From contig NC_069135.1 in the NCBI RefSeq assembly GCF_026914265.1, positions 63,912,738 through 63,976,737 of the forward strand: a DNA stretch of 64,000 nucleotides. Direction: 5' to 3'. Shown here piece after piece: positions 1 to 64,000 of this stretch. Every line of letters starts with the position of its first letter. Positions within the stretch are counted from its first letter, which is position 1. Both the position numbers and the translations under genes were made by a program. This DNA comes from Mya arenaria (taxonomy: Eukaryota; Mollusca; Bivalvia; Myida; Myidae). The notes under the pieces were generated by a model. The model made no database searches. It was given only the letters and a program-made list of their open reading frames with translations, and was not told where the DNA came from.

Positions 1-1139
1 AATTCGTCTCCAGGAATAATGCAGCAGTTGTTAAACACATACTCAGTTTCTGATCAAAATTAGTTTAAGTTCGTATTTGTGTACTATACAATAAACATCC
101 GTTGTTATTAGTCAAATACATAATAAATGTTGTAAGTTTGACTTAACACGTGGGGATTAAAAGATAAAAAATATAATTTCAAAATAGCGAGTCAAATTCC
201 TGTGGTTTCATCGTGTTTGTATCTAAACAGTTGGAAACTTATCATGTGTTTTTATATTGCAAACAATAAATTAATGATTATTTCGGTTTTGTTGTACAGT
301 GTTACAATAGAAACCCCTCAAGGCGACGAAAATCCGGTTTTCAAGATTTGTGTAATGAGATGAAAAGGGCAAATTAAATAGAAAATAAATATATAGATGG
401 ATAAGGGAAATCATAAAAGGTATATATGCTTCCCTACGCTAACATAAGAGCTCATTGGTGCAAACTTTAGCGCTTCTTGTTATTTTACAGTAACTGCATG
501 TTAGTTATCAATAGTACGATTTAATCTAATCCGGTAAAAATGATTGAAATGAAAGCCTCTTTAGAAAATACGTTATAAGCTAGTCAATTATTATAGCAGT
601 AGCAGATACATCCATCATTGACAGAACAAAAGAATAAACAACCGCATCAAAAATAATTATACGGAAACAATATCTGTCAAGGATAATATGAATGTTAAAA
701 TTACCAACATCAGACGCACATGTTTAAAACATGCTTCCTGGATCATACAAACCCGGTCAATTCCTAATTTGTCGAAATTTCTTAGGCGTTATTCAACCTT
801 CAGTGCTTTATTTCATGAAGCAAAATTTTGCAATGAAAAGAAAATAGAAAATGTAAGCAATTGAGCTTTTACGTGGTATTAGATCATACATTTGCTAAAA
901 AATGATGTTTTCGTCTATCTATGTCCCTTACTATACAATATACACATTATTTATAGCATGCTGTTCTACAAGCTATTTATCGGCACCCTTTGATATTTTG
1001 CATCAATGGTCTACTTATATAATATTCATCCGTTCTGGCCATGGTTATAGTGCGCAGCTCTTAATATCAAACGTGTTTAGAATAGTAAAATATCATATAC
1101 GGTTCCATAATTTTGCATCAGATGTATCGCAATTTTAGG
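1..1139. other. AT-rich non-coding stretch
   Basis: I see no convincing gene. The only open frame of note, around 900-1138 on the plus strand, has no flanking splice sites, no recognisable motif and an AT-rich low-complexity composition. The stretch lies before a locally duplicated segment and shows no clear repeat. Confidence 0.5.
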
Positions 1140-1870
1140 GACCAACGTAGGACGACCGGTCTCTTCTCAACAACCGCAAAGTATAAGCTGAGAGGTGGTA
1201 TTGGGTTTGAAAGACCACCCTCAGGACAATGAGGCTAATATCAATATACAGACGAAACTAATGGTGTACAGAAATTGTGTCTGAGCCATTTTCTTGATGA
1301 ATACTTTAACCATTGCTTGTAAATATTGAACATTTTAAAAGAAAAATGAAATAATAAATGGTACTAAGATACACTTCAAGTCGTGATAGGACACACGGCT
1401 GAGTTAAACCATAATATGGATCAATGGAAGTATTGTATTATATAAATCCGTTCTGGCAAATGTAAACTAAAGAAAGTGGATCAAGTAGACCCAGCATGTT
1501 AAGCCTGTTTTTGAAATCACAAGCCATTCAGCTTCATTACCCATAAAGATGGAAAGAAGCCAATGGTCTGAGATTGTAAAACAATGCTTTGATTATCGTT
1601 ATGTGTTAAGAAAAAAGGCAACAACGAGTAATCGATTCCGAATTGGTGTTACTTGCACCCAAAAAGACTTTCTCCTCATCAACCGTAAAGTACAGACTTA
1701 GAGATGTATGGGGTTCGGATGAACCCCTACAAGACAATGAGGCTAATATCAGTGGAAGGACGATACTAATGTACATGGGTGTGTTTTACCCATTTCTGTT
1801 GTATATTTGGAATCTGTTTTAAGAAATAAAGGCAATAAAATATGTAAGAAGTACTAACCGGTGGATAAAG
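1140..1870. repeat. Imperfect direct duplication, offset about 500 bp
   Basis: A block at about 1163-1265 recurs at about 1674-1775. Both contain a stretch reading 'caaccg-aaagta', then 'gacaatgaggctaatatca', then 'ctaatg', in the same order and spacing. A weaker match follows each: a tail with AATAAA-like motifs ('aataaatgg', 'ggcaataaaatatgt'). The same 'ggcaataaaatatgt' tail recurs near 54867, so the unit may be the 3' end of a dispersed retroelement. The identity of the element is not established. Confidence 0.5.
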
Positions 1871-2094
1871 GTACGTGGAATGTATGCATAAACCTTCCAG
1901 CAAATTGACATGACGAGTTAACTTGGAAACCGCCTTTCCCCGCCCTAGCACCCAGCCATTCCCTTTAAACCGCCAGTGAATGATGTCCGTATATTTCTAA
2001 ACATTTAATCGCGGATCTACTTCAATTTTATCCCGTAGTCTTATAGTCGTCTCAAGGGGACTTGTAACTGCATTTACTTATAATTTCCCTTTGA

Positions 2095-3720
2095 TGTGAC
2101 AGACGTCGGTGGTGGGCCGTAATGCAGCCAACAGTCGTAGGCAGACAATGCATCAAATGGTCACAGACAGACCGTAATAATGCAGCCAAAGGCCGCGGGC
2201 AGACCGTTAAAATGTAGTCAATAGTCGCGGGCACGCCGTTATAATGCTGCCAATAGTCACGTGCAGACCGTTATGATGCATTCAATAGTCGCGGGCAGGG
2301 CGTCAAAATGCAGTCAATAGTTACGGGCAGGTCGTTATAATGCAGCCATTAGTCGCGGGCAGGCCGTTCTAATGCAGTCAATAGTCACGTGCAGACCGTT
2401 ATAATGCAGTCAATAGTCGCGGGCAGACCATTATAATGCAGTCAATAGTCGCGGGCAGACCATTATTATGCAGTCAATAGTCGCGGGCAGACCATTATAA
2501 TGCAGTCAATAGTCGCGGGCAGACCATTATTATGCAGTCAATAGTCGCGGGCAGACAATTATAATGCAGTCAATAGTCGCGGGCAGACCATTATTATGCA
2601 GTCAATAGTCGCTGACAGAGCGTTAAACGCAGTCAATGGTCGCGGGCAGACCGATGTAATGCAGCCAATGGTCGCGGACAGGCCGTTATAATGCAGCCAA
2701 TGGTCGCGGACAGATCGTTGTATTGCAGCCAAATGGTGCAGGCAGATCGTTATAATGCAGCCAATGGTCGCAGGCAGATCGTTACAATGCAACCAATGGT
2801 CGCGGACAGGCCGTTATAATGCAGCCAATAGTCGCAGGCAGGCCGTTAAAATGCATCAAATGGTCGCTGACAGACCGTTATAATGCAGCCAATATTCTCG
2901 GTCAAGCCATTATAATGAAGTCAATTGTCGCGGTCAGGCCGTTATAATGCAGCCAATAGTCGCGGGCAGGCCGATATAATGCAGTCAATGGTCGCGGGAA
3001 GACCGTTATAAAGAAGTCAATGGCTGCGGGCAGACCTTTGTAATCAAGCCAATGGTCGCGTGCAGGCCGTTATTATGTATCAATTGGTCGCGGAATGACC
3101 GTTATAAAGAGGCCAATTCTCACGGACAGACTATTATTTTGCACCCAATGTTCGCAGTCAGTCCGTTATATTGCAGCCAATGGTCGCAGGGAACCCTTTA
3201 TATTGCAGCCAATGGTCACGGACAACCCATAATGATGCAGCCAATGGGCGCGGGCAGCCCGTTATATTGCAGCCAATGGGCGCGGGCAGCCCTTTATATT
3301 GCAGCCAATGGTCACAGACAACCCATTATGATGCAGCCGATGGTCGCGGGCAGTCCGTTATATTGCAGCCAATGGGCGCGGGCAGCCCGTTATATTGCAG
3401 CCAATGGGCGCGGGCAGCCCTTTATATTGCAGCCAATGGTCACAGACAACCTATTATGATGCAGCCGATGGTCGCGGGCAGTCCGTTATATTGCAGCCAA
3501 TGGGCGCGGGCAGCCCGTTATATTGCAGCCAATGGTCGCGGGCAACCCTTTATATTGCAGCCAATGGTCACGGACAACCCATTATGATGCAGCCGATGGG
3601 TGCTTGCTGACCGTTTTAATGCAGCCAATAATCGCGGGCAATCCTTTATAAAAGCAGGCAACGGTCGCGGGCAGACCGTTGTAAAAGCAGCCAACATTCG
3701 AGGCAGTTCGTTATAAATTT
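2095..3720. repeat. 32-bp minisatellite, about 50 copies
   Basis: The unit contains 'aatgcagtcaatagtcgcgg' followed by 'gcagaccatt' and repeats every 32 bases (for example the 'ataatgcag' at 2401 and 2433). The array drifts in sequence: left-hand units carry 'cagaccattataatg', right-hand units (about 3160-3600) 'cagcccgttatattg' and 'gggcgcgg'. It is clearly richer in G and C than its surroundings. Because 32 is not a multiple of 3, open frames across it (3052-3610 plus, 2559-2792 minus) cycle through all three phases of the unit every 96 bases and are most likely by-products of the repeat, not genes. Confidence 0.93.
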
Positions 3721-6462
3721 TTGAAAAACAAACCCCGAAACGATGAACACGACTTCTGAAATACTATCATAGCTCGAGTTTTGGATTTACGATGAAACGT
3801 GGTTATTTACTACAAAGAATTTGTGATAACAATTTACTACAAAGAACTTGTGATTACAATGGAATCATTTATCTTTTTAAATCTTTCAAACATTAGTGGT
3901 TCACAAACGTTTTAATCATTTACGTGATAAACAACGATGGAATAGTACTCAAGGGGAAGTGAATCGAGTCAAGCACATTTCTTAGATACACAGGTAAGTT
4001 CCCTTCAACATAAGCCAGAAGTTACTACTTTCGTTTTTAAAATACTTGTCCAATCATGTCATATATTTTAAACCTTCAGAAGTTTTGTTTGTTTGAAGCA
4101 GTTTTACTTGACAGAATAAACTCCAAAACTCCACACTGAAAAATAACGGGAATTGATATACACACAGTGTCTATATTGCTTGTAAGTATACTGTACATGT
4201 CATGTTTCGGTGTAAATAATTATTATATTTTGTCAAATTTATTGGATGGAATTACAATGGGAAATTATTCTCCATATTGAAACTTCGAATAGCTTTTCAA
4301 AATCTTTACGAAAATTACGTTTTGCTATTCAAGTGTATTTGGTGAAATTACAGTAACAAGTAATTGGTTCATTGTTTGTGTCACAGTTGCTTAATGTCAA
4401 TGGAGTAATTTAGGGCCCTTGTGATGTTCTTTGATCATAGCCCTCAAGCAATTCTTCAACCATAGAACAAAACTGTCCTTCCACCCAAAAGTTACTTTTG
4501 GACATACCCTAAAACATGAATCGTCTCTATAATAATAAATTCAACTAAACCCTTCATTGGTACATATTTATTTTTTACATTTGTTTAATATAAAATCGGT
4601 TCATCGCATATACAATTAGAATAAAACACATTTAATGCCTTAAATATAATAATCAAACAAAGTCCGAATTGACCTGTCCGCACTACATAAAAAATCAGAG
4701 AAATATGACTATTAACATTTGACATACTCACTCAAGACACTTATCGTTTAACTTACCGACACCGAAAAACTGATGGTGATATGAACTGTTCATGAGCATT
4801 TAAGGACGATAGGTCAAGCAATTTTAAAATTAGTAAGCGAACACAAAATATCCGAAGAATGTTGATTCTGTTCAAGCCAAAGCCTTTTGTAACATAGATT
4901 TCGAAATAAACATATAAATATAAAAACTTTAACTTTTACCTTTGGCCTACTTAACAATATCCCCTAGGTCAAAAGCCCCAGTACCAGTCAGATTTGGTTA
5001 AAAACTCAGTTTGAAATGTATATTTTTGTCAATAAATATATACATGCATTGATAATTTACTGTAGTCGTGTGATATTGAACTAAAGTACATGTCTACATT
5101 TATTTGAACTAATCATTGTGTAGCAAGTTTTAAGTGTACCATTATACTTATTTAATGTACTACGAAAATTTGAATACTTTAGAATCATTAAAAAAAATAA
5201 TTATTTGACTTTTTCAGACTTTAGTGGTTCATACAATTTAAAAGAACTTTCATAGATACTCCTTAAGGGGAAGTAAAGCGAATGAAGAACATTATTAAGC
5301 TTAACGGGTAAAGTCCCGTTTCTCATAAGCTGGAAGTTACTAGGTTCGTTATTCTAGAAAGCATTCAGAAGTTTTGTATGACAGAAATGATTGCTATTGG
5401 CAGAATAAAATCTTTACCGAATAATTAATTGAAAATACATATTGCTTCATATTGTTTGTATGTATACTGTTCATTTAAATGATTTATTGATAATAATTAA
5501 GAAAAATATTGGATGGAACTAAAATGAGAAATTCACTTCCAAGTTAGGCTTTCAAGTGTTAAATTGTTCAAAACCTTTGAGTGTTGACGAAGACATGTTT
5601 CGGCCATATCAGGCGAAATCACAGTTACTTATAATTACACTGCCAGTAATCACAGGCATTTAGCTTATCATATGAGTCTTAATTGTTACATTTAATGTAT
5701 CGCTTCCGGGTATGAAATCAAGTGATATAAAAACATCTGTTTTAATATATTTATCATAAAGTGAGAAAATTCCTGTGGATGCGGTGCATAAACTCAGACA
5801 ATATTCGATACTAAGGGGGCGCCTACTGGTCAAGCCAAACCTACCTTCACAAAAGTCGTGATAAAAGTTAATAATTGTGACGACTGTGAACTTTAACGTG
5901 ACCATGAACAACGCACTCACCATGATAAGTATCAACATTTTATTATGAATTACCTTGACTTAAAACCAAGAAGTGTCAGTCACTGGCTAGGACAACCGGC
6001 CACTTTCGTTTTATTTCCAAGATAAAGCTTTCTATATGCTGCCTTTGTTACAAACAGTTTAGTTTTCAGTTGTATTATAATCCCTTTACAAATACATGTG
6101 ATATGAGGTACCAATATTTACAAAGTATGAGTATGAAACACACAAACATATAATTGAACAAGGCTGCAGGGTCCAATTTAGTTTTGTATGACATAACTAT
6201 GATATAATTACGAAATGTATTAGATATCCTATATGGAATAAATATAAAGTATGTTTAAGAGTATAGACAGATAAAATATTATTTTTAAGGACTAGATGAT
6301 ACCAGTCCTAAAATCGGCAAATACAAATACATTTGTTCCTCAAAAAAAACTATAATTGTCAAAACAAGCTTGTTTAATTAAAACAAATATAATTTTACAT
6401 GATTAAAAGAGTATTTTGTCGCTGTTCCAGCTGAGTATACCCGTTTAAAAAATAGCGCATAA
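3720..6462. other. AT-rich intergenic DNA with a diverged 1.3-kb-offset duplication
   Basis: No gene recognised. Blocks at about 3890-4060 and 5215-5370 share order and motifs: 'tagtggttca', then 'aaggggaagt-aa-cga', then a 'taa-ctggaagttact' type stretch. Similar 'aagttccctt...tttcgttttaaa' text occurs again near 48258, and a shorter version lies in the upstream regions of TRIM-like genes A and B (about 22130 and 51160). The minus-strand open frame 5660-5938 has no supporting motif. Confidence 0.4.
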
Positions 6463-6750
6463 TGGTTTTCAAGTTTATAGTGTGTATATTAAGCATGTCC
6501 AATGTCATACGATTAGTACAGATAATTATACCGACATTATTAATTTACTCAGTTGATTTCGAATTGGATAAATAAGCAAATAATGCGAAAGATACATGTG
6601 TCGTAAGTGATGAACTACATTAATAAGATAGATTCGATGCGTTGTTCACAATGATAGCAATTTTATGTAGGTTTTTGACAATTTTCTCTTTTATTGCAAT
6701 GGTATCATCTGGTGGCTAGTCCCTTTAATATATTAAAGGTTCACCCAAGG

Positions 6751-7680
6751 ATGGATGCTGTTCAAGGCCGTAATGTGACCAAGGCAACATCATCGACATC
6801 TGACCTCACCTATTGTCAACCATGCAGTGAAGATGACTAGAAATTAATACCAAATGCTTTCTGTCTAGTCTGTAATGAGTTCCTGTGTTCCACCTGTGCC
6901 CGAGTACACAGGAACATGAAGCTTACCAAAAGCCACGACCTCAAAGACAAGATCAGTATGCCTTCCTTATTTTGTGCAGAGAGTGAGGATGAGACATTTA
7001 CAGAAGCATGTCGAAGCCATGCTAAAGAGTGTATTAAATACTTCTGTCCGCGGCATGGTGTTCTTCTGTGAGGAGACAGCGTAGTTGAAAATGAAGGACA
7101 TCGCACTTGTAAGGTAGAATAGATTCACCAATTGGCAAAACAATACAAGATGGGTGCAGAATACAACAGCTTGAAAACAGGACTTGACCAGAGTGTTATT
7201 GACATTAAAAACTATTTATCAAGCATACAGGCAAGCATGAAATCAGTTGACGAAGAAAACTTGACCATTATCAATGAGGTTCGCAAGTTCAGGACTGAAA
7301 TCAACCAATACCTGGATAAAAGGGAAAAAGAGTTACTAGAAGAAATTGAGCAGAAAAAACGGAAATCCATGACACTGCTTATTAAGCTGGAAGCAAACTG
7401 TCAAGAAATGGAATCTGCCACTGAAAAGCTTAGATCAGAGCTACAAGCCCAGGAGAATAACTGCAACCAGCTGTTTGTATCTGGGACAAGGGCACTTAAA
7501 GAGCTTGTGAATCTACGGTCAGGCCTTGATAACATCAGGGAAGAAAGTAGTATTCCTTACTTTAAGTTCAGCAGGGACCCCGCATCTGAACAGTTCCTGG
7601 TCTCAAGCACAGCATTCGGAACAGTGGACCAGCTGGTGCCACTTTCGGCAGATCAGCATAAACAACTTCAGGGGCCTGGA
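6751..7680 (+). pseudogene. Dead TRIM-like B-box/coiled-coil exon 1
   Basis: Reading from the ATG at 6751 gives MDAVQGR, then a B-box 1 like that of genes A and B, B-box 2 and a long coiled coil. The frame is preserved to about 7740, but three in-frame stops interrupt it: TAG at 6838 (codon 30, lysine in the paralogues), TGA at 7069 (a zinc-binding cysteine of B-box 2 in the paralogues) and TAG at 7120 (codon 124). A further B-box 2 cysteine is serine. At the place where gene A has its exon 1 donor (g|gtaagc), this copy has 'ggaaat', so the donor is gone too. The part from 7132 on, about 200 codons, is still open and closely resembles A and B. Three stops plus a lost donor make sequencing error unlikely. 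The copy still shares upstream DNA with the array (about 6463-6560 resembles 21158-21260). Confidence 0.9.
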
Positions 7681-7907
7681 AATCAACACATACCAGATAA
7701 CTTACAAAAGGGTTACATATTGATCATTTCTTTAGTGTAACATATAAATATTGTGTTCCTTCCCCGAGTTATTGAAAATATACATTGCAATACCTGATCT
7801 ACATTACATCTACATTGCGGAAAATCTCCTTTTAAAGAGATTTATTTTTAAATCGTACTCCTAGCCCTAAATTTCAGTCACCACCCAGAGTTGTGTTCAC
7901 ATTTCAG

Positions 7908-7966
7908 ATAGACCAAATGAAACAGGGAAACCGGTGGATACCCAAACCAACAAGATGGTGTTTAAG
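7908..7966 (+). CDS. Candidate first visible exon of unnamed split gene (or TRIM exon 2 relic)
   Basis: A 59-base segment lies between an acceptor (cacatttcag) and a donor (aag|gtgaga). It enters in phase 1 and leaves in phase 0, reading RPNETGKPVDTQTNKMVFK, which joins in frame to the next exon at 8308. Unexpectedly, its last two-thirds match TRIM-like exon 2 of gene A: KLVDTTTNKMVSQVK there against KPVDTQTNKMVFKVR here, in the same frame, about 36 of 46 bases equal by my count. Its entry phase is also that of TRIM exon 1. So it is either a genuine exon of the downstream gene that resembles TRIM by chance, or the remains of this locus's own TRIM exon 2 whose 'caggtgaaac' has become a splice donor. 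I cannot decide between these. Confidence 0.5.
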
Positions 7967-8307
7967 GTGAGACAATGGGCGTATATATTTAGATATTTAA
8001 TTACACTGACTTTTGTGTGATTATGCAAGCTACCAGCATTGAACACGTGTTTACTTACCATTTAAATGCGGTAATCCAATCATTTATTGATCAAGCTATG
8101 TCAATGCGTAAGATGTCTGTTTGTGGTTTTGTACGTTTGTGTATCACTTTTAGTGTTGGGCCCTTACAATATGCCTTTAATCAGGGTTCATATTTAAGGG
8201 CTTGAATAATGAGCTTGTATAAATGTCAAATTTTGGCACTGCTATAGTATTGTAATAATATGCATTGTGTTAAAATGTTGTATAATGATTTTCCGTGCAT
8301 ATTTCAG

Positions 8308-8415
8308 AAAGGAGATGAAATTGTGATTGAGACGTTCTACCATCGAAGCGGGAAGGAGTTCCAATGTGTCTACCAGACTGGAATGCGCTTCTACTTCGAC
8401 GACTGGGGAAATAAG
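8308..8415 (+). CDS. Exon of unnamed split gene, 36 codons
   Basis: Flanked by acceptor 'catatttcag' and donor 'aag|gtatgt', phase 0 at both ends, no stop. It reads KGDEIVIETFYHRSGKEF then QCVYQTGMRFYFDDWGNK. The alternating hydrophobic and polar residues suggest beta strands. The product continues directly into DLQPFPKRW in the exon at 11429. I do not recognise the family. Third-position choices and the higher G+C content set it off clearly from the AT-rich intron DNA on both sides, which supports coding use. Confidence 0.72.
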
Positions 8416-9119
8416 GTATGTAACTTATGTGTTTAAGGGAAGTTACACAGGAGCTGTTTCCGAAATAAGTTGTGTCTTGAACATGCTCTATGATTGTAAT
8501 CAGTTGTTGTTGTTTTTTGCAAAATACTTCAGACGCTAATTATATGAATGGGCATATCATCATAATGAAAAATGAACTTCAAAACTAACATTCCTTAGGT
8601 TCACTAGTAAGATAATTTAAAAAAAAGGTGTTTAAAAAATCACATTTCATTTCAATTCATTAGTATCAAATTCAATATAATTTTCCCTTGAATCAATAAT
8701 GTTTCTTTCACATATAAAGTAGTCATAAAAGTAGCAGTCGGATAAAAGTTATGAACATCAATTGACTTACATACTTCTACGTCAACCCTGACCAATGCTG
8801 AGAATTTCAGTGGCATTCATTGTTAAATTGAACGTTTATATCAAATTAGTGCTTGAACACATGAAACTAGAACTTCTTGATAAGTTACTTAATATATGTT
8901 TTACCAATAAACCATGTATAGCATATATATTTAATATGAGCATTTAAGCTATACATGTAGAATAATATAATTGTTTATAAACGGAGTATTTTGACTGGAA
9001 CCAATATTGAAGGAGCAAAGTTCCACTGACTGCAGATTTTAGTCCTACTAAGGGCATATTACGAACATTCTCAAGTTCAAGACTAATCTCAGAATAGAAC
9101 TTTTATATAAGGACTCATC

Positions 9120-10945
9120 TTTATTATGCCCCCCCCCCTTCGAAGAAGAGGGGTATATTGCTTTGCACAGGCATGTCGGTCGGTCGGTCCGTCGGTAGAC
9201 CAAAGCTTGTCCGAGTGATAACTCAACAATTCCTGGACGTATGGTCATCAAACTTCACATGAAGGTTGGGCCTGACCAGTAGATGAAACCTATTGATTTT
9301 GGGGGTCATCGGGTCAAAGGTCAAGGTCACAGTGACCTTTAATGGTAAAATAATTTTAAAGCTTGTCCGAGTGATAACTCAACAATGCCTGCACCCAAGG
9401 CCCTCAAACTTGACATGGAGGTTGGGCCTGACCAGTAGATGACCCCTATTGTTTTTGGGGGTCATCAGGCCAAAGGTCAAGGTCACAGTGACCTTGAATG
9501 GTAAAAGGTTGTCCGAGTGATAACGTGACAATGCCTGCACCCATGGCCCTCAAACTTGACTTGGAGGTTGGGCCTGACCAGTAGCTGACCCCTATTGTTT
9601 TTTGGGCTCAATGGGTCAAAGGTCAAGGTCACAGTGACCTTGAATGGTAAAAGGTTGTTCGAGTGATATCTCAACAATGCCTGCACCCATGGCCCTCAAA
9701 CTTGACTTGTAGGTTGGGCATGACCTGTAGATGACCCCTATTGTTTTGGGGGGTCATTGGGCCAAAGGTCAAGGTCACAGTGACCTTGAATGGTAAAAGG
9801 TTGTCCGATTGATAACTCAACAATGCCTGCACCCATGGCCCTCAAACTTGACTTGGGGGTTGGGCCTGGCCAGAAGATGGTCCCTATTGATTTAAGGGGT
9901 CATTGGGCCAAAGGTCAAGGTCACAGTGACCTGGAATGGTAAAAGGTTATCCGAGTGATAACTTGACAATGGCTGCACCCATGGCCCTCAAACTTGATTT
10001 GGAGGTTGAGCCTGGCCAGAAGATTGTCCCTATTAATTTTAGGGGTCATTGGGCCAAAGGTCAAGGTCACAGTGACCTTGAATGATAAAAGGTTGTCCAA
10101 GTGATAACTCAACAATGCCTGCACCCATGGCCCTCAAACTTGACATGGAGGTTGGGCCTGACCAGTAGATGACCCCTATTGATTTTAGGGGTCAAAGGTC
10201 AAGGTCACAGTGACCTTGAAAGCAAACTCGACAATTCTTGGACCTATGGTCATTAAACTTGACATGAAGGTTGGGCCTGCCAAGTAGATGACCCCTATCG
10301 ACTTTGGGGGTCATCAGGTCAAGGTCAATGTCACAGTAACCTTTAATGCAAAAAAGTTAACAAATCTTCCCCAATGATATCTCGACAATGCCTGAACCTA
10401 TGATCATTAAACTTGACATGGATGTTAAGCCTGACCAGTAGATCACCATTATTGATTTTAGGATTCATAGAGCCAAAGGTCAAGGTCACAGTGATCTTGA
10501 ATGGTAAAAGGTTGTCCGAGTGATAACTCAACAATGCCTGAACCCATGGCCTCCAAACTTTACTTGGAGTTGCATCTGACTTGTAGATGACCCCTTATGA
10601 TTTAAGGGGTCATCGGGTCAAAGGTCAAGGTCACAGTGACCTTGAACGAAAAAAACTTGTCTTTTGATAACTTGACAATGCCTGCACCCATGGCCCTCAA
10701 ACTTGACATTTAGGTTTGTGGTGACCAGCTAATGACTCTGGATTTTGAGTTCATAGAGTCAAAGGTCATGACGGTCATAACACACTATATCCTCACACTT
10801 TAATGGTCATAATCTTAAAACAGCAACAAATCAGCTGTCATTTTGGTCCATGCATATTTCATTCAATTGTCCATATAATCCTGACAACATGGCGCTCAGG
10901 GGGGGGGGGGAAGGCATAATGTTTGACAAACATCTCTTGTTCCAT
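9120..10945. mobile_element. Tandem-repeat element with ten ~150-bp units carrying GGTCACAGTGACC
   Basis: About ten units of 130-156 bp, each with 'gataactcaacaatgcctg', 'ccctcaaacttgac', 'ttgggcctgaccagtagatg' and ending in 'aaaggtcaaggtcacagtga'. The core is a near-perfect 21-base palindrome centred on GGTCACAGTGACC; I count eight intact cores (for example 9325, 9481, 9627) and two degenerate ones. The outer ends look inverted: 'ttatgccccccc' at the left (about 9124) and 'gggggggggaaggcataat' at the right (about 10902-10920), followed by 'gacaaacatctcttgtt'. That plan, short inverted ends around an internal tandem core, is known for non-autonomous bivalve elements such as the pearl type; assignment to that family is only a suggestion. 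It sits in an intron of the unnamed gene (exons 8308 and 11429). Minus-strand open frames inside it are repeat by-products. Confidence 0.85.
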
Positions 10946-11428
10946 TCGTTTTACAAAAACGAATGTGAATAATTCTACAATCTCGAATAATAATACAGTT
11001 CAGCAGTTGTCATTATCAAAACTAAACTACAAAGAAAGTAACAAGGAAAGGATGATTTGCAGTTTTTAACAAAGTTGGCCGTTTAAACTACCATGTACAC
11101 GAGGTGTCGAGGTGACACAATATAACATTACTCTACTTGAGTGGTGAACAATTGTAAACTTTTTTAAGAATCAGGTAGACGGCTTACTCAAATTAGAAAT
11201 ATGCCAACAAAAATGATTGTACTAATATGTAGCATTTCCACTGATGTGATGTATCAGTTAACGCTGTCAATCATTTAGAGAAATGCTCTAATTGCTTTTA
11301 ACTTTGCCTGGCCCCGGTCTCTCATTGTAGGGCAAGCCTGCATATTACCTCTTTACCATTCTTTAGACGTCTGTTATTTATGAATGGAAAATCCCGTTGC
11401 TTTTCTCATGTTTTGACTGTATTATTAG

Positions 11429-11587
11429 GATTTGCAGCCTTTCCCGAAGCGATGGTACAACGAAGGTCTTCTTGTCACCAACACCATACTCAAGGATGAC
11501 AGCCAGGTACACAGGGTTTTACCCTGCAACTTTGACCTTGTTGCATTTACTTTCAGGGTTACGTTTACAACTGAAAGTCTGAAACAA
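11429..11587 (+). CDS. Exon of unnamed split gene, 53 codons
   Basis: Acceptor 'gtattattag', donor 'aaacaa|gtatgc', phase 0 at both ends. It reads DLQPFPKRWYNEGLLVTN, TILKDDSQ, then VHRVLPCNFDLVAFTFRV and TFTTESLKQ. An internal GT...CAG pair (11507 to 11556) could remove 50 bases, but the frame after it stops within six codons, so the uninterrupted reading is preferred. The strongly alternating second half looks like beta-sheet. No family recognised. Confidence 0.7.
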
Positions 11588-12254
11588 GTATGCCTTTTGT
11601 AAACTTTGATACTATAGTTATTGTTAAATAATAATGATAACAATATTTAATGATATTTAATATCTGCTGATTCAGTCCTTTTTGTCCTCGAGTTTGTGCA
11701 TCTAATCAGGGTTGATAAGATTTAAAATATTGCAACATCTTCGGATATGTTCGGATCGCAAATTATCGTTTATTAATATACATATCAATTGAAAATTGTT
11801 AATTTTGTCATTGTTTGTATTGTGTCAGCAGACCACGAAAACTTAAATCAACATGTGTTAATTCATGATATGTTAAATGTATTGTTGTCGTTACCGTTTA
11901 AATTTTACGTTTAAAAGTGCTTTGGAATAATCACTTGTTTCCCGCGGTATTGTTTCGTAATATGATAATATGTTTCCGGTTACGGTCGGATCGTTTTATT
12001 TACAGCCTGGCTGTGGAAAAAATACTGAAAGAGTGTCTTAAATGAGATTAAGTATTTTTTAAACAATTATGGAAAGAAATAATGAGCCATCGGTGTTAAT
12101 ATACGTTATAAATTGCGTGGTATATGGCATTATTGGGAATATGAACGCAGTTGGGCTTGTTACAGTACGTTTGAAGCACATAGGACTCCACAAACTTTAA
12201 CCAACCCAACTCCGTTCATACTGCGATAATGACATCAATCATACAATCACTGTT

Positions 12255-12860
12255 CTAATTAAAACATGGTCATTTTACTGTCAAATCCCGAGATCATAAT
12301 TCGTGTTACTATATGATACATTAATTATTATGTTTGTGGTCAATTGCATGGACTAAAACATATTCATTTAACTGTCACATCCTGTCATCATGAATCATGT
12401 CAATAATTTGATACATTGTTTCCATGTGTCTGTTGTCGGTAACAATAACTTAAAACATAATTTTACTGTCACGCCCTGAGATCATGTTTCAAGTAAATAT
12501 ACTATGCTACATTGTTCCCATGAATATATAGCTAATTACAATCATTTAAAGCGTGGTGATTTTACTGTCACGTCCTGAAATTATGAATCATGTTACTGTG
12601 ATATGATACATTGTTTATTGTGTTTGAGGTCAGTTACAATAACTCAAAAACATGGCCATTTACCATTCTCGTCCTGCGGTAATGAATGTCGGTTGCAATT
12701 ATTAAAATATGGTGGTTTTACTGCCACATTTTGAGAATTATGAATCATGTTACTATAATATGTTGCATTGTGGTGTATGTGGTCAATAACAATAACTTTA
12801 AACATAATAATTTACTGTCACGTCATAAAATTATGAATCAATGACTTAACCCCTTTACTG
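12255..12860. repeat. ~97-bp tandem repeat, about six copies
   Basis: Each unit has 'attttactgtcacgtcctga', 'atcatgaatcatgttact', 'gatacattgttt' and 'caattacaataacttaaaac' in that order. Units start near 12268, 12363, 12461, 12558, 12655 and 12720 and are only moderately similar, so the array is old. It fills the intron between the exons at 11429 and 12916 and ends 50 bases before the latter. Confidence 0.8.
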
Positions 12861-12915
12861 AGACATTCCTGAGACTCGCAAATAATGTATGAATATCTAT
12901 GTTTACCAAACTCAG

Positions 12916-13059
12916 ACCGGCAAGTCTGTGGAGCAGCGCGCAGGGGCGTCAAGCCAGGGTCAGAGTTCAAAGTCACAGGGTCGGAAAAGTGGGGCATATG
13001 ACCGTGTGGGATTCCTGATGCACCCGACCCGGGGAGGAATACCAACATATATTTTCTAT
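12916..13059 (+). CDS. Exon of unnamed split gene, 48 codons
   Basis: Acceptor 'gtttaccaaactcag', donor 'tat|gtgtgt', phase 0 at both ends. It reads TGKSVEQRAGASSQGQSSKS then QGRKSGAYDRVGFLMHP and TRGGIPTYIFY. The first half is a Ser/Gln/Gly-rich, basic linker, probably disordered; the second half is compact and runs in frame into KKHNVHMYFDK of the next exon. The donor is weaker than the others and a GTAATG lies 4 bases on, but only the chosen site keeps phase 0. Confidence 0.68.
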
Positions 13060-13321
13060 GTGTGTAATGTTAACATGTATTTTGCTTCTCGATGCATCAC
13101 TTGGGTTTCATTTTGATAAGGTTTTAAACAAAGTTTCACCTATTCGCCCTATCCCATACTAATGGAATTCTAGATTTAATGTACATTGCAAAATATATGA
13201 AGCCATTTGTACTTATGGCTTATTCTTTGTTACGGATAAAGTATGCCAAACTTGCCAAAATATAACCTACAGATGACACTTTAAAGTTTAAAACATTAAT
13301 TAACAGACCTGTATATTTCAG

Positions 13322-13429
13322 AAAAAGCATAATGTTCACATGTACTTTGACAAGAATACGGGATCGTGGGTGCGTATGCCGATTGCTTGGGAGTTACAAC
13401 ATAGCAAGGTCAAGAGACTCGTGGATCAA
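13322..13429 (+). CDS. Exon of unnamed split gene, 36 codons
   Basis: Acceptor 'ctgtatatttcag'. It reads KKHNVHMYFDKNTGSWVRMP then IAWELQHSKVKRLVDQ. Two donors fit phase 0: GTAAAT at 13430, or GTATGG at 13436, which adds Val-Asn. 'MYFDKNTGSWVRMP' resembles the Gly/Trp turn of WW or WWE-like small beta domains, but it is not close enough to assign. The charged helix that follows leads into the UBA-like exon. Confidence 0.72.
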
Positions 13430-13803
13430 GTAAATGTATGGTTTGATTGTATAACCTTGTCTACGACTTTGCTTGTATATAAATATACAAAAAAATGTTA
13501 AATGTTAGCATGTCCTTTATCTTACATTTAATGTATAAAAGTTGCATAATGGCTAAAGAATATTTTATATCTCAATTCTAAGTTGAACAACCAGTAAATA
13601 ATGCCGACTTAAGTACAAGCTATATCCTTCCGCCCATGGTCTGCTAGATTTTGGCTACACTTATCATTGTTTGGTACATGTAACTGTGGCTATGTATTGG
13701 TGTGTGCTCATTGGTACCAAGAGCCTGATGTGCATTCCACAGATGACAAATGTGTATATTGTGGATGCATATTACTGATTTGCTGAATTATATGTATTCC
13801 AAG

Positions 13804-13912
13804 ATATCAGTTCCGACATGGAGCGACCATCACGACATCCTGTCCATGTTACGGGCGTGTAACTACGACCCTGATGAGTGTATATCCATATACCTTAATC
13901 TACAAAAGGACC
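13804..13912 (+). CDS. UBA/CUE-like exon of unnamed split gene
   Basis: Acceptor 'tatgtattccaag', donor 'gacc|gtgagt', entering in phase 0 and leaving in phase 1. It reads ISVPTWSDHHDILSML then RACNYDPDECISIYLNLQKD. The pattern (hydrophobic helix, a NYD/N-type turn, an acidic Asp-Glu-Cys-Ile helix, then a Tyr-Leu helix) resembles three-helix UBA/CUE ubiquitin-binding modules. This is a resemblance, not a proven match. If right, the protein would bind ubiquitin or ubiquitin-like proteins. Confidence 0.7.
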
Positions 13913-14826
13913 GTGAGTACACATGGTGGAAACATATGACTTTAACTACTTGCAATAATATCCTCTTAAGTGTACACCCAAATACGGTATCTACCATAAT
14001 CGTTTTAAGATATGGAACATAGATCATGCTCAAGTTCACCTTTTTTAAGATTCCAGAGCAAAACATTTTTTTCTCTCTGTAAATTGATAAAACAACGACT
14101 TATATTTCAAGTGTGTCCCGAGCTCAAACTTATTTTACAACTTAAACGTATAGTATGATTTACACTTGTATGCTTTACTATTTTTATTAGCGTTGTTTTC
14201 TCATATAATGTGTTGATCAATATTCCAAAGAAAAAACATCTAGACCAATCATTTACTCGAATTAACATACTCTATGCGAGAATGCGCTTTTATAAAGAGT
14301 AAAAAAGATTAGATAGATATTAAATGATTTTATGCTCTCATATCGTAAAATGAGTTGAAATTGAGAAAGGACTTTAGTATTGTCGTGATATTGGGAATAT
14401 TTCTTTCTCCACCAAAAGGGTACATATTTTTGTATCATAGGTGTTTAGTAACGTATTTTAGCTTGGTTAGCTGCAGTATGCAGATAAAATTGTGTTTTAT
14501 GTACCGTGGACCTTAAGATCACATTCCACCACCACGTCGCTATTCTATTTTTAGTAGAAACTATGGAAATTTTGATGTCATATTTCCCATTCTAGTTGGA
14601 GACCGGGAAAGTATGACTACATGTTTCCCAATTACATTAACTGTACTTTAAGTCCAGGGAATTTCTCATTTTGCGGTTCATATCACCTAGAGACTTGAGT
14701 TTCATGTGAAGACTCCAGTACAGATATCCAATTTTAGAGTCCAAGAACTTGTGCTTCTGTCGACTCTTCAATCCCCTATCTGTTAGGTGAGAGATGAACC
14801 GATACTACAACCTGTTTTTTCCAGAG

Positions 14827-14939
14827 TGGATGAACGGCCAGAAGACGGGGGAGTAAGGGACGACGATAGAGGAGATGGAACACGGATGATTGGATTGGAA
14901 GAGAAAGTTAGGAGGATGGTTCACACCTTGAAGTTATAA
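14827..14939 (+). CDS. Terminal exon of unnamed split gene
   Basis: With the acceptor 'ttttttccagag', the phase-1 entry needed after the UBA-like exon gives (L)DERPEDGGVRDDDRGDG, TRMIGLEEKVRRM and VHTLKL, then TAA at 14937. The acceptor two bases earlier would stop after ten codons, so the later AG was chosen. The tail is an acidic/arginine linker followed by a short amphipathic basic helix. The visible chain of seven exons adds up to about 265 residues; the 5' part of the gene, with its start codon, is not recognised in the window. Confidence 0.65.
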
Positions 14940-15655
14940 AAAGACGGTGTTTTTTCCACTGAGGTGTATGTTAAATATATTTTTTTCATTATTATAAGTA
15001 TTATTGTTATAATAATTTTTACTTTCAGCCCTTTCAGCACTTTCACAGCAGTGCAAACCTGGGCTTGTTCATCCGTCTTCAAAGTTACAAAACAGTTACT
15101 AGTACTTTATTATATGAAGTTGCTGATATTTAATGAAAGCATTTGCCTTAATAAGTGAGCATGCATATGTTTTTTAAACGTTTTTTCACTGAGTGCTTTA
15201 TCTTCAGCACAATTAAATAATTTGCCGCAATTTTTTAATCAATACAAAATATGTATAAAACGGTAACAATATTACCATATTTGCTATGTCAGCAAAAATG
15301 TCAGAAATCGCAGTCATTTGATAACCTTCTTAATATTATCTTTTTAAAACGAAATACAAAAGCGTAATAACATTTCCTGCTATTTTCAAACACGGCATTG
15401 CTTTAAAAAAAAAGATTTAACATGGGGGCACTCGTACATGAATGAATGTAACTAACATAAGGCCTTTTGAAAAAACATTATTCGTATGTATAGTGCAAGA
15501 TGGATGTACCTCACTATAGGAATAGAAGGTTACAACAGTCTTGTGCTCAGCCCTCGATGTATTCTATTACCTGACTATATCTAATTATGTATACTGATCG
15601 AACACTTATGAGAATAACTTTAATTATATATCCATCATAAATCCACACGCAATAC
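14940..15655. other. 3' flank of the unnamed gene
   Basis: AT-rich. ATTAAA near 15211 could serve as a poly(A) signal for the upstream gene. No other gene or repeat recognised. Confidence 0.4.
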
Positions 15656-15659
15656 AAAT

Positions 15660-15930
15660 CGCAAAATACGGCAGTCCGTATTCTACTCCAGTGCAATACG
15701 GCCGACGCATTCAACTCTTGTGACGTCACGTCATAACAAGTATCGTTGCTCGATGTTAAAATGACGTCATCAAACAAAATCGTGCGTCGTTTAAATGACA
15801 TTAATTATGAAGGTTCTAACCAGTATTGTATATCATAAAAGGGTTATTAGAACTGCGTTTTGATTCGAAATCAAAATCCGCATAAATCCACTCGAGTTTA
15901 ATACAACCTCCTGGATCAAAACGCAGTTTT
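15660..15930. mobile_element. Foldback/MITE-like element with CRE-type palindromes
   Basis: The segment contains two TGACGTCA palindromes (about 15721 and 15763) and ends in an inverted pair: 'aactgcgttttgat' at about 15851 and 'atcaaaacgcagtt' at about 15916. 'aatacgg' is also repeated at its left. A related stretch with TGACGTC-like sites and 'aagggttatt' lies in the insertion at 27303-27845. The exact ends and target duplication are not resolved. Confidence 0.5.
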
Positions 15931-15959
15931 AACAAAAATATTATAATGGGACAAGAAAA

Positions 15960-17345
15960 AAAACTTTATTGTATTTTTAGTTTACTATATCTTTTGATCA
16001 ACAGGTGATTACTATATTTCATTTTGACCTGGTATGGGAGTTACCAATATCAGAACATTTGAAATACATAATTGTGTAATTAGTTTCTTTAAATTACTAT
16101 ATTCTATTATGTACTTGTATTGAAATATTAATACAAGCACATTTAAAAAAAATATAATTGCGTTTTATTTTTCTATATTCTATTATGTACATGTATGGAG
16201 GTTACTAATCCAAGCACATTTTAACTACATAAGTGCGTTTTTAGTTTACACTATTCGATTATGAACATGTATGAAAGTTACTTTTACAAGCACATTTGAA
16301 CTACATAATTGCGTTTTTAGTTTACAATATTCGATCGTGTAAATGTATGAGAGGTACTTATACAAGCACATTTGAACTACATAATTGCGTTTTAGGTTAC
16401 TATATTCTATTATGTATATGAATGGGAGCTACTAATATAAGCACATTTAAAACACATACTTGCGTTTTTAGTTTTCTATATTTTATTATGAACATGTATG
16501 GAAGTTTCATATACCAGCACATTTGAACTACATAATTGTGTTGTTAGTTTACTGATTTATTTATGTTCACATAGTAGCGATAGTACACATATGAAGTTAA
16601 AATCAATTTCAGAACTACATAATTGCGTTTTTTGTTTTCTATATTCTATAATGAGCATGTATAGAAGTTACTAATACAAGCACATTTGAACTACATAATT
16701 TGTTTTTTGTTCACCATATTCTATTATATACATGTATGGAAGTTTCATATACAAGGACATTTGGACTATTGTGTTGTTAGTTTACTAATTTTTTATGTTC
16801 ACATAGTAGCGATAGTACACGTAATGTTGAAACCAATTTCAGAACATTTGAAATACATATTGATTTTAAGTGTTCTATAGTTTATTATGTGCAGTTGCTG
16901 TCCAGGTATGAAAAAAACATGTTTGTTCAATTATTGGAACATTTGAAATAAATATGGTTGATAAGTGTTCTATAGTTTATCACGTACAGTTGCTGTTCAG
17001 CTATGAACAATACATGTTTGTTCCAATATGTGGACATTTGAAATACATATGGATTTTAGGTGTTCCGTAGTTTATTATGTACAGTTGCTATCCAGGTATG
17101 AACAATACATGCTAGTACCACTATTGGGACATTTGGAAGAACATTGATTATAAGTCTATAGTTTATTATGTACAGATGCTGCTCATGTATGAACAATACA
17201 TGTTTGTTCAATTATTGGGACATTTGAAATACATATGGATTTTAAGTGTTCTATAGTTGGTTATGTAAAGTTGCTGCAAAGTTATGAACAATACATGTTT
17301 GTACCATAATTGGGACATTTGAAAAACATTTTTTTTATAATCAGA
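15960..17345. repeat. Long tandem repeat, ~75-bp units changing to ~95-bp units
   Basis: From about 15960 to 16850 the unit is about 75 bp, with 'caagcacatttgaactacat', 'aattgcgttttta' and 'tattctattatgtacatgta'. From about 16850 to 17345 it becomes a ~95-bp unit with 'tttattatgtacagttgctg', 'gaacaatacatgtttgtt' and 'gggacatttgaaatacatat'. The shared 'acatttgaa-taca' core shows that the second type grew out of the first. No gene lies inside; open frames there follow the repeat. Confidence 0.85.
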
Positions 17346-17931
17346 TACATTGTAACGGTCGAATAACGTTGTGCTATTATGAATTCAAACAGATAATTTA
17401 ATTAAGAGTTAATTGGCACTATCAAAAGGGTACTCAAGTCATGGTACTTCCCGTGCCATGTCGTTGTACATACATTTCGTATCCTCAACCGCATTATCTG
17501 TTTGTCGCCATAGTATATTTGTCATTTGCAGTCAAACTCAGTTTTGTAAGGTTGTCGTACAATTTTTGCCTGAAAGGCATGGTTTCAGCAATGTTTTATT
17601 TCTTAATTATAATGCATCCAAAATCTGTATAATTTCTGCCGACAAACATGTAAAACTAACTTTCATAACATCACATGAACACTAGCGTGTCCACTTGAGG
17701 CTACTAAGTGTGAATATACACCTTTGAGCATAATTCGAATGAGAGTAAACGTAAGTTCTAAAAATTTATTGAACTTAGCAGGGAGTACATGAGTTGATCA
17801 ATAAAAAATTAAACCAAGAGATTGCCTTGTTATCAGAAACATGTTAAAGATTAAATAATTACCCGAATGGCAGCGAATTCGTAATAAATGTCTGTGGGAC
17901 AATTTAAGGAGAAAGAAAATATAGCATACAC
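17346..17931. other. Non-coding stretch
   Basis: Two overlapping plus-strand frames (17413-17685) are open but show no domain, no splice-site context and no family resemblance. Nothing else recognised. Confidence 0.35.
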
Positions 17932-18149
17932 GTGAGGCTATCATCTTGATGCGTAATCTCCATCTCTATTTTCACTCGCCCTAATGGCGGCATTAATACT
18001 AAATGAGCGTCAAATCCTAGAATTGCGGTAAACCACAGACCTGTGCTTCTAATCGTTAAAATTTTCGACAGGTACACGCGTAAATATGTAGCGATTTTTA
18101 AATCGAAGTGTTTCACTTGACAAAGGGATAACACCTCTGCGTCTGACCA
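17932..18149 (-). CDS. Candidate internal exon, minus strand, 72 codons
   Basis: On the minus strand an acceptor 'ctttggactggtcag' is followed by WSDAEVLSLCQVKHFDLK, IATYLRVYLSKILTIRST, GLWFTAILGFDAHLVLMP and PLGRVKIEMEITHQDDSLT, then a possible donor 'cac|gtgtat'. There is no stop in 72 codons in AT-rich DNA, the G+C content is locally raised, and the pattern looks like helices followed by a beta sandwich. I cannot name a family and found no partner exons, so it may also be a relic of an old gene or element. Confidence 0.42.
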
Positions 18150-18779
18150 CTGACCAGTCCAAAGACAAAATACAAATATTATCGTAATTGCAGTGGCTTA
18201 TTTTTTATAAAAACAAGCTATATATTGTTTGATTAGCTATTTAAGGACATCAAAGCGGTTTTATTCCAGTACTGATTAAGGAAATATGAAATAATGAAAT
18301 GTATTCACTTATATTACAATCAAAAAATTATCCATAGATCTATTGAAAATTGTTAACATGTGTTCCTTTACACGCGGCCTTCGCCTTTAATAATATACGT
18401 CTTTAATATAATTAAACTCGAATAATGTTTTGCATGCGAGATAAAAAAAATCAACAACATTGGAAAACGCCCCGTGATCAAATATTCAAATAATATAGTT
18501 ATTAAAGAAACAAGATAGGGGACCAAGCGACACTGAACAAGAAACACTGACGTACAAACATTACAAACCGACCACACTCGCATCAAATAGCTCTACCAAT
18601 AAATGTCGAGATTACCGCCTTGGAACGGTCAGTGAAATATGTGTTAACTGGAATACGAGTTTACATGGGGTTTAAACCAGTTTAACTTTTGTTTGTGCAT
18701 GCGTCTATCTTTTTTAAGTCGCATATACTAAAAGGGAAAAACACCCTAAAACAAATAGAGCTCGCACTGATTTATTCCC
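18150..18779. other. AT-rich stretch
   Basis: A minus-strand frame at 18368-18586 predicts a hydrophobic, possibly membrane-spanning peptide, but without splice sites or homology I can recognise. Nothing else seen. Confidence 0.35.
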
Positions 18780-18905
18780 ATTTTTCTTAGAGCTCAGTGG
18801 ATACGACGCTGGACTGCAATTTTGGCGACACGGGTTCAAACCCGGTCTCCGACACAATCTTTTTTTATGTTTTGGTACTTTTTTACAATTATGATATCAA
18901 AGCGT
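18780..18905 (+). mobile_element. tRNA-derived SINE
   Basis: Box A-like 'tagagctcagtggatac' and box B 'gggttcaaacccg' are about 50 bases apart, with an anticodon-like loop reading CTGCAAT, as in tRNA-Cys(GCA). They are followed by a short tail with a T7 run and 'tttttt'. The 5' acceptor strand does not pair with the 3' strand, so it is not a working tRNA gene. This is the layout of a short tRNA-headed SINE. Confidence 0.72.
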
Positions 18906-19858
18906 AACACATTCTATTAAAAAAATTGTCCTGAGATTCGTTACAGAAAAAAAACTTTTTTTGGTGCCAATCTTGGGTACAGTCCCTTTAAAGCGTAAAC
19001 AAAGGTAAGTGTTAACATTTTTACCTAAATGGCTCATTTTGTCGTTCAAACCACAGGAATTTGACACAGTTATAGGTCTAAAATGATATACTTAAGTCAT
19101 TTTATGACTAAATACGGACAAAAAACTACGATTTCGGAAAAAAACACATTTTAATCATATTGTTAATTGAGATATAATTTCAGACCAAATACTGTGTAAA
19201 AATCCATTGGGTTCAAATTAAGCCACGCGGCAATTCAAATGGAACCAAAAATAGGCAAAAACATTTGTGGTTTGACATCGGTTAAAGAAACTTTCTCCAA
19301 CCTTATGTCTGCAATGATGAATTCTGGTATGGTTTGTGAAAGCTGTTTTAACCAATTTGCTCAACATATTTTACGGGGAGGTTAGCAAAACCCCTTTGTA
19401 TGCTAGTGTCAAATAAAAATAAGTTTAGATAAAATTTTTTATCTAGAGCTGTAAAAGAAGTGATGACTACCCCACTCGACCCTTTGACCCCTCGTATAAC
19501 TGCTGGATATTGAAATAAAAACAATTGTTCAAAGAACATATAAAGGAAAATAATTCTTATTTGCCACACCATAAACCTTAATCAACCAAATAACCATACA
19601 GATAAACTGATGTTCAAGGACAGAATTTGAGATCAAACACGCGCAGAAATATTGGCCAAGCCATGCGAGTGACCTAGCTTGACCTTGAAGCTTGATAACT
19701 CAGGTGTCGTCTCTTTAAGGTGGTCATTTATGCCAAATTATTTTGGAATTCAAGCTTTTATGACAGTTCATAAACCGGACATCGATCATTATCATCAGTA
19801 ACATTAAAATGTCCAAAAGAAGGAAAATTAAAGAAATCTGTAAGAGCATAAGCGGTTT
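18906..19858. other. Non-coding stretch
   Basis: AT-rich with no gene recognised. Around 19670-19695 there is 'gtgacctagcttgaccttga', which recalls the receptor-palindrome repeat family at 9120-10945. Confidence 0.35.
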
Positions 19859-19859
19859 T

Positions 19860-20340
19860 AAGGTGATGGGGTCAAATGCCAACCCTCTTGGGGAGGGGCA
19901 GATGGCATCTGGCGCCCTTCCATTTACATTGTCCAACCGTTCTTCAAATGTCAACTCTTTGGGAGTGGCAGGGGCATCTGGCGCCCTTCCATATACATTG
20001 TCCAAGCGCCCTTCATATGTCAAATACTGGGAAGAAGGGGAACATAGGGCGCTCTTCAAGACGCATTGTCCAACCGGCCTTCAAATGTCAAATCTTGAAA
20101 AGGGAAGGCAGACATCCGGCGTCCTTTCATTTATATGTATAACCGCCCTTCAAATGTCAAATATTGAAAGGGAAAAAGGACATCCGGCGCAGTTCCATAC
20201 ATATTGTCTAAGCGCCCTTCAAATGTCAAATGTTTGGGAGGGGAACATCCAACGCCCTAAGATATGTATTGTTAAAGTGCCCCGCGAATACCAAGTCTTG
20301 TGAGAGGAGAGAGGGACATGCGGCGCCATTCCACCTACCA
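19860..20340. repeat. ~69-bp minisatellite, seven copies
   Basis: Copies of 'catctggcgcccttccat' followed by 'cattgtccaa-cgcccttcaa' and 'atgtcaaat' begin at about 19906, 19975, 20043, 20113, 20181, 20246 and 20317. Since 69 is a multiple of 3, several frames stay open on both strands (plus 19809-20303, minus 19724-20059). I treat these as repeat effects, because units differ by small indels that change the reading between frames and no conserved peptide survives across all of them. Confidence 0.82.
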
Positions 20341-20509
20341 TTTCAAAGAGATCCGAGATGCGCCCCTTTAATAAGCCGAAAACAATGCATCCGAACGATC
20401 AGTCTCTTATGGCAATAAACAAATTTGGTGGGGAGTAAATAAGCAGGGAAGGTCGGAAAACCGGAAATAAACGTCTTGTTTGATGTTTCACAAACCGTAG
20501 AACAAAGAA

Positions 20510-20967
20510 TTTTAATTTATGAAATACATCTTTGTGAACATGGTCATGTTAAATATTTGATATTTTTATTCATGCACCTTCCATCAAGGTCATAAGCATA
20601 GAGTATAGACACAACTAGAAATCACATATTAAGTGAATGACGCAGTTATGGATTGGATACGAAAGCGGGCCGGATGAATATAAGAGGCGACAAGTGCGAA
20701 TCGTATATTGACTTACTCAACCTTGTAAAGCGTATGCAGATGTAGATCTAACAATTGCATATTAGGGATTGATACAGTCCCCGGAAAGAAGGTACCCCAG
20801 GCTTTAGGACCAACTTCTGGCCTCACTTTCAGCATGCCTTGGTAGCAGATTGGACGAACATCGTTCCAGATGCCTTCGCTCCCGTCTGCAATGGGTTCCT
20901 GTGTACCAACTGTATTCGGGTACACAGAAACATGAAAACAGTGAAAACAAACGGCCTCCAGGACTAG
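20510..20967 (+). pseudogene. Scrambled TRIM-like fragment (intron end joined to exon 1 start)
   Basis: From 20768 the sequence aligns with the first 66 or so codons of TRIM-like exon 1: a decayed start (ATT for ATG) with DTVPGKK, then 'PDAFAPVCNGFLCTNC' and 'IRVHRNMKTVKTNGLQD', with a stop at codon 26 (TAG, 20843) and another where the match ends (20965). The zinc ligands of the second half of B-box 1 are still visible. Just upstream, about 20510-20690 resembles the last 200 bases of gene A's intron ('catgcac-ttccatcaa-gtcataa' and 'gaaagcggg-'). An intron end in front of an exon 1 is out of gene order, so this is a rearranged remnant. Confidence 0.75.
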
Positions 20968-21989
20968 CATACACTGTCTTCACCATTTCATTAAAAAAGC
21001 AACAACCAGATAGTTTCAAAATCGACAAATACATTACTTTCACAAGAAAAGCCTAGAATTGTTAATACGAGCTAGTATGAGGCCGAAAAATTAAAACATC
21101 ATTTTACATTATTGAAAGAATCGGAATCCGTAAATCCGTTCAAACTTAGGCACACAATGGTTTTCAGTTTATATACTATGTATATTAAGCATGTGCATGT
21201 CAAGTGATTAGTACAGCTACATGTGCCGTTTAAAAGAAACAGTACATTTTGAATTGGAAAAATACACAAAAAAGCTTAAGCAGGGTCACATGTAGGATTT
21301 GACGTTTGATGGGGCGTAACGTAAGAGCATTGCCGTTTGAATTGCACCCTACTCTTAGAACCGACATTTATATGATCTTAAGTATTGGCAAGTGGTTGTG
21401 GGTTCTGCCACATGATCATTTTTAAATTTTCTAATCCGAAATGGTGCATTTTCTTGATTAAGTTTATTCGAAGAATAAGTAAACTTGGAAGAATTTGGTT
21501 GACCGCTTGACCCGCTCGCGTAAAGATACATCTGTCGTTAGTCGTACGTTTTTGAGATTTTGCATTTGTATCATGTGGTAAAGGAGGCGCATCAAAATAA
21601 ATGTACCTTGACAAATTCTGTCATGAGAAAGGAATTGAAGTATAAAATGTATCACATGAAAAATAATAATAGCTAGACAAAAAGTGTACGTAGAAGTACG
21701 TAGGTATGATCGCATAAACGTGGGAGGAATATTGCACAGCAAAACACTTACCGCAAATTATCATATAGATATCATTTAATTCGAAAGTGACTTAAAACAA
21801 CAACAAACACAACAAAAACCCTTATTGATTGTTTATATCGGGTTGTGCAGTTGTCTCATAAGAACAAGAATAAGGGGAATAAGCATTTAAATGTATCAGG
21901 GATTCATAATGGTTAACGGATGGTGTTAAAACCTTATAATATGCTTATAAAACCAGCGATCGTCATCAGATAATCAATACTTCAATAGG

Positions 21990-22303
21990 CAACTAATTCC
22001 GGACCATGTGATACCGAGTTTCTTCATCTGATCTGATTTATCACGAAGCTCGGTATCAACATAATCTGATAACCGGATACCGGGTTTTAGCCCAACCCAT
22101 GATGACCTCCCTTATTTTCTTATCAAGGAAGTTTAATACTACTTTCGTTTTTGAAGACGCCTGAAATTCGTTGACTCTCCCTTTATCTCCAAACAGCGCA
22201 TACTATAATCGTTGGCGATAAAAACATGTTAATGTACTGAGTTGTGTGCTTAAGATATTCGAGTAACTATCTGAAAGGACTTGCTTTCAACAGTCAACAA
22301 AAG
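21990..22303 (+). promoter_or_regulatory. Probable non-coding first exon and promoter region of TRIM-like gene A
   Basis: This block aligns with 51062-51327 upstream of gene B. Both contain 'cggtatcaacataa', 'ccggataccgggttttag', 'acctcccttatt', 'tctccaaacagcg', 'gtgt-cttaagatattcga' and 'ctttcaacagtcaacaaaa', immediately followed by GTAAGA (A) or GTAAGT (B). A conserved block ending in a strong donor, 1.3 kb before an ATG that lies directly after 'taaacacag', suggests a 5' UTR exon spliced to coding exon 1. No transcript data are available. The block contains short inverted repeats (gataccgag/ctcggtatc). Confidence 0.45.
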
Positions 22304-23584
22304 TAAGACTATTGTATTTTTTTCTGAGTGCGGTTCAAGGATTTTAAGTTAGTGAGTGCACACTTGGGATAGCCACAATAATTGGCGTTCAGTTTTATAT
22401 CAGTGGACATTGTTAAGTTTATATGTGGCCATCACGAAAATCTAGTAAAGACTATTGGCATCTATTTATATGGACCAGATTTTGGGGTCAAAAATAAGAA
22501 CGTGCAGCCCGGTTTCACCAGAAACGAATCAAATCAAATCAAATCAAAACACAAACCACATTCAGTGTTTTACTTTTATTGTTTCAAGACACTAGACACT
22601 ATTGTTTTAATCATTTTAGTTTTTTTCTTATACATTTGTGATAATTGAATTTTTAATCCGTCTGCTATAATATTGTTTTTTTTTCATTCGTTCCTAAACT
22701 ATACTGTAAATACAAATTATCTTTATGAAAAATTGAACATACACAATGGTCTTTATTGGTGTGATTAATTTCACATGCAGGCGAAATTGTTGGGTCCATT
22801 TGAAAAAAAATCCACACGTTCAATTAATTTGACAACCATATTCACAGTATACCTAAAAGACTCACCGAGAAGATATTTTTTCTTTGCATTAAACATTCAA
22901 CAATGTAATTTAACTTCATTAATACTATCAACTAATTATCAAATTTAATATTTGGCCTCAATTTCACGAAACTTCTTAAGCTAAACATACTTAAGTAGCT
23001 TTTTTCAATTAGCCCCAAAAATTCTTAAATTGATTTAAAATAACGGTTATTCTGTGTTTATTCTTTATATTCCGCATGCATCTTCATGCAATCTTCAAAT
23101 TTCTATGTTATTATTTTTGTTCTTTTGTTTCCATGTCTTTGCTATACCCAATTGGAAAGTTTTCATAAAAAATAATATTCTGTTTTAAACCAATTTAAAT
23201 GATTTTTATTTCATATTAAAACAAAGTATAGTGTTTAAAAAACAAACAATCATTTATTTGTTTTTAAAGCAAAAATCAAAAATAAAGTGAACAAACTATT
23301 TTTACGCTTGACTAAACTCATAAACATTATAATTTATTGTTTTAAACAATAAAATTTCAATGTCAATATTTTTCATGTTTTATATTGTTTCGGTTTCTAT
23401 GATGTATACATTTCGTACTGCGCCGGTAGAAACGTCCCGGGAACCGCTAGTGTTTCCGATTTAATAATAATGTTCGACCATTAAATGAAATTTTGTTTTA
23501 CTAATAATTAAGACTATACCTCGTTAAGAACTGGATTATCCAAGTGTAAACTTGACAATAAAAGTATGGATTTTTAAACACAGG
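22304..23584. other. AT-rich leader intron of gene A (inferred)
   Basis: The first 240 bases stay alignable with gene B (to about 22545), ending at 'cagcccggtttcaccagaaa', after which A has a short (AATCA)n run. The rest is very AT-rich with no repeat or gene I recognise. It ends in 'ttttaaacacag', a plausible acceptor one base before the ATG. Confidence 0.4.
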
Positions 23585-24506
23585 ATGGATGCAGTTCCAG
23601 GGAGAATCGCACCCGAGCCTGCAGGATCCTCCCACGACCACACTTTTTGTCAGCCATGTGCTGAAGATGGGAAGATAATCCTTCCCGAAGCCTTCTGTCC
23701 CGTCTGCAAGGAGTTTTTGTGTTCCCCCTGCGCTCGAGTACACAGGAACATGAAGCTTACCAAAAGTCACGCTCTCCAGGACAAGAGTACCATGCCTTCT
23801 TCATTGTACACAGAGAGTGATGATGAGACGTTTACAGAAACATGCCAGCACCATGCTAAAGAGTTTACAAAATATAAATGTACCAATCACGAGGCATTAC
23901 TCTGTGGAGAATGTTTGGCTGACAAAACCCACCGCTCATGTAACATTGAAAAGATTTCTCAACTTGCAAAACGGTACAGGGAGGGTACAGAATACAACAG
24001 TCTGAAGACAGGACTTGCCCAGATGGTCAATGACATTAGCAAACTTTCGCACGATATACATACAGACATGAAAACAGTTAACGACGAAAGCATTGCAAAT
24101 ATCAATGAGCTTCGCAAGTTTAGGAATGAAATCAACCTATACCTTGATAAGAGGGAAAAAGAGTTACTGGAAGAAATTGAGCAGACGAAAGAGAAATCAC
24201 AAAGCCTGTTAAGTGAACTAAAATTAAATTGCCAAGACATACAAGCTGCCACTGAGAAGCTCAAGGTCGAGCTACAAGCCATGGAGGTCAACAACAACCA
24301 GCTGTTCATATCTGGAACAAGAGCCATTAAGGAGTTATTCGGTCTACAGTCAGCCCTTAAGGACATCAGAGAGAGAAAAGTGCCTTACTTTAAGTTCAAC
24401 AGGGACCCCGCCACAGAACAGCTGCTGGCCTCATGCACAGCAATTGGCAGAGTGGATCAGACAGAGTCAGATTTTGCAGACCATCAGAAACAGTCGCAGG
24501 GGCGAG
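23585..24506 (+). CDS. TRIM-like gene A, coding exon 1 (B-box 1, B-box 2, coiled coil)
   Basis: The start is the ATG of MDAVPGR, because the same residues begin gene B and the dead copy; an upstream in-frame ATG at 23552 lies before the probable acceptor. B-box 1 ligands are C22, C25, C38, C41, C46, C49, H53, H62. B-box 2 ligands are C87, H90, C99, H102, C107, C110, H116, C119. A coiled coil follows from about residue 125 to 285 (LRKFRNEINLYLDKREKELL region). There is no RING, so the protein probably cannot act as a ubiquitin ligase by itself; B-box/coiled-coil parts of TRIM proteins drive dimerisation and higher assembly. The exon leaves in phase 1 at 'gag|gtaagc' (24507). It joins in frame to 28771, giving a protein of about 599 residues. 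Confidence 0.9.
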
Positions 24507-24689
24507 GTAAGCAACACAATGCTGTTATATCATAGTTAGGTTTCACGTTTTATTTAAATGTTTTATTTTATGCTACGCTACTTTACTGCTATTCTTTCTT
24601 CTCAAAGTTATTTGAGATATACATGTATACGTATAACCACTCCCTTAATTTCCCTTTGAAATAGAAGTTATTACACAATCGGAAGCTTT

Positions 24690-25130
24690 GTGCTTGAACG
24701 TGTGTGTTTTTGTGTGTGCTTACGAGCGTGTGTGCCTGTATGTGTGCCTATTAATGTACGAATGTGAGATTTTGTTCGTGGGTGAATACGTTTGAACGTG
24801 TGTTGTGCCTGTGAGTGCGTGTACGTATGTGTGAATGTTCGTGTATTGTTTGCAATTGATGAATTGTCGTTGGTTTGAACGTGTGTTTTGAGAATGTATG
24901 TACGATGTGTTTGTGGGTGTGTTTGTTTGAACATGTGTTTTGTAGGTGCGTGTACGTGTGTGTGGGTGTACGTGCGATGTGAGCGTGGGTGTGTATGTTT
25001 GTATGAGTGTATGTATTGTATCTCTGAGTGTGTGTTTGAGTGAGTGCATGTGTGCGTACGAACATAAGTGTCTTTTGTGCCTGTGAGTGCGTGCAAGATT
25101 GTATGTTTGTGCATTTCTTGTGTTGGTGTA
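24690..25130. repeat. GT-rich simple-sequence tract in intron of gene A
   Basis: About 440 bases of degenerate (TG)n mixed with 'tgtgtgtttg', 'gtgagtgcgtg' and 'gaacgtgtgtt'. Three overlapping minus-strand open frames of His/Thr-rich composition arise from the ACAC strand and are not genes. Confidence 0.9.
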
Positions 25131-25399
25131 TATGTACTCTAAAAGTGACTTCTAGGAATTGTTACTATATTTTACTTCGAACTGCATCTGTGTGTAGGTA
25201 TTGATTTAAACGTTATGTGAATAAAGGAAATAAGAACAAAATCATTTTCAAATCAGCCTTACTATTTTAACAAAGCATAGACTGGTTATCTACAGGAACA
25301 AATACATTTTTTAACAAGTTTATTTCCAAACATCTCATCAGGGTAATCGGTTGTGTGTTTTTGTTCAATACTTAATTAATTATCTACGGTGTTTCGTTA

Positions 25400-26185
25400 C
25401 TAGCGTAGGTCTTGGTATAAAAATAGAGTGCTCGATGTGTTTAAGCAATCATGGTAGAAGGATAAACAATAGTAGTACTTTATGCACATATAAACTAATA
25501 AAGGAACATTTTGAAATTGAACTTTACCTAGAGTATTTACCAAAGAAGCTAAAAATGTCTTTGTCTAAGCTAAGATTGTCATCTCATAAACTGCATATAG
25601 AAACCGCCGATATGGCCGAAATATAATAGATAGAGCCCAACGTTATTGTAATGTGTGTAACTCTAATGATTTAGAAGATGAATATCATTTCATCATAATA
25701 TGTCCGGTATATAATGAATTCAGAAAAAAATTGATTGAAAGATAGTATATTAGAAACCCAAGTATGTACAAGTTTATCGAACTAATGTTATCAAAACACG
25801 TAAGCATACTAAGTAGCTTAAGTAAATTTATAAATCAAGCATTTATGTTAAGAAATTCCTTAATAAATAACACCGTTTAGATCAAGTATTATGACATTTG
25901 TGAATAGCCTCCCATAATACTTCAATACTGTATTTAATATATATCCAACAGTTTGATTTTGATATGTATCTTGTTTCCCTTTTTTGATACCTTATTTTTT
26001 AATTTTTTTTTGTTCTTTAATTTAACTCACTTATAATATTCTCTTTTTTTGTATTTAGGCCATAAATCGTTGTGATCATTACTGAATATTTATATGTGTG
26101 TTTATATTTTCTATATTTTGTCAAGAAACTGTTACATAACATGTTTACGTCAATAAAATTTCTGTCTGTCTGTCTGTCTGTCTGG
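25400..26185 (+). mobile_element. 5'-truncated LINE (non-LTR retrotransposon) 3' end
   Basis: The reading KLIKEHFEIELYL, LPKKLKMSLSKLRLSSHKL then HIET, and after a frameshift near 25610 GRNIIDRAQRYC, C-x2-C, EDEYHF and CPVYNEFRKK, is the standard C-terminal tail of LINE polymerases with its C-x2-C...H...C knuckle. A stop follows at 25744 and more element-like text runs to about 25880. The 3' end is 'gtcaataaaatttctg' followed by a (TCTG)6 tail at 26161-26184, where the element stops. Only the last part of ORF2 is present, so it was 5'-truncated on insertion and has decayed since. It sits in the intron of gene A in the same direction and is absent from gene B. Confidence 0.85.
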
Positions 26186-26829
26186 TATAAATACAAAATT
26201 CGTTTGTTTGAAACATCAAATAAAATATATTTACATTATCACACTTTTTAAGATGGTTCAAACATAAGCTATAATTACATCGTTGCCATCATAGGCGGCA
26301 CTATTTGTCTGTGATTATTTGGTATAATATTATTATACTATCGGCCCCATTCCCAAAGCAAAATTAACAATATGTTTCTCAATCTTTAGAAAAACATCCA
26401 AATCAAACTAAAAAAGCAATAAAAATCAAAGAATTATGAAAGTCTTTTACGTGAACTGGTTCATTCAACATCCTGATAATTATGTGATGATAAGTTTTGT
26501 GGATAATTTAATTCTGAATAATTGATTTTCATCACATTCAGGGATCAGTATGGAATCTGTCATGATTTATTGCAATATATATTTACACCCAATGGATTGA
26601 TATTTCAACCGTTTCAGGTCTTTTGACAGCGAAAAGAAACTTATATTTAATAATTACCTCATTCGCAAGAATCTGAAAAGCTTGTTCTTTTAACTTTAAA
26701 AATTCCAATCTGAAAAGCTTGTTCTTTTAACTTTAAAAGTTCCAAGTTCAGGCATTATTCGTAACAACACTTTTTATTCCGCAAAATGTCTAGAGTCTTT
26801 TTCCGAAAATAGGCAGAAAAGCCCTGTTT

Positions 26830-27302
26830 ATTTACATTATCAGAAGATCTCTGTGTTACATCAATGGCGATATTTTAAGTCAGAAATTGTTTGATATATT
26901 TGGTTTCTTTGTTACATAGCTGCTATCATTGGAGACACAATAAGTCAGAGATTGTTTGAGATGTTTATATTATTAGAAGGTCTCTCTGTTATATTGTTGC
27001 TGTCATAGGCGACAGTGTAAGTCAGAGATTGCTTGATATAATTATTAGACAGTCTCTGTGATACACCATTGCTATCATAGGCGGCAGTACTAGTTAAAGA
27101 TTGTTTAAGATATAAATCTACTATTAGAAGGTCTCTCTGTTATATTGTTGCTGTCATAGGCGACAGTATCAGTCAGAGATTGTTTAATATATTTATATAA
27201 ATTATGGTAAGAAGGTCCTGTATTATATCATATCTAGCATAGGCGGCAATTTCAGTCAGAGGTTGTTTTATATATTTATATAAATAATGATAAGAATCCC
27301 CT
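26830..27302. repeat. ~75-85-bp tandem repeat interrupted by an insertion
   Basis: About six units share 'ttagaaggtctctctgttat', 'attgttgctgtcataggcg', 'gcagtatcagtcagagattg' and 'tttgatatat'. A related single unit lies near 26275. One further unit resumes after the foldback insertion at about 27846-27895 ('atatcatatctagcatagg', 'cggcagtttcagtcagaggt'), showing that the array was continuous before that insertion. Confidence 0.8.
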
Positions 27303-27845
27303 GTATTGATAATATATGTCATGTGCACCCATTGCGGATAGAAAAATACGACCCGAGGGCACCTGCGTTGCCAGGTAACCAGGCTTTCCGAGTTACCGGC
27401 TACGCAGCGTGCCCGAGGGTCGTATTTTTCTATCAGGAACGGACACACATGATAGATATTTTTTCTAGCATACATGCATTATATTTTTTGGTTAAGAAAA
27501 TACATAAAAAGCGCATTTTTGTACCAATCACCAAATATCGCGTGCGATCATGTTAACTGACGTCATTAGGCGCAGTAATTTGTATTCACTGCATACGTCA
27601 ATTAGTTCCTTCGACATCACGTCTTTTAAGGGTTATTTTGTTTTGTTTTTTAAAGTATGTTTTTGTGAAGTTAATGTTAATGAAACTCATCTATTTAAAT
27701 CTCATAATTATGATTACATAAAGTGTATTATAAAAGAAATTGAAATTATTACGTCACAGCGCTTGACTCATCTGGCATGGGGGGACGTCAGATGGAGGTT
27801 TCCAGCACGGCTGAATTCACCGGAAATGCCTATCCATTGTGCTAG
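27303..27845. mobile_element. Foldback/MITE-like insertion with long hairpin
   Basis: The sequence is inserted into the tandem array described above. Its left part (27303-27455) is one long imperfect hairpin: 'gatagaaaaatacgacccga' is mirrored 70 bases on by 'ggtcgtatttttctatc', with 24 of 26 bases pairing, and pairing continues outward through 'catgtg' for roughly another 25 bases. Both strands therefore read similar peptides (IEKYDPRA and CPRVVFFY), an artefact of the palindrome. The rest carries TGACGTCA-type sites and 'aagggttatt', as in the element at 15660-15930. No transposase is present; it would be non-autonomous. Target duplications are not clear. Confidence 0.68.
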
Positions 27846-27929
27846 AATATATCATATCTAGCATAGGCGGCAGTTTCAGTCAGAGGTTGTTAAGAATTGT
27901 ATATATATTATTATGAACATATCAGCGTT

Positions 27930-28362
27930 TACCTATGGTTACACCGTATAATTCCCTGGCTACTACTGCTACCTATGGTTCAGCGGAAACTCCACTGGCT
28001 GATACTGCTACCTATGGTTACACCGTATACTCCCCTTTCAGATACTGCCCTCTATGCATACAGCATATACTTCTTTTACTGATAACTCCCCTAATGGTTA
28101 CAATGCTAACTTCTCTGACTGACACTGCCCCCTATAGTTACAACGTATTCTTCTCAAACTGATTCTGCCACCTATGGTTACAACGTACTTTTCTGATTGA
28201 AACTGTCCCCTTTTACTACAACGTATACTTCTTTGACTGATACTGCCCCAAGGGTTGCACCGCATACCTCTTACGGATACTGCCCCCTATGGTTACACTG
28301 TATACGTCTCGGACTTATTTTGCCCCCTATGGTTACATAATATATTTCTGACTGATACTGAT
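27930..28362. repeat. ~40-bp minisatellite, about 11 copies
   Basis: The unit reads 'ctgatactgccccctatggt' then 'tacaccgtatacttct'. Copies of 'ctatggttaca' or variants occur at about 27932, 27972, 28012, 28052, 28090, 28131, 28171, 28208, 28250, 28287 and 28327. The array lies 400 bases before exon 2 of gene A and is absent from gene B's short intron. Confidence 0.85.
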
Positions 28363-28770
28363 ATTTCCTGTAATTGTCTTTTGATTTCATTCAGAAAGTG
28401 TGATCAAATGCATTTTCATGTTCCAAATAGAGGTTTAATCTTTATATTCTTTTAAGTATAATTTTATAACATTTGAGTGAACAACATTTTTATCACCAAA
28501 ACTAAGTTTCAAATATATGTTTATACAATTAAATTATAGATTTGCAAACAATCCAAGAAGATGTATTTTAAAGCTTCAAATATCTCTTTGTGTACATGCC
28601 CATTTTTTATATTGTTTCATACATGCACGTTCCATCAAAGTCATAAACACATCTTTAGATACATGCGTTTACTATGAACATATCTTCGTTTGCTAAATTT
28701 TAAAGACCAGCGAAGCGGGCATAAATAAACACTATTGTTGTTCATGAACAGTTTTATTTCGATATTTCAG

Positions 28771-29648
28771 CCTTAAACCAGTGCAGAGCAGACCTAAGCC
28801 AGTCCCAGTTTAGCAAGCTGTTTGACATTCCAGTGAAGACGGCAGCCGACCCCATTAAATGCGGGCTGACCAGTGTGGCCCTTCTGTCCGGAGAAAGGCT
28901 CCTACTAGCTGACTTCATAAATAGCTCAGTAAAGCTTGTGGACACCACTACCAACAAGATGGTGTCCCAGGTGAAACTTCCAGGTGATCCGCAGGACCTG
29001 TGTCTCCTGCCTGGGGACAGGGCAGCTGTAGCTCTGCCTAATAAGAAAAAGATACAGTTCGTATCTACTCGGGGAAATGTAACACTACAGGAAGTTGTTA
29101 ATGTAGATGGACGATGTTATGGAATAGATTTCTGTGATGACAACCTGATAGTGTCCTTCTCCCGCCCAGGAAAGGTTGTGATGATTGACATAAAGGGAAA
29201 GGTGAAGAAAAGTGTGGACAAAGACAGCAGTGGAAAACCTTTGTTTCTGTATCCTGAGTATCTGACAGTGACCAGAGAGAGCCAGACTCCTCCGGTCATA
29301 TATGTCACAGACATGGGCACCAACACCGTAACCAAGCTGAGCATCTCACTAGAGGTTCTCCAGACCTACAAAGACCCGATACTGAAATCACCACGTGGTC
29401 TTACAGCCGTGGGTGACAACCAGCTGCTCGTGTGTGGGTGGGACAGTAACACCATACTGTTAGTGGACACGCTCACCGGCAAGATAACCCAACTGCTGGG
29501 GAAGGAAGAGGGGATAGAGAATCCACAAAGTGTGGCTTACTGTTCACTGAGGAAGATGTTGTTTGTCACCTGCTGGTGGTTTGGCAGACCTGATTCGGAT
29601 AATATCGTAAAAGTATTCAACTTAGTACAGTTCAAGTCTGCCAATTAA
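28771..29648 (+). CDS. TRIM-like gene A, coding exon 2 (NHL-like beta-propeller)
   Basis: Acceptor 'tttcgatatttcag'; phase-1 entry completes the codon g|cc (Ala) and continues LNQCRADLSQSQF without a break to TAA at 29646, about 291 residues. Repeated blades of the type 'LLLADFINSSVKLVD', 'LIVSFSRPGKVVMIDIKGKV', 'VIYVTDMGTNTVTKLSI' and 'QLLVCGWDSNTILLVDTLTG' have the hydrophobic/Asp/Asn pattern of NHL-like propellers, as found at the C terminus of bivalve TRIM-like proteins. This part should bind the ligand (protein, RNA or other). The C terminus extends seven residues beyond gene B's. A possible AATAAA poly(A) signal is at about 30230. Confidence 0.9.
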
Positions 29649-30408
29649 TATGAGTGAAATCTGTATCAGGTGTGAAATAATTGTTAGGTTTAAGAATAAT
29701 TCTAATATACAGTATCATACTGACAATACGCTTATACAATGCTTTATTTCACATATCGAGCGATTCAATTACTGTGAGAGTGTTTGACGGAAACTTGACT
29801 TTTAAATTATTTTGAATTCTAACAGTTATCATGAGTGACAAGTAGTGTAGTAATGTGTTATAAGAAAATAATATACGAGTTTGAGAATGTGTATTATTAA
29901 TTGAAATGTTAGTAGCTGATTGTGTATGAAATATACCAACAAGTTGGTTTCTTACTTGTGAATGTTTAATTAAACAATATAATTGTGTAATAGAATGATT
30001 CAGAATATAGATTACAGAGTTGTAGATGTTTAAAGTGTTTATATTGAAATTAAACATACATGTTCGTATCTTTATGCATGTTTATTGAATGAATAATTCT
30101 ATAGACATTGACCTTAGTGTGGATTGTTTGAACAGACATTGACCATAGTTAAAATAGTTGAATTGATATATGAATTGAATGATTAACCGACATTGAACAA
30201 TGTGCAAATTGATTCCTCATATATTTATTGAATAAATTATACAAACATTGGTGTACTAGATGTAACTAATGTCAAAAAGGTGTTTAAATGGACTCGCTCA
30301 TGTTTTTGGACCAAAACATATTTCCCAAGTAATGCATCTGAAATGAGTTATCGTATTATTAGTTTACTGTTTGAAACCTTAATTACTGCAAAGGCTACAA
30401 TCGAAGTA

Positions 30409-30582
30409 CAGTCGAATCCCGTTGGCTCGAACTCGCTTGGCTCGAATTCCTTGTTAGCTGGAACTGATGTAAACGACCGATTTCATTATACTGAAGGAAA
30501 GCATTCCCGCTTGGTTCGAATTTTCCGAGGCTCGAGGTATTTTCGACGGTCCCTGTGATTTCGAGCCAACTGGGTTTGACTG
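30409..30582. mobile_element. pogo/Tigger-like MITE, copy A
   Basis: Terminal inverted repeats 'cagtcgaatcccgttggctc' and 'gagccaactgggtttgactg', flanked by TA on both sides, 174 bp. A TA target and CAGT-type ends fit the Tc1/mariner superfamily, pogo branch. No transposase remains. The same element at the same relative place behind gene B shows that it was inserted before the duplication. Confidence 0.82.
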
Positions 30583-31849
30583 TATATAAAGAAAATCTGG
30601 TCTTATTAGGCAGCATTATTAATGTGAAAATCCCCCGCTGGCACAGCCCAAATATCATTAGAAAATCGATAACTCGACCACTCGAACTGATTCTCAAGGG
30701 ATATCCGTACCTTTCTTAAATTAATTGAAAGTTTCGCGTGATAATATCAATCAACCAATCTCACAACAGCCTTTAGCTGATTTGTAACAGGTGTGGAAAT
30801 CGTTGAATTCAAAGACAATTTGTTTAGTATATATCAACATATGTTTAAGAGGTGTAGCTGTCATAGTTTAATACTCCTGATGATAGCAAACACTTAAATT
30901 CGTATGAACATTAATCCGAAGAAGTGCATTATCCAAACCATGCACAAGTCCCTTTAAAATGTAATTGTTATTGTGTGTCCTGCGTATCATAACTGGCATT
31001 TGACCGGCATGGAAAGCATTACCTATATCCAATTGACGTTCAACCTAAAATATATTTCAGTTTGTTTGTAAAATTGCAAGAAAGAAGTGTCAGATTTTTT
31101 TCCGCCACATTTTCTAAAATCTCACATCGAGTGATACCTTTGACACATCTCGACTACCGATTTTTCATCATAAAGTAATGGAAATTGGTTTAGAGATGCC
31201 TAAATAAAGTTTATAACGACAACATTACCAATTTCAAATCATGTGTAAATTATTTAGTTTGCGGAAAATAAGATGTGTGTCTTTGGAAAATTGTGCACGT
31301 TTCTTTACGCCCATCGACTGGCTTTAGGATGAAAACTTCCTTTATTTTTGTGAACTCTTTTCTAGTCTGTCATTCAGCCTTTCGAGTTATCTAATATAAA
31401 TATTAGTTTTCAGGGAAAGTTATTTCTAATTTAGCAATAAATTTGAAACAATGCGCTCAAAAATGTATTTTAACGTTGCTGACGTCAACGTTGTTTTGGT
31501 GTACGTTGTCGTCAAATAGGGATATTTTGAGGAATTGAATGCCAATAGAACGACATGTATTCTTGGAACAAATGCGAAATGTTATAGTAACGTTAAGCAA
31601 ATGAAACGGAATGATGTTTTTTCTATATCAAAAGGTGTCTTTGATGGATTTGCATGAATGATTGATAAATTTATCGTTTGCATGAACAATGGAGATTATG
31701 CATGTACTCTTACACACGAAATGGTAAAACTGTTTATTTGACCTCGCGATGATCATCTTAAGATGAAAATGTTACATAAGAATTTTAAGATATGTTATAT
31801 GCATGTGATTAATAACCTCATAAACATTTTAACACTCCCGAATTATAAT

Positions 31850-31930
31850 GATGCTCCGAGTGGAGATCAAACACGGGTCCCTCTGATTAAGAGGACGATA
31901 CGCTTACCACTCGGCCTTCACCACTCAGTT
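31850..31930 (-). mobile_element. tRNA-derived SINE remnant, copy A
   Basis: On the minus strand 'ggccgagtggtaagcgtat' is a box A-like stretch and 'gacccgtgtttgatctcc' a box B-like stretch; an anticodon-type hairpin (TCCTC-loop-GAGGG) lies between them. The acceptor arms do not pair. The same remnant is present behind gene B (58116-58191). Confidence 0.65.
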
Positions 31931-32054
31931 AGTATTTTAAGGTCCCGGTGTCATATTAATTTTGATGTTTTTATTGATTTTTGTTTTAACACATAACTTA
32001 ATCTTTTTCAATAGGCATCAACAACTTTCATGGACGAGTTTAATAAAAATCTTG

Positions 32055-32880
32055 TATAAAATGACAACGAGTGTCAGATCTTTTTATCACATGCTTAAAA
32101 CAGGGGTTTTATTACCAATTTAGTTCCACTTTCTAAACCCATTGTTTGACAGCCAAAGTACTCAGAGTAGAATGTCAACGATGCGCCATACAAATAGTTC
32201 CAAATGAAAATGACAAAAATAGCTAGCAGTTACCAGGTTTTAATTCTGATAAAGCGCTTAACAAGTCACAAATATTAAAATGTGTAGTAAAATATCCCAC
32301 AACAATAAGTACACAATTTGATGATGTCACACTGAGAGTACATGCATTTACGCGGTTTATGAGACCTACATCGCTCTGTCAAGTTTAACTGTGTGCATGG
32401 ATTTAAAAGTTATTCGCTGTCGCTGTCTACGATGGTTTTGCAGCGTTTTCTTAGTGTACATGGAGTTTCACAGAATGCAGAAGATTACGGCGAAGCCTTA
32501 TTCTGTACTGCATGGATGTTAATGTTCCACCAAGAATGTTTCCAGAGAACATGATGTTCTAGCCGTAATGGGAAGTGTAAGATGTAGCCTGCGGAATTTG
32601 TATTTGTGTTTTTGGTAATCGACAGCTAATTTAAGTGTCAAGAAAATGGCATTGATTGCACATTGCCTGTGTTTGTCAACATGGAGATGTTTGAAATGTT
32701 CTTGTGTTGTTTGTCACTAATGTAAATGCTGTATTTGTTGACTGACTGGATATTTCTGTGACTTGTGATCTGAATTTTCTGGTTGGCGGAACATTGTTAT
32801 GAGAAAGGTTTTGAACAAGATGCTTTCTGGCACTATGATTCGTTAGCGATTTGGGTATATTACACAGAAAACAAGGGTAA
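32055..32880. other. Segment present only in copy A of the duplication
   Basis: Gene B's flank passes directly from the sequence matching about 32030 to that matching about 32885, so roughly 830 bases were gained by A or lost by B. The segment is moderately AT-rich with no gene recognised and no clear terminal repeats. Confidence 0.55.
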
Positions 32881-33027
32881 GCATGTGGTGAAAATATTTG
32901 CTCTAAAACGTTATATAAGAGTTTGTAGAAATAGAGCCATTCTCAATAATTTAGGTTCCATTTTATGTTATCCAACTGACTTAAAATGTAACTCCATTAG
33001 CTTACGCACATTCAACGTGTAATCTGA

Positions 33028-33512
33028 GTGTGTGTCGATACCGTGCACTTGCTCAATAAAACCGAAAACGGCGTCATACCCGCAGATGGCTGTATCCTGA
33101 CATCCATTACAACGCTTACCGGAATGGCGATACATGGAGAGCAAATGTTTTATTACAAAACACTGGTTGAGTATACGGACGTGTTTACTGGCCTGTCATC
33201 GTTTTCCGAATGGTTGAAGCAATTTAACTACCCCGTCCTTATAGCACACGATGCAGTTTTTGACACTAGATTAATAATAAATAGATGAGCTGTGGTATAA
33301 ACCATTCCCACATGTATTGTTTTGCGGACAGTTTATGGCTTTGCAAAGTAATCTTTCCTGGATGCACAAGCTGCAAATTATCTGCAATCGTCCAAAATAT
33401 ATTGAACATATATTACTTCAATGCTCACAGCGCAGACGCTGATGTTGCCGCCTTAGGAGCCCTGCTACGAACAGTCGACGGTCTACCGCAAAAGCTTCAG
33501 AATACGTTCTAA
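33028..33512 (+). pseudogene. PML-type DEDDh exonuclease domain, broken, copy A
   Basis: The peptide pieces VDTVHLLNKTENGVI, FTGLSSFSEWLKQF, PVLIAHDAVFDTRLI, CFADSLWLCKVIFP and NAHSADADVAALGALL follow the order of the 3'-5' exonuclease domain found at the C terminus of PML isoform I and of many invertebrate proteins: a first Asp in Exo I, FD in Exo II and H-x4-D in Exo III. The first motif is already degraded (DTV instead of DxE). The reading is broken once in the middle, so only two-frame remnants remain, and there is no start, upstream exon or intron support. It lies 3.4 kb behind TRIM-like gene A on the same strand, and its twin lies behind gene B. It could be a dead 3' exon of a larger gene or a processed fragment. 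Confidence 0.78.
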
Positions 33513-34479
33513 GAAGATGCTCATTTTAACGTAACATGAATAAAGAATGAAAAGAACTACTTGCGGACATATGTATATAACTGCAGCAGTATTATCAATA
33601 GCTGAAGCAAAATAAGAAGTATAGGCCGGTACTGGACTGGACGGTAAGTTGCTCCAAGTAGCGTACCACGGTTTCGGGTGCGATGGACCGTTGGAAGGCC
33701 TAAGACCACAGTTATGTTTTACTATATGTTTCATTTAAATATTAACATAGCTTTTCACTATAAAGCAGCCCCAAATGAATAAGTAACTGGCTGCTGTAGA
33801 ACAATCCAAGACACAAAATGTTATCACAAGAAAACATAAGTTTGACGTTTGCCGTATATCACAAAATTGAGTAGAAATACTTAAAGAAATTATGGTGCCT
33901 TTTATGATGGCGGGGTTTTTCACTTACTTCATCGAAAAGTATTTTTTCACATACATGATTAAAACAAGCCCACCATTTTATGCTGATCAATTGTCAGTAC
34001 ATCTAGAAAATATTTCATATTGACGTCGAAATTTTGTTGAGCAACGTATCAACTACGTTTAGCTAAACTCGAACACACAAATCAAATGATGGGGAAATTT
34101 TAGTTTATTCCAAAAATAGCACAACAATCATTTATTTGAAATGTTTATAATAATCATACTCTATCAACACAGCTAATCTAATTAGATGAATCACAATCAC
34201 AATGTATTTAAAATGTAGTTTGGGGAGATAAAACGTCATAGAACTTATTCATTTTTATTTTTTTTAATTTTATTTTTATAAGCATGGTGCCTCTACATTA
34301 ACAGTACTATTCTATAATTGATGACAAACCAATATCTTAAGACAAGCACCTCATGTTTTGGCATAATTGATAACTTGCTGTGTCACAGCCACAAATGTTA
34401 CAATTATAACAATTTTGAACAACTCCTAATAAATCATATATATTTTAACAAACAATATATTATATCATAACAAACTAAT

Positions 34480-36110
34480 GCCAGAACAAATGGGATCAAG
34501 GCAAATGGAACATATCATCATGTCAATCATACCAGGAGAACATTGGGAAAAAATCAGCATAATCAAGCTCAGACAAAATGGTAAGAACTCTTATTATAAT
34601 GCTCCAAAACAATGGGAACAATTCAACAATAGTCACATTCATAAACACATTGAGCTATTCAACTTCAACATGATCCCACTCGGAGACAATAGGAAAACTC
34701 TATAACTCCACAAACAAAAGAACAATTCATCATGCTAAAAATCAGACACAGGGGTTATTCAACATAATCTGACTTAGAAATGTGAGTATAATTTTAACAT
34801 CATCACACTCTTAGACAAAGCAGAATATTGAACATGATCACACTCAGAAACAAAAGAAAAATTCAACATGCTAAAAATCCGACACAGGGGATATTCAACA
34901 TGATCTGACTCAGGAATGTAAGTTTTATTTTAAAATCATCACACACGGAGACAATAGGAAAACTCTATATTAATGCACTCAGAAACATAAAAACAAATTC
35001 AACATGCTAACACTCCGACACAGGGGGTTATTCAATATGATCTGACTCAGAAATGTAAGTTTTATTTTAAAATCATCACACGAGGAGACCAAGCAGATGT
35101 TTAACATGATCGCACTCAGATATAAAAGGAAATATTTCAACATCGTTTCACATGGAAATACTCAGTGACAAAGGTGAAACAAGCAGAGGCATTAGGGGAC
35201 TTCAACATTGTCACAATCAGTTAGAAAGAGGCCAATTTATCAGAATCACGCTCAGAATAAATACAACATTATCACACTCGGAGATAGAAATGGACACTTC
35301 AACATTATCATGCTAAGAGACAAAGCAGGCAACCTCATATTTTCACACCCAGAGACGAAAGGAACAAAACAACTATATCACAATCAGAGACTGGGATTAA
35401 TACAACATACTCACACTCAGAGGGAAACCAACACTTTCATTCTCAGAAACGAAAAGGACAATCTAACCCCAATCAGAGACGAAATGGACAATGTAACACA
35501 TTCAATGTATTACTATGGATTTGCAAAATCTCGGCCGAGAGTTCATACTGCATAAACGAACGAAAATAAGAATAAATCTTTAGATGAAATTCTCATTTCT
35601 CATTCATAGCGAGAGAACATTACAAAATCTTAATTTTAGGAACTAAGGGTATATCACATTGTCAACATGTTCACATTTGGTAACAAAAGAGAAACCACAA
35701 CATTTTAAAGATCATATCGAAAGGGGGCATCCAAAAATGTTGACAATCATAGACATTATGCAAGGGAACATCTCAACATATTCACATTCAGAGACAAAAA
35801 AGACCCCTTATCATTTTTATTATCATAGTAAAATGGATAATCTCAACATGTTTACTTCCAGGTATATAGAAGACCGCTTAACATGTTAATTCTCATAACA
35901 ACATGTTTACATTCAGAGTCAAAAAGACACCTTTTTCAAGTTTATTCTCATAGTGAATGTAAAAAGTGATAAATACACATAAACATGCTTATTTCATCCT
36001 GAAAGGAAACATCGCAACATGATCACATTCAAATAAAAAAATAAAAGTGTGTCTTTCATCATGAAATGGAAAATCTCATCATGTTCACATTTAGGAAAAA
36101 AACTGAACAT
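34480..36110. repeat. Degenerate ~35-bp tandem array, copy A
   Basis: Repeats of 'ttcaacatgatcacactcag' followed by 'agacaaaagggaaa' recur every 33-37 bases with heavy drift. They gradually change to 'aacatgttcacattcagaga' forms in the right-hand half. The array is AT-rich with a strand bias (A-rich plus strand), which keeps frames such as 35208-35555 open without coding meaning. The homologous array is at 60340-61760. Confidence 0.82.
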
Positions 36111-36229
36111 ACTTGCTGTGTTTAATTGTCTTAATATACTTTGGAGAAGAATTTTACCATACCTTTGTCAAACTTCAGTCCGTTTTCTTGGTAAAACCTG
36201 TGATATTGTCCTGTATGAAAGCCTAAGAG

Positions 36230-36296
36230 AAGATACCCTTGATGTGGTTAGAACCTACGACCTTATATACGCGAGGTAGTCTTCTTAACCACAAAA
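36230..36296 (-). mobile_element. tRNA-like SINE remnant, copy A
   Basis: The minus strand reads 'tggttaagaagactacctcg' and then a box B-like 'gtaggttctaaccac'. The twin at 61888-61950 reads 'cgtgggtttaagccac'. Too degenerate for a working tRNA. Confidence 0.5.
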
Positions 36297-37850
36297 CCAA
36301 TGTCATCCTGTGTTAATGTTTATTTGTATTACTAAAGCAAGCTTATTTTACTATCAACAATAGTTTTAACAGAAGGTCAAACTGGATCAAAAACAAAAAC
36401 ATTTATGTATTTAAACCAAACTAGAAATGAATCTTTAGAACGATGTTTGTTTGTGTAATATGTAGGTCAAGTAATTTGTGAATCATCTGATAATAAAAGA
36501 CCATCAGGCCAATCCAGAAAATATTATTCCTTACATTCTGTCATCCCAATATATAAATAACAAGTTATTATCATCATTGATAGGCAGAAAATATATTATA
36601 TGGAACTCGAAAATGTGTAATTTAATTCATAACGCAGAAAAAGGTTTAGAAATACAAACGAGTTGGAATTATGCTTACCGAAATCCTATCAAATCACTAC
36701 GAAATCTTTTTGAATATTCGTTTTGTTACAAGCCAAAGTTAAGTTCTAATATTTGGTATAAACTGTTTAACTTAGTCTCTAGGCAAAAGACTGGAAACAC
36801 AAGATTTGGGCATTATCCTCGTGTTTTAAGCCTTTAAATGTAATTCTCACCAATAAATTAGAACAGTTTTGCCGTTGACATTATAATGTTAACATTATGT
36901 CATTACGAAAGTGAAGTTACTTACCATGTCAAGGCAATAATAGGATGCCGTTTACAAATCATCAGTCTTAAACTCAAATACTAAGTTTAGATTTGAATTA
37001 TTACGTTCTTTCTTCGTTTCTTTTTCATGGAGACGTTACTTAATAACTTCTTACTGACTTAGTGTTTGCCACTCCCAAATTGTATCGCTAAAATTATGCC
37101 GTGCGACTGTAACTCACTGCATGCCCCCCTTCCCCCAAGATATTGTGACGTGATTTAAATCGGTGTTGACACTTAAATTGTGCCTTTGCATATGCAAACA
37201 GAAGGCGTGGCTATATGCTGATGTGCAGTTATAGCTTAATCTTGAAGAGTCGTCTTCGGCTATCAGTATCGATTCTTCATTAATCAAACTCTAAACGTGT
37301 TTTAAATCTAGCCATGCCATTTTTATTCGCTTTAAAAATACACAAATAAAAATAATAAAATAAGTTAAACACAAAAAAGCAGTTTAATTCATAGTCTATT
37401 TATTTCAAGATTTAGGATTTATGCTTTGATTATTTATTTTAGCATTCAAATACCAAATAAAATATACGAAATGGAAAATTTGAATTTCAGTTTTAATTTG
37501 CTTGTATATTTTTTACAATATACTATCTTTTATTGTAGGTGTACATTTAGCTTATGAGTTTACCTGATTTAACGCTTTATTTTCATGCTTCCTTTGTTGT
37601 TACCATTTGGAACGAACACTTCAAATCTTTAAAATGAAAATTCTTTGTAAAGGGCGATATTCGACCCACATAACAGCCCCACTATCAAACTAAATGGGTC
37701 TGAATTTATGTAGAGAAAATATAGCCCCGCCCCTATGTGCCACTCAATGAGCATTATTTAATCCTGTAAATTGAAGAGCAATGGCTATTTATGAAAAGCA
37801 ATGAGTTTTGTAGAAATCGGGATGCTGAGCAAAATGAATCACTTATAGTG
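36297..37850. other. Distal, repeat-poor part of duplication copy A
   Basis: A plus-strand frame of 119 codons at 36478-36837 is open here, but the matching stretch behind gene B is broken by an extra base in an A run (about 62325), so it is probably not coding. No other gene recognised. Confidence 0.45.
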
Positions 37851-40100
37851 TTAATGATTGGTTTCATACATAGCTAATACTGGCCATGTTCAAATAATGC
37901 TTGTTAGAAGTTTAGGTAAATGTATTGCTGAATTCTTAAATGTGTCGCCCCCATGATACTGTTTACTTGCTTTGCAATAAAATAACAAATAGCATACTTT
38001 TTGTTTTGATTCGTGTTTATGGTCTGTTTGTGATGTTTGTTTGTTTGTACTCGTTCAGAGTCTAATGCACTCTCATTGTGCATCTAAACTGGGATAGTGA
38101 TTGCCCTACATTTTCGGTCAATCAAGGGCGCTAGATTTTCAAAATGTTTATTTTCTTATCTGTTACGAATCGTAAAATACAATAAGGATTAAAGTCCAAG
38201 AACACTTGTATCAGACTGAGTGACCTAAAAATACTGTTATACTGTTATACTGTAATACTAGACCTTCATATAACAAAGGCAAATGTCGTTATTAAAGATT
38301 CATAACTAGTTTGGTAAAAAGAAGATGTCGCGGTAAACAGGCTTTTTTCTTGCATTTAACTTAATGACCTAGTTTACCTTCTACGACGGTGACATTCAAC
38401 AGCTATTCTTAATAATAGAATAAAAAAATCGGCTAACAATTAGCTTGATGTAGTAACAAATATTAAAGTTTACGTATATATTTGTATTGCAAGTTGTCTA
38501 GTTGTTAAGGTACATGACCACGTTCCTCCGAACAAAAATGAATGTCGGCCGATTTTAATGAAACTTGGAACAAACAATCGTCAATGACTGTACTTTAACG
38601 AGGTGCATTTATTTATTTTTTAAATCCCGTTGTTTGTTGATTTAGAGCGCCACCTAGCGGACACGTGCTATTTAGCTCAAACGTTGATGAAATCGTAAAA
38701 GAATATAATTTTACGATTTTTTTTATAAAAAAAAATCGGAATATAATTTATTGTATGCTGAATAAATAATCCTATTATTTAAGTACTAGTATTTAAGATT
38801 TTGTTTCTTAATTTTAAGTTTTATGACGAAAAGCCTTTTATAAGGAATCGCCAAAAACAGATACCCATCGGTGAATGTAACGTATTTATTTCAAAAACGA
38901 ACTCGGGTAGGGTATGTTTTTATTATTGTTTTCGAAATTGTTTTAAGTAAGGTTAAGGTAGTTCGCGAAGAGTTTTGTTTCCGCAAGTAGTATGCATACC
39001 AGCATAATGTTCAAAGAATGATAAACATAGCAACTTTTGTATTCATTCCAAAAGCGTTAACTTTTTTTTAATACTTCAAGCGCAAAACATACTCGATAGC
39101 CCCACCACAACTCGACAGCGCCACCACTTTTATAAATATGTGCATTTTTCCTTTTTAAGATGTGCTTATTAGTTGTGTTGTGTTCCGGCATAGGTACAAT
39201 ACATAACAGTTATGTTTGCATGAGTTATAATGGTCTAACGGGGTGTGTAAGCACCGAAATGTACTTGCTATGCAATCAGATCTCAAAATATGCACAAGTC
39301 TGATTCGGGAGAAAAGCTCCTGGCACCAGTTTGCACAATATTGAAACGAAATAGTAACCAGACTACAGTAGAAGTGTTCTTACACGGTACCACATTCTCT
39401 TATTTTCGAAATATGTCCGTTAAATGAAATTATCAAATAAGATATAAATCATACTCACGTTTGTTCATGTAAACATAGGGCACAGCTCAACCACGGAAGT
39501 GTCGACAGCTCCTTTTCTTTGCACCACCGTAAAGTGGTGGAGCTGGCGTTTACAGGCCGTGTAAATGTCGATCAAGAATCGCGAAGTTATTAAACCACAT
39601 AACAATAACCTTTCCAAACTTGAAAAGCAATATCAATGACTTGAACATGAAAACTTAATTGACAAATACAGGGACAGGACTACAGATAAAAACAACAATA
39701 ATCAAACACGCTGTTCAGGGGTGGTATTCAATATTGATCTTAATTGGATCACAGAATGATATAGACAATCGGATTGCGTGATATAAATAACGGAACTTTA
39801 CCGTGAAACAAGTCAATCCTGTATGGCCATAAGGAAGGTTTTAGTTTCATACTGAATACCATTCTAGAAGCACAAGGATAGGTCTAAAATGACCCACAAA
39901 ATAACGCATGCCATCGCAATATTTGTTTCATTTTTCCCGTTGGTATTCGCTTCAATATAAAATTGTGTTTTTAATGTTGTTGTGTTCAAAAGCATTCTCT
40001 AGAAAATCGTTACTTTATCCAATTTCGTGATGGTTTACATTTTTTAAATTAAAATTAACGTTATAAATGTCACAAATGCTATCTGTTCTTTACAACGTAC
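37851..40100. other. Unique, gene-poor DNA after duplication copy A
   Basis: AT-rich. Contains a small (TACTGTTA)n run near 38230, a stretch near 38640 with 'gagcgccacctagcgg' that looks like a dispersed repeat, and 'ccccaccacaactcgacagc' tandem text near 39100. No gene recognised. Confidence 0.4.
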
Positions 40101-40252
40101 TTAGTTTGTTTTGTTTCGCGTGTGTCTTCATTTGATACATTTCTTCGTGTCGTCACATTTTGCGAATTGGATGACGTCACGTTCTTGTCGTTATGGAATC
40201 TCCTTGGCGTAGGAGAATTGCTTGACATGCTCCAAGAGTCGCTGATCCGTTG
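40101..40252 (-). CDS. Candidate exon, minus strand, 50 codons
   Basis: On the minus strand, acceptor 'tttatttccttag' is followed by QRISDSWSMSSNSPTPRRF, HNDKNVTSSNSQNV and TTRRNVSNEDTRETKQT, and a donor 'aa|gtacgt'. No stop occurs in 50 codons, and the Ser/Thr/Asn-rich composition suits a disordered linker. Its entry phase (0) does not match the exon at 42052 (which ends in phase 1), so either an exon between them is missed or this belongs to another transcript. In phase 1 it would read PTDQRLLEHVKQFSYAKEIP and stop, which could be an alternative C terminus. Confidence 0.35.
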
Positions 40253-42051
40253 CTAAGGAAATAAAAACAAAGAATTACGATCAAAATAATTTGATTTTAA
40301 TTTATTTTGGGCATAATGCACTTATTAAAGCAGAATTCCTCAAAATTTCCATGAGATAAGCATTTAGGTTAAATTCTCTGAAAAAAAATCATAAACAAGT
40401 CTATTAGGTTCTTGAAGAACCAATATATAATAGCTTATATCAATTACATGTACACAAGTAGTTTATTTGGCCTTGAATATGAATCGAATGAAATGTTCAA
40501 AATTACTTGTGAAATTGACCGGTAACTGAATGTAATAAAAAAATCCCTGAATTGTATATCAAACAAAATCTTATTTGCTGTTAATAATCTGATCTTAAAC
40601 TACATCAACCAAACGCTTCCGGTCTGAAAAAGAGACAACACGAAAATCAAAGTACTGTAGGGCATTAGGGTGAGGATCAAAAGTGAAGTATTTAATATTT
40701 AGTTTAAAAGAGAGTTCATCTGTAATTATGTATATATATATATGCTATACTAAAGTTTTGTAATGTACGAAAGTTCATTCCTTGTTTTAAGTTTGTGTAA
40801 CAGTATAAAAAACTAATAATGGTTATAGGTACGAGTTATATCTGTTTGAAATTAGAAACAATTTCTAATACACAGTTCATTGAAAAACGGTTTTATTGGG
40901 TCCTTAAGTTATACTTCAAAAGTTGACATAGCAAATCAACTTCACCTGTTATTGCATGGAACTTCGTGAAAACATACCTACCTAATGCATATTTAAAGGT
41001 GTCAATGGCGGCTGTGTATAAAATGACAATGCCATGGTCAAATAACAAATGAAAACTATTACAAATCTTACAAATTCAAAATTGTCATGCTGCTATAAAA
41101 CAATATGAAAACGTGTAAACACATGCATACTGTCTTAACTTGAAACATAGATTAAGAAACTCAATTATATAAAAGCGTTTTGCGATCAAATTGTAGTAAA
41201 ATAATAGTTAAAGTTAATTATTATGTAGTTTGACCTATTTATTTCGGTAAATACATTTTGACAACCCTTTAACCATTTTCCTGTTGTATAAATACTGCCA
41301 TTCAATTGGACAAAAGCTAATTTCGAACACTAAACTGTTATTATAATTGCCGTTGTTAAATATATTTATCATGATTTGAGTTAACGAACTTAATATAATG
41401 GTTCTTGATTATGCTCGTCCGCAGAGGCAGTAGTAATTATCATTTAATTTATGTTGCTACAATACAGTATGTTCGCCACTGAGCCTTTTCACTTTTTCAC
41501 AATTGGTTTGCTTACGTTTTGCCAGCCTTATTTTCTTTTCATGGTGTTTTATATGGTGGAAAGTTAACATCTGGTTAATATATTTCTTAGATTTCGGCTG
41601 CATAGCTGAAATAAATAAAGAAACAATACATTACATGACATTTAAAAAATGCCCAAACAATAAAATAATTAAAACTCAAATTTAAAATTGAAACACTGAA
41701 CTAGAGCTGTTACAGGAGTAATGAAACATGATATTCTTGTTCAAAAACATACATTGTATATATAGCTAATGCAGATGTATTTTTTTTATCGAAATCGGAA
41801 GTGCATCGAGCGATTTTTCAATGTTTCGGGGCCTAACAGCGTTTTTATAATATTATAATTTATAATTAATATGAGATAACCAGGAATCAAAATTTCACAT
41901 TTATGTTCACCGAGCTCTATTGGCAAATTCGTGATATTTCAAGTGTAAACCGTATCAAATCAGAATAATGTTATAATATGGTATGATTTTGGTACACGAA
42001 TGAGGCTCTGTCTTGTTTAAATATGTTAATCATCTGAAAATAGCTACATAC
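40253..42051. other. AT-rich stretch, probably intronic
   Basis: No repeats of note except a short (TA)n at 40730. A minus-strand acceptor-like 'gtctctttttcag' lies at about 40630 and would give a short tail HRKRLVDVV with a stop if joined in phase 1; this is an alternative end for the gene at 42052-45087. Nothing else seen. Confidence 0.3.
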
Positions 42052-42117
42052 GGGTACTCCTGATTCCACCTTGTTGCATAGACATCACCTTCTTATCGCC
42101 TTGGTAACGACGCGGAC
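42052..42117 (-). CDS. Exon of unnamed minus-strand gene, 66 bp
   Basis: Minus-strand acceptor 'aactttttaag', strong donor 'ccc|gtatgt', phase 1 at both ends. It reads (G)PRRYQGDKKVMSMQQGG then IRST. The entry phase agrees with the end of the exon at 44467 (g|gt = Gly). A decayed duplicate lies 80 bases upstream on the same strand (42195-42265), which is good evidence that this is a genuine exon unit. Family unknown. Confidence 0.55.
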
Positions 42118-42194
42118 CTTAAAAAGTTAATCTATATCATAGCAGGTGTATTAAATTAGTAGGAACATGTAATTAAATGGATTCGTCATATACT

Positions 42195-42265
42195 ATTATT
42201 CCACTCTGTTGCATCGACACCATCTTTAATCGACTTGGTAACAACGCATGTCAAGAAAGGTAAAC
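42195..42265 (-). pseudogene. Decayed tandem duplicate of the 42052 exon
   Basis: On the minus strand 'atgcgttgttaccaagtcga', then 'gatggtgtcgatgcaacaga' and 'gtggaata' match the exon at 42052-42117, with one or more substitutions that put a stop (TAA) after RCYQVD and destroy the acceptor. The two copies plus spacer repeat every ~140 bases. Confidence 0.6.
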
Positions 42266-42999
42266 GAACTCAATGATTTTTGCAGACAAATATAATTTCA
42301 AGCGTCTGATGAAGACAGCTCAATATGTAAACATATATTTGCGACATTGAATTAATTATTGTTGTATTACACATGTTTTCTGCTACATAATTACTATGGA
42401 TGAGTATAGGCGCTAAAACATTTTTTTAAATGTTGATGTATTACACATCTATTATTTCTGTCTTATTTTGATTGATTAGATTAATCTACAGCATTGACTT
42501 TTATCAATTGTCTTCGCATAAGATAAACAGAACGTTAATGAAGAAATAAAAAGGTTAGTGAATACATAAATTGATATATTAATAATATAAGTAGAAAATT
42601 ATTGTAGAAATAAAGACGTAAATTAATGACCTTACTTGAATGATTAATTAGATAAGAAGAAGAATCATTCAAAAATAAAGAGGTAAACGAATTAATTTAA
42701 TGAAAACAGAAAGTGAAAACGAGCAAATAAATCTTAAAACAATTCTTTTTATGATTATATTACCATTTTTATTTTTTTTAAAAATCAAGGAAAATTGTTA
42801 TCAACATTTCTTACTCAACAGCAAATCGTATTCATCCATGATGTTCAAAAATCACAATGACATAAAATAAAAACACACAAGTTTTAAACGTTTATAACAA
42901 AAAAATAAACATATGCACATCGTTTTCAGAAGTCTCATCTATTCATAATAAAATTAAGTTTTAATCATGCATGTACATCTGTAGCAAATATTTTAAAAT

Positions 43000-43134
43000 T
43001 TAATCCACAATTTGTTCAATCGTAATCCCTTTTAAAGAAACCATTGCCGCCAGCATGTTCAAATACAAGTTGATAATTTTGTATTTATCGTCAGCCATGT
43101 TGTAATACTTTTGGCTTTCGTAACCAGGATAAGT
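43000..43134 (-). CDS. Terminal-type exon, minus strand, 44 codons
   Basis: Minus-strand acceptor 'tctccgcattag' is followed by TYPGYESQKYYNMADDKYK, IINLYLNMLAAMVSLKG and ITIEQIVD, then TAA. Locally high G+C content and a clear amphipathic helix support coding. It enters in phase 0, while the exon upstream (44467) ends in phase 1, so it either follows an exon I have not found, is an alternative end for that gene, or belongs to another gene. No family recognised. Confidence 0.5.
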   Translation of the reverse strand, partial: TYPGYESQKYYNMADDKYKIINLYLNMLAAMVSLKGITIEQIVD

Positions 43135-44466
43135 CTAATGCGGAGAAATTAATTAAAAACGGGTGATAACACATTTGCTAAAATCAAACATGGCAAACTT
43201 TTGAAACGTCAATAGTTTGCTACTGATAGCTCACAAAAGTGTTTGTTTTACTAACAGTGAAAGATAAATATTGAAAAGCTGTTTGATGGAAGTCAGTTTA
43301 TTCAGTTTGAATAATTGATAACATTGATAAAAATACAAACATTTCAATACACAGTTTGTAAATATAAGGAAATCTATTGTATACGAGATTGACAACTTCA
43401 ACGATAAAAGCGCAAGCGCTTTATTAGTTGTGGTTAAAGATTGTAAATATATACCTACACTAATAAATAGTTTTATATATTGTTGCTCTAAGTCTATCGA
43501 CAATATAAATATGGTTTGGTGTCAAAAACTCCAGACTACAGAATCTGGATTTAATATATTCATTAAAATAGTGAACACTAGTGAATTAAATTCCCATTTT
43601 TGTATTAAGAATGCAACACATATCTTTAAATACTCGTACTGTATCGTGTATTCACATATACTTGAAGGTAATAATCTACAACAAATACTTCTGAAATGAT
43701 GGGTTTATGTAGCATAAGTCTGGTTTCAATATAAGTCATGTCTGGTATAAATACTGAATATTTGTTGTTAGAAATTTAGTGTTAATATTTGGAATTTACA
43801 AACCAAGTTGATGATCAAAGATAAGCAAACCCCTTTGAAACAAGTTTGATAGATAGTCGAGTCGGGTGGAACTGTCCGGAACGAGTTCACATATAAGATC
43901 AAGTACTTATTGACACCCTACACAGAGGCCCCATTGTTGTTTTTCTTTATAAATAAAAATATTTAGTATATTCCTATCTTTATCAGATAGAAATTAATTA
44001 CATATGTGTATAATATGGGTCAGGTCTGACAAATAGTTTATACAAGCCTCAGCGTGTCTGGTATGGGTCAAGAGTTACAGAGTATTTGCGTTAAAAATAC
44101 ATATTTGTGTATGATATGGGTCATATCTAATATACAGTTACGCCATTTCTTTTATAAAACCCTGATTACTGGATAGAGGCCTCCCTTTCTAGCATATCTT
44201 CTGCATGCCTACCATAAGTAATGATTTACACAATGATAACTATTCCGTCTCGTATTTTATTCTTGGAGATAGAATTAAGCTTCTGTACAAAACGAACTTT
44301 CTATTAACTTCTGTAAATATTGTTTAAATCTCGTAAGTAGCATAAAGGTATACTGTGTATAAGGTATTGTTGAATTCCGGCAGCCGAACCTTAAATTACG
44401 GAATATATTGCACTTGATATACGTTTTTAAACATCGGATCTGTATTATAATAAGAAAACAATATAC
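43135..44466. other. AT-rich stretch between minus-strand exons
   Basis: No exon I can support. Overlapping open frames on both strands at 43231-43699 have AT-driven codon content and no splice context. Several 'atatgggtcaggtctg' like short repeats occur around 44010-44130. Confidence 0.35.
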
Positions 44467-44688
44467 CTGTATATTCTGTGTTTGTCCACCCAGCGGAAAA
44501 TGGTGTCGCTATTCTGAACGTATTTGATAAGGGACTGCCTCTAGATAATCTTTTTTCAGAATCACTCAAGTTGTCGATTTTGTCTTCTGAATTATTTTCA
44601 ACAAATGTCAAAGAGGCGCGCTCTGAAAAAAGTTCGGACGCGCGAGATTTTAATGTTACATCGTCATCATATGGTGGAATTATATCAA
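44467..44688 (-). CDS. Exon of unnamed minus-strand gene, 222 bp
   Basis: Minus-strand acceptor 'gatatatcttcag', donor 'cag|gtatat', phase 1 at both ends. It reads DIIPPYDDDVTLKSRASELF, SERASLTFVENNSEDKI, DNLSDSEKRLSRGSPLS and NTFRIATPFSAGWTNTEYTG. The exon is acidic and Ser-rich and looks disordered, like a cytoplasmic tail or linker. The entry codon a|tt (Ile) joins exactly to the exon at 44781. A plus-strand open frame over the same bases is a shadow. Confidence 0.62.
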
Positions 44689-44780
44689 CTGAAGATATAT
44701 CAAGATAATGTCTAAATTAAGCATCCAGTTTGGAATATTAGCTGATGGTGCAGACTAGGTGCGTGAGGTTTTATCAATAC

Positions 44781-45087
44781 TTTTTCGGATAGCCTCAATA
44801 GTTGAGAGTTCCTGGTAATATGACGTCACTTTTTGTTGTTCATTCTGCTCAGAGCAGGTCTCATGTCGACCGAAATCCTTCACTGCTGAGTCATGACTGT
44901 AAGTTGGGTAAAACTGAGGTTCTGTTGCCCGTGACCTCGGAGCATTCTCTGGTTGTATTTTACGTTTGTCTTGCAAACGTTGACGCTTGTTAGAATTCCG
45001 TTCGCGTGCACCAGGATGACGTTCCTTCCGGTAAACATTTCGCGGCTTCAATTGGGCGTATACGTCAGAATTAACAAAAAGCATATT
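44781..45087 (-). CDS. Exon of unnamed minus-strand gene, 307 bp
   Basis: Minus-strand acceptor 'tttgtatttacag', donor 'aaa|gtattg', phase 0 in, phase 1 out. It reads NMLFVNSDVYAQLKPRNVYR, KERHPGARERNSNKRQRLQD, KRKIQPENAPRSRATEPQF, YPTYSHDSAVKDFGRHETCS and EQNEQQKVTSYYQELSTIEA with IRK. A very basic first half (Arg/Lys clusters, possible nuclear localisation) is followed by a polar, Tyr-containing second half. If the donor is skipped the frame stops 27 bases on. Upstream exons were not found; the first bases of this exon are duplicated in decayed form at 45165-45245. Confidence 0.62.
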
Positions 45088-45164
45088 CTGTAAATACAAA
45101 TGTAAAAGAAGTTTGTCACAAGAATGGTCAAAAGAGCAAATAACATAAATACTAAATAACCCCT

Positions 45165-45245
45165 CGATAATTTGGCGTATACTTCAGATTTTACAATTAG
45201 CATATTTTGTTAATATAAATGTAAAAGAAGGTTTCCAGATGAAAG
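45165..45245 (-). pseudogene. Decayed partial duplicate of the 44781 exon start
   Basis: 'ttggcgtatacttcagattt' and 'agcatattttgttaatataa' with 'atgtaaaagaag' correspond to 45055-45115, covering the acceptor and first codons of the exon. The acceptor 'tttacag' has become 'attaaca', so this copy is not spliced as an exon. Confidence 0.55.
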
Positions 45246-46635
45246 GTAAAAATGACCGATATCATTAACATAATCCCCCAGACAAAATCATTTGAGTATG
45301 TTATAAGTATTTATTGCAACTAACAGGCAACGATATATAAAGAACATTCCTTCATTTTCTCATCAAACTTCGATTGCATAGATGTGACGTTTGTGAATAT
45401 ATATATTTATCTCGTTTCAACGACTTAGTGTGTCATGACAACGGCTCTCTATCTCGTTCCCACGATTTAGTAATCTCGTGTCATAATTCTACGATTTACT
45501 AACTCGTTCCAACAACTCGTATGACATTGCCAATAAAGCTGTTCTTACTTCTGAGAACTAGATATTAAGTCACGGCCAAGGGAAAAATCAACCCCTATGC
45601 CATCGATCACTTGTTGATCGGATCAGTCGTCAGGTCAAATATGGGGGGGTGGGGGGGGGTAGCTATAGATTGAAAAATTGCCACGGAGTTTTTAAGCTTT
45701 CCAATTACTCCCACTTTATTCCGGCGCATCTTCTATTTGTAGACACGTTAATAGTTGTACAAAATTATCGTTATTTTTATAATGAGATGACAAAATTGTT
45801 CATCTCTGCCGTACAATTATTTTCCTGAATAGACAGTCTGCCATTATTGGTTTAATAAGTAGAATCAGTTTAATTATACTGAGGCTTTGTCACTCGACAA
45901 AATATAATCTCAAGTCCTATGCTGCCGTTAAAAAGTTAATAATATGTTTTCACCAATTAAACGTGCAAAACGCTTGCGACACTACAGGGTAATTTATTTT
46001 GGAAAATGTATACTTATAACATTTAAACATTTTTGAAACAAAATACAAAACAAAATTCAACATACGTTTAAATCGGATATCCTTATTACCTGTAAACTTT
46101 GTCAATTATCATTCCGAATTCAATTGAAATTGGTAAAGTTCAGAAGGACGGCTTTAAACCTCAACTCAACTATATCGATAATCTACTATGGGTAGCAATA
46201 TATAAATCACATCTACTTTGTGACGGCGGTTTAATCAAACACATTATAAAAGTGGTAAATCAATAACCTGTTTAGGTTTTAAACTGAATATTTAAATGCA
46301 TTTACTTTGTTTGCGGTGTTTTAATAAGCTTTTCATACAAATTATAATAACGAATCCCACATTGTGGTTGTATGTCATTCATTTAAGGTATAGGCATATT
46401 TTGAAAAACTAAATCATATCAAGCTTTAGCCACTTACAAAAGATATAGCAAAACAAATGTTATTTGATATTTATTGTACGAAATAAGAAAAAAATATCTT
46501 AACTATCATAAAATTATTTCGATCGCAAGTCTTTAAACTTTCAGCTATGTTCTGTTATACGGGACTTGTATGTATATTTAGCACCTGGTTAAAGGCATGT
46601 ATAGTTTGTTAATCCTAAGGACTGTAACAACTGTG
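45246..46635. other. AT-rich stretch with a G-run
   Basis: A run of 7 Gs, T, then 9 Gs lies at about 45643-45659 and could form a G-quadruplex. Around 45400-45530 'atctcgtttcaacgact' type text is repeated three or four times. No gene seen. Confidence 0.4.
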
Positions 46636-46639
46636 TATT

Positions 46640-46950
46640 GCCCTTATGTCGGAGCATCATGTGTGTTTGATCTGGAATATGCCTTGTATATTGTCTTGAT
46701 GTTGGATCATCACCAGTGTGTTTGAGCATCTATACCGAATAACCATGGTGTTCGAGCATCACCATTGCAGTTCCTAGGTATTTGAACATCACTTGTGTAT
46801 TGCCCTGGTCTTGGAGCATCCTTTTTGTAATACCCTGGTGTTTGAGCATAACTTGTGTATTGCCTTGGTCGTGGAAAATTAACTGTGTATTGCCTAGGTG
46901 TTGGAGCATCACTTGTGTATTGTCATGGTGTTGAAGCATCACTTGTGCCA
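46640..46950. repeat. 30-bp minisatellite, about ten copies
   Basis: The unit 'cttgtgtattgccttggtgt' plus 'tggagcatca' recurs about every 30 bases (for example 46851, 46881, 46911, 46941). The minus strand reads a ten-residue repeat of the type QVMLQHHGNT over 46730-46954. It directly abuts the 66-bp array that follows. Confidence 0.82.
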
Positions 46951-46954
46951 GCAA

Positions 46955-47590
46955 AGACGTTAAGAGCCCTTAATGCTGCACCATCAGTGACATTACGTCC
47001 AATAATTTTCTGCATCAGCAAAGACGTTACGAGCCCTTAATGCTGCATCATCAGTGACATTACGCCCCATAATTCCTGCTTCAGCAATGACGTTACGAGC
47101 CCTTAATTCTACATCATCAGTGACATTACGTCCCATAATTCCTGCTTCAGCAATGACGTTACGAGCCCTTAATTCTACATCATCAGTGACATTACGTCCC
47201 ATAATTCCTGCATCAGCAAATACATTACGAGCCCTTAATGCTGCATCATCACTGACATTACGCCCCATAATTCCTACATCAGCAAATACATTACGAGCCC
47301 TTAATGCTGCAACATCATTGACAATCCGCCCCATAATTCCTGCATCAGCAATGACGTTACGAGCCCTTAATGCTGCAGCATCAGTGACATTACGCCCCAT
47401 AATTTCTGCATCAGCAATGACTACGAGCCCTAAATGCTGCTTCATCAGTGACATTACGCCCCATTATTCCTGCATCAGCAAAGACATTACGAGCCCTAAT
47501 GCTACACCATCAGTGACACTACGCCCCATATTTTCTGCATCAGCAATGACGTTACGAGCCCTAATGTTACATTACAGTGTCACTATTAAT
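46955..47590. repeat. 66-bp minisatellite, about nine copies, open on both strands
   Basis: The unit contains 'cagtgacattacgccccata', 'attcctgcatcagcaatgac' and 'gttacgagcccttaatgctg', repeating every 66 bases (46992, 47058, 47124, 47190, 47256, 47322, 47388, ...). Because 66 is a multiple of 3, a 22-residue repeat is read on the plus strand (TLRPIIPASAMTLRALNAAS type, 47054-47596) and another on the minus strand (NVTDDAALRARNVFADAGIM type, 46993-47454). There is no start context, splice site or conserved non-repeat flank, and both strands are open equally, so I do not call a gene. Confidence 0.85.
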
Positions 47591-48350
47591 CATTAATACA
47601 ATTGTTTTAATATACTAAAACGAATGAATAAATGTCGAAAACAACTGTTCTTATGAAGGATACCGACTTGAATTTGAAATTAAGGTGCAGATAACACGTT
47701 ATTTCTACCTTTTGAGACTTAAGTCGATCACAGTTAATCTTTTAGCATTCACCAATCATTTAATATTTTGCGTTGTCATCTGTTAAATACACAATTACAA
47801 TCTGGTTTTCAGTAAATAATATTTTCCATAAATGCATTATTCAGAAAGTAGGTAAAGTTTTATCACTCAAAATGTTTGTTTTTAATACAAGTGCATGCGT
47901 TGATTTTGAATAAAATGGTCACTATAAGCATTTTAACTTTCGAGGATGAATGAAGGTCCAACCATTGCCATTTATCCAAAAAACAATCTCTGCGTCAGAT
48001 TTTGTTTTGACACTAATATATCAGCAAAAGATGTTGTATTCGAAGTCAGATCTAATAGCTTAATGATTAGGAAGGTCCCCTTTGCTGCGCTCACTCCACC
48101 CATTAAAATCATTAGGATTTTAATTAATGTCATCTGACTATTGTATTAAAGAATATATTATCATTCTAAGTGGGTTCCACATCTGTAATCATAGAAATAA
48201 TTGCACAAACACCGTCAAGGGCAAACAACGAAAAAACAAGAACATATGTTGCCTTACACAGTAAGTTCCCTTTGACAGGAAGTTTATAGTTTCGTTTTAA
48301 ATGTCTGTTTATTCACGTGACGGGTCTACTCCCCCTGTTTCGCTTTGCAG
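47591..48350. other. Non-coding stretch
   Basis: AT-rich. A plus frame at 47946-48137 is open without motif. Around 48255-48297 'cagtaagttccctttgacag' and 'gtttcgttttaaatg' resemble the blocks at about 3990 and 22130. Confidence 0.35.
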
Positions 48351-48446
48351 AACGAAAAACATATTCGGCAGAATTAAGTCTACACGAAACGAAAACGCTC
48401 AAAGAAAACGGGCATTCATCCGTAAACAGATCGTTCAATACTACGA
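48351..48446 (+). CDS. Candidate exon, plus strand, 32 codons
   Basis: Acceptor 'ttcgctttgcag', donor 'acga|gtaagt', phase 1 at both ends. It reads RKTYSAELSLHETKTLKENG then HSSVNRSFNTT. Both splice signals are strong and the composition is charged and polar, but no partner exon on the plus strand was found. It may equally be a relic. Confidence 0.35.
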
Positions 48447-48600
48447 GTAAGTTACTGTACATTTATCATAAAAAGATGTGTTCACTTGTCATTATAGGGG
48501 GCGTTTTCGAGATAGTAATCATACGTACATTTCGTATTTACGGTATTTTTTTAATATCTGTAACGTGCCCGCTCAGTACAAAAACACGTCGAATAATTAA

Positions 48601-48860
48601 TCAACTTTGACAATTAACAAGTATCCCAGATATTGCTCTAAACACATGTTGGCATACCCTCACTGTAATATGTTTGGCAAGATAATCCTCTGCTGTGCAT
48701 CTCCTGCTAATTGCACTGGTGTCACAGTAGGGGCCAATTTCCTGTGCATTTGTGTATTGGCTCAGGGCCATTAAGGGTCCATTTGTGTGATTTCTATAAT
48801 AAAACATCCAAAACTGCACAGCAGGATACTCAGATCGCATTAGGGGTAAGAGGGCACAAG
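48601..48860 (-). CDS. Candidate terminal exon, minus strand
   Basis: The minus strand reads SEYPAVQFWMFYYRNHTNGP, LMALSQYTNAQEIGPYCDT, SAISRRCTAEDYLAKHITV and RVCQHVFRAISGILVNCQS, then TGA. An acceptor-like 'tcctgctgtgcag' lies just inside its 5' end. The G+C content is higher than its surroundings, and Cys, Trp and Tyr are well represented, unusual for random AT-rich reading. No family recognised. It could be the last exon of a gene whose other exons lie beyond 49 kb, a retrocopy, or a fragment of an element. Confidence 0.4.
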
Positions 48861-49965
48861 GCAATAGGATGCAGATCAATAATCAGAAGTTGTGTATTGT
48901 ACACAGATTGTTTTTTTTTCTTTATATGGAGGGAGGGGGACTTATAGAAGGCTTCAACTTGGCCTTTTAGCGCTGATTCACCTCCGAAGTCTAAATAATT
49001 GTACGTTTACAGATTTATTACAATTTTTTATATGGAAAATCCTTTACGTACGTTAGGGATTGAAAGAATTGCGTATAACACGTCTTTTATTTTAGACTAT
49101 ACGTCCCGCACCATCGACATCAATTGTTCAGGGATTGATATGATCCTCACATCCTCAAACTGTACAGATGTTGTCATGACCCTTTTCCTTATATGACCTG
49201 ATATTAAAACAGTAAAACCAATTAGAACAGGCATTGGTATACCCTTTGTGCAACTGTAACTGTAACCGAACCGTCTTATTTAACGAGTGGTGGTAGCCGC
49301 ACGGGCGGTTACATGAATTCCCAGGTTCGACAAAGGGCAAAGGTTGTTAGTAAATATCGACTGAGATGTGTTCATTTTCAATACAATTAATTCAAAATTC
49401 AAGTCATTTGAATGGCAAAAATACTGTATTAATAGGAAACTATAAGTGCCTTTGTCAGCTTCAAATAATTTCGCCGAGTCTCACAATCAACAGTTGAGTA
49501 TCATAAAATAAAAAGAAAACCTCTTAAGACAAGTAAATGATTTCTAACTCTATAAACTTGATCAACAGAGAAAATTCAAATCCCAGGAACAATCAATAGT
49601 TTTAAATAGAAAACCAACTGTAAAAAAAAACGTGAATGGTCCTTGGGGAATCCACGCACTGACTCAACAAAGCTGACGTCGGAAATAAAAAAGTGAAGAA
49701 ATCGTCTGAGGACAGATACTTTCAAGAAAATGATTCATTCGGTTTTTAAAAAGATAGAAAAAACCGGTCCAAGTATGTTTTTTGTTTGTTTATTTGAGTT
49801 TATCAAGGTCTGCCGGTGCCTATTGGCTGAATTATTGCTTGTCCCCGCCGTGGCGCCATCACGACTTAAATTGTGTTTTATTGCCATAAGTGACATGAGA
49901 TAAAAGTGATAGCAATTCACAGTCAAATCCAGACACCGGAAGACTTAAAGAAACAGAGTGAGATA
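48861..49965. other. Non-coding stretch
   Basis: No gene. Near 49285-49340 'ggtagccgcacgggcggtta' followed by 'cccaggttcgacaaag' is weakly tRNA-like (box A and box B), perhaps a SINE relic. Confidence 0.35.
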
Positions 49966-49969
49966 GAAG

Positions 49970-50220
49970 AGATCCGGGTTGCGATACCCTAGCTCTTTGC
50001 AAAGAGACCCTTTGGTTTATTTAACGTGCTCGATGTAAAGCACCGATACACGGGATACAACATTCCTGGGTTGAATACACCATTTTACCATTTAGCACTA
50101 CCATTTAAATGCCGAGCGTCAGGCATGGGAGCTACTTTTAACGTCTTTAGGTATGACGCGGCCTTCAGCCAATCAGTCTTCAGGATAGACTTCCGCTGTA
50201 CGTCGACCCAAGAATAGTTT
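49970..50220. mobile_element. Dispersed repeat fragment
   Basis: 'agagaccctttggtttattt', 'aacgtgctcgatgtaaagca', 'aaatgccgagcgtcaggcat' and 'ctttaggtatgacgcggcc' form a block of unusually high G+C content. I recognise similar text as common dispersed repeat material in bivalves, often next to tRNA-type SINE heads. Family and ends not resolved. Confidence 0.45.
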
Positions 50221-51060
50221 GTAAAATATGAATATAAATGTACATAGCACAGTTCAATTTGGTTAGTAAATCAATTAGAAGACAAAGCTAAACAATTTTA
50301 TAACAAGCCCGTAGGTAAGTTATTATATAATATTTTAATGACATAAATTATTCAAAACAACCTATTTAAAGTATTCTATCTCATATTCTATTTCCAAAAT
50401 AAGCACATTTCCCAGTGAATAATTTACGAACTAAATTAGGTGCTTGAACAAGTTTTGTATGAACAGTTATTAATAGCCGGCTGATGCTTAACTCTGAATT
50501 TAAAATTCAATGGCAAAGTATAACTCTATTTTTTTTATGAAATTAAAGAAATTATAAATTGTAAATCATACTGGTCATTAGTAAATCCACATAAATGTAA
50601 TTAACTTTTATGGCATAAGATAAACGGGAAAATTTCGTAACATATACCAAACAATAATTCTTCATTATAGACTTCCGTTATAATAATGTGTTGGTAGAAC
50701 CCCGTACACAACCAATCTTGCATTCTAGATTTCTTTATAATAATGTTTAACATACATGTATTTCACGGCGTTGGTGCACTGAATGAAATGCATACAACAA
50801 AGAAATAGACTAACGCATACAACATGGGCAAAGAAGGGTTTTCAACTTTGCATACAACATACACAAAGAAGGTTGTTAAGAAATGCATACAATGTAGAGT
50901 ATAAGAATAATATTGACATTGAAATTAAAGGTAAATTCTAAGCTCATATTAAAATTCATATAACAGACCAATGACTCTATTATTTCCGAAGTAACGTGTG
51001 TATATTAAAACGGTATAATTTTGTTTGAATCGGAGGATTAGCTTTGGGAAACCAGAATAG
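50221..51060. other. AT-rich stretch before duplication copy B
   Basis: Short repeats of 'gcatacaaca' and 'aaagaagg' around 50790-50890. No gene seen. Confidence 0.35.
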
Positions 51061-51061
51061 T

Positions 51062-51326
51062 TATAATTCCATGCTAAAACTATTGATCACTCAGCCCGGT
51101 ATCAACATAACCGGATACCGGGTTTTAGCACTACCAATGATAACCTCCCTTATTTCTTATCAAGAAAGTTGCTACTTTCGTACTCACACGAAATACGTTG
51201 GCCCTTATCTCTCCAAACAGCGACTATTAAAATCATAGGCGACAACCACATTTGAAAGGAATAAGTTGTGTACTTAAGATATTCGATTAACTATGGGAAC
51301 GGACTGGCTTTCAACAGTCAACAAAA
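51062..51326 (+). promoter_or_regulatory. Probable non-coding first exon and promoter region of TRIM-like gene B
   Basis: Aligned with 21990-22303 at about 80% by eye and ending at the same place in a donor, here the full consensus 'aaaa|gtaagt' at 51327. Alignment with A continues to about 51570. No acceptor as clear as gene A's lies directly before the ATG; 'agatttaag' at about 53104 is a candidate. Confidence 0.45.
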
Positions 51327-52395
51327 GTAAGTTTAAAACAGTATTTTTTTCTGCGGTGCGGTGCCAGGATTTAAAGTTAGTGAGTGCACATTTGGGATAG
51401 CCACAATAATTGGCGTTCAGAAATACTTTTATATCATGGCAGTGGGCATTGTTATGTTTATATGTGGCCATCATAAATATCTTATAAAGACTATTGACAT
51501 TTATTTATTGACCTGATTTTGGGGTTAAAAATAAGAATGTGCAGCCCGGCTTCACCAGAAACGAATAAAAATGGTCACAACTATTTGGGGTATTGGACCG
51601 CCCTAAAACATTTTGGCCATCTTCATTTTAGAATAGAAATATTGTAGTTTGTGTTTTCAAAGCTGGTCGCTTTGATTGTTTAATTACTTTCTAGTCTAAA
51701 ATATTAGACGTGTTATACGGGATTCTTCCAATCCCTTACATTTGCCATATCAAAAATCGAAAAAAAATAATCCGTAAACGTACAATTTTTGGTCTATTAA
51801 TGACCTGTGTTCTGTCTTTCAGACAAAATTGATTTGGCAGCCTGTCCACACCGAACAAAATCTGTCGAAAAACGGGAATTGGACAAAACAGTAAACAGTT
51901 TTCACCAAATTGTAAAGAAGATATATACTCTACAATTTGTTCAGTTATTTCTTGAAATATTGAATTCAACTTAATCGTATTTGTCAGAATAATACAAAAC
52001 GGTGACTGGATTTCCCGGTTAAATTAACTTTCAAGTTTATTTTTTAAAACGTTGTTTTACAAAAAAACATATACTGTAAATACGTTTTAATACCGTGAGT
52101 GAGGAGAACTATTTATGGCCTACCGTATCTTACGACCACCCAACAGTCCAACCAATATTTGTTTATTCTTACAAAAGGATATTTGACTTCGACCTTTTAC
52201 ATTCCAAACTTAAATCAATACAGATCGACCACGCAGCTATCAAACCGTAAACGTATGAAAACTATTCGCGATATTTTAGCCCTATTTGGGAAATTGTGGC
52301 CACGTACCTATAAACTAAAAATTCCTTTATAAAGGCTTCAACTGAAAGTCAAGTAAGTCAAAAAAAGTTGAACATAATAAAGCATAACAATTGAA
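51327..52395. other. Inferred leader-intron DNA of gene B
   Basis: The first 240 bases align with A; after 51575 the two loci have unrelated AT-rich sequence. Open frames at 51736-51969 and 52099-52332 have no motif. Confidence 0.4.
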
Positions 52396-52398
52396 AAT

Positions 52399-52400
<2 letters not shown>

Positions 52401-52461
<61 letters not shown>

Positions 52462-53035
52462 ATAGAGAGAGGGACACATAAAGATAAATAGAAAGAGAGA
52501 GAGGGGTAAAATAGGGGAGGGGGCGGTTCAGAGAGAGAAACAGATGGAGATAGATATAGGATGAAAATGGATGGAGAGCGAGAGAGAAAGATATGAAATG
52601 GCAGAGGGAGAGAAGGGGGGGGGGGAGAAAAAGACAGGGGGAGAGAGAAAAAAGAGGGGAGAGGGACGGAGAGGTGATGGGGATAGATAGGGGAAGAGAG
52701 AGAGAGAGTGAGAGAGGAGAAAGAGAGAAAGGGAGAAAGAAAGAGGGAATAGGGAGAGAGACAAAGGGACACAGAGGGATAAATAGAAAGAGAGAGACGG
52801 AATAAAGAGAGAGGGGTGGGGTTCAGAGAGGGAAACAGTTGGAGAGATAGTAAGGATGAAATATGATGGGAAGCGAAATAATAAGAGATGGGAGAGAGAC
52901 AGAGAGGGGGGAAGAGAGAAAGACAGGGGGAGAGAGCAAGGGAGAAAGAAAGAAAAAAGAGGGGAGAGGGACGGAGAGGGGATGGGGAGAGAAAGAGAGA
53001 GAGAGAGAGAGAGAGCTAGAGAGCCAGACAGAGAA
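52401..53035. repeat. Purine-only tract (AG-rich), ~635 bp
   Basis: It starts as pure (AG)n at about 52402-52457 and continues as G/A mixtures ('gagagagaaa', 'ggggagaggg', 'aaagagagag') with very few pyrimidines until about 53035, 80 bases before the ATG of gene B. Two internal copies of a 300-base block can be seen (52490-52700 and 52790-53000: 'acggagaggtgatgggga' and 'acggagaggggatgggga'), so the tract itself was duplicated. Open frames on either strand are composition artefacts. Confidence 0.93.
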
Positions 53036-53117
53036 GTGAAAGTTATGGAATCAATTTCTTTTCCGTATTAACAACTTCATGGTTCTTGTATTATAAAGAT
53101 TTAAGGCACTCGGAAGG

Positions 53118-54114
53118 ATGGATGCAGTTCCCGGACGAAAGGCACAAGTGACATCTGGATCGGCGCCTGACCTCACCTACTGCCAGCCATGCGCGGAGGA
53201 CGGCAAGAAAATCGTCCCCGAGGCCTTCTGTCCCGTCTGTAAGGAGTTTCTTTGTTCCACCTGTGCACGAGTACACCGGAACCAGAAAATAACCAAAACT
53301 CACGCCCTCCAGGACAAGGACAGTATGCCTTCCTCATTCAGCGAAGAGAGTGAAGATGAAAAATTTAATGAAACATGTCATCGTCATGCTCAAGATTTCA
53401 TAAAATATTACTGTCTTAATCATGAGGCAATTCTGTGTGGAGACTGCTTGGCTGAGAAAGCTCATCGATTATGTAATATTGAAAGGGTTTCTCAAGTCTC
53501 AAAGCGGTACAAGGAGGGTGCAGAATACAACAGCCTGAAAACAGGACTTGTCCAGACGGCCACTGACATTGGCAAACTGTCACACGACATGCAGGCGATC
53601 ATGAAATCAGTTGATGAAGAAAGCCTTACCAATATAAATGAACTTCGCAAATTCAGGACTGAAATTAACCAGTACCTGGATAAAAGGGAAAATGAACTCT
53701 TTGCAGAAATTGATCAGAAGAAACGAACATCCAAGACACTGCTAAATGAACTGATATCAAAATGCACAAACATGAAATCATCCATTGAGAAACTAAAGTC
53801 AGAGCTACAAGCACAGAACGACAACAGCAACCAGATATTAATAGTAGGAAAGCGAGCTATAAAAGAACTGGCAAGTCTCCAGGCAGCCCTGGGAGAGGTG
53901 AGCAGGAGGAGTGAAGTTCCCCGATACAAGTTTCACAGGGACCCCGTAATTGAGCAGATAAAAGCTTCTGAAAATGCAATAGGACGGTTGGAAGAGGGCG
54001 AATCTACGTCGGCGTTAGGGCAACAACACCGACAACAGCAAACGAAGCAGGAACAACGGCAACAGGATACGATGCAACAACACCAAAAACAGATTAAAGC
54101 TGTGTCACAAAAAG
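53118..54114 (+). CDS. TRIM-like gene B, coding exon 1 (B-box 1, B-box 2, coiled coil, Q-rich linker)
   Basis: MDAVPGR start as in gene A. All sixteen zinc ligands are kept at the same numbers: C22, C25, C38, C41, C46, C49, H53, H62 and C87, H90, C99, H102, C107, C110, H116, C119. The coiled coil spans about 125-285. Unlike gene A it then has a Gln-rich linker (GQQHRQQQTKQEQRQQ and on) to residue 332. The donor is 'aaag|gtttgc' at 54115, phase 1 as in A; the T at +3 is weak, but it is the only GT in the right phase. If it is not used the frame ends at 54137. There is no RING. The spliced protein is about 616 residues. Confidence 0.9.
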
Positions 54115-55019
54115 GTTTGCGTACAATCACTAACTAATTTGACATTTCCTTAGTAATGCAGTTTATAAGTCTGTTGTTTTTTTACGTCGCTCAAGTTAAC
54201 CAAGCACGTTAACGTTACGTTAAAAAATATGTTGTAAAGTTCACCACGTGCTTTACAAAAATGGCAGAATGAAATACTTCGACAAATGATATTTCTTATA
54301 TAAATTAAGATTCAAATAAACTTAAGCAATATAATTTCGAATGATATATACTTGTTTAGGTATAACAATACGGTATAAATATTTTACTTAATATACAACC
54401 GTCATATTTCCAGGCGAAATTATAAATAGTTGCCTATCTATTTTAAAAATAATAATAAAAGTATGCGTCAATTTTCGCATAACGAGTTTTCATTGAATAC
54501 AATGTAATTAAAAAACATCTTAAAGCACACTGGTCAGTCGAGGACATATAATATATAAGGTATCTATTTGATCATTTTACTGAAAAATATCTATAACATT
54601 ACATTATTTTGGGAAATAGTTAGCACTCTTTTTAACGATTCATCCAACAATTCATTTCAACGAAACCTTCTTACAATAGCGCAATGGTCTATAAACATTC
54701 ACTTTGTGCAGTGTAAAATTGTTTTTGGAATGAGTTCTGTGGACTATTAACTTTTATACAGGGGAAGACGTTTCTTATGTTGTTAGAACTTGTGTCCAAA
54801 CCATTTGCTTTTTGTATACTCTATATTATTGTTGTAAATACCGAATATGTTGAAAGAAAAAAGGCAATAAAATATGTTTGAATCAGTCAACTTTTATACA
54901 TATGAACTTTCATTATGTGTTTTTTTTTACTTTTTAAAAAAGGTTTAACAAAAAATATGAATCATCATTGCTGTAGCAGTGATGGTATAAACTGATTAGG
55001 GTCAGTATGAAGCAATAAA
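54115..55019. other. First part of intron of gene B
   Basis: AT-rich, no similarity to gene A's intron that I can see. Around 54770-54885 'ttgttgtaaataccgaatat' and 'ggcaataaaatatgt' match the tails near 1319-1345 and 1800-1845, suggesting a retroelement 3' end. Confidence 0.4.
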
Positions 55020-55185
55020 AAGCAAATGTATTTATCAACAAGAGCCGTCGTAAGACAGCGCGCTCGACTACGCCGCTTTGACTTAGAATACAATAACGAT
55101 GTAATAATACCAAGTTTGGTCTCTTTATGTCAAACCTAACTAAGATTATTCGATACATAAGGTGACTTTGATGCTGCCCTCCCAC

Positions 55186-55248
<63 letters not shown>

Positions 55249-55250
55249 TT
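55020..55250. mobile_element. Dispersed repeat ending in an (ATT)n microsatellite
   Basis: 'aacaagagccgtcgtaagac', 'agcgcgctcgactacgccg' and 'accaagtttggtctctttat' are followed by 'tgccctcccacc' and then (ATT)n of about 20 units at 55187-55246. The 'caagag-cgt-aagacagcgc' head is, as I recall it, a widespread short repeat in bivalves. It lies 65 bases before the exon 2 acceptor. Confidence 0.6.
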
Positions 55251-55314
55251 TTAAAATGTGATGAAACAAAATATTTTTTTTATTTGTGTTATTTATTGTA
55301 ATGTTTACTTTCAG

Positions 55315-56168
55315 CCCACTTCAGCAGCAGAGCAGACCTAAGCCAGGCCAAGTTCAGCAGGCAGCCTGACATTTCAGTGAAGACATCAGGTGATACCCTT
55401 CACTGCGGGCTAACCAATGTGACCCTCCTGATCGGGGACAGGCTCGTACTGGTAGATCACACTAATTGCTCATTGAAGCTGGTGGACACCATGAATAACA
55501 AGCTGGTGTCCCAGGTTAAACTGCCAAGTGAGCCGTGGGACCTGTGTCTCCTGCCCGGAGACAGGGCAGCCGTCACTCTGCCTGGTTTGAAGAAGATACA
55601 GTTCGTATCAACTCAGGAAAATGTCACACTACAGGATGTCGTTAAACTAGATGGACTATGTTATGGAATAGATTTTTGTGATGACAACTTGATAGTGTCT
55701 TTTTACGGTAAGGTTGAGTTGATGGACATGAAGGGAAAGGTGAAGAAGAGTGTGGAAAAAGACAGCAGTGGAAAACCTTTGTTTCAGCAACCCAGGTATC
55801 TGACAGTGACCAGAGTGAGTCAGAATCCTCCCGTCATATATGTCACAGACTGGGGCACCAACACCATAACCAAGCTGAGCATCTCACTGGAGGTGCTCCA
55901 GACCTACAAAGATCCGGTACTGAAATACCCATCTGGTCTGGCAGCTATGGGGGACAACCAGCTGCTCGTTTGTGGATGGGGCAGTGACAACATCCTGTTA
56001 CTGGACACGCTCACCGGCGAGATAACCCAACTGCAGGGGAAGGAAGAGGGGATTGAGTGTCCATACAGTGTGGCTTACTGTTCACTGAAGAAGATGATTG
56101 TTGTCACCTGCAGTCAGTATGACAGATCTGAATTGGAGAATTTCGTGAAAGTATTCAACTTAGTATAA
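55315..56168 (+). CDS. TRIM-like gene B, coding exon 2 (NHL-like beta-propeller)
   Basis: Acceptor 'tgtttactttcag'; phase-1 entry g|cc (Ala), then HFSSRADLSQAKF and about 283 residues to TAA at 56166. Blade signatures parallel gene A's ('VDHTNCSLKLVD', 'LIVSFYGKVELMDMKGKV', 'VIYVTDWGTNTITKLSI', 'QLLVCGWGSDNILLLDTLTG'). About 80 of 288 residues differ from A, with a two-residue gap; long identical runs (CYGIDFCDDNLIVSF, TKLSISLEVLQTYKDP) alternate with strongly changed ones. It ends seven residues earlier than A. Confidence 0.9.
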
Positions 56169-57017
56169 ATCATGTCAGTCAATTAATATGAGTGAAATTT
56201 GTATCAGGTGTGAAGTAATTGTAATGTTCAAGAATAATTCTAATGTATAATATTATACTTACAATATGCTTATACAATGCTTTATTTCACATATCGCGCG
56301 ATTCAACTACTGTGAGAGTATTTGACGGAAACTTGACTTTTAAATTATTTTGAATTCTAACAGTTTTCATTAGTGACAAGTCGTGTAGTAATGTGTTATA
56401 AGAAAATAATATACGAGTATGAGAATGTGTATTATTAATTGAAATGTTAGTAGCTGATTGTGTATGAAATATACCAACAAGTTGGTTCCTACTTGTGAAT
56501 GTTTAATGAAACAATGTAATTGTGTAAAAGAATGATTCAGAATATAAATTATAGAGTTATAGACACGAAGTGTCATTTTTTCATGCAGTTTGTATTTAGT
56601 AAATATGGTGTTTATTTTGTGTTTTATTGAAATTAAACGTATTATTGTACGTATCCTTATACATGTATATTGAATGAATAATTTTTTAGACATTGACCGA
56701 ATTGTAAATTGTTTCAAAAAAGATGGATTGAATTGTTTGAACAGACATTGACCATAGTTAAAATAGTATCTTCATACATGAATTGAATGATTAAAAAGAC
56801 GTTGTCCAATGTGCAACTTGATTCCTCATATATTTATTGAATAAATTATACAAACATTGGTGTACTAGATGTAACTAATGTCAAAAAAGTGTTTAAATGG
56901 ACTCGCTCATGTTTTTGGACCATAACATATTTCCCAAGAAATGCATCTGAACTGAATTATCGTATTATTAGTTTACTGTTTGAAACCTTAATTACAGCAA
57001 AAGATATAATTAAAGTA

Positions 57018-57189
57018 AAGTCAAATCCCGTTGGCTCGAACTCGCTTGGCTCGAATTCCTTGTTAGATCGAACTGATGTAAACGACCGATTTCATTATAC
57101 TGAGGAAAGCATACCGCTTGGCTCGAATTTTTCGAGGCTCGATGTATTTTCGACGGTCCCTGGGGGTTCGAGCCAACGGGGTTCGACTG
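57018..57189. mobile_element. pogo/Tigger-like MITE, copy B
   Basis: Twin of 30409-30582: ends 'aagtcaaatcccgttggctc' and 'gagccaacggggttcgactg' with TA on each side, 172 bp. The right end is closer to the expected perfect inverse than in A, the left end less so, as expected for independent decay after duplication. Confidence 0.8.
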
Positions 57190-58115
57190 TATAAAAAGAA
57201 ATTCTGGTCTTGTTTGGCAGCATAATTAATGTGAACCCCCCTCCCGCTGGCACAGTCCAAATATTTTTAGAAAATCGATAATTTGGCCACTCGAACTCAT
57301 TCACAAGTTTCTGGATTTTCGAACCTTTCCTTAATTAATTGAAAGCTTCGCGTGATAATATCAATCAACCAATCTCACATCAGCCTTTAACTGATTTGTA
57401 AGTGTGTGGAAATCGTGGAATTCAAAGACAATTCGTTTACTAGCATATATCAGCATTTGTTTAAGGGGTGCAGCTGTCATAGTTTTAATTGACGTTCAAT
57501 ATAAAATATATTTCATTATTTTTGTAAATTGGCCAGAAGGAAGTGTCAGATTTGTTTTCGCATTTTTGCTAAAATAACTTATACACGCGTCGTCGGTTAG
57601 TGCTAAAGGATGCTATCTAACACCATACGATTTCTCACATCGAGTGATACATTTGGCGCATCTCGACTACCGATATTTCATCATAAAGTAATGGAAATTG
57701 GTTTAGAGATGCCTAAACTAAATTATATAACGATAACATTACCAATTTTAAAAGACGTGGGTAAATTATCTTGATTGCGGAAGATAAGATGTGTGTCTTT
57801 GGATAGTTGTGCGTTTCATTACGCCCATCGACTAACATTAGGATGAACATTTCTTCGTTAAATGCCTGGCACTTCCTATGTTTTTGTGTACTACATTCTA
57901 GTCTGAAATTCAGCCTTTCGAGTTATGCAATAAAATATATGAACAATGGAGATTATGAATGTACTCGTACACACGTAATTGTAAAACTATGATTTGTTTT
58001 ACCCCGCGATTATCTTCTTACGATGAAAATGTTACATAGCAGTTTTAAGATGTGTTATATTATATACATGTGGTTAATAACCTCATAGACATTGTTAACA
58101 CTCCCGAATTATAAT

Positions 58116-58191
58116 GATGCTCCGAGTGGGGATCAAACACGGGACCTTCTGATCAAGAGGACGATACGCTTACCGCTTGCCTTCGCCACCG
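58116..58191 (-). mobile_element. tRNA-derived SINE remnant, copy B
   Basis: Twin of 31850-31930. Here the box B-like stretch reads 'cccgtgtttgatccccac', a little closer to consensus. Confidence 0.62.
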
Positions 58192-58469
58192 ATTTAATAT
58201 TTAACTTTTCCGGTGTCAACTGCAAATTAATCATAATATTTATTTAGTTTGAAGTTTTTATTGATTTTTGTTTCAACACATATCTGAACATTTTTCAATA
58301 TGCATCTGTCTTATCAATTGATTAAAATGGCAGTCTTGAAAAAAAATCATTCTGCGGTATATATTGCGCAAAATCATGGTCATTGGGGCGAGTAAAACAT
58401 TTGCTCTAAAACGTTATATAAGAGTATGTAGCGAAAGAGCCATTCTCAATAATTTAGATTTCAATCTGA

Positions 58470-58981
58470 GTGTTTGTTGATATCGTGCACTTGCTCAATA
58501 AAACAGAAAACGACGTCATACCCGCAGGTGGCTGTATTCTGACATCTATCACATCGCTTACTGGAATGGCGATACATGGAGAGCAAATGTTTTATTACAA
58601 AACACTGGTTGAGTCTACGGACGTGTTTACTGGCCTGTCATCGATTTCCGAGTGGTTGAAGAAGTTAAAAACCCCGTCCTAACAGCACACGATGCAGCTT
58701 TTGACACAAGATTAATGATAACTAAATGTCTGAGCTGTAGTATAAGCCATTTCCACATTTATTGTTTTGCGGATAGTTTATGGCTATGCAAAGTAATATT
58801 TCCTGAAATTACAAGCTACAAATTATCTGCAATATTCCACAATATATTTAACATATTCTTCAATGCTCACAGCGCGGACGCTGATGTTGCCGCCTTCGGA
58901 GCCCTGTTACAAACAGTCGACGCTCTACCACAAAAGCTTCAGATTACGTTCTTAGAAGATGCTCACTTTAACGTAATATGA
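58470..58981 (+). pseudogene. PML-type DEDDh exonuclease domain, broken, copy B
   Basis: Twin of 33028-33512, reading FVDIVHLLNKTENDVI, FTGLSSISEWLKKL, then in another frame PVLTAHDAAFDTRLM, CFADSLWLCKVIFPEI, TSYKLSAIFHNIFNIF and NAHSADADVAAFGALL. The catalytic pattern of Exo II (HDAAFD) and Exo III (H-x4-D) is kept, while Exo I is degraded. The reading is broken once, at a different place from copy A; B is open further downstream and A further upstream. The domain may therefore have still been readable when the duplication occurred. Confidence 0.78.
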
Positions 58982-59299
58982 AACAAGAACGAAAAGAACT
59001 ACTTGCGGACATATGTATATAACTGCAACAGTATTATCACTAGCTGGTACTAGACTGTACGGGAAGTAGCTCCAAGTAGCGTACGCAGATTACGGGTGCG
59101 ATGGACTGTTAGAAGGCCTAACAGTTATTTTTATTATATGTTTCATTTAAATATTAACCTGGCTTTTCACTTTAAAGCAGCCCCAAATTAATAAATAACA
59201 GACTGCTGTCGAACAATCCAAAACAAAACAATTAATCACAAGAAAACATAAGGTTGTTTTTGCCGTATCTCACAAAATTGAGTAGAAATACTTGACCCT

Positions 59300-59775
59300 G
59301 AGGTCAAGACGGAACAAAGGCTACAAAGAAGCAATTTTAACAGTTTCACAGGCAATGTAGCTTCCAATATTCACACTGGAAACTATCATTTTTTGCAAAA
59401 CAGTCTTAAAATATGTTCAGCGTTATGCAAAAAAGAGCATCCCTTTCTTTTTCCTTGAACAACATATTGATATTTAAACAAAAGCACTGTTTTTTCTGCA
59501 CTAACATCCGAATTAAAGGGGGGGGGCAGATAACTGTGGTCTTTAGCCATTTATTTTTCTGAGTCGAATATTTACTATAAGCTTGTTCAACTTTTGACGT
59601 TGAACAAAACAAAATATGAAAAACGCGAGTTATTATATATGTTTCACATTGATCTTACCTTTGTGTGCAAATATTAAAATAAAATTGTATTATGCTTGTT
59701 TACGTGCATATCGTTTATCTATGTTTTTTCGATGAGATTTCAATATCTAATGACGCCATTGGGGATAAAATTAAA
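59300..59775. mobile_element. Insertion present only in duplication copy B
   Basis: Copy A reads continuously 'gagtagaaatacttaaagaa' (about 33870-33890) where B has about 475 extra bases between 'gaaatactt' and 'aaagaaatga'. It contains a G-run ('aaaggggggggcag') and 'tcaacttttgacgttgaac', a short palindrome, but no coding and no clear terminal repeats, so the class is unknown. Deletion from A is the alternative. Confidence 0.5.
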
Positions 59776-60339
59776 GAAATGATGGTGCCTGATGATGGCG
59801 GGGTTTTTCACTTACTTCTCCGAAAAGTATTTTTTCACATAAATGATTAAAACAAGCTTACCACTTTATGCTGATCAATTGTCAGTACATATAGAAAATA
59901 TTTCATATTGACGTCGAAATTTTGTTGAGCAACGTATCGACTACGTTCAGCTTAACTTGAACACACACATCAAATGATGGTTAAATTTTAGTTTATTCCA
60001 AAAATAGCACAACAATCAATTTTTTGAAATGTTTACAATAATCATACTCTATCAACACAGCTAATCTCATTAGATGAATCACAATCACATCGTTTTTAAA
60101 ATGTAGTTTGGGGAGGTAAAACCTCATAGAACTTATTTAATTTTTATTTTTTTTATATTATTTTTATAAGCATGGTGCCTTTACATTAACAGTACTATTC
60201 AATACTTGATGACAAACCAATATCTTAAGACAAGCTCCTCATGTTTTGGCATAATTGAAAACTTTCTGTGTCACATACACAAATATTACAATTAAAACAA
60301 TTTTGTACAACTCCTTATAAATCATATATATTTTAAAAG

Positions 60340-61765
60340 TATGTCAATCATACCAGGAGAACATTGGAAAAAAATCAGCATAATCACGCTCAGACAAAGT
60401 GGTGAGAACTCTATATTAAAACGCTCCAAAACAATGGGAACAATTCAACAAAAGTCACATTCAGAAACAAATTGAGCTATTCAACTTCAACATGATCACA
60501 CTCAGGCAATAGGAAAACTCTGTAACGCCAGAAACAAAAGAACAATTCATCATGCTAACAATCAGGAGGTTATTCAACATAACCTGTATTAGAAATATGA
60601 GTTCAATTTTAACATCATCACACTCGGAGACCAAGCAGAATATTAAACATGATATGACTCAGAAATGTGAGTTTAATTTTAACATCATCACACTTTGAGA
60701 CAAAGCAAAATATTTAACATGATCACACTCAGAAATAAATTAAAATATTTCAACATCGTTTCACATGGAAAACTCAGTGACAAACGGAAACGAGCAGAGA
60801 CAAAAGGGGAAATTAACATTGTCACGATCAGGGATAAAAATGGACACTTCAAAATTATCACGCTTAGAGACAAAGGGGAAAATCCAGTTTTTTCACACTC
60901 AGAGACGAAAGGGACAAAACATTATCACAATCAGAGACTATGGGTTGAATACAAGATAATCACACTCAGAGGGAATCCAACACTATAATTCTCAGAAACG
61001 GAAATCTAACCCCATTACAATCAGAGACAAAATGGACAATATACCACACTCAATGCATCACTATGGGTTTGCAAAATCGCGGCCTAGTGGTCATACTGCA
61101 TAAGCGAACGAAAATAAGAATACAATTTAAATGGAAATCTCATTTCTCGTTTATAGGGAGAGAACATTACAAAAAACAACTATTTTAGGAACTAAGGGGA
61201 TACCACAACATGTTCACCTTAATGGACAAAAGAGAAACCGTAACATATTAAAGCTCATAGCGAAAGAGGGCATCTCAAAATATTGACATTCAGAGACAAG
61301 AAGGATACATAAACATGTATATTTCATCATGAAAATCATGAAAGACTTCATCTCTTAATATATTTATAGTCAGACACAAACAAGACACCGAAACATTTAT
61401 ATTTCATCATGCAAGGGAACATCTGAACATGTTCACAAACAGGTACAAAAAAAGTCATCTGAACATGTTAATTTCGTGATTAAAGGTAACATCTCAGCAT
61501 AATCACATTCAGAGACAAAAAAATACACCTTATGATTTTATTCTCATAGTAAAATGGATAATCTCAAAATGTTTACTTTGAGGTATAAAGAAGACCTCTT
61601 AACATGTTTATTCTCATTACAACATGTTCACATTTAGAGACAAAAAGACACAAGTTTTTTCTCAAAGTGAAAGGAAAAAGTGAAAAATACACCTTAATAT
61701 GTTTATTTCATCATGCAATGGAAAATCTCATCATGTTCACATTCAGTTACAAAACACCCTGAAAC
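60340..61765. repeat. Degenerate ~35-bp tandem array, copy B
   Basis: Homologous with 34480-36110: 'aacatgatcacactcagaaa', 'agagacaaaggggaaaat' and related text. It is shorter than A by several units, and units are permuted or lost in places, showing slippage since duplication. Confidence 0.82.
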
Positions 61766-61887
61766 ATACTTTCTTTGTTTGTCTTAATTAACTTAAGAGA
61801 AGAATTCTACCCAATCTTTATCAAATTTCAGTCCGCTTTTTTGGTAGAAACCAGTTATATTGTCCTGTATGAAAACCGAAGAGAAGA

Positions 61888-61950
61888 AGCCACTGGTGTG
61901 GCTTAAACCCACGAACGTATAATGCGCGAGGTGGACTTCTTAAAAAGAAA
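61888..61950 (-). mobile_element. tRNA-like SINE remnant, copy B
   Basis: Twin of 36230-36296; the minus strand reads 'ttaagaagtccacctcgcgc' and then 'cgtgggtttaagccac'. Very degenerate. Confidence 0.48.
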
Positions 61951-63560
61951 ACCACTGTTATCTTGTGTTCATGTTTATTTGTATTACAATAGCAAGCTTA
62001 TTTTTCCCGATATGTATCATTTTACTATCAAGAATAGTTTTAATCGAAGGTCAAACTGAGTCACTTAGTCAAAAACAAGAACATTCCGTTTCCCTCGACG
62101 GATATATTAAAACAAAACTAGATATTAATCTTTCGAACGCTTTTCGTTTGTGTAAGATGTAGGTTAAGTAATTTGTGAATCATCTGATAATAATCGACAA
62201 TAAGATGTCTTACACTCTGTCATCAAAATGTATACATAAGAAGTTATTGCCAGCATTGATAGTCAGCAAAGATTTTATATCGAACTCGAAAATGTATAAT
62301 TTAATTCATAACGCAGAAAAAAAGGTTTAGAAATACAGACGAGTTGGAACTCTGCTTACCGAATTCCTATCAAATCACTACGAAATATTTTTGAATATTC
62401 TTTTTGTTACAAGCCAAAGTTAAGTTCTAATATTTGGTATAAACTGTTTAGCCATGTCACTGGGCAAAAGACTGAAACACAAGATTTGGGCATTATCCTC
62501 GTGTTTTAAGCATTTAAATGTAATTCTCACCAATAAATTTAGAGCAGTTTTGCCGTTGCCTTTATAAATATAAACATTATGTCGTGTCGAAAGCGAAGTT
62601 ACTTGCCATGTCAAGGCAAAAATAGGATGCCGTTTACAAATCATCAGTCTAAAATTCAAACACTTAGTTTATATTTGAGTTTATTAAGTTCTTTCTTCGT
62701 TTCTTATTAACGGATATGTAACTTAATAACTTCTAACTGACTTAGTGTTTTACACTCCCAGATTGTATCCCTAAAATGATGCCGTGCGACTGTCAATCAC
62801 TGCATTTCCCCCTCCTCCCCAGGATATTTTGACGTGATTTAAGTCAGCATTGACACTAAAATTGTGCCTTTGCATATGTAAACAGAAGGCTTGGCTATAT
62901 GCAACTGTGCAGCTAAAGCTTAATCTTGAAGAGTCTTCAGCGATCAGCTACGATTCTTCACTAATCAGTTTAAAATCTAAACGTATTAAAAACCTAGCAA
63001 TGCCATTTTTTGTTCGCATTTAAAAAAAATGAGTAAAACACACAAAAAAGCAGTTTAATTCATCGTCTATTTAATTCTTGATTAATGAGTTATGCTTTAC
63101 TTATTTGTTTTAGCATTCAAATACCAAAACAATGTACGAAATGTACAATTAAAAGATGCATTAACTCGTATATTTTGTATATTTCAATTTATCATTTCAT
63201 TGTTAAAATTACAATATACTATCTGTTATTATATGAGTACATTTAGCTAATGATTTTATCTCATTTAGCGCTTCATTTTTATGCTCCCGTTTGTTTACCA
63301 TTTGAAATGAACACTATACATAGAATGCTTAATCAAAATCTTTTAAATGAAAATCCTTTGTAAAGGGCGATATTTGACCCACATAACAGCCCCACTAAAC
63401 TAAATGGGTCTGAATTTATGTAGAAAAAATATTGCCCCGACCCTATGTGCCACTCACGGAGCATTATTGATTCCTTTAAATTGAAGAGCAATGGCTCCTT
63501 ATGAAAAGCAATGAGTTTTGTAGAATTCGGGATGCTGAACAAAATGAATCACTTATGGTG

Positions 63561-64000
63561 TACTCTGTACTAGAGTGAGTGACTTTTTTCATACAATGAC
63601 GGCAATACTCTAAAGGTAATTATAACGAACTCATTGAAAGGGTCAAGACCCGAGGATGACGTGAATATGTATATATCCAGCCTTTTGCCTAGTGACGTAG
63701 TATTATAGTAAAATACAAATATTTGAACTTAACTTTTACTTGTGACAAATAAAGAATATAAAAAACGTTTCGCAGTGATTTGATAGATATTCGGAAAACT
63801 GAAACTCGTTTGCATTATATGATCTTATTCCTGTGTTTTCAATTAAATGGCCCATTTTCTCTTCTGACTATGGATGATAATAGTAGCTGATTGTGTACAA
63901 AGGATAAATAAGATTTTACTGATGGGTTGTCCCTGTAGTTTGCATTACATTATTTAACAAACGACCTCCTATTATAGCACTGACATGACAAGTTACTTCG
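63561..64000. other. Unique DNA after duplication copy B
   Basis: AT-rich; no gene or repeat recognised up to the end of the window. Confidence 0.4.

Follow-up and report, generated by a model that had tools for sequence, protein, structure and literature searches.

Two genes, A and B, lie on the forward strand of the window, which is the whole 64,000-nucleotide stretch of Mya arenaria DNA that was analysed. They are neighbouring members of a very large cluster of TRIM-like genes. Their exons, loops and flanks are located as follows:

23585..24506, + strand: gene A exon 1, two B-box-like zinc fingers and a helical, coiled-coil-like part (profile matches)
28771..29648, + strand: gene A exon 2, predicted NHL-type six-bladed propeller
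29649..30869, + strand: 3′ flank of A, 8.8% different from B over 1,216 aligned bases
31120..37851, + strand: further 3′ flank of A, in blocks alignable with B at 6.9–19.1% difference
53118..54114, + strand: gene B exon 1, two B-box-like zinc fingers and a helical, coiled-coil-like part (profile matches)
55315..56168, + strand: gene B exon 2, predicted NHL-type propeller (AlphaFold2 model, Foldseek)
55458..55469, + strand: BC loop of blade 1, gene B (residues 44–47), hypervariable (predicted fold)
55581..55592, + strand: BC loop of blade 2, gene B (residues 85–88), hypervariable (predicted fold)
55704..55709, + strand: BC loop of blade 3, gene B (residues 126–127), with two more codons here in A
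55851..55862, + strand: BC loop of blade 4, gene B (residues 175–178), hypervariable (predicted fold)
55977..55991, + strand: BC loop of blade 5, gene B (residues 217–221), hypervariable (predicted fold)
56115..56138, + strand: BC loop of blade 6, gene B (residues 263–270), hypervariable (predicted fold)
56169..63561, + strand: 3′ flank of B, homologous to the flank of A (alignment)

The acceptor, reading frame and alignment bore out the limits of exon 2 in the original prediction (A, 28771–29648; B, 55315–56168). A TTTCAG acceptor was read just before 28771, and predicted donors directly follow exon 1 of A (GTAAGC) and, putatively, exon 1 of B (GTTTGC). The stop codon of A is shifted by 6 codons, with CAG in A where B has TAA. 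When exon 1 was compared with Pfam profiles, the B-box PF00643 scored 27.1 bits in B, above the cut-off of 24.1, and 21.8 bits, below it, in A. The first B-box-like finger (PF22586) was under the cut-off in both genes, and the part after the B-boxes gave, by profiles alone, weak matches to assorted helical families. A RING was not found in exon 1 of A, where the best match was zf-RING_5 at 15.2 bits (cut-off 27.9), nor among the matches listed for exon 1 of B; the search covered these exons, and a RING may lie in a putative exon further upstream. The NHL repeat PF01436 scored 20.2 bits in B (cut-off 20) and 18.3 bits, below the cut-off, in A. The AlphaFold2 model of exon 2 of B had a mean pLDDT of 80.4 and a pTM of 0.82, with pLDDT <50 at residues 265–267 in the blade 6 BC loop. 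Its four top PDB matches in Foldseek were the NHL domains of TRIM2 and Thin, and Brat ranked 8; these NHL matches had TM scores of 0.69–0.76 at 13–17% identity, closely followed by propellers of other types, G-protein beta subunits among them. In this model exon 2 folds into six blades, as in the NHL propellers of TRIM2, Thin and Brat. By Pfam and Foldseek, the C-terminal domain is this propeller and not the B30.2 domain of finTRIM.

In total, 139 exon-2 protein matches were scored, 112 of them between 54.9 and 64.3 Mb on C14, and the window is part of this array. Among the C14 matches, some of which are partial, 100 were stop-free inside the match and 12 contained stops. We collected 35 copies and removed seven near-identical ones (L007, L009, L010, L011, L019, L027 and L037); the remaining 28 were used for linkage, mosaic, exon-2 tract, flank-level, loop dN/dS, class-count and AU work. 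The AU tests were run on 11 copies, with L022 and L026 also excluded, and the exon-1 shared-tract test on 13, whereas the medians of dS and flank difference came from 26 copies with redundant ones kept in. Fourteen distant paralogues on C1, C6 and C15 include two near-identical sets (L040/L041/L043 and L047/L048/L050). All dN/dS values are from counting methods (NG86, parsimony).

Exon 2 of A and B differed in residue at 74 of 279 aligned codons, besides an indel of two codons and six further residues at the C-terminus of A, so the earlier count of about 80 of 288 residues was about right. The raw synonymous difference was 23.4% (JC dS 0.28) and the nonsynonymous difference 14.1% (dN 0.156), giving a dN/dS of 0.56. 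Homology of the flanks reached 37851 in A and 63561 in B. The 8–9 differences predicted in the 220 bases past the stop were not found; the first 220 bases past the stop of A contained 17 (7.7%), and the lowest 220-base window, beginning 81 bases further on, contained 7. When counting began at the stop position usual in the array, flank columns 1–100 of A–B contained 16 differences and each of the next two hundreds 4. The near flank differed by 6.0–11.0% at lengths of 100 to 1,220 columns, and the whole flank at 808 of 6,434 aligned bases (12.6%) in eight blocks, two of which overlap by about 250 bases of B. Because the blocks ranged from 6.9% to 19.1%, the very low flank figure is local. An assembly duplication was rejected, since a difference of 7–19% in each of the eight blocks is too divergent for two copies of one haplotype.

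The predicted excess of exon over flank divergence is real but smaller than had been claimed, and the exon dS of 0.28 lies far above the near flank rather than being equal to it. This contrast is not peculiar to A and B, because the median exon-2 dS across the array was 0.238, compared with 0.098 in the first 300 flank bases (325 pairs, 26 copies). Exon 1 is older still than exon 2, with a dS of about 1.0–1.2.

The contrast would say little about exchange if GC-rich synonymous sites simply changed faster than the AT-rich flank, or if the near flank were a constrained UTR. GC content was indeed 47–50% in exon 2 and 26–34% in the flank, and the A–B drop lies close to the stop codon. However, when six near-identical pairs were pooled, the ratio of dS to non-coding difference was 0.74 (95% 0.38–1.25), lower than expected of a much faster exon, indicating that the flank is not intrinsically slow; a slow-mutating flank was rejected on this result. 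One of the near-identical pairs, L036–L037, alone gave a dS 6.7 times the flank, from 3 versus 3 changes. In such recent pairs a UTR may have had too little time to show purifying selection, and the near 3′ flank may be under long-term constraint as UTR. In the 18 older of the 28 pairs alignable on both sides, the ratio was 1.1–3.9, in a comparison biased by the choice of pairs with low flank divergence. Exon 1, a conserved exon (median dN/dS 0.33, 128 pairs), likewise had a dS above its neighbouring intron in many but not all pairs; a high dS is therefore not confined to the exon under selection. Since differing rates would leave both the conflicting trees and the loop bias described below unexplained, we consider this account unlikely.

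In the AU tests, exon 1, the two exon-2 halves and the flank each rejected the trees of the other three (p ≤ 0.0116), establishing exchange between copies. Linkage decayed with distance (r2 from 0.13 to 0.04, 28 copies). The observed value of a PHI-like statistic was reached in 0 of 2000 permutations, and that of a mosaic test in 0 of 300 at each of four window sizes with all sites; restricted to third positions, the mosaic test gave 7 of 300 when the window was smallest. Identical exon-2 tracts extended over 133 columns in L018–L024 and 215 columns in L012–L032. Shared exon-2 tracts were significant pairwise (p < 0.01) in 40 of 377 pairs, and a GENECONV-like long-tract test was globally significant in 2 of the 377 exon-2 pairs and 9 of 74 exon-1 pairs. 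Exchange has therefore given different histories and ages to exon 1, to parts of exon 2 and to the 3′ flank. The original prediction had allowed for a conversion boundary at the stop codon. A single boundary at this position was rejected: A–B shows a step, yet the flank level across the array is flat, at 0.09–0.12 among alignable pairs. As exchange is array-wide and occurs also within exon 2, the stop codon does not mark one sharp limit.

These results bear on both readings of the original prediction. Positive selection without any exchange between copies would fit the BC loops, which outpace the flank (mean pN 0.32 versus about 0.10 in alignable flank windows), but in the exon dS reaches roughly three times the near-flank difference and the trees of the parts are strongly in conflict. 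Because selection on amino acids leaves dS unraised, selection without exchange is refuted by the dS and AU results, and we find it scarcely conceivable. The other reading, older paralogues whose 3′ flanks were lately homogenised by conversion or unequal crossing-over under ordinary purifying selection, agrees with the dS of 0.28 against 8–9% in the near flank, the older exon 1, the conflicting trees, the whole-exon dN/dS of 0.56 and the excess of exon 1 dS over the intron. It fails as the whole story at the loops of the propeller.

Loop classes were assigned by DSSP on the predicted model, independently of variability. Among the 28 copies, dN/dS in the BC loops (one per blade) was 1.84 (95% 1.21–3.17) with a single tree, 1.72 (1.11–3.11) with six segment trees and 1.52 by pair counts, whereas the same three methods gave 0.34–0.38 in AB loops and 0.41–0.46 in CD loops. 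When the BC mask was slid round the protein, the observed value was reached in 0 of 278 shifts. In the 14 paralogues on C1, C6 and C15, mean entropy was highest in BC among the four loop classes (0 of 278 shifts), and between A and B 17 of 27 BC-loop codons differed, compared with 6 of 25 in AB and 6 of 22 in CD. DA loops are by convention on the same face as BC, yet their dN/dS was not above 1 (0.82–0.85), and their count was matched by 62 of 278 mask shifts. Single-codon tests, which have little power, gave 6 of 199 codons at p < 0.05, none surviving correction. A 'register set' of 24 positions was picked after viewing the entropies, and no test was built on it. Exchange moves synonymous and nonsynonymous sites together and so cannot split loop classes into 1.7–1.8 in BC and 0.35–0.46 in AB and CD; moreover, the loop bias in variability recurs in the distant paralogues. 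Exchange as the sole process is thus quite unlikely.

With loops placed on the predicted fold, diversifying selection on one propeller face, mainly in the six BC loops, is shown statistically, as is conservation of the AB loops, CD loops and strands. Positive selection on the propeller, as originally predicted, was not seen in exon 2 as a whole, where dN/dS was 0.56 for A–B and 0.69–0.70 on trees; with the suggested dN/dS and site tests it appeared in the BC loops of the 28 copies and not in single codons after correction. Relaxed constraint, with loops that tolerate change and many copies decaying, would account for the stops in 12 of the 112 C14 matches, for the near-neutral DA loops and for the six near-identical pairs, in which dN falls short of the non-coding rate (ratio 0.53, 0.35–0.77; exon 2, plus exon 1 where available). 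It would, however, bring dN/dS to 1 and not to 1.7–1.8 with a lower bound of 1.1–1.2, and AB and CD are also loops, yet conserved; we regard it as very unlikely.

Diversifying selection on a presumed ligand face combined with exchange among copies, in an NHL counterpart of finTRIM arrays, is the probable explanation. Genes with B-boxes, a coiled-coil-like part and an NHL propeller, and without a RING detectable in exon 1, swap DNA within a very large array, giving exon 1, exon-2 pieces and 3′ flank separate histories, and on the predicted fold selection diversifies one propeller face, chiefly the BC loops. Selection would keep exon-2 variants apart and the near flank would be homogenised, leaving the exon more divergent than the flank. 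The variable face may bind ever-changing ligands, for example pathogen proteins or nucleic acids, with assembly and signalling perhaps falling to the conserved B-box and coiled-coil part. Judged from sequence, one variable face together with exchange is what would be expected of arms-race receptors, the ligand side being presumed, and we infer a possible immune function of the array. The chances seem to us evenly balanced that it is a repertoire of innate receptors based on the NHL propeller, with about four hypervariable residues per blade (the BC loop and the start of strand A) in a ring of about 24, carried by more than 100 genes plus smaller clusters and reshuffled by exchange. The same evolution might serve gamete or self recognition, or the targeting of changing RNAs of mobile elements, instead of defence against pathogens. 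Nothing here names the ligand, and the Foldseek neighbours of the B model include the Brat NHL domain with bound RNA (4zlr, 5ex7); against this, finTRIM, the nearest parallel in the literature consulted, was discovered through transcripts induced by virus and is compared to the antiviral TRIM5alpha in the available text of PMC2657112. Such another purpose is a serious possibility, though somewhat short of even.

As described in the available parts of two reports, finTRIM genes of teleost fish form large TRIM clusters, with 84 genes in zebrafish, and combine a near-constant N-terminal part with hypervariable, positively selected C-terminal loops and recombination breakpoints (PMC2657112, PMC3137616). 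The A/B array is also a large cluster, with its 112 matches on C14, and also has dN/dS above 1 in loops of the C-terminal domain (BC 1.72–1.84, lower bounds 1.11–1.21). It differs in that this domain is NHL rather than B30.2, that the RING of finTRIM has no counterpart above cut-off in the A/B exons, and that finTRIM is known, in those parts, from virus-induced transcripts and the A/B array from sequence alone. NHL proteins of the TRIM2/TRIM3/Thin/Brat type are classed as class VII TRIM in the section available of PMC9732051. The array shares with them the B-box and the predicted NHL propeller fold, but lacks a RING above cut-off and has more than 100 copies with one variable face.

Developmental regulators and RNA-binding proteins are the best-known carriers of the NHL fold. 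In the literature consulted, available in part, the TRIM arrays with hypervariable loops use B30.2 (PMC2657112, PMC3137616). Our search of the open-licence TRIM/NHL literature, mostly below full text, turned up no description of NHL faces that are hypervariable and none of NHL expansions, the 'trim' matches shown in PMC4595640 and PMC13093298 being read or alignment trimming. If NHL propellers diversify likewise, the fold also serves as a recognition scaffold, and the variable positions, recurring in each of the six blades, point to the residues at which ligand binding could be tested. The array is also a natural case for the balance of exchange and diversifying selection in a large family. 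Divergence peaks at selected exons under gene conversion have been described in a review, for example at red/green opsin exon 5, where, in the text available, a coding exon is likewise more divergent than its non-coding neighbours, which is read as the effect of selection that preserves differences against homogenisation (PMC3924837). The opsin case involves two genes, compared with more than 100 copies here, and what seems to be maintained in the A/B array is diversity as such rather than one switch.

The window (C14:63912738-63976737, in an assembly of 1.216 Gb and 18 contigs) contains two genes of a single TRIM-like family, A and B, with the following exons.

Gene A exon 1: 23585-24506, + strand; putative end from a splice-like site and in-frame joining
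Gene A exon 2: 28771-29648, + strand; putative start from a splice-like site and in-frame joining
Gene B exon 1: 53118-54114, + strand; putative end from a splice-like site and in-frame joining
Gene B exon 2: 55315-56168, + strand; putative start from a splice-like site and in-frame joining

In both genes, exon 1 encodes zinc fingers of the B-box type as well as a helical part, and the domain search of this exon found no RING above the cut-off. Exon 2 was modelled, from an alignment of A and B alone, as a six-bladed propeller (pLDDT 80.4, pTM 0.82). The four closest solved folds were NHL domains of TRIM2 and Thin, Brat ranked eighth, and other propellers came further down the ranking. Because A has CAG at the position of the TAA in B, its frame extends 6 codons beyond the family's usual stop site (29628-29648); none of 25 other copies compared had such a run-on, and one (L013) terminates early. 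The family is also represented at 6751-7740 (+) by a third exon 1, decayed and with 3 stops, for which no exon 2 partner was found within the window.

Between A and B, 74 of 279 aligned exon 2 codons differ (dS 0.28, dN 0.156). The original prediction that exon 2 is more divergent than the non-coding flank 3′ of its stop holds, with dS about three times the near-flank value, but the contrast is milder than claimed: 17 of 220 bases differ directly after A's stop, rather than 8-9, and 7 in the best 220-base window. The flank is indeed alignable over a long distance, as far as 37851, but with 6.9-19.1% divergence by block (808/6,434 differences in total). Among 26 copies, the median was 0.238 for exon 2 dS, 0.098 for the first 300 flank bases and, in those with exon 1 sequence, 0.34 for exon 1 dS. 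The A-B dS of 1.0-1.2 in exon 1 indicates that this exon is much older than exon 2. Exon 1 dS also exceeds the divergence of the adjoining intron in many pairs (exceptions include L017-L021 and L014-L024), indicating that raised dS is not peculiar to exon 2. Positive selection by itself, one of the causes first proposed, was rejected as the source of the exon-flank contrast, since amino-acid selection leaves dS unraised and dS is high (0.28).

Six near-identical pairs, when pooled, had 14.5/1794 synonymous and 116/10655 non-coding changes (ratio 0.74; 95%, 0.38-1.25), indicating that the exon is not simply faster-mutating; one of the six, L036-L037, by itself ran in the opposite direction (3 versus 3 changes). 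Both sides were alignable in 28 of 595 pairs, and the 18 older ones gave dS/non-coding ratios of 1.1-3.9. Because these 28 were selected via low flank divergence, and some copies carry unrelated sequence past the alignable flank, the unconditional exon-flank gap is smaller; with unalignable pairs counted, mean flank divergence was 0.14-0.29 versus a mean exon pS of 0.216. Tandem-repeat arrays in the window (2120-3717, 9201-10768, 16008-17330 and 46742-47585) are probably satellites rather than genes, and the one near 47000 has long open frames on both strands. Related dispersed repeats, partly inverted, lie in or near the A and B flanks (36609-36840, 62288-62474 and 63632-63859).

Exchange between copies, the other cause proposed, was borne out by several tests. 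When exon 1, the 5′ and 3′ halves of exon 2 and the first 300 flank bases of 11 copies were compared, each part rejected all three trees built from the remaining parts (AU p ≤ 0.0116). Linkage between sites dropped with distance, and compatibility of neighbouring sites was above all 2000 permutations. Nearest neighbours switched along exon 2: with all sites, none of 300 permutations gave so low a value for any of four window sizes, and with third positions only, 7/300 did so for the smallest window and 0 for the two larger ones. Long identical tracts within diverged exons were shared by 2 of 377 pairs at global p<0.05 and by 40 at pairwise p<0.01. The raised dS would reflect exchange across subfamilies through the exons, alignable in the copies examined, with the flank homogenised inside subfamilies. 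Another candidate explanation is 3′ UTR constraint.

Positive selection on the propeller was upheld for one loop class, but dN/dS over the whole exon 2 was <1. Loop classes were defined from strands of the predicted model, which is weak at residues 19-29 and 265-267. Across 28 copies on a single tree, dN/dS was 1.84 in BC loops (95%, 1.21-3.17), 0.38 in AB, 0.41 in CD, 0.48 in strands and 0.85 in DA. With six segment trees the BC value was 1.72 (1.11-3.11), the others being 0.35 (AB), 0.46 (CD), 0.49 (rest) and 0.82 (DA); pair counts gave 1.52 for BC. None of 278 circular shifts of the BC mask attained the observed count, and 62 of 278 attained the DA-loop count. The usual propeller convention places BC and DA loops on top; dN/dS in DA loops did not exceed 1. 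Many of the most variable residues occupy the same register across blades, near where strand B ends and strand A begins, and 17 of 27 BC codons differ between A and B. The same entropy loop bias was found in 14 propellers on three other contigs (C1, C6 and C15; 42-48% identity to B, some near-identical mutually; 0/278 shifts), and in the eight from C6 by themselves (1/278). No codon would pass correction in single-codon tests, and dN in near-identical pairs was lower than the non-coding rate.

The array pattern matches the local peak in divergence that theory and opsin data describe where gene conversion acts (PMC3924837), combined with diversifying selection on a putative ligand face. The latter is reminiscent of finTRIM B30.2 domains, whose ligand face is under diversifying selection (PMC2657112; PMC3137616). 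The A/B family, with no B30.2 or RING detected, is not finTRIM, yet evolutionarily it behaves like one. By this analogy, immunity would be the likeliest use of the variable face.

A protein search of the genome with B exon 2 gave at least 139 scored matches, a lower bound because 139 of 1343 candidates were scored. At least 112 of them lie on C14, from 54.9 to 64.3 Mb, and 12 of these 112 have internal stops. Several near-identical gene pairs on C14 have a constant offset of ~200.9 kb (56.99-57.01 versus 57.19-57.21 Mb; L010/L009 and L004/L007), representing either recent segmental duplication or two haplotypes kept in the assembly. Between 54.8 and 64.4 Mb the copies form long blocks, each mostly of a single orientation with exceptions (e.g. 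~56.9-57.5 minus, 58.7-58.8 plus, 60.9-63.28 minus and 63.3-64.3 plus), which suggests large inversions or inverted duplication. NHL exons on C15 (L047, L048) and C1 (L050) share 94-97% protein identity across chromosomes, indicating movement or exchange between chromosomes in this wider family too.
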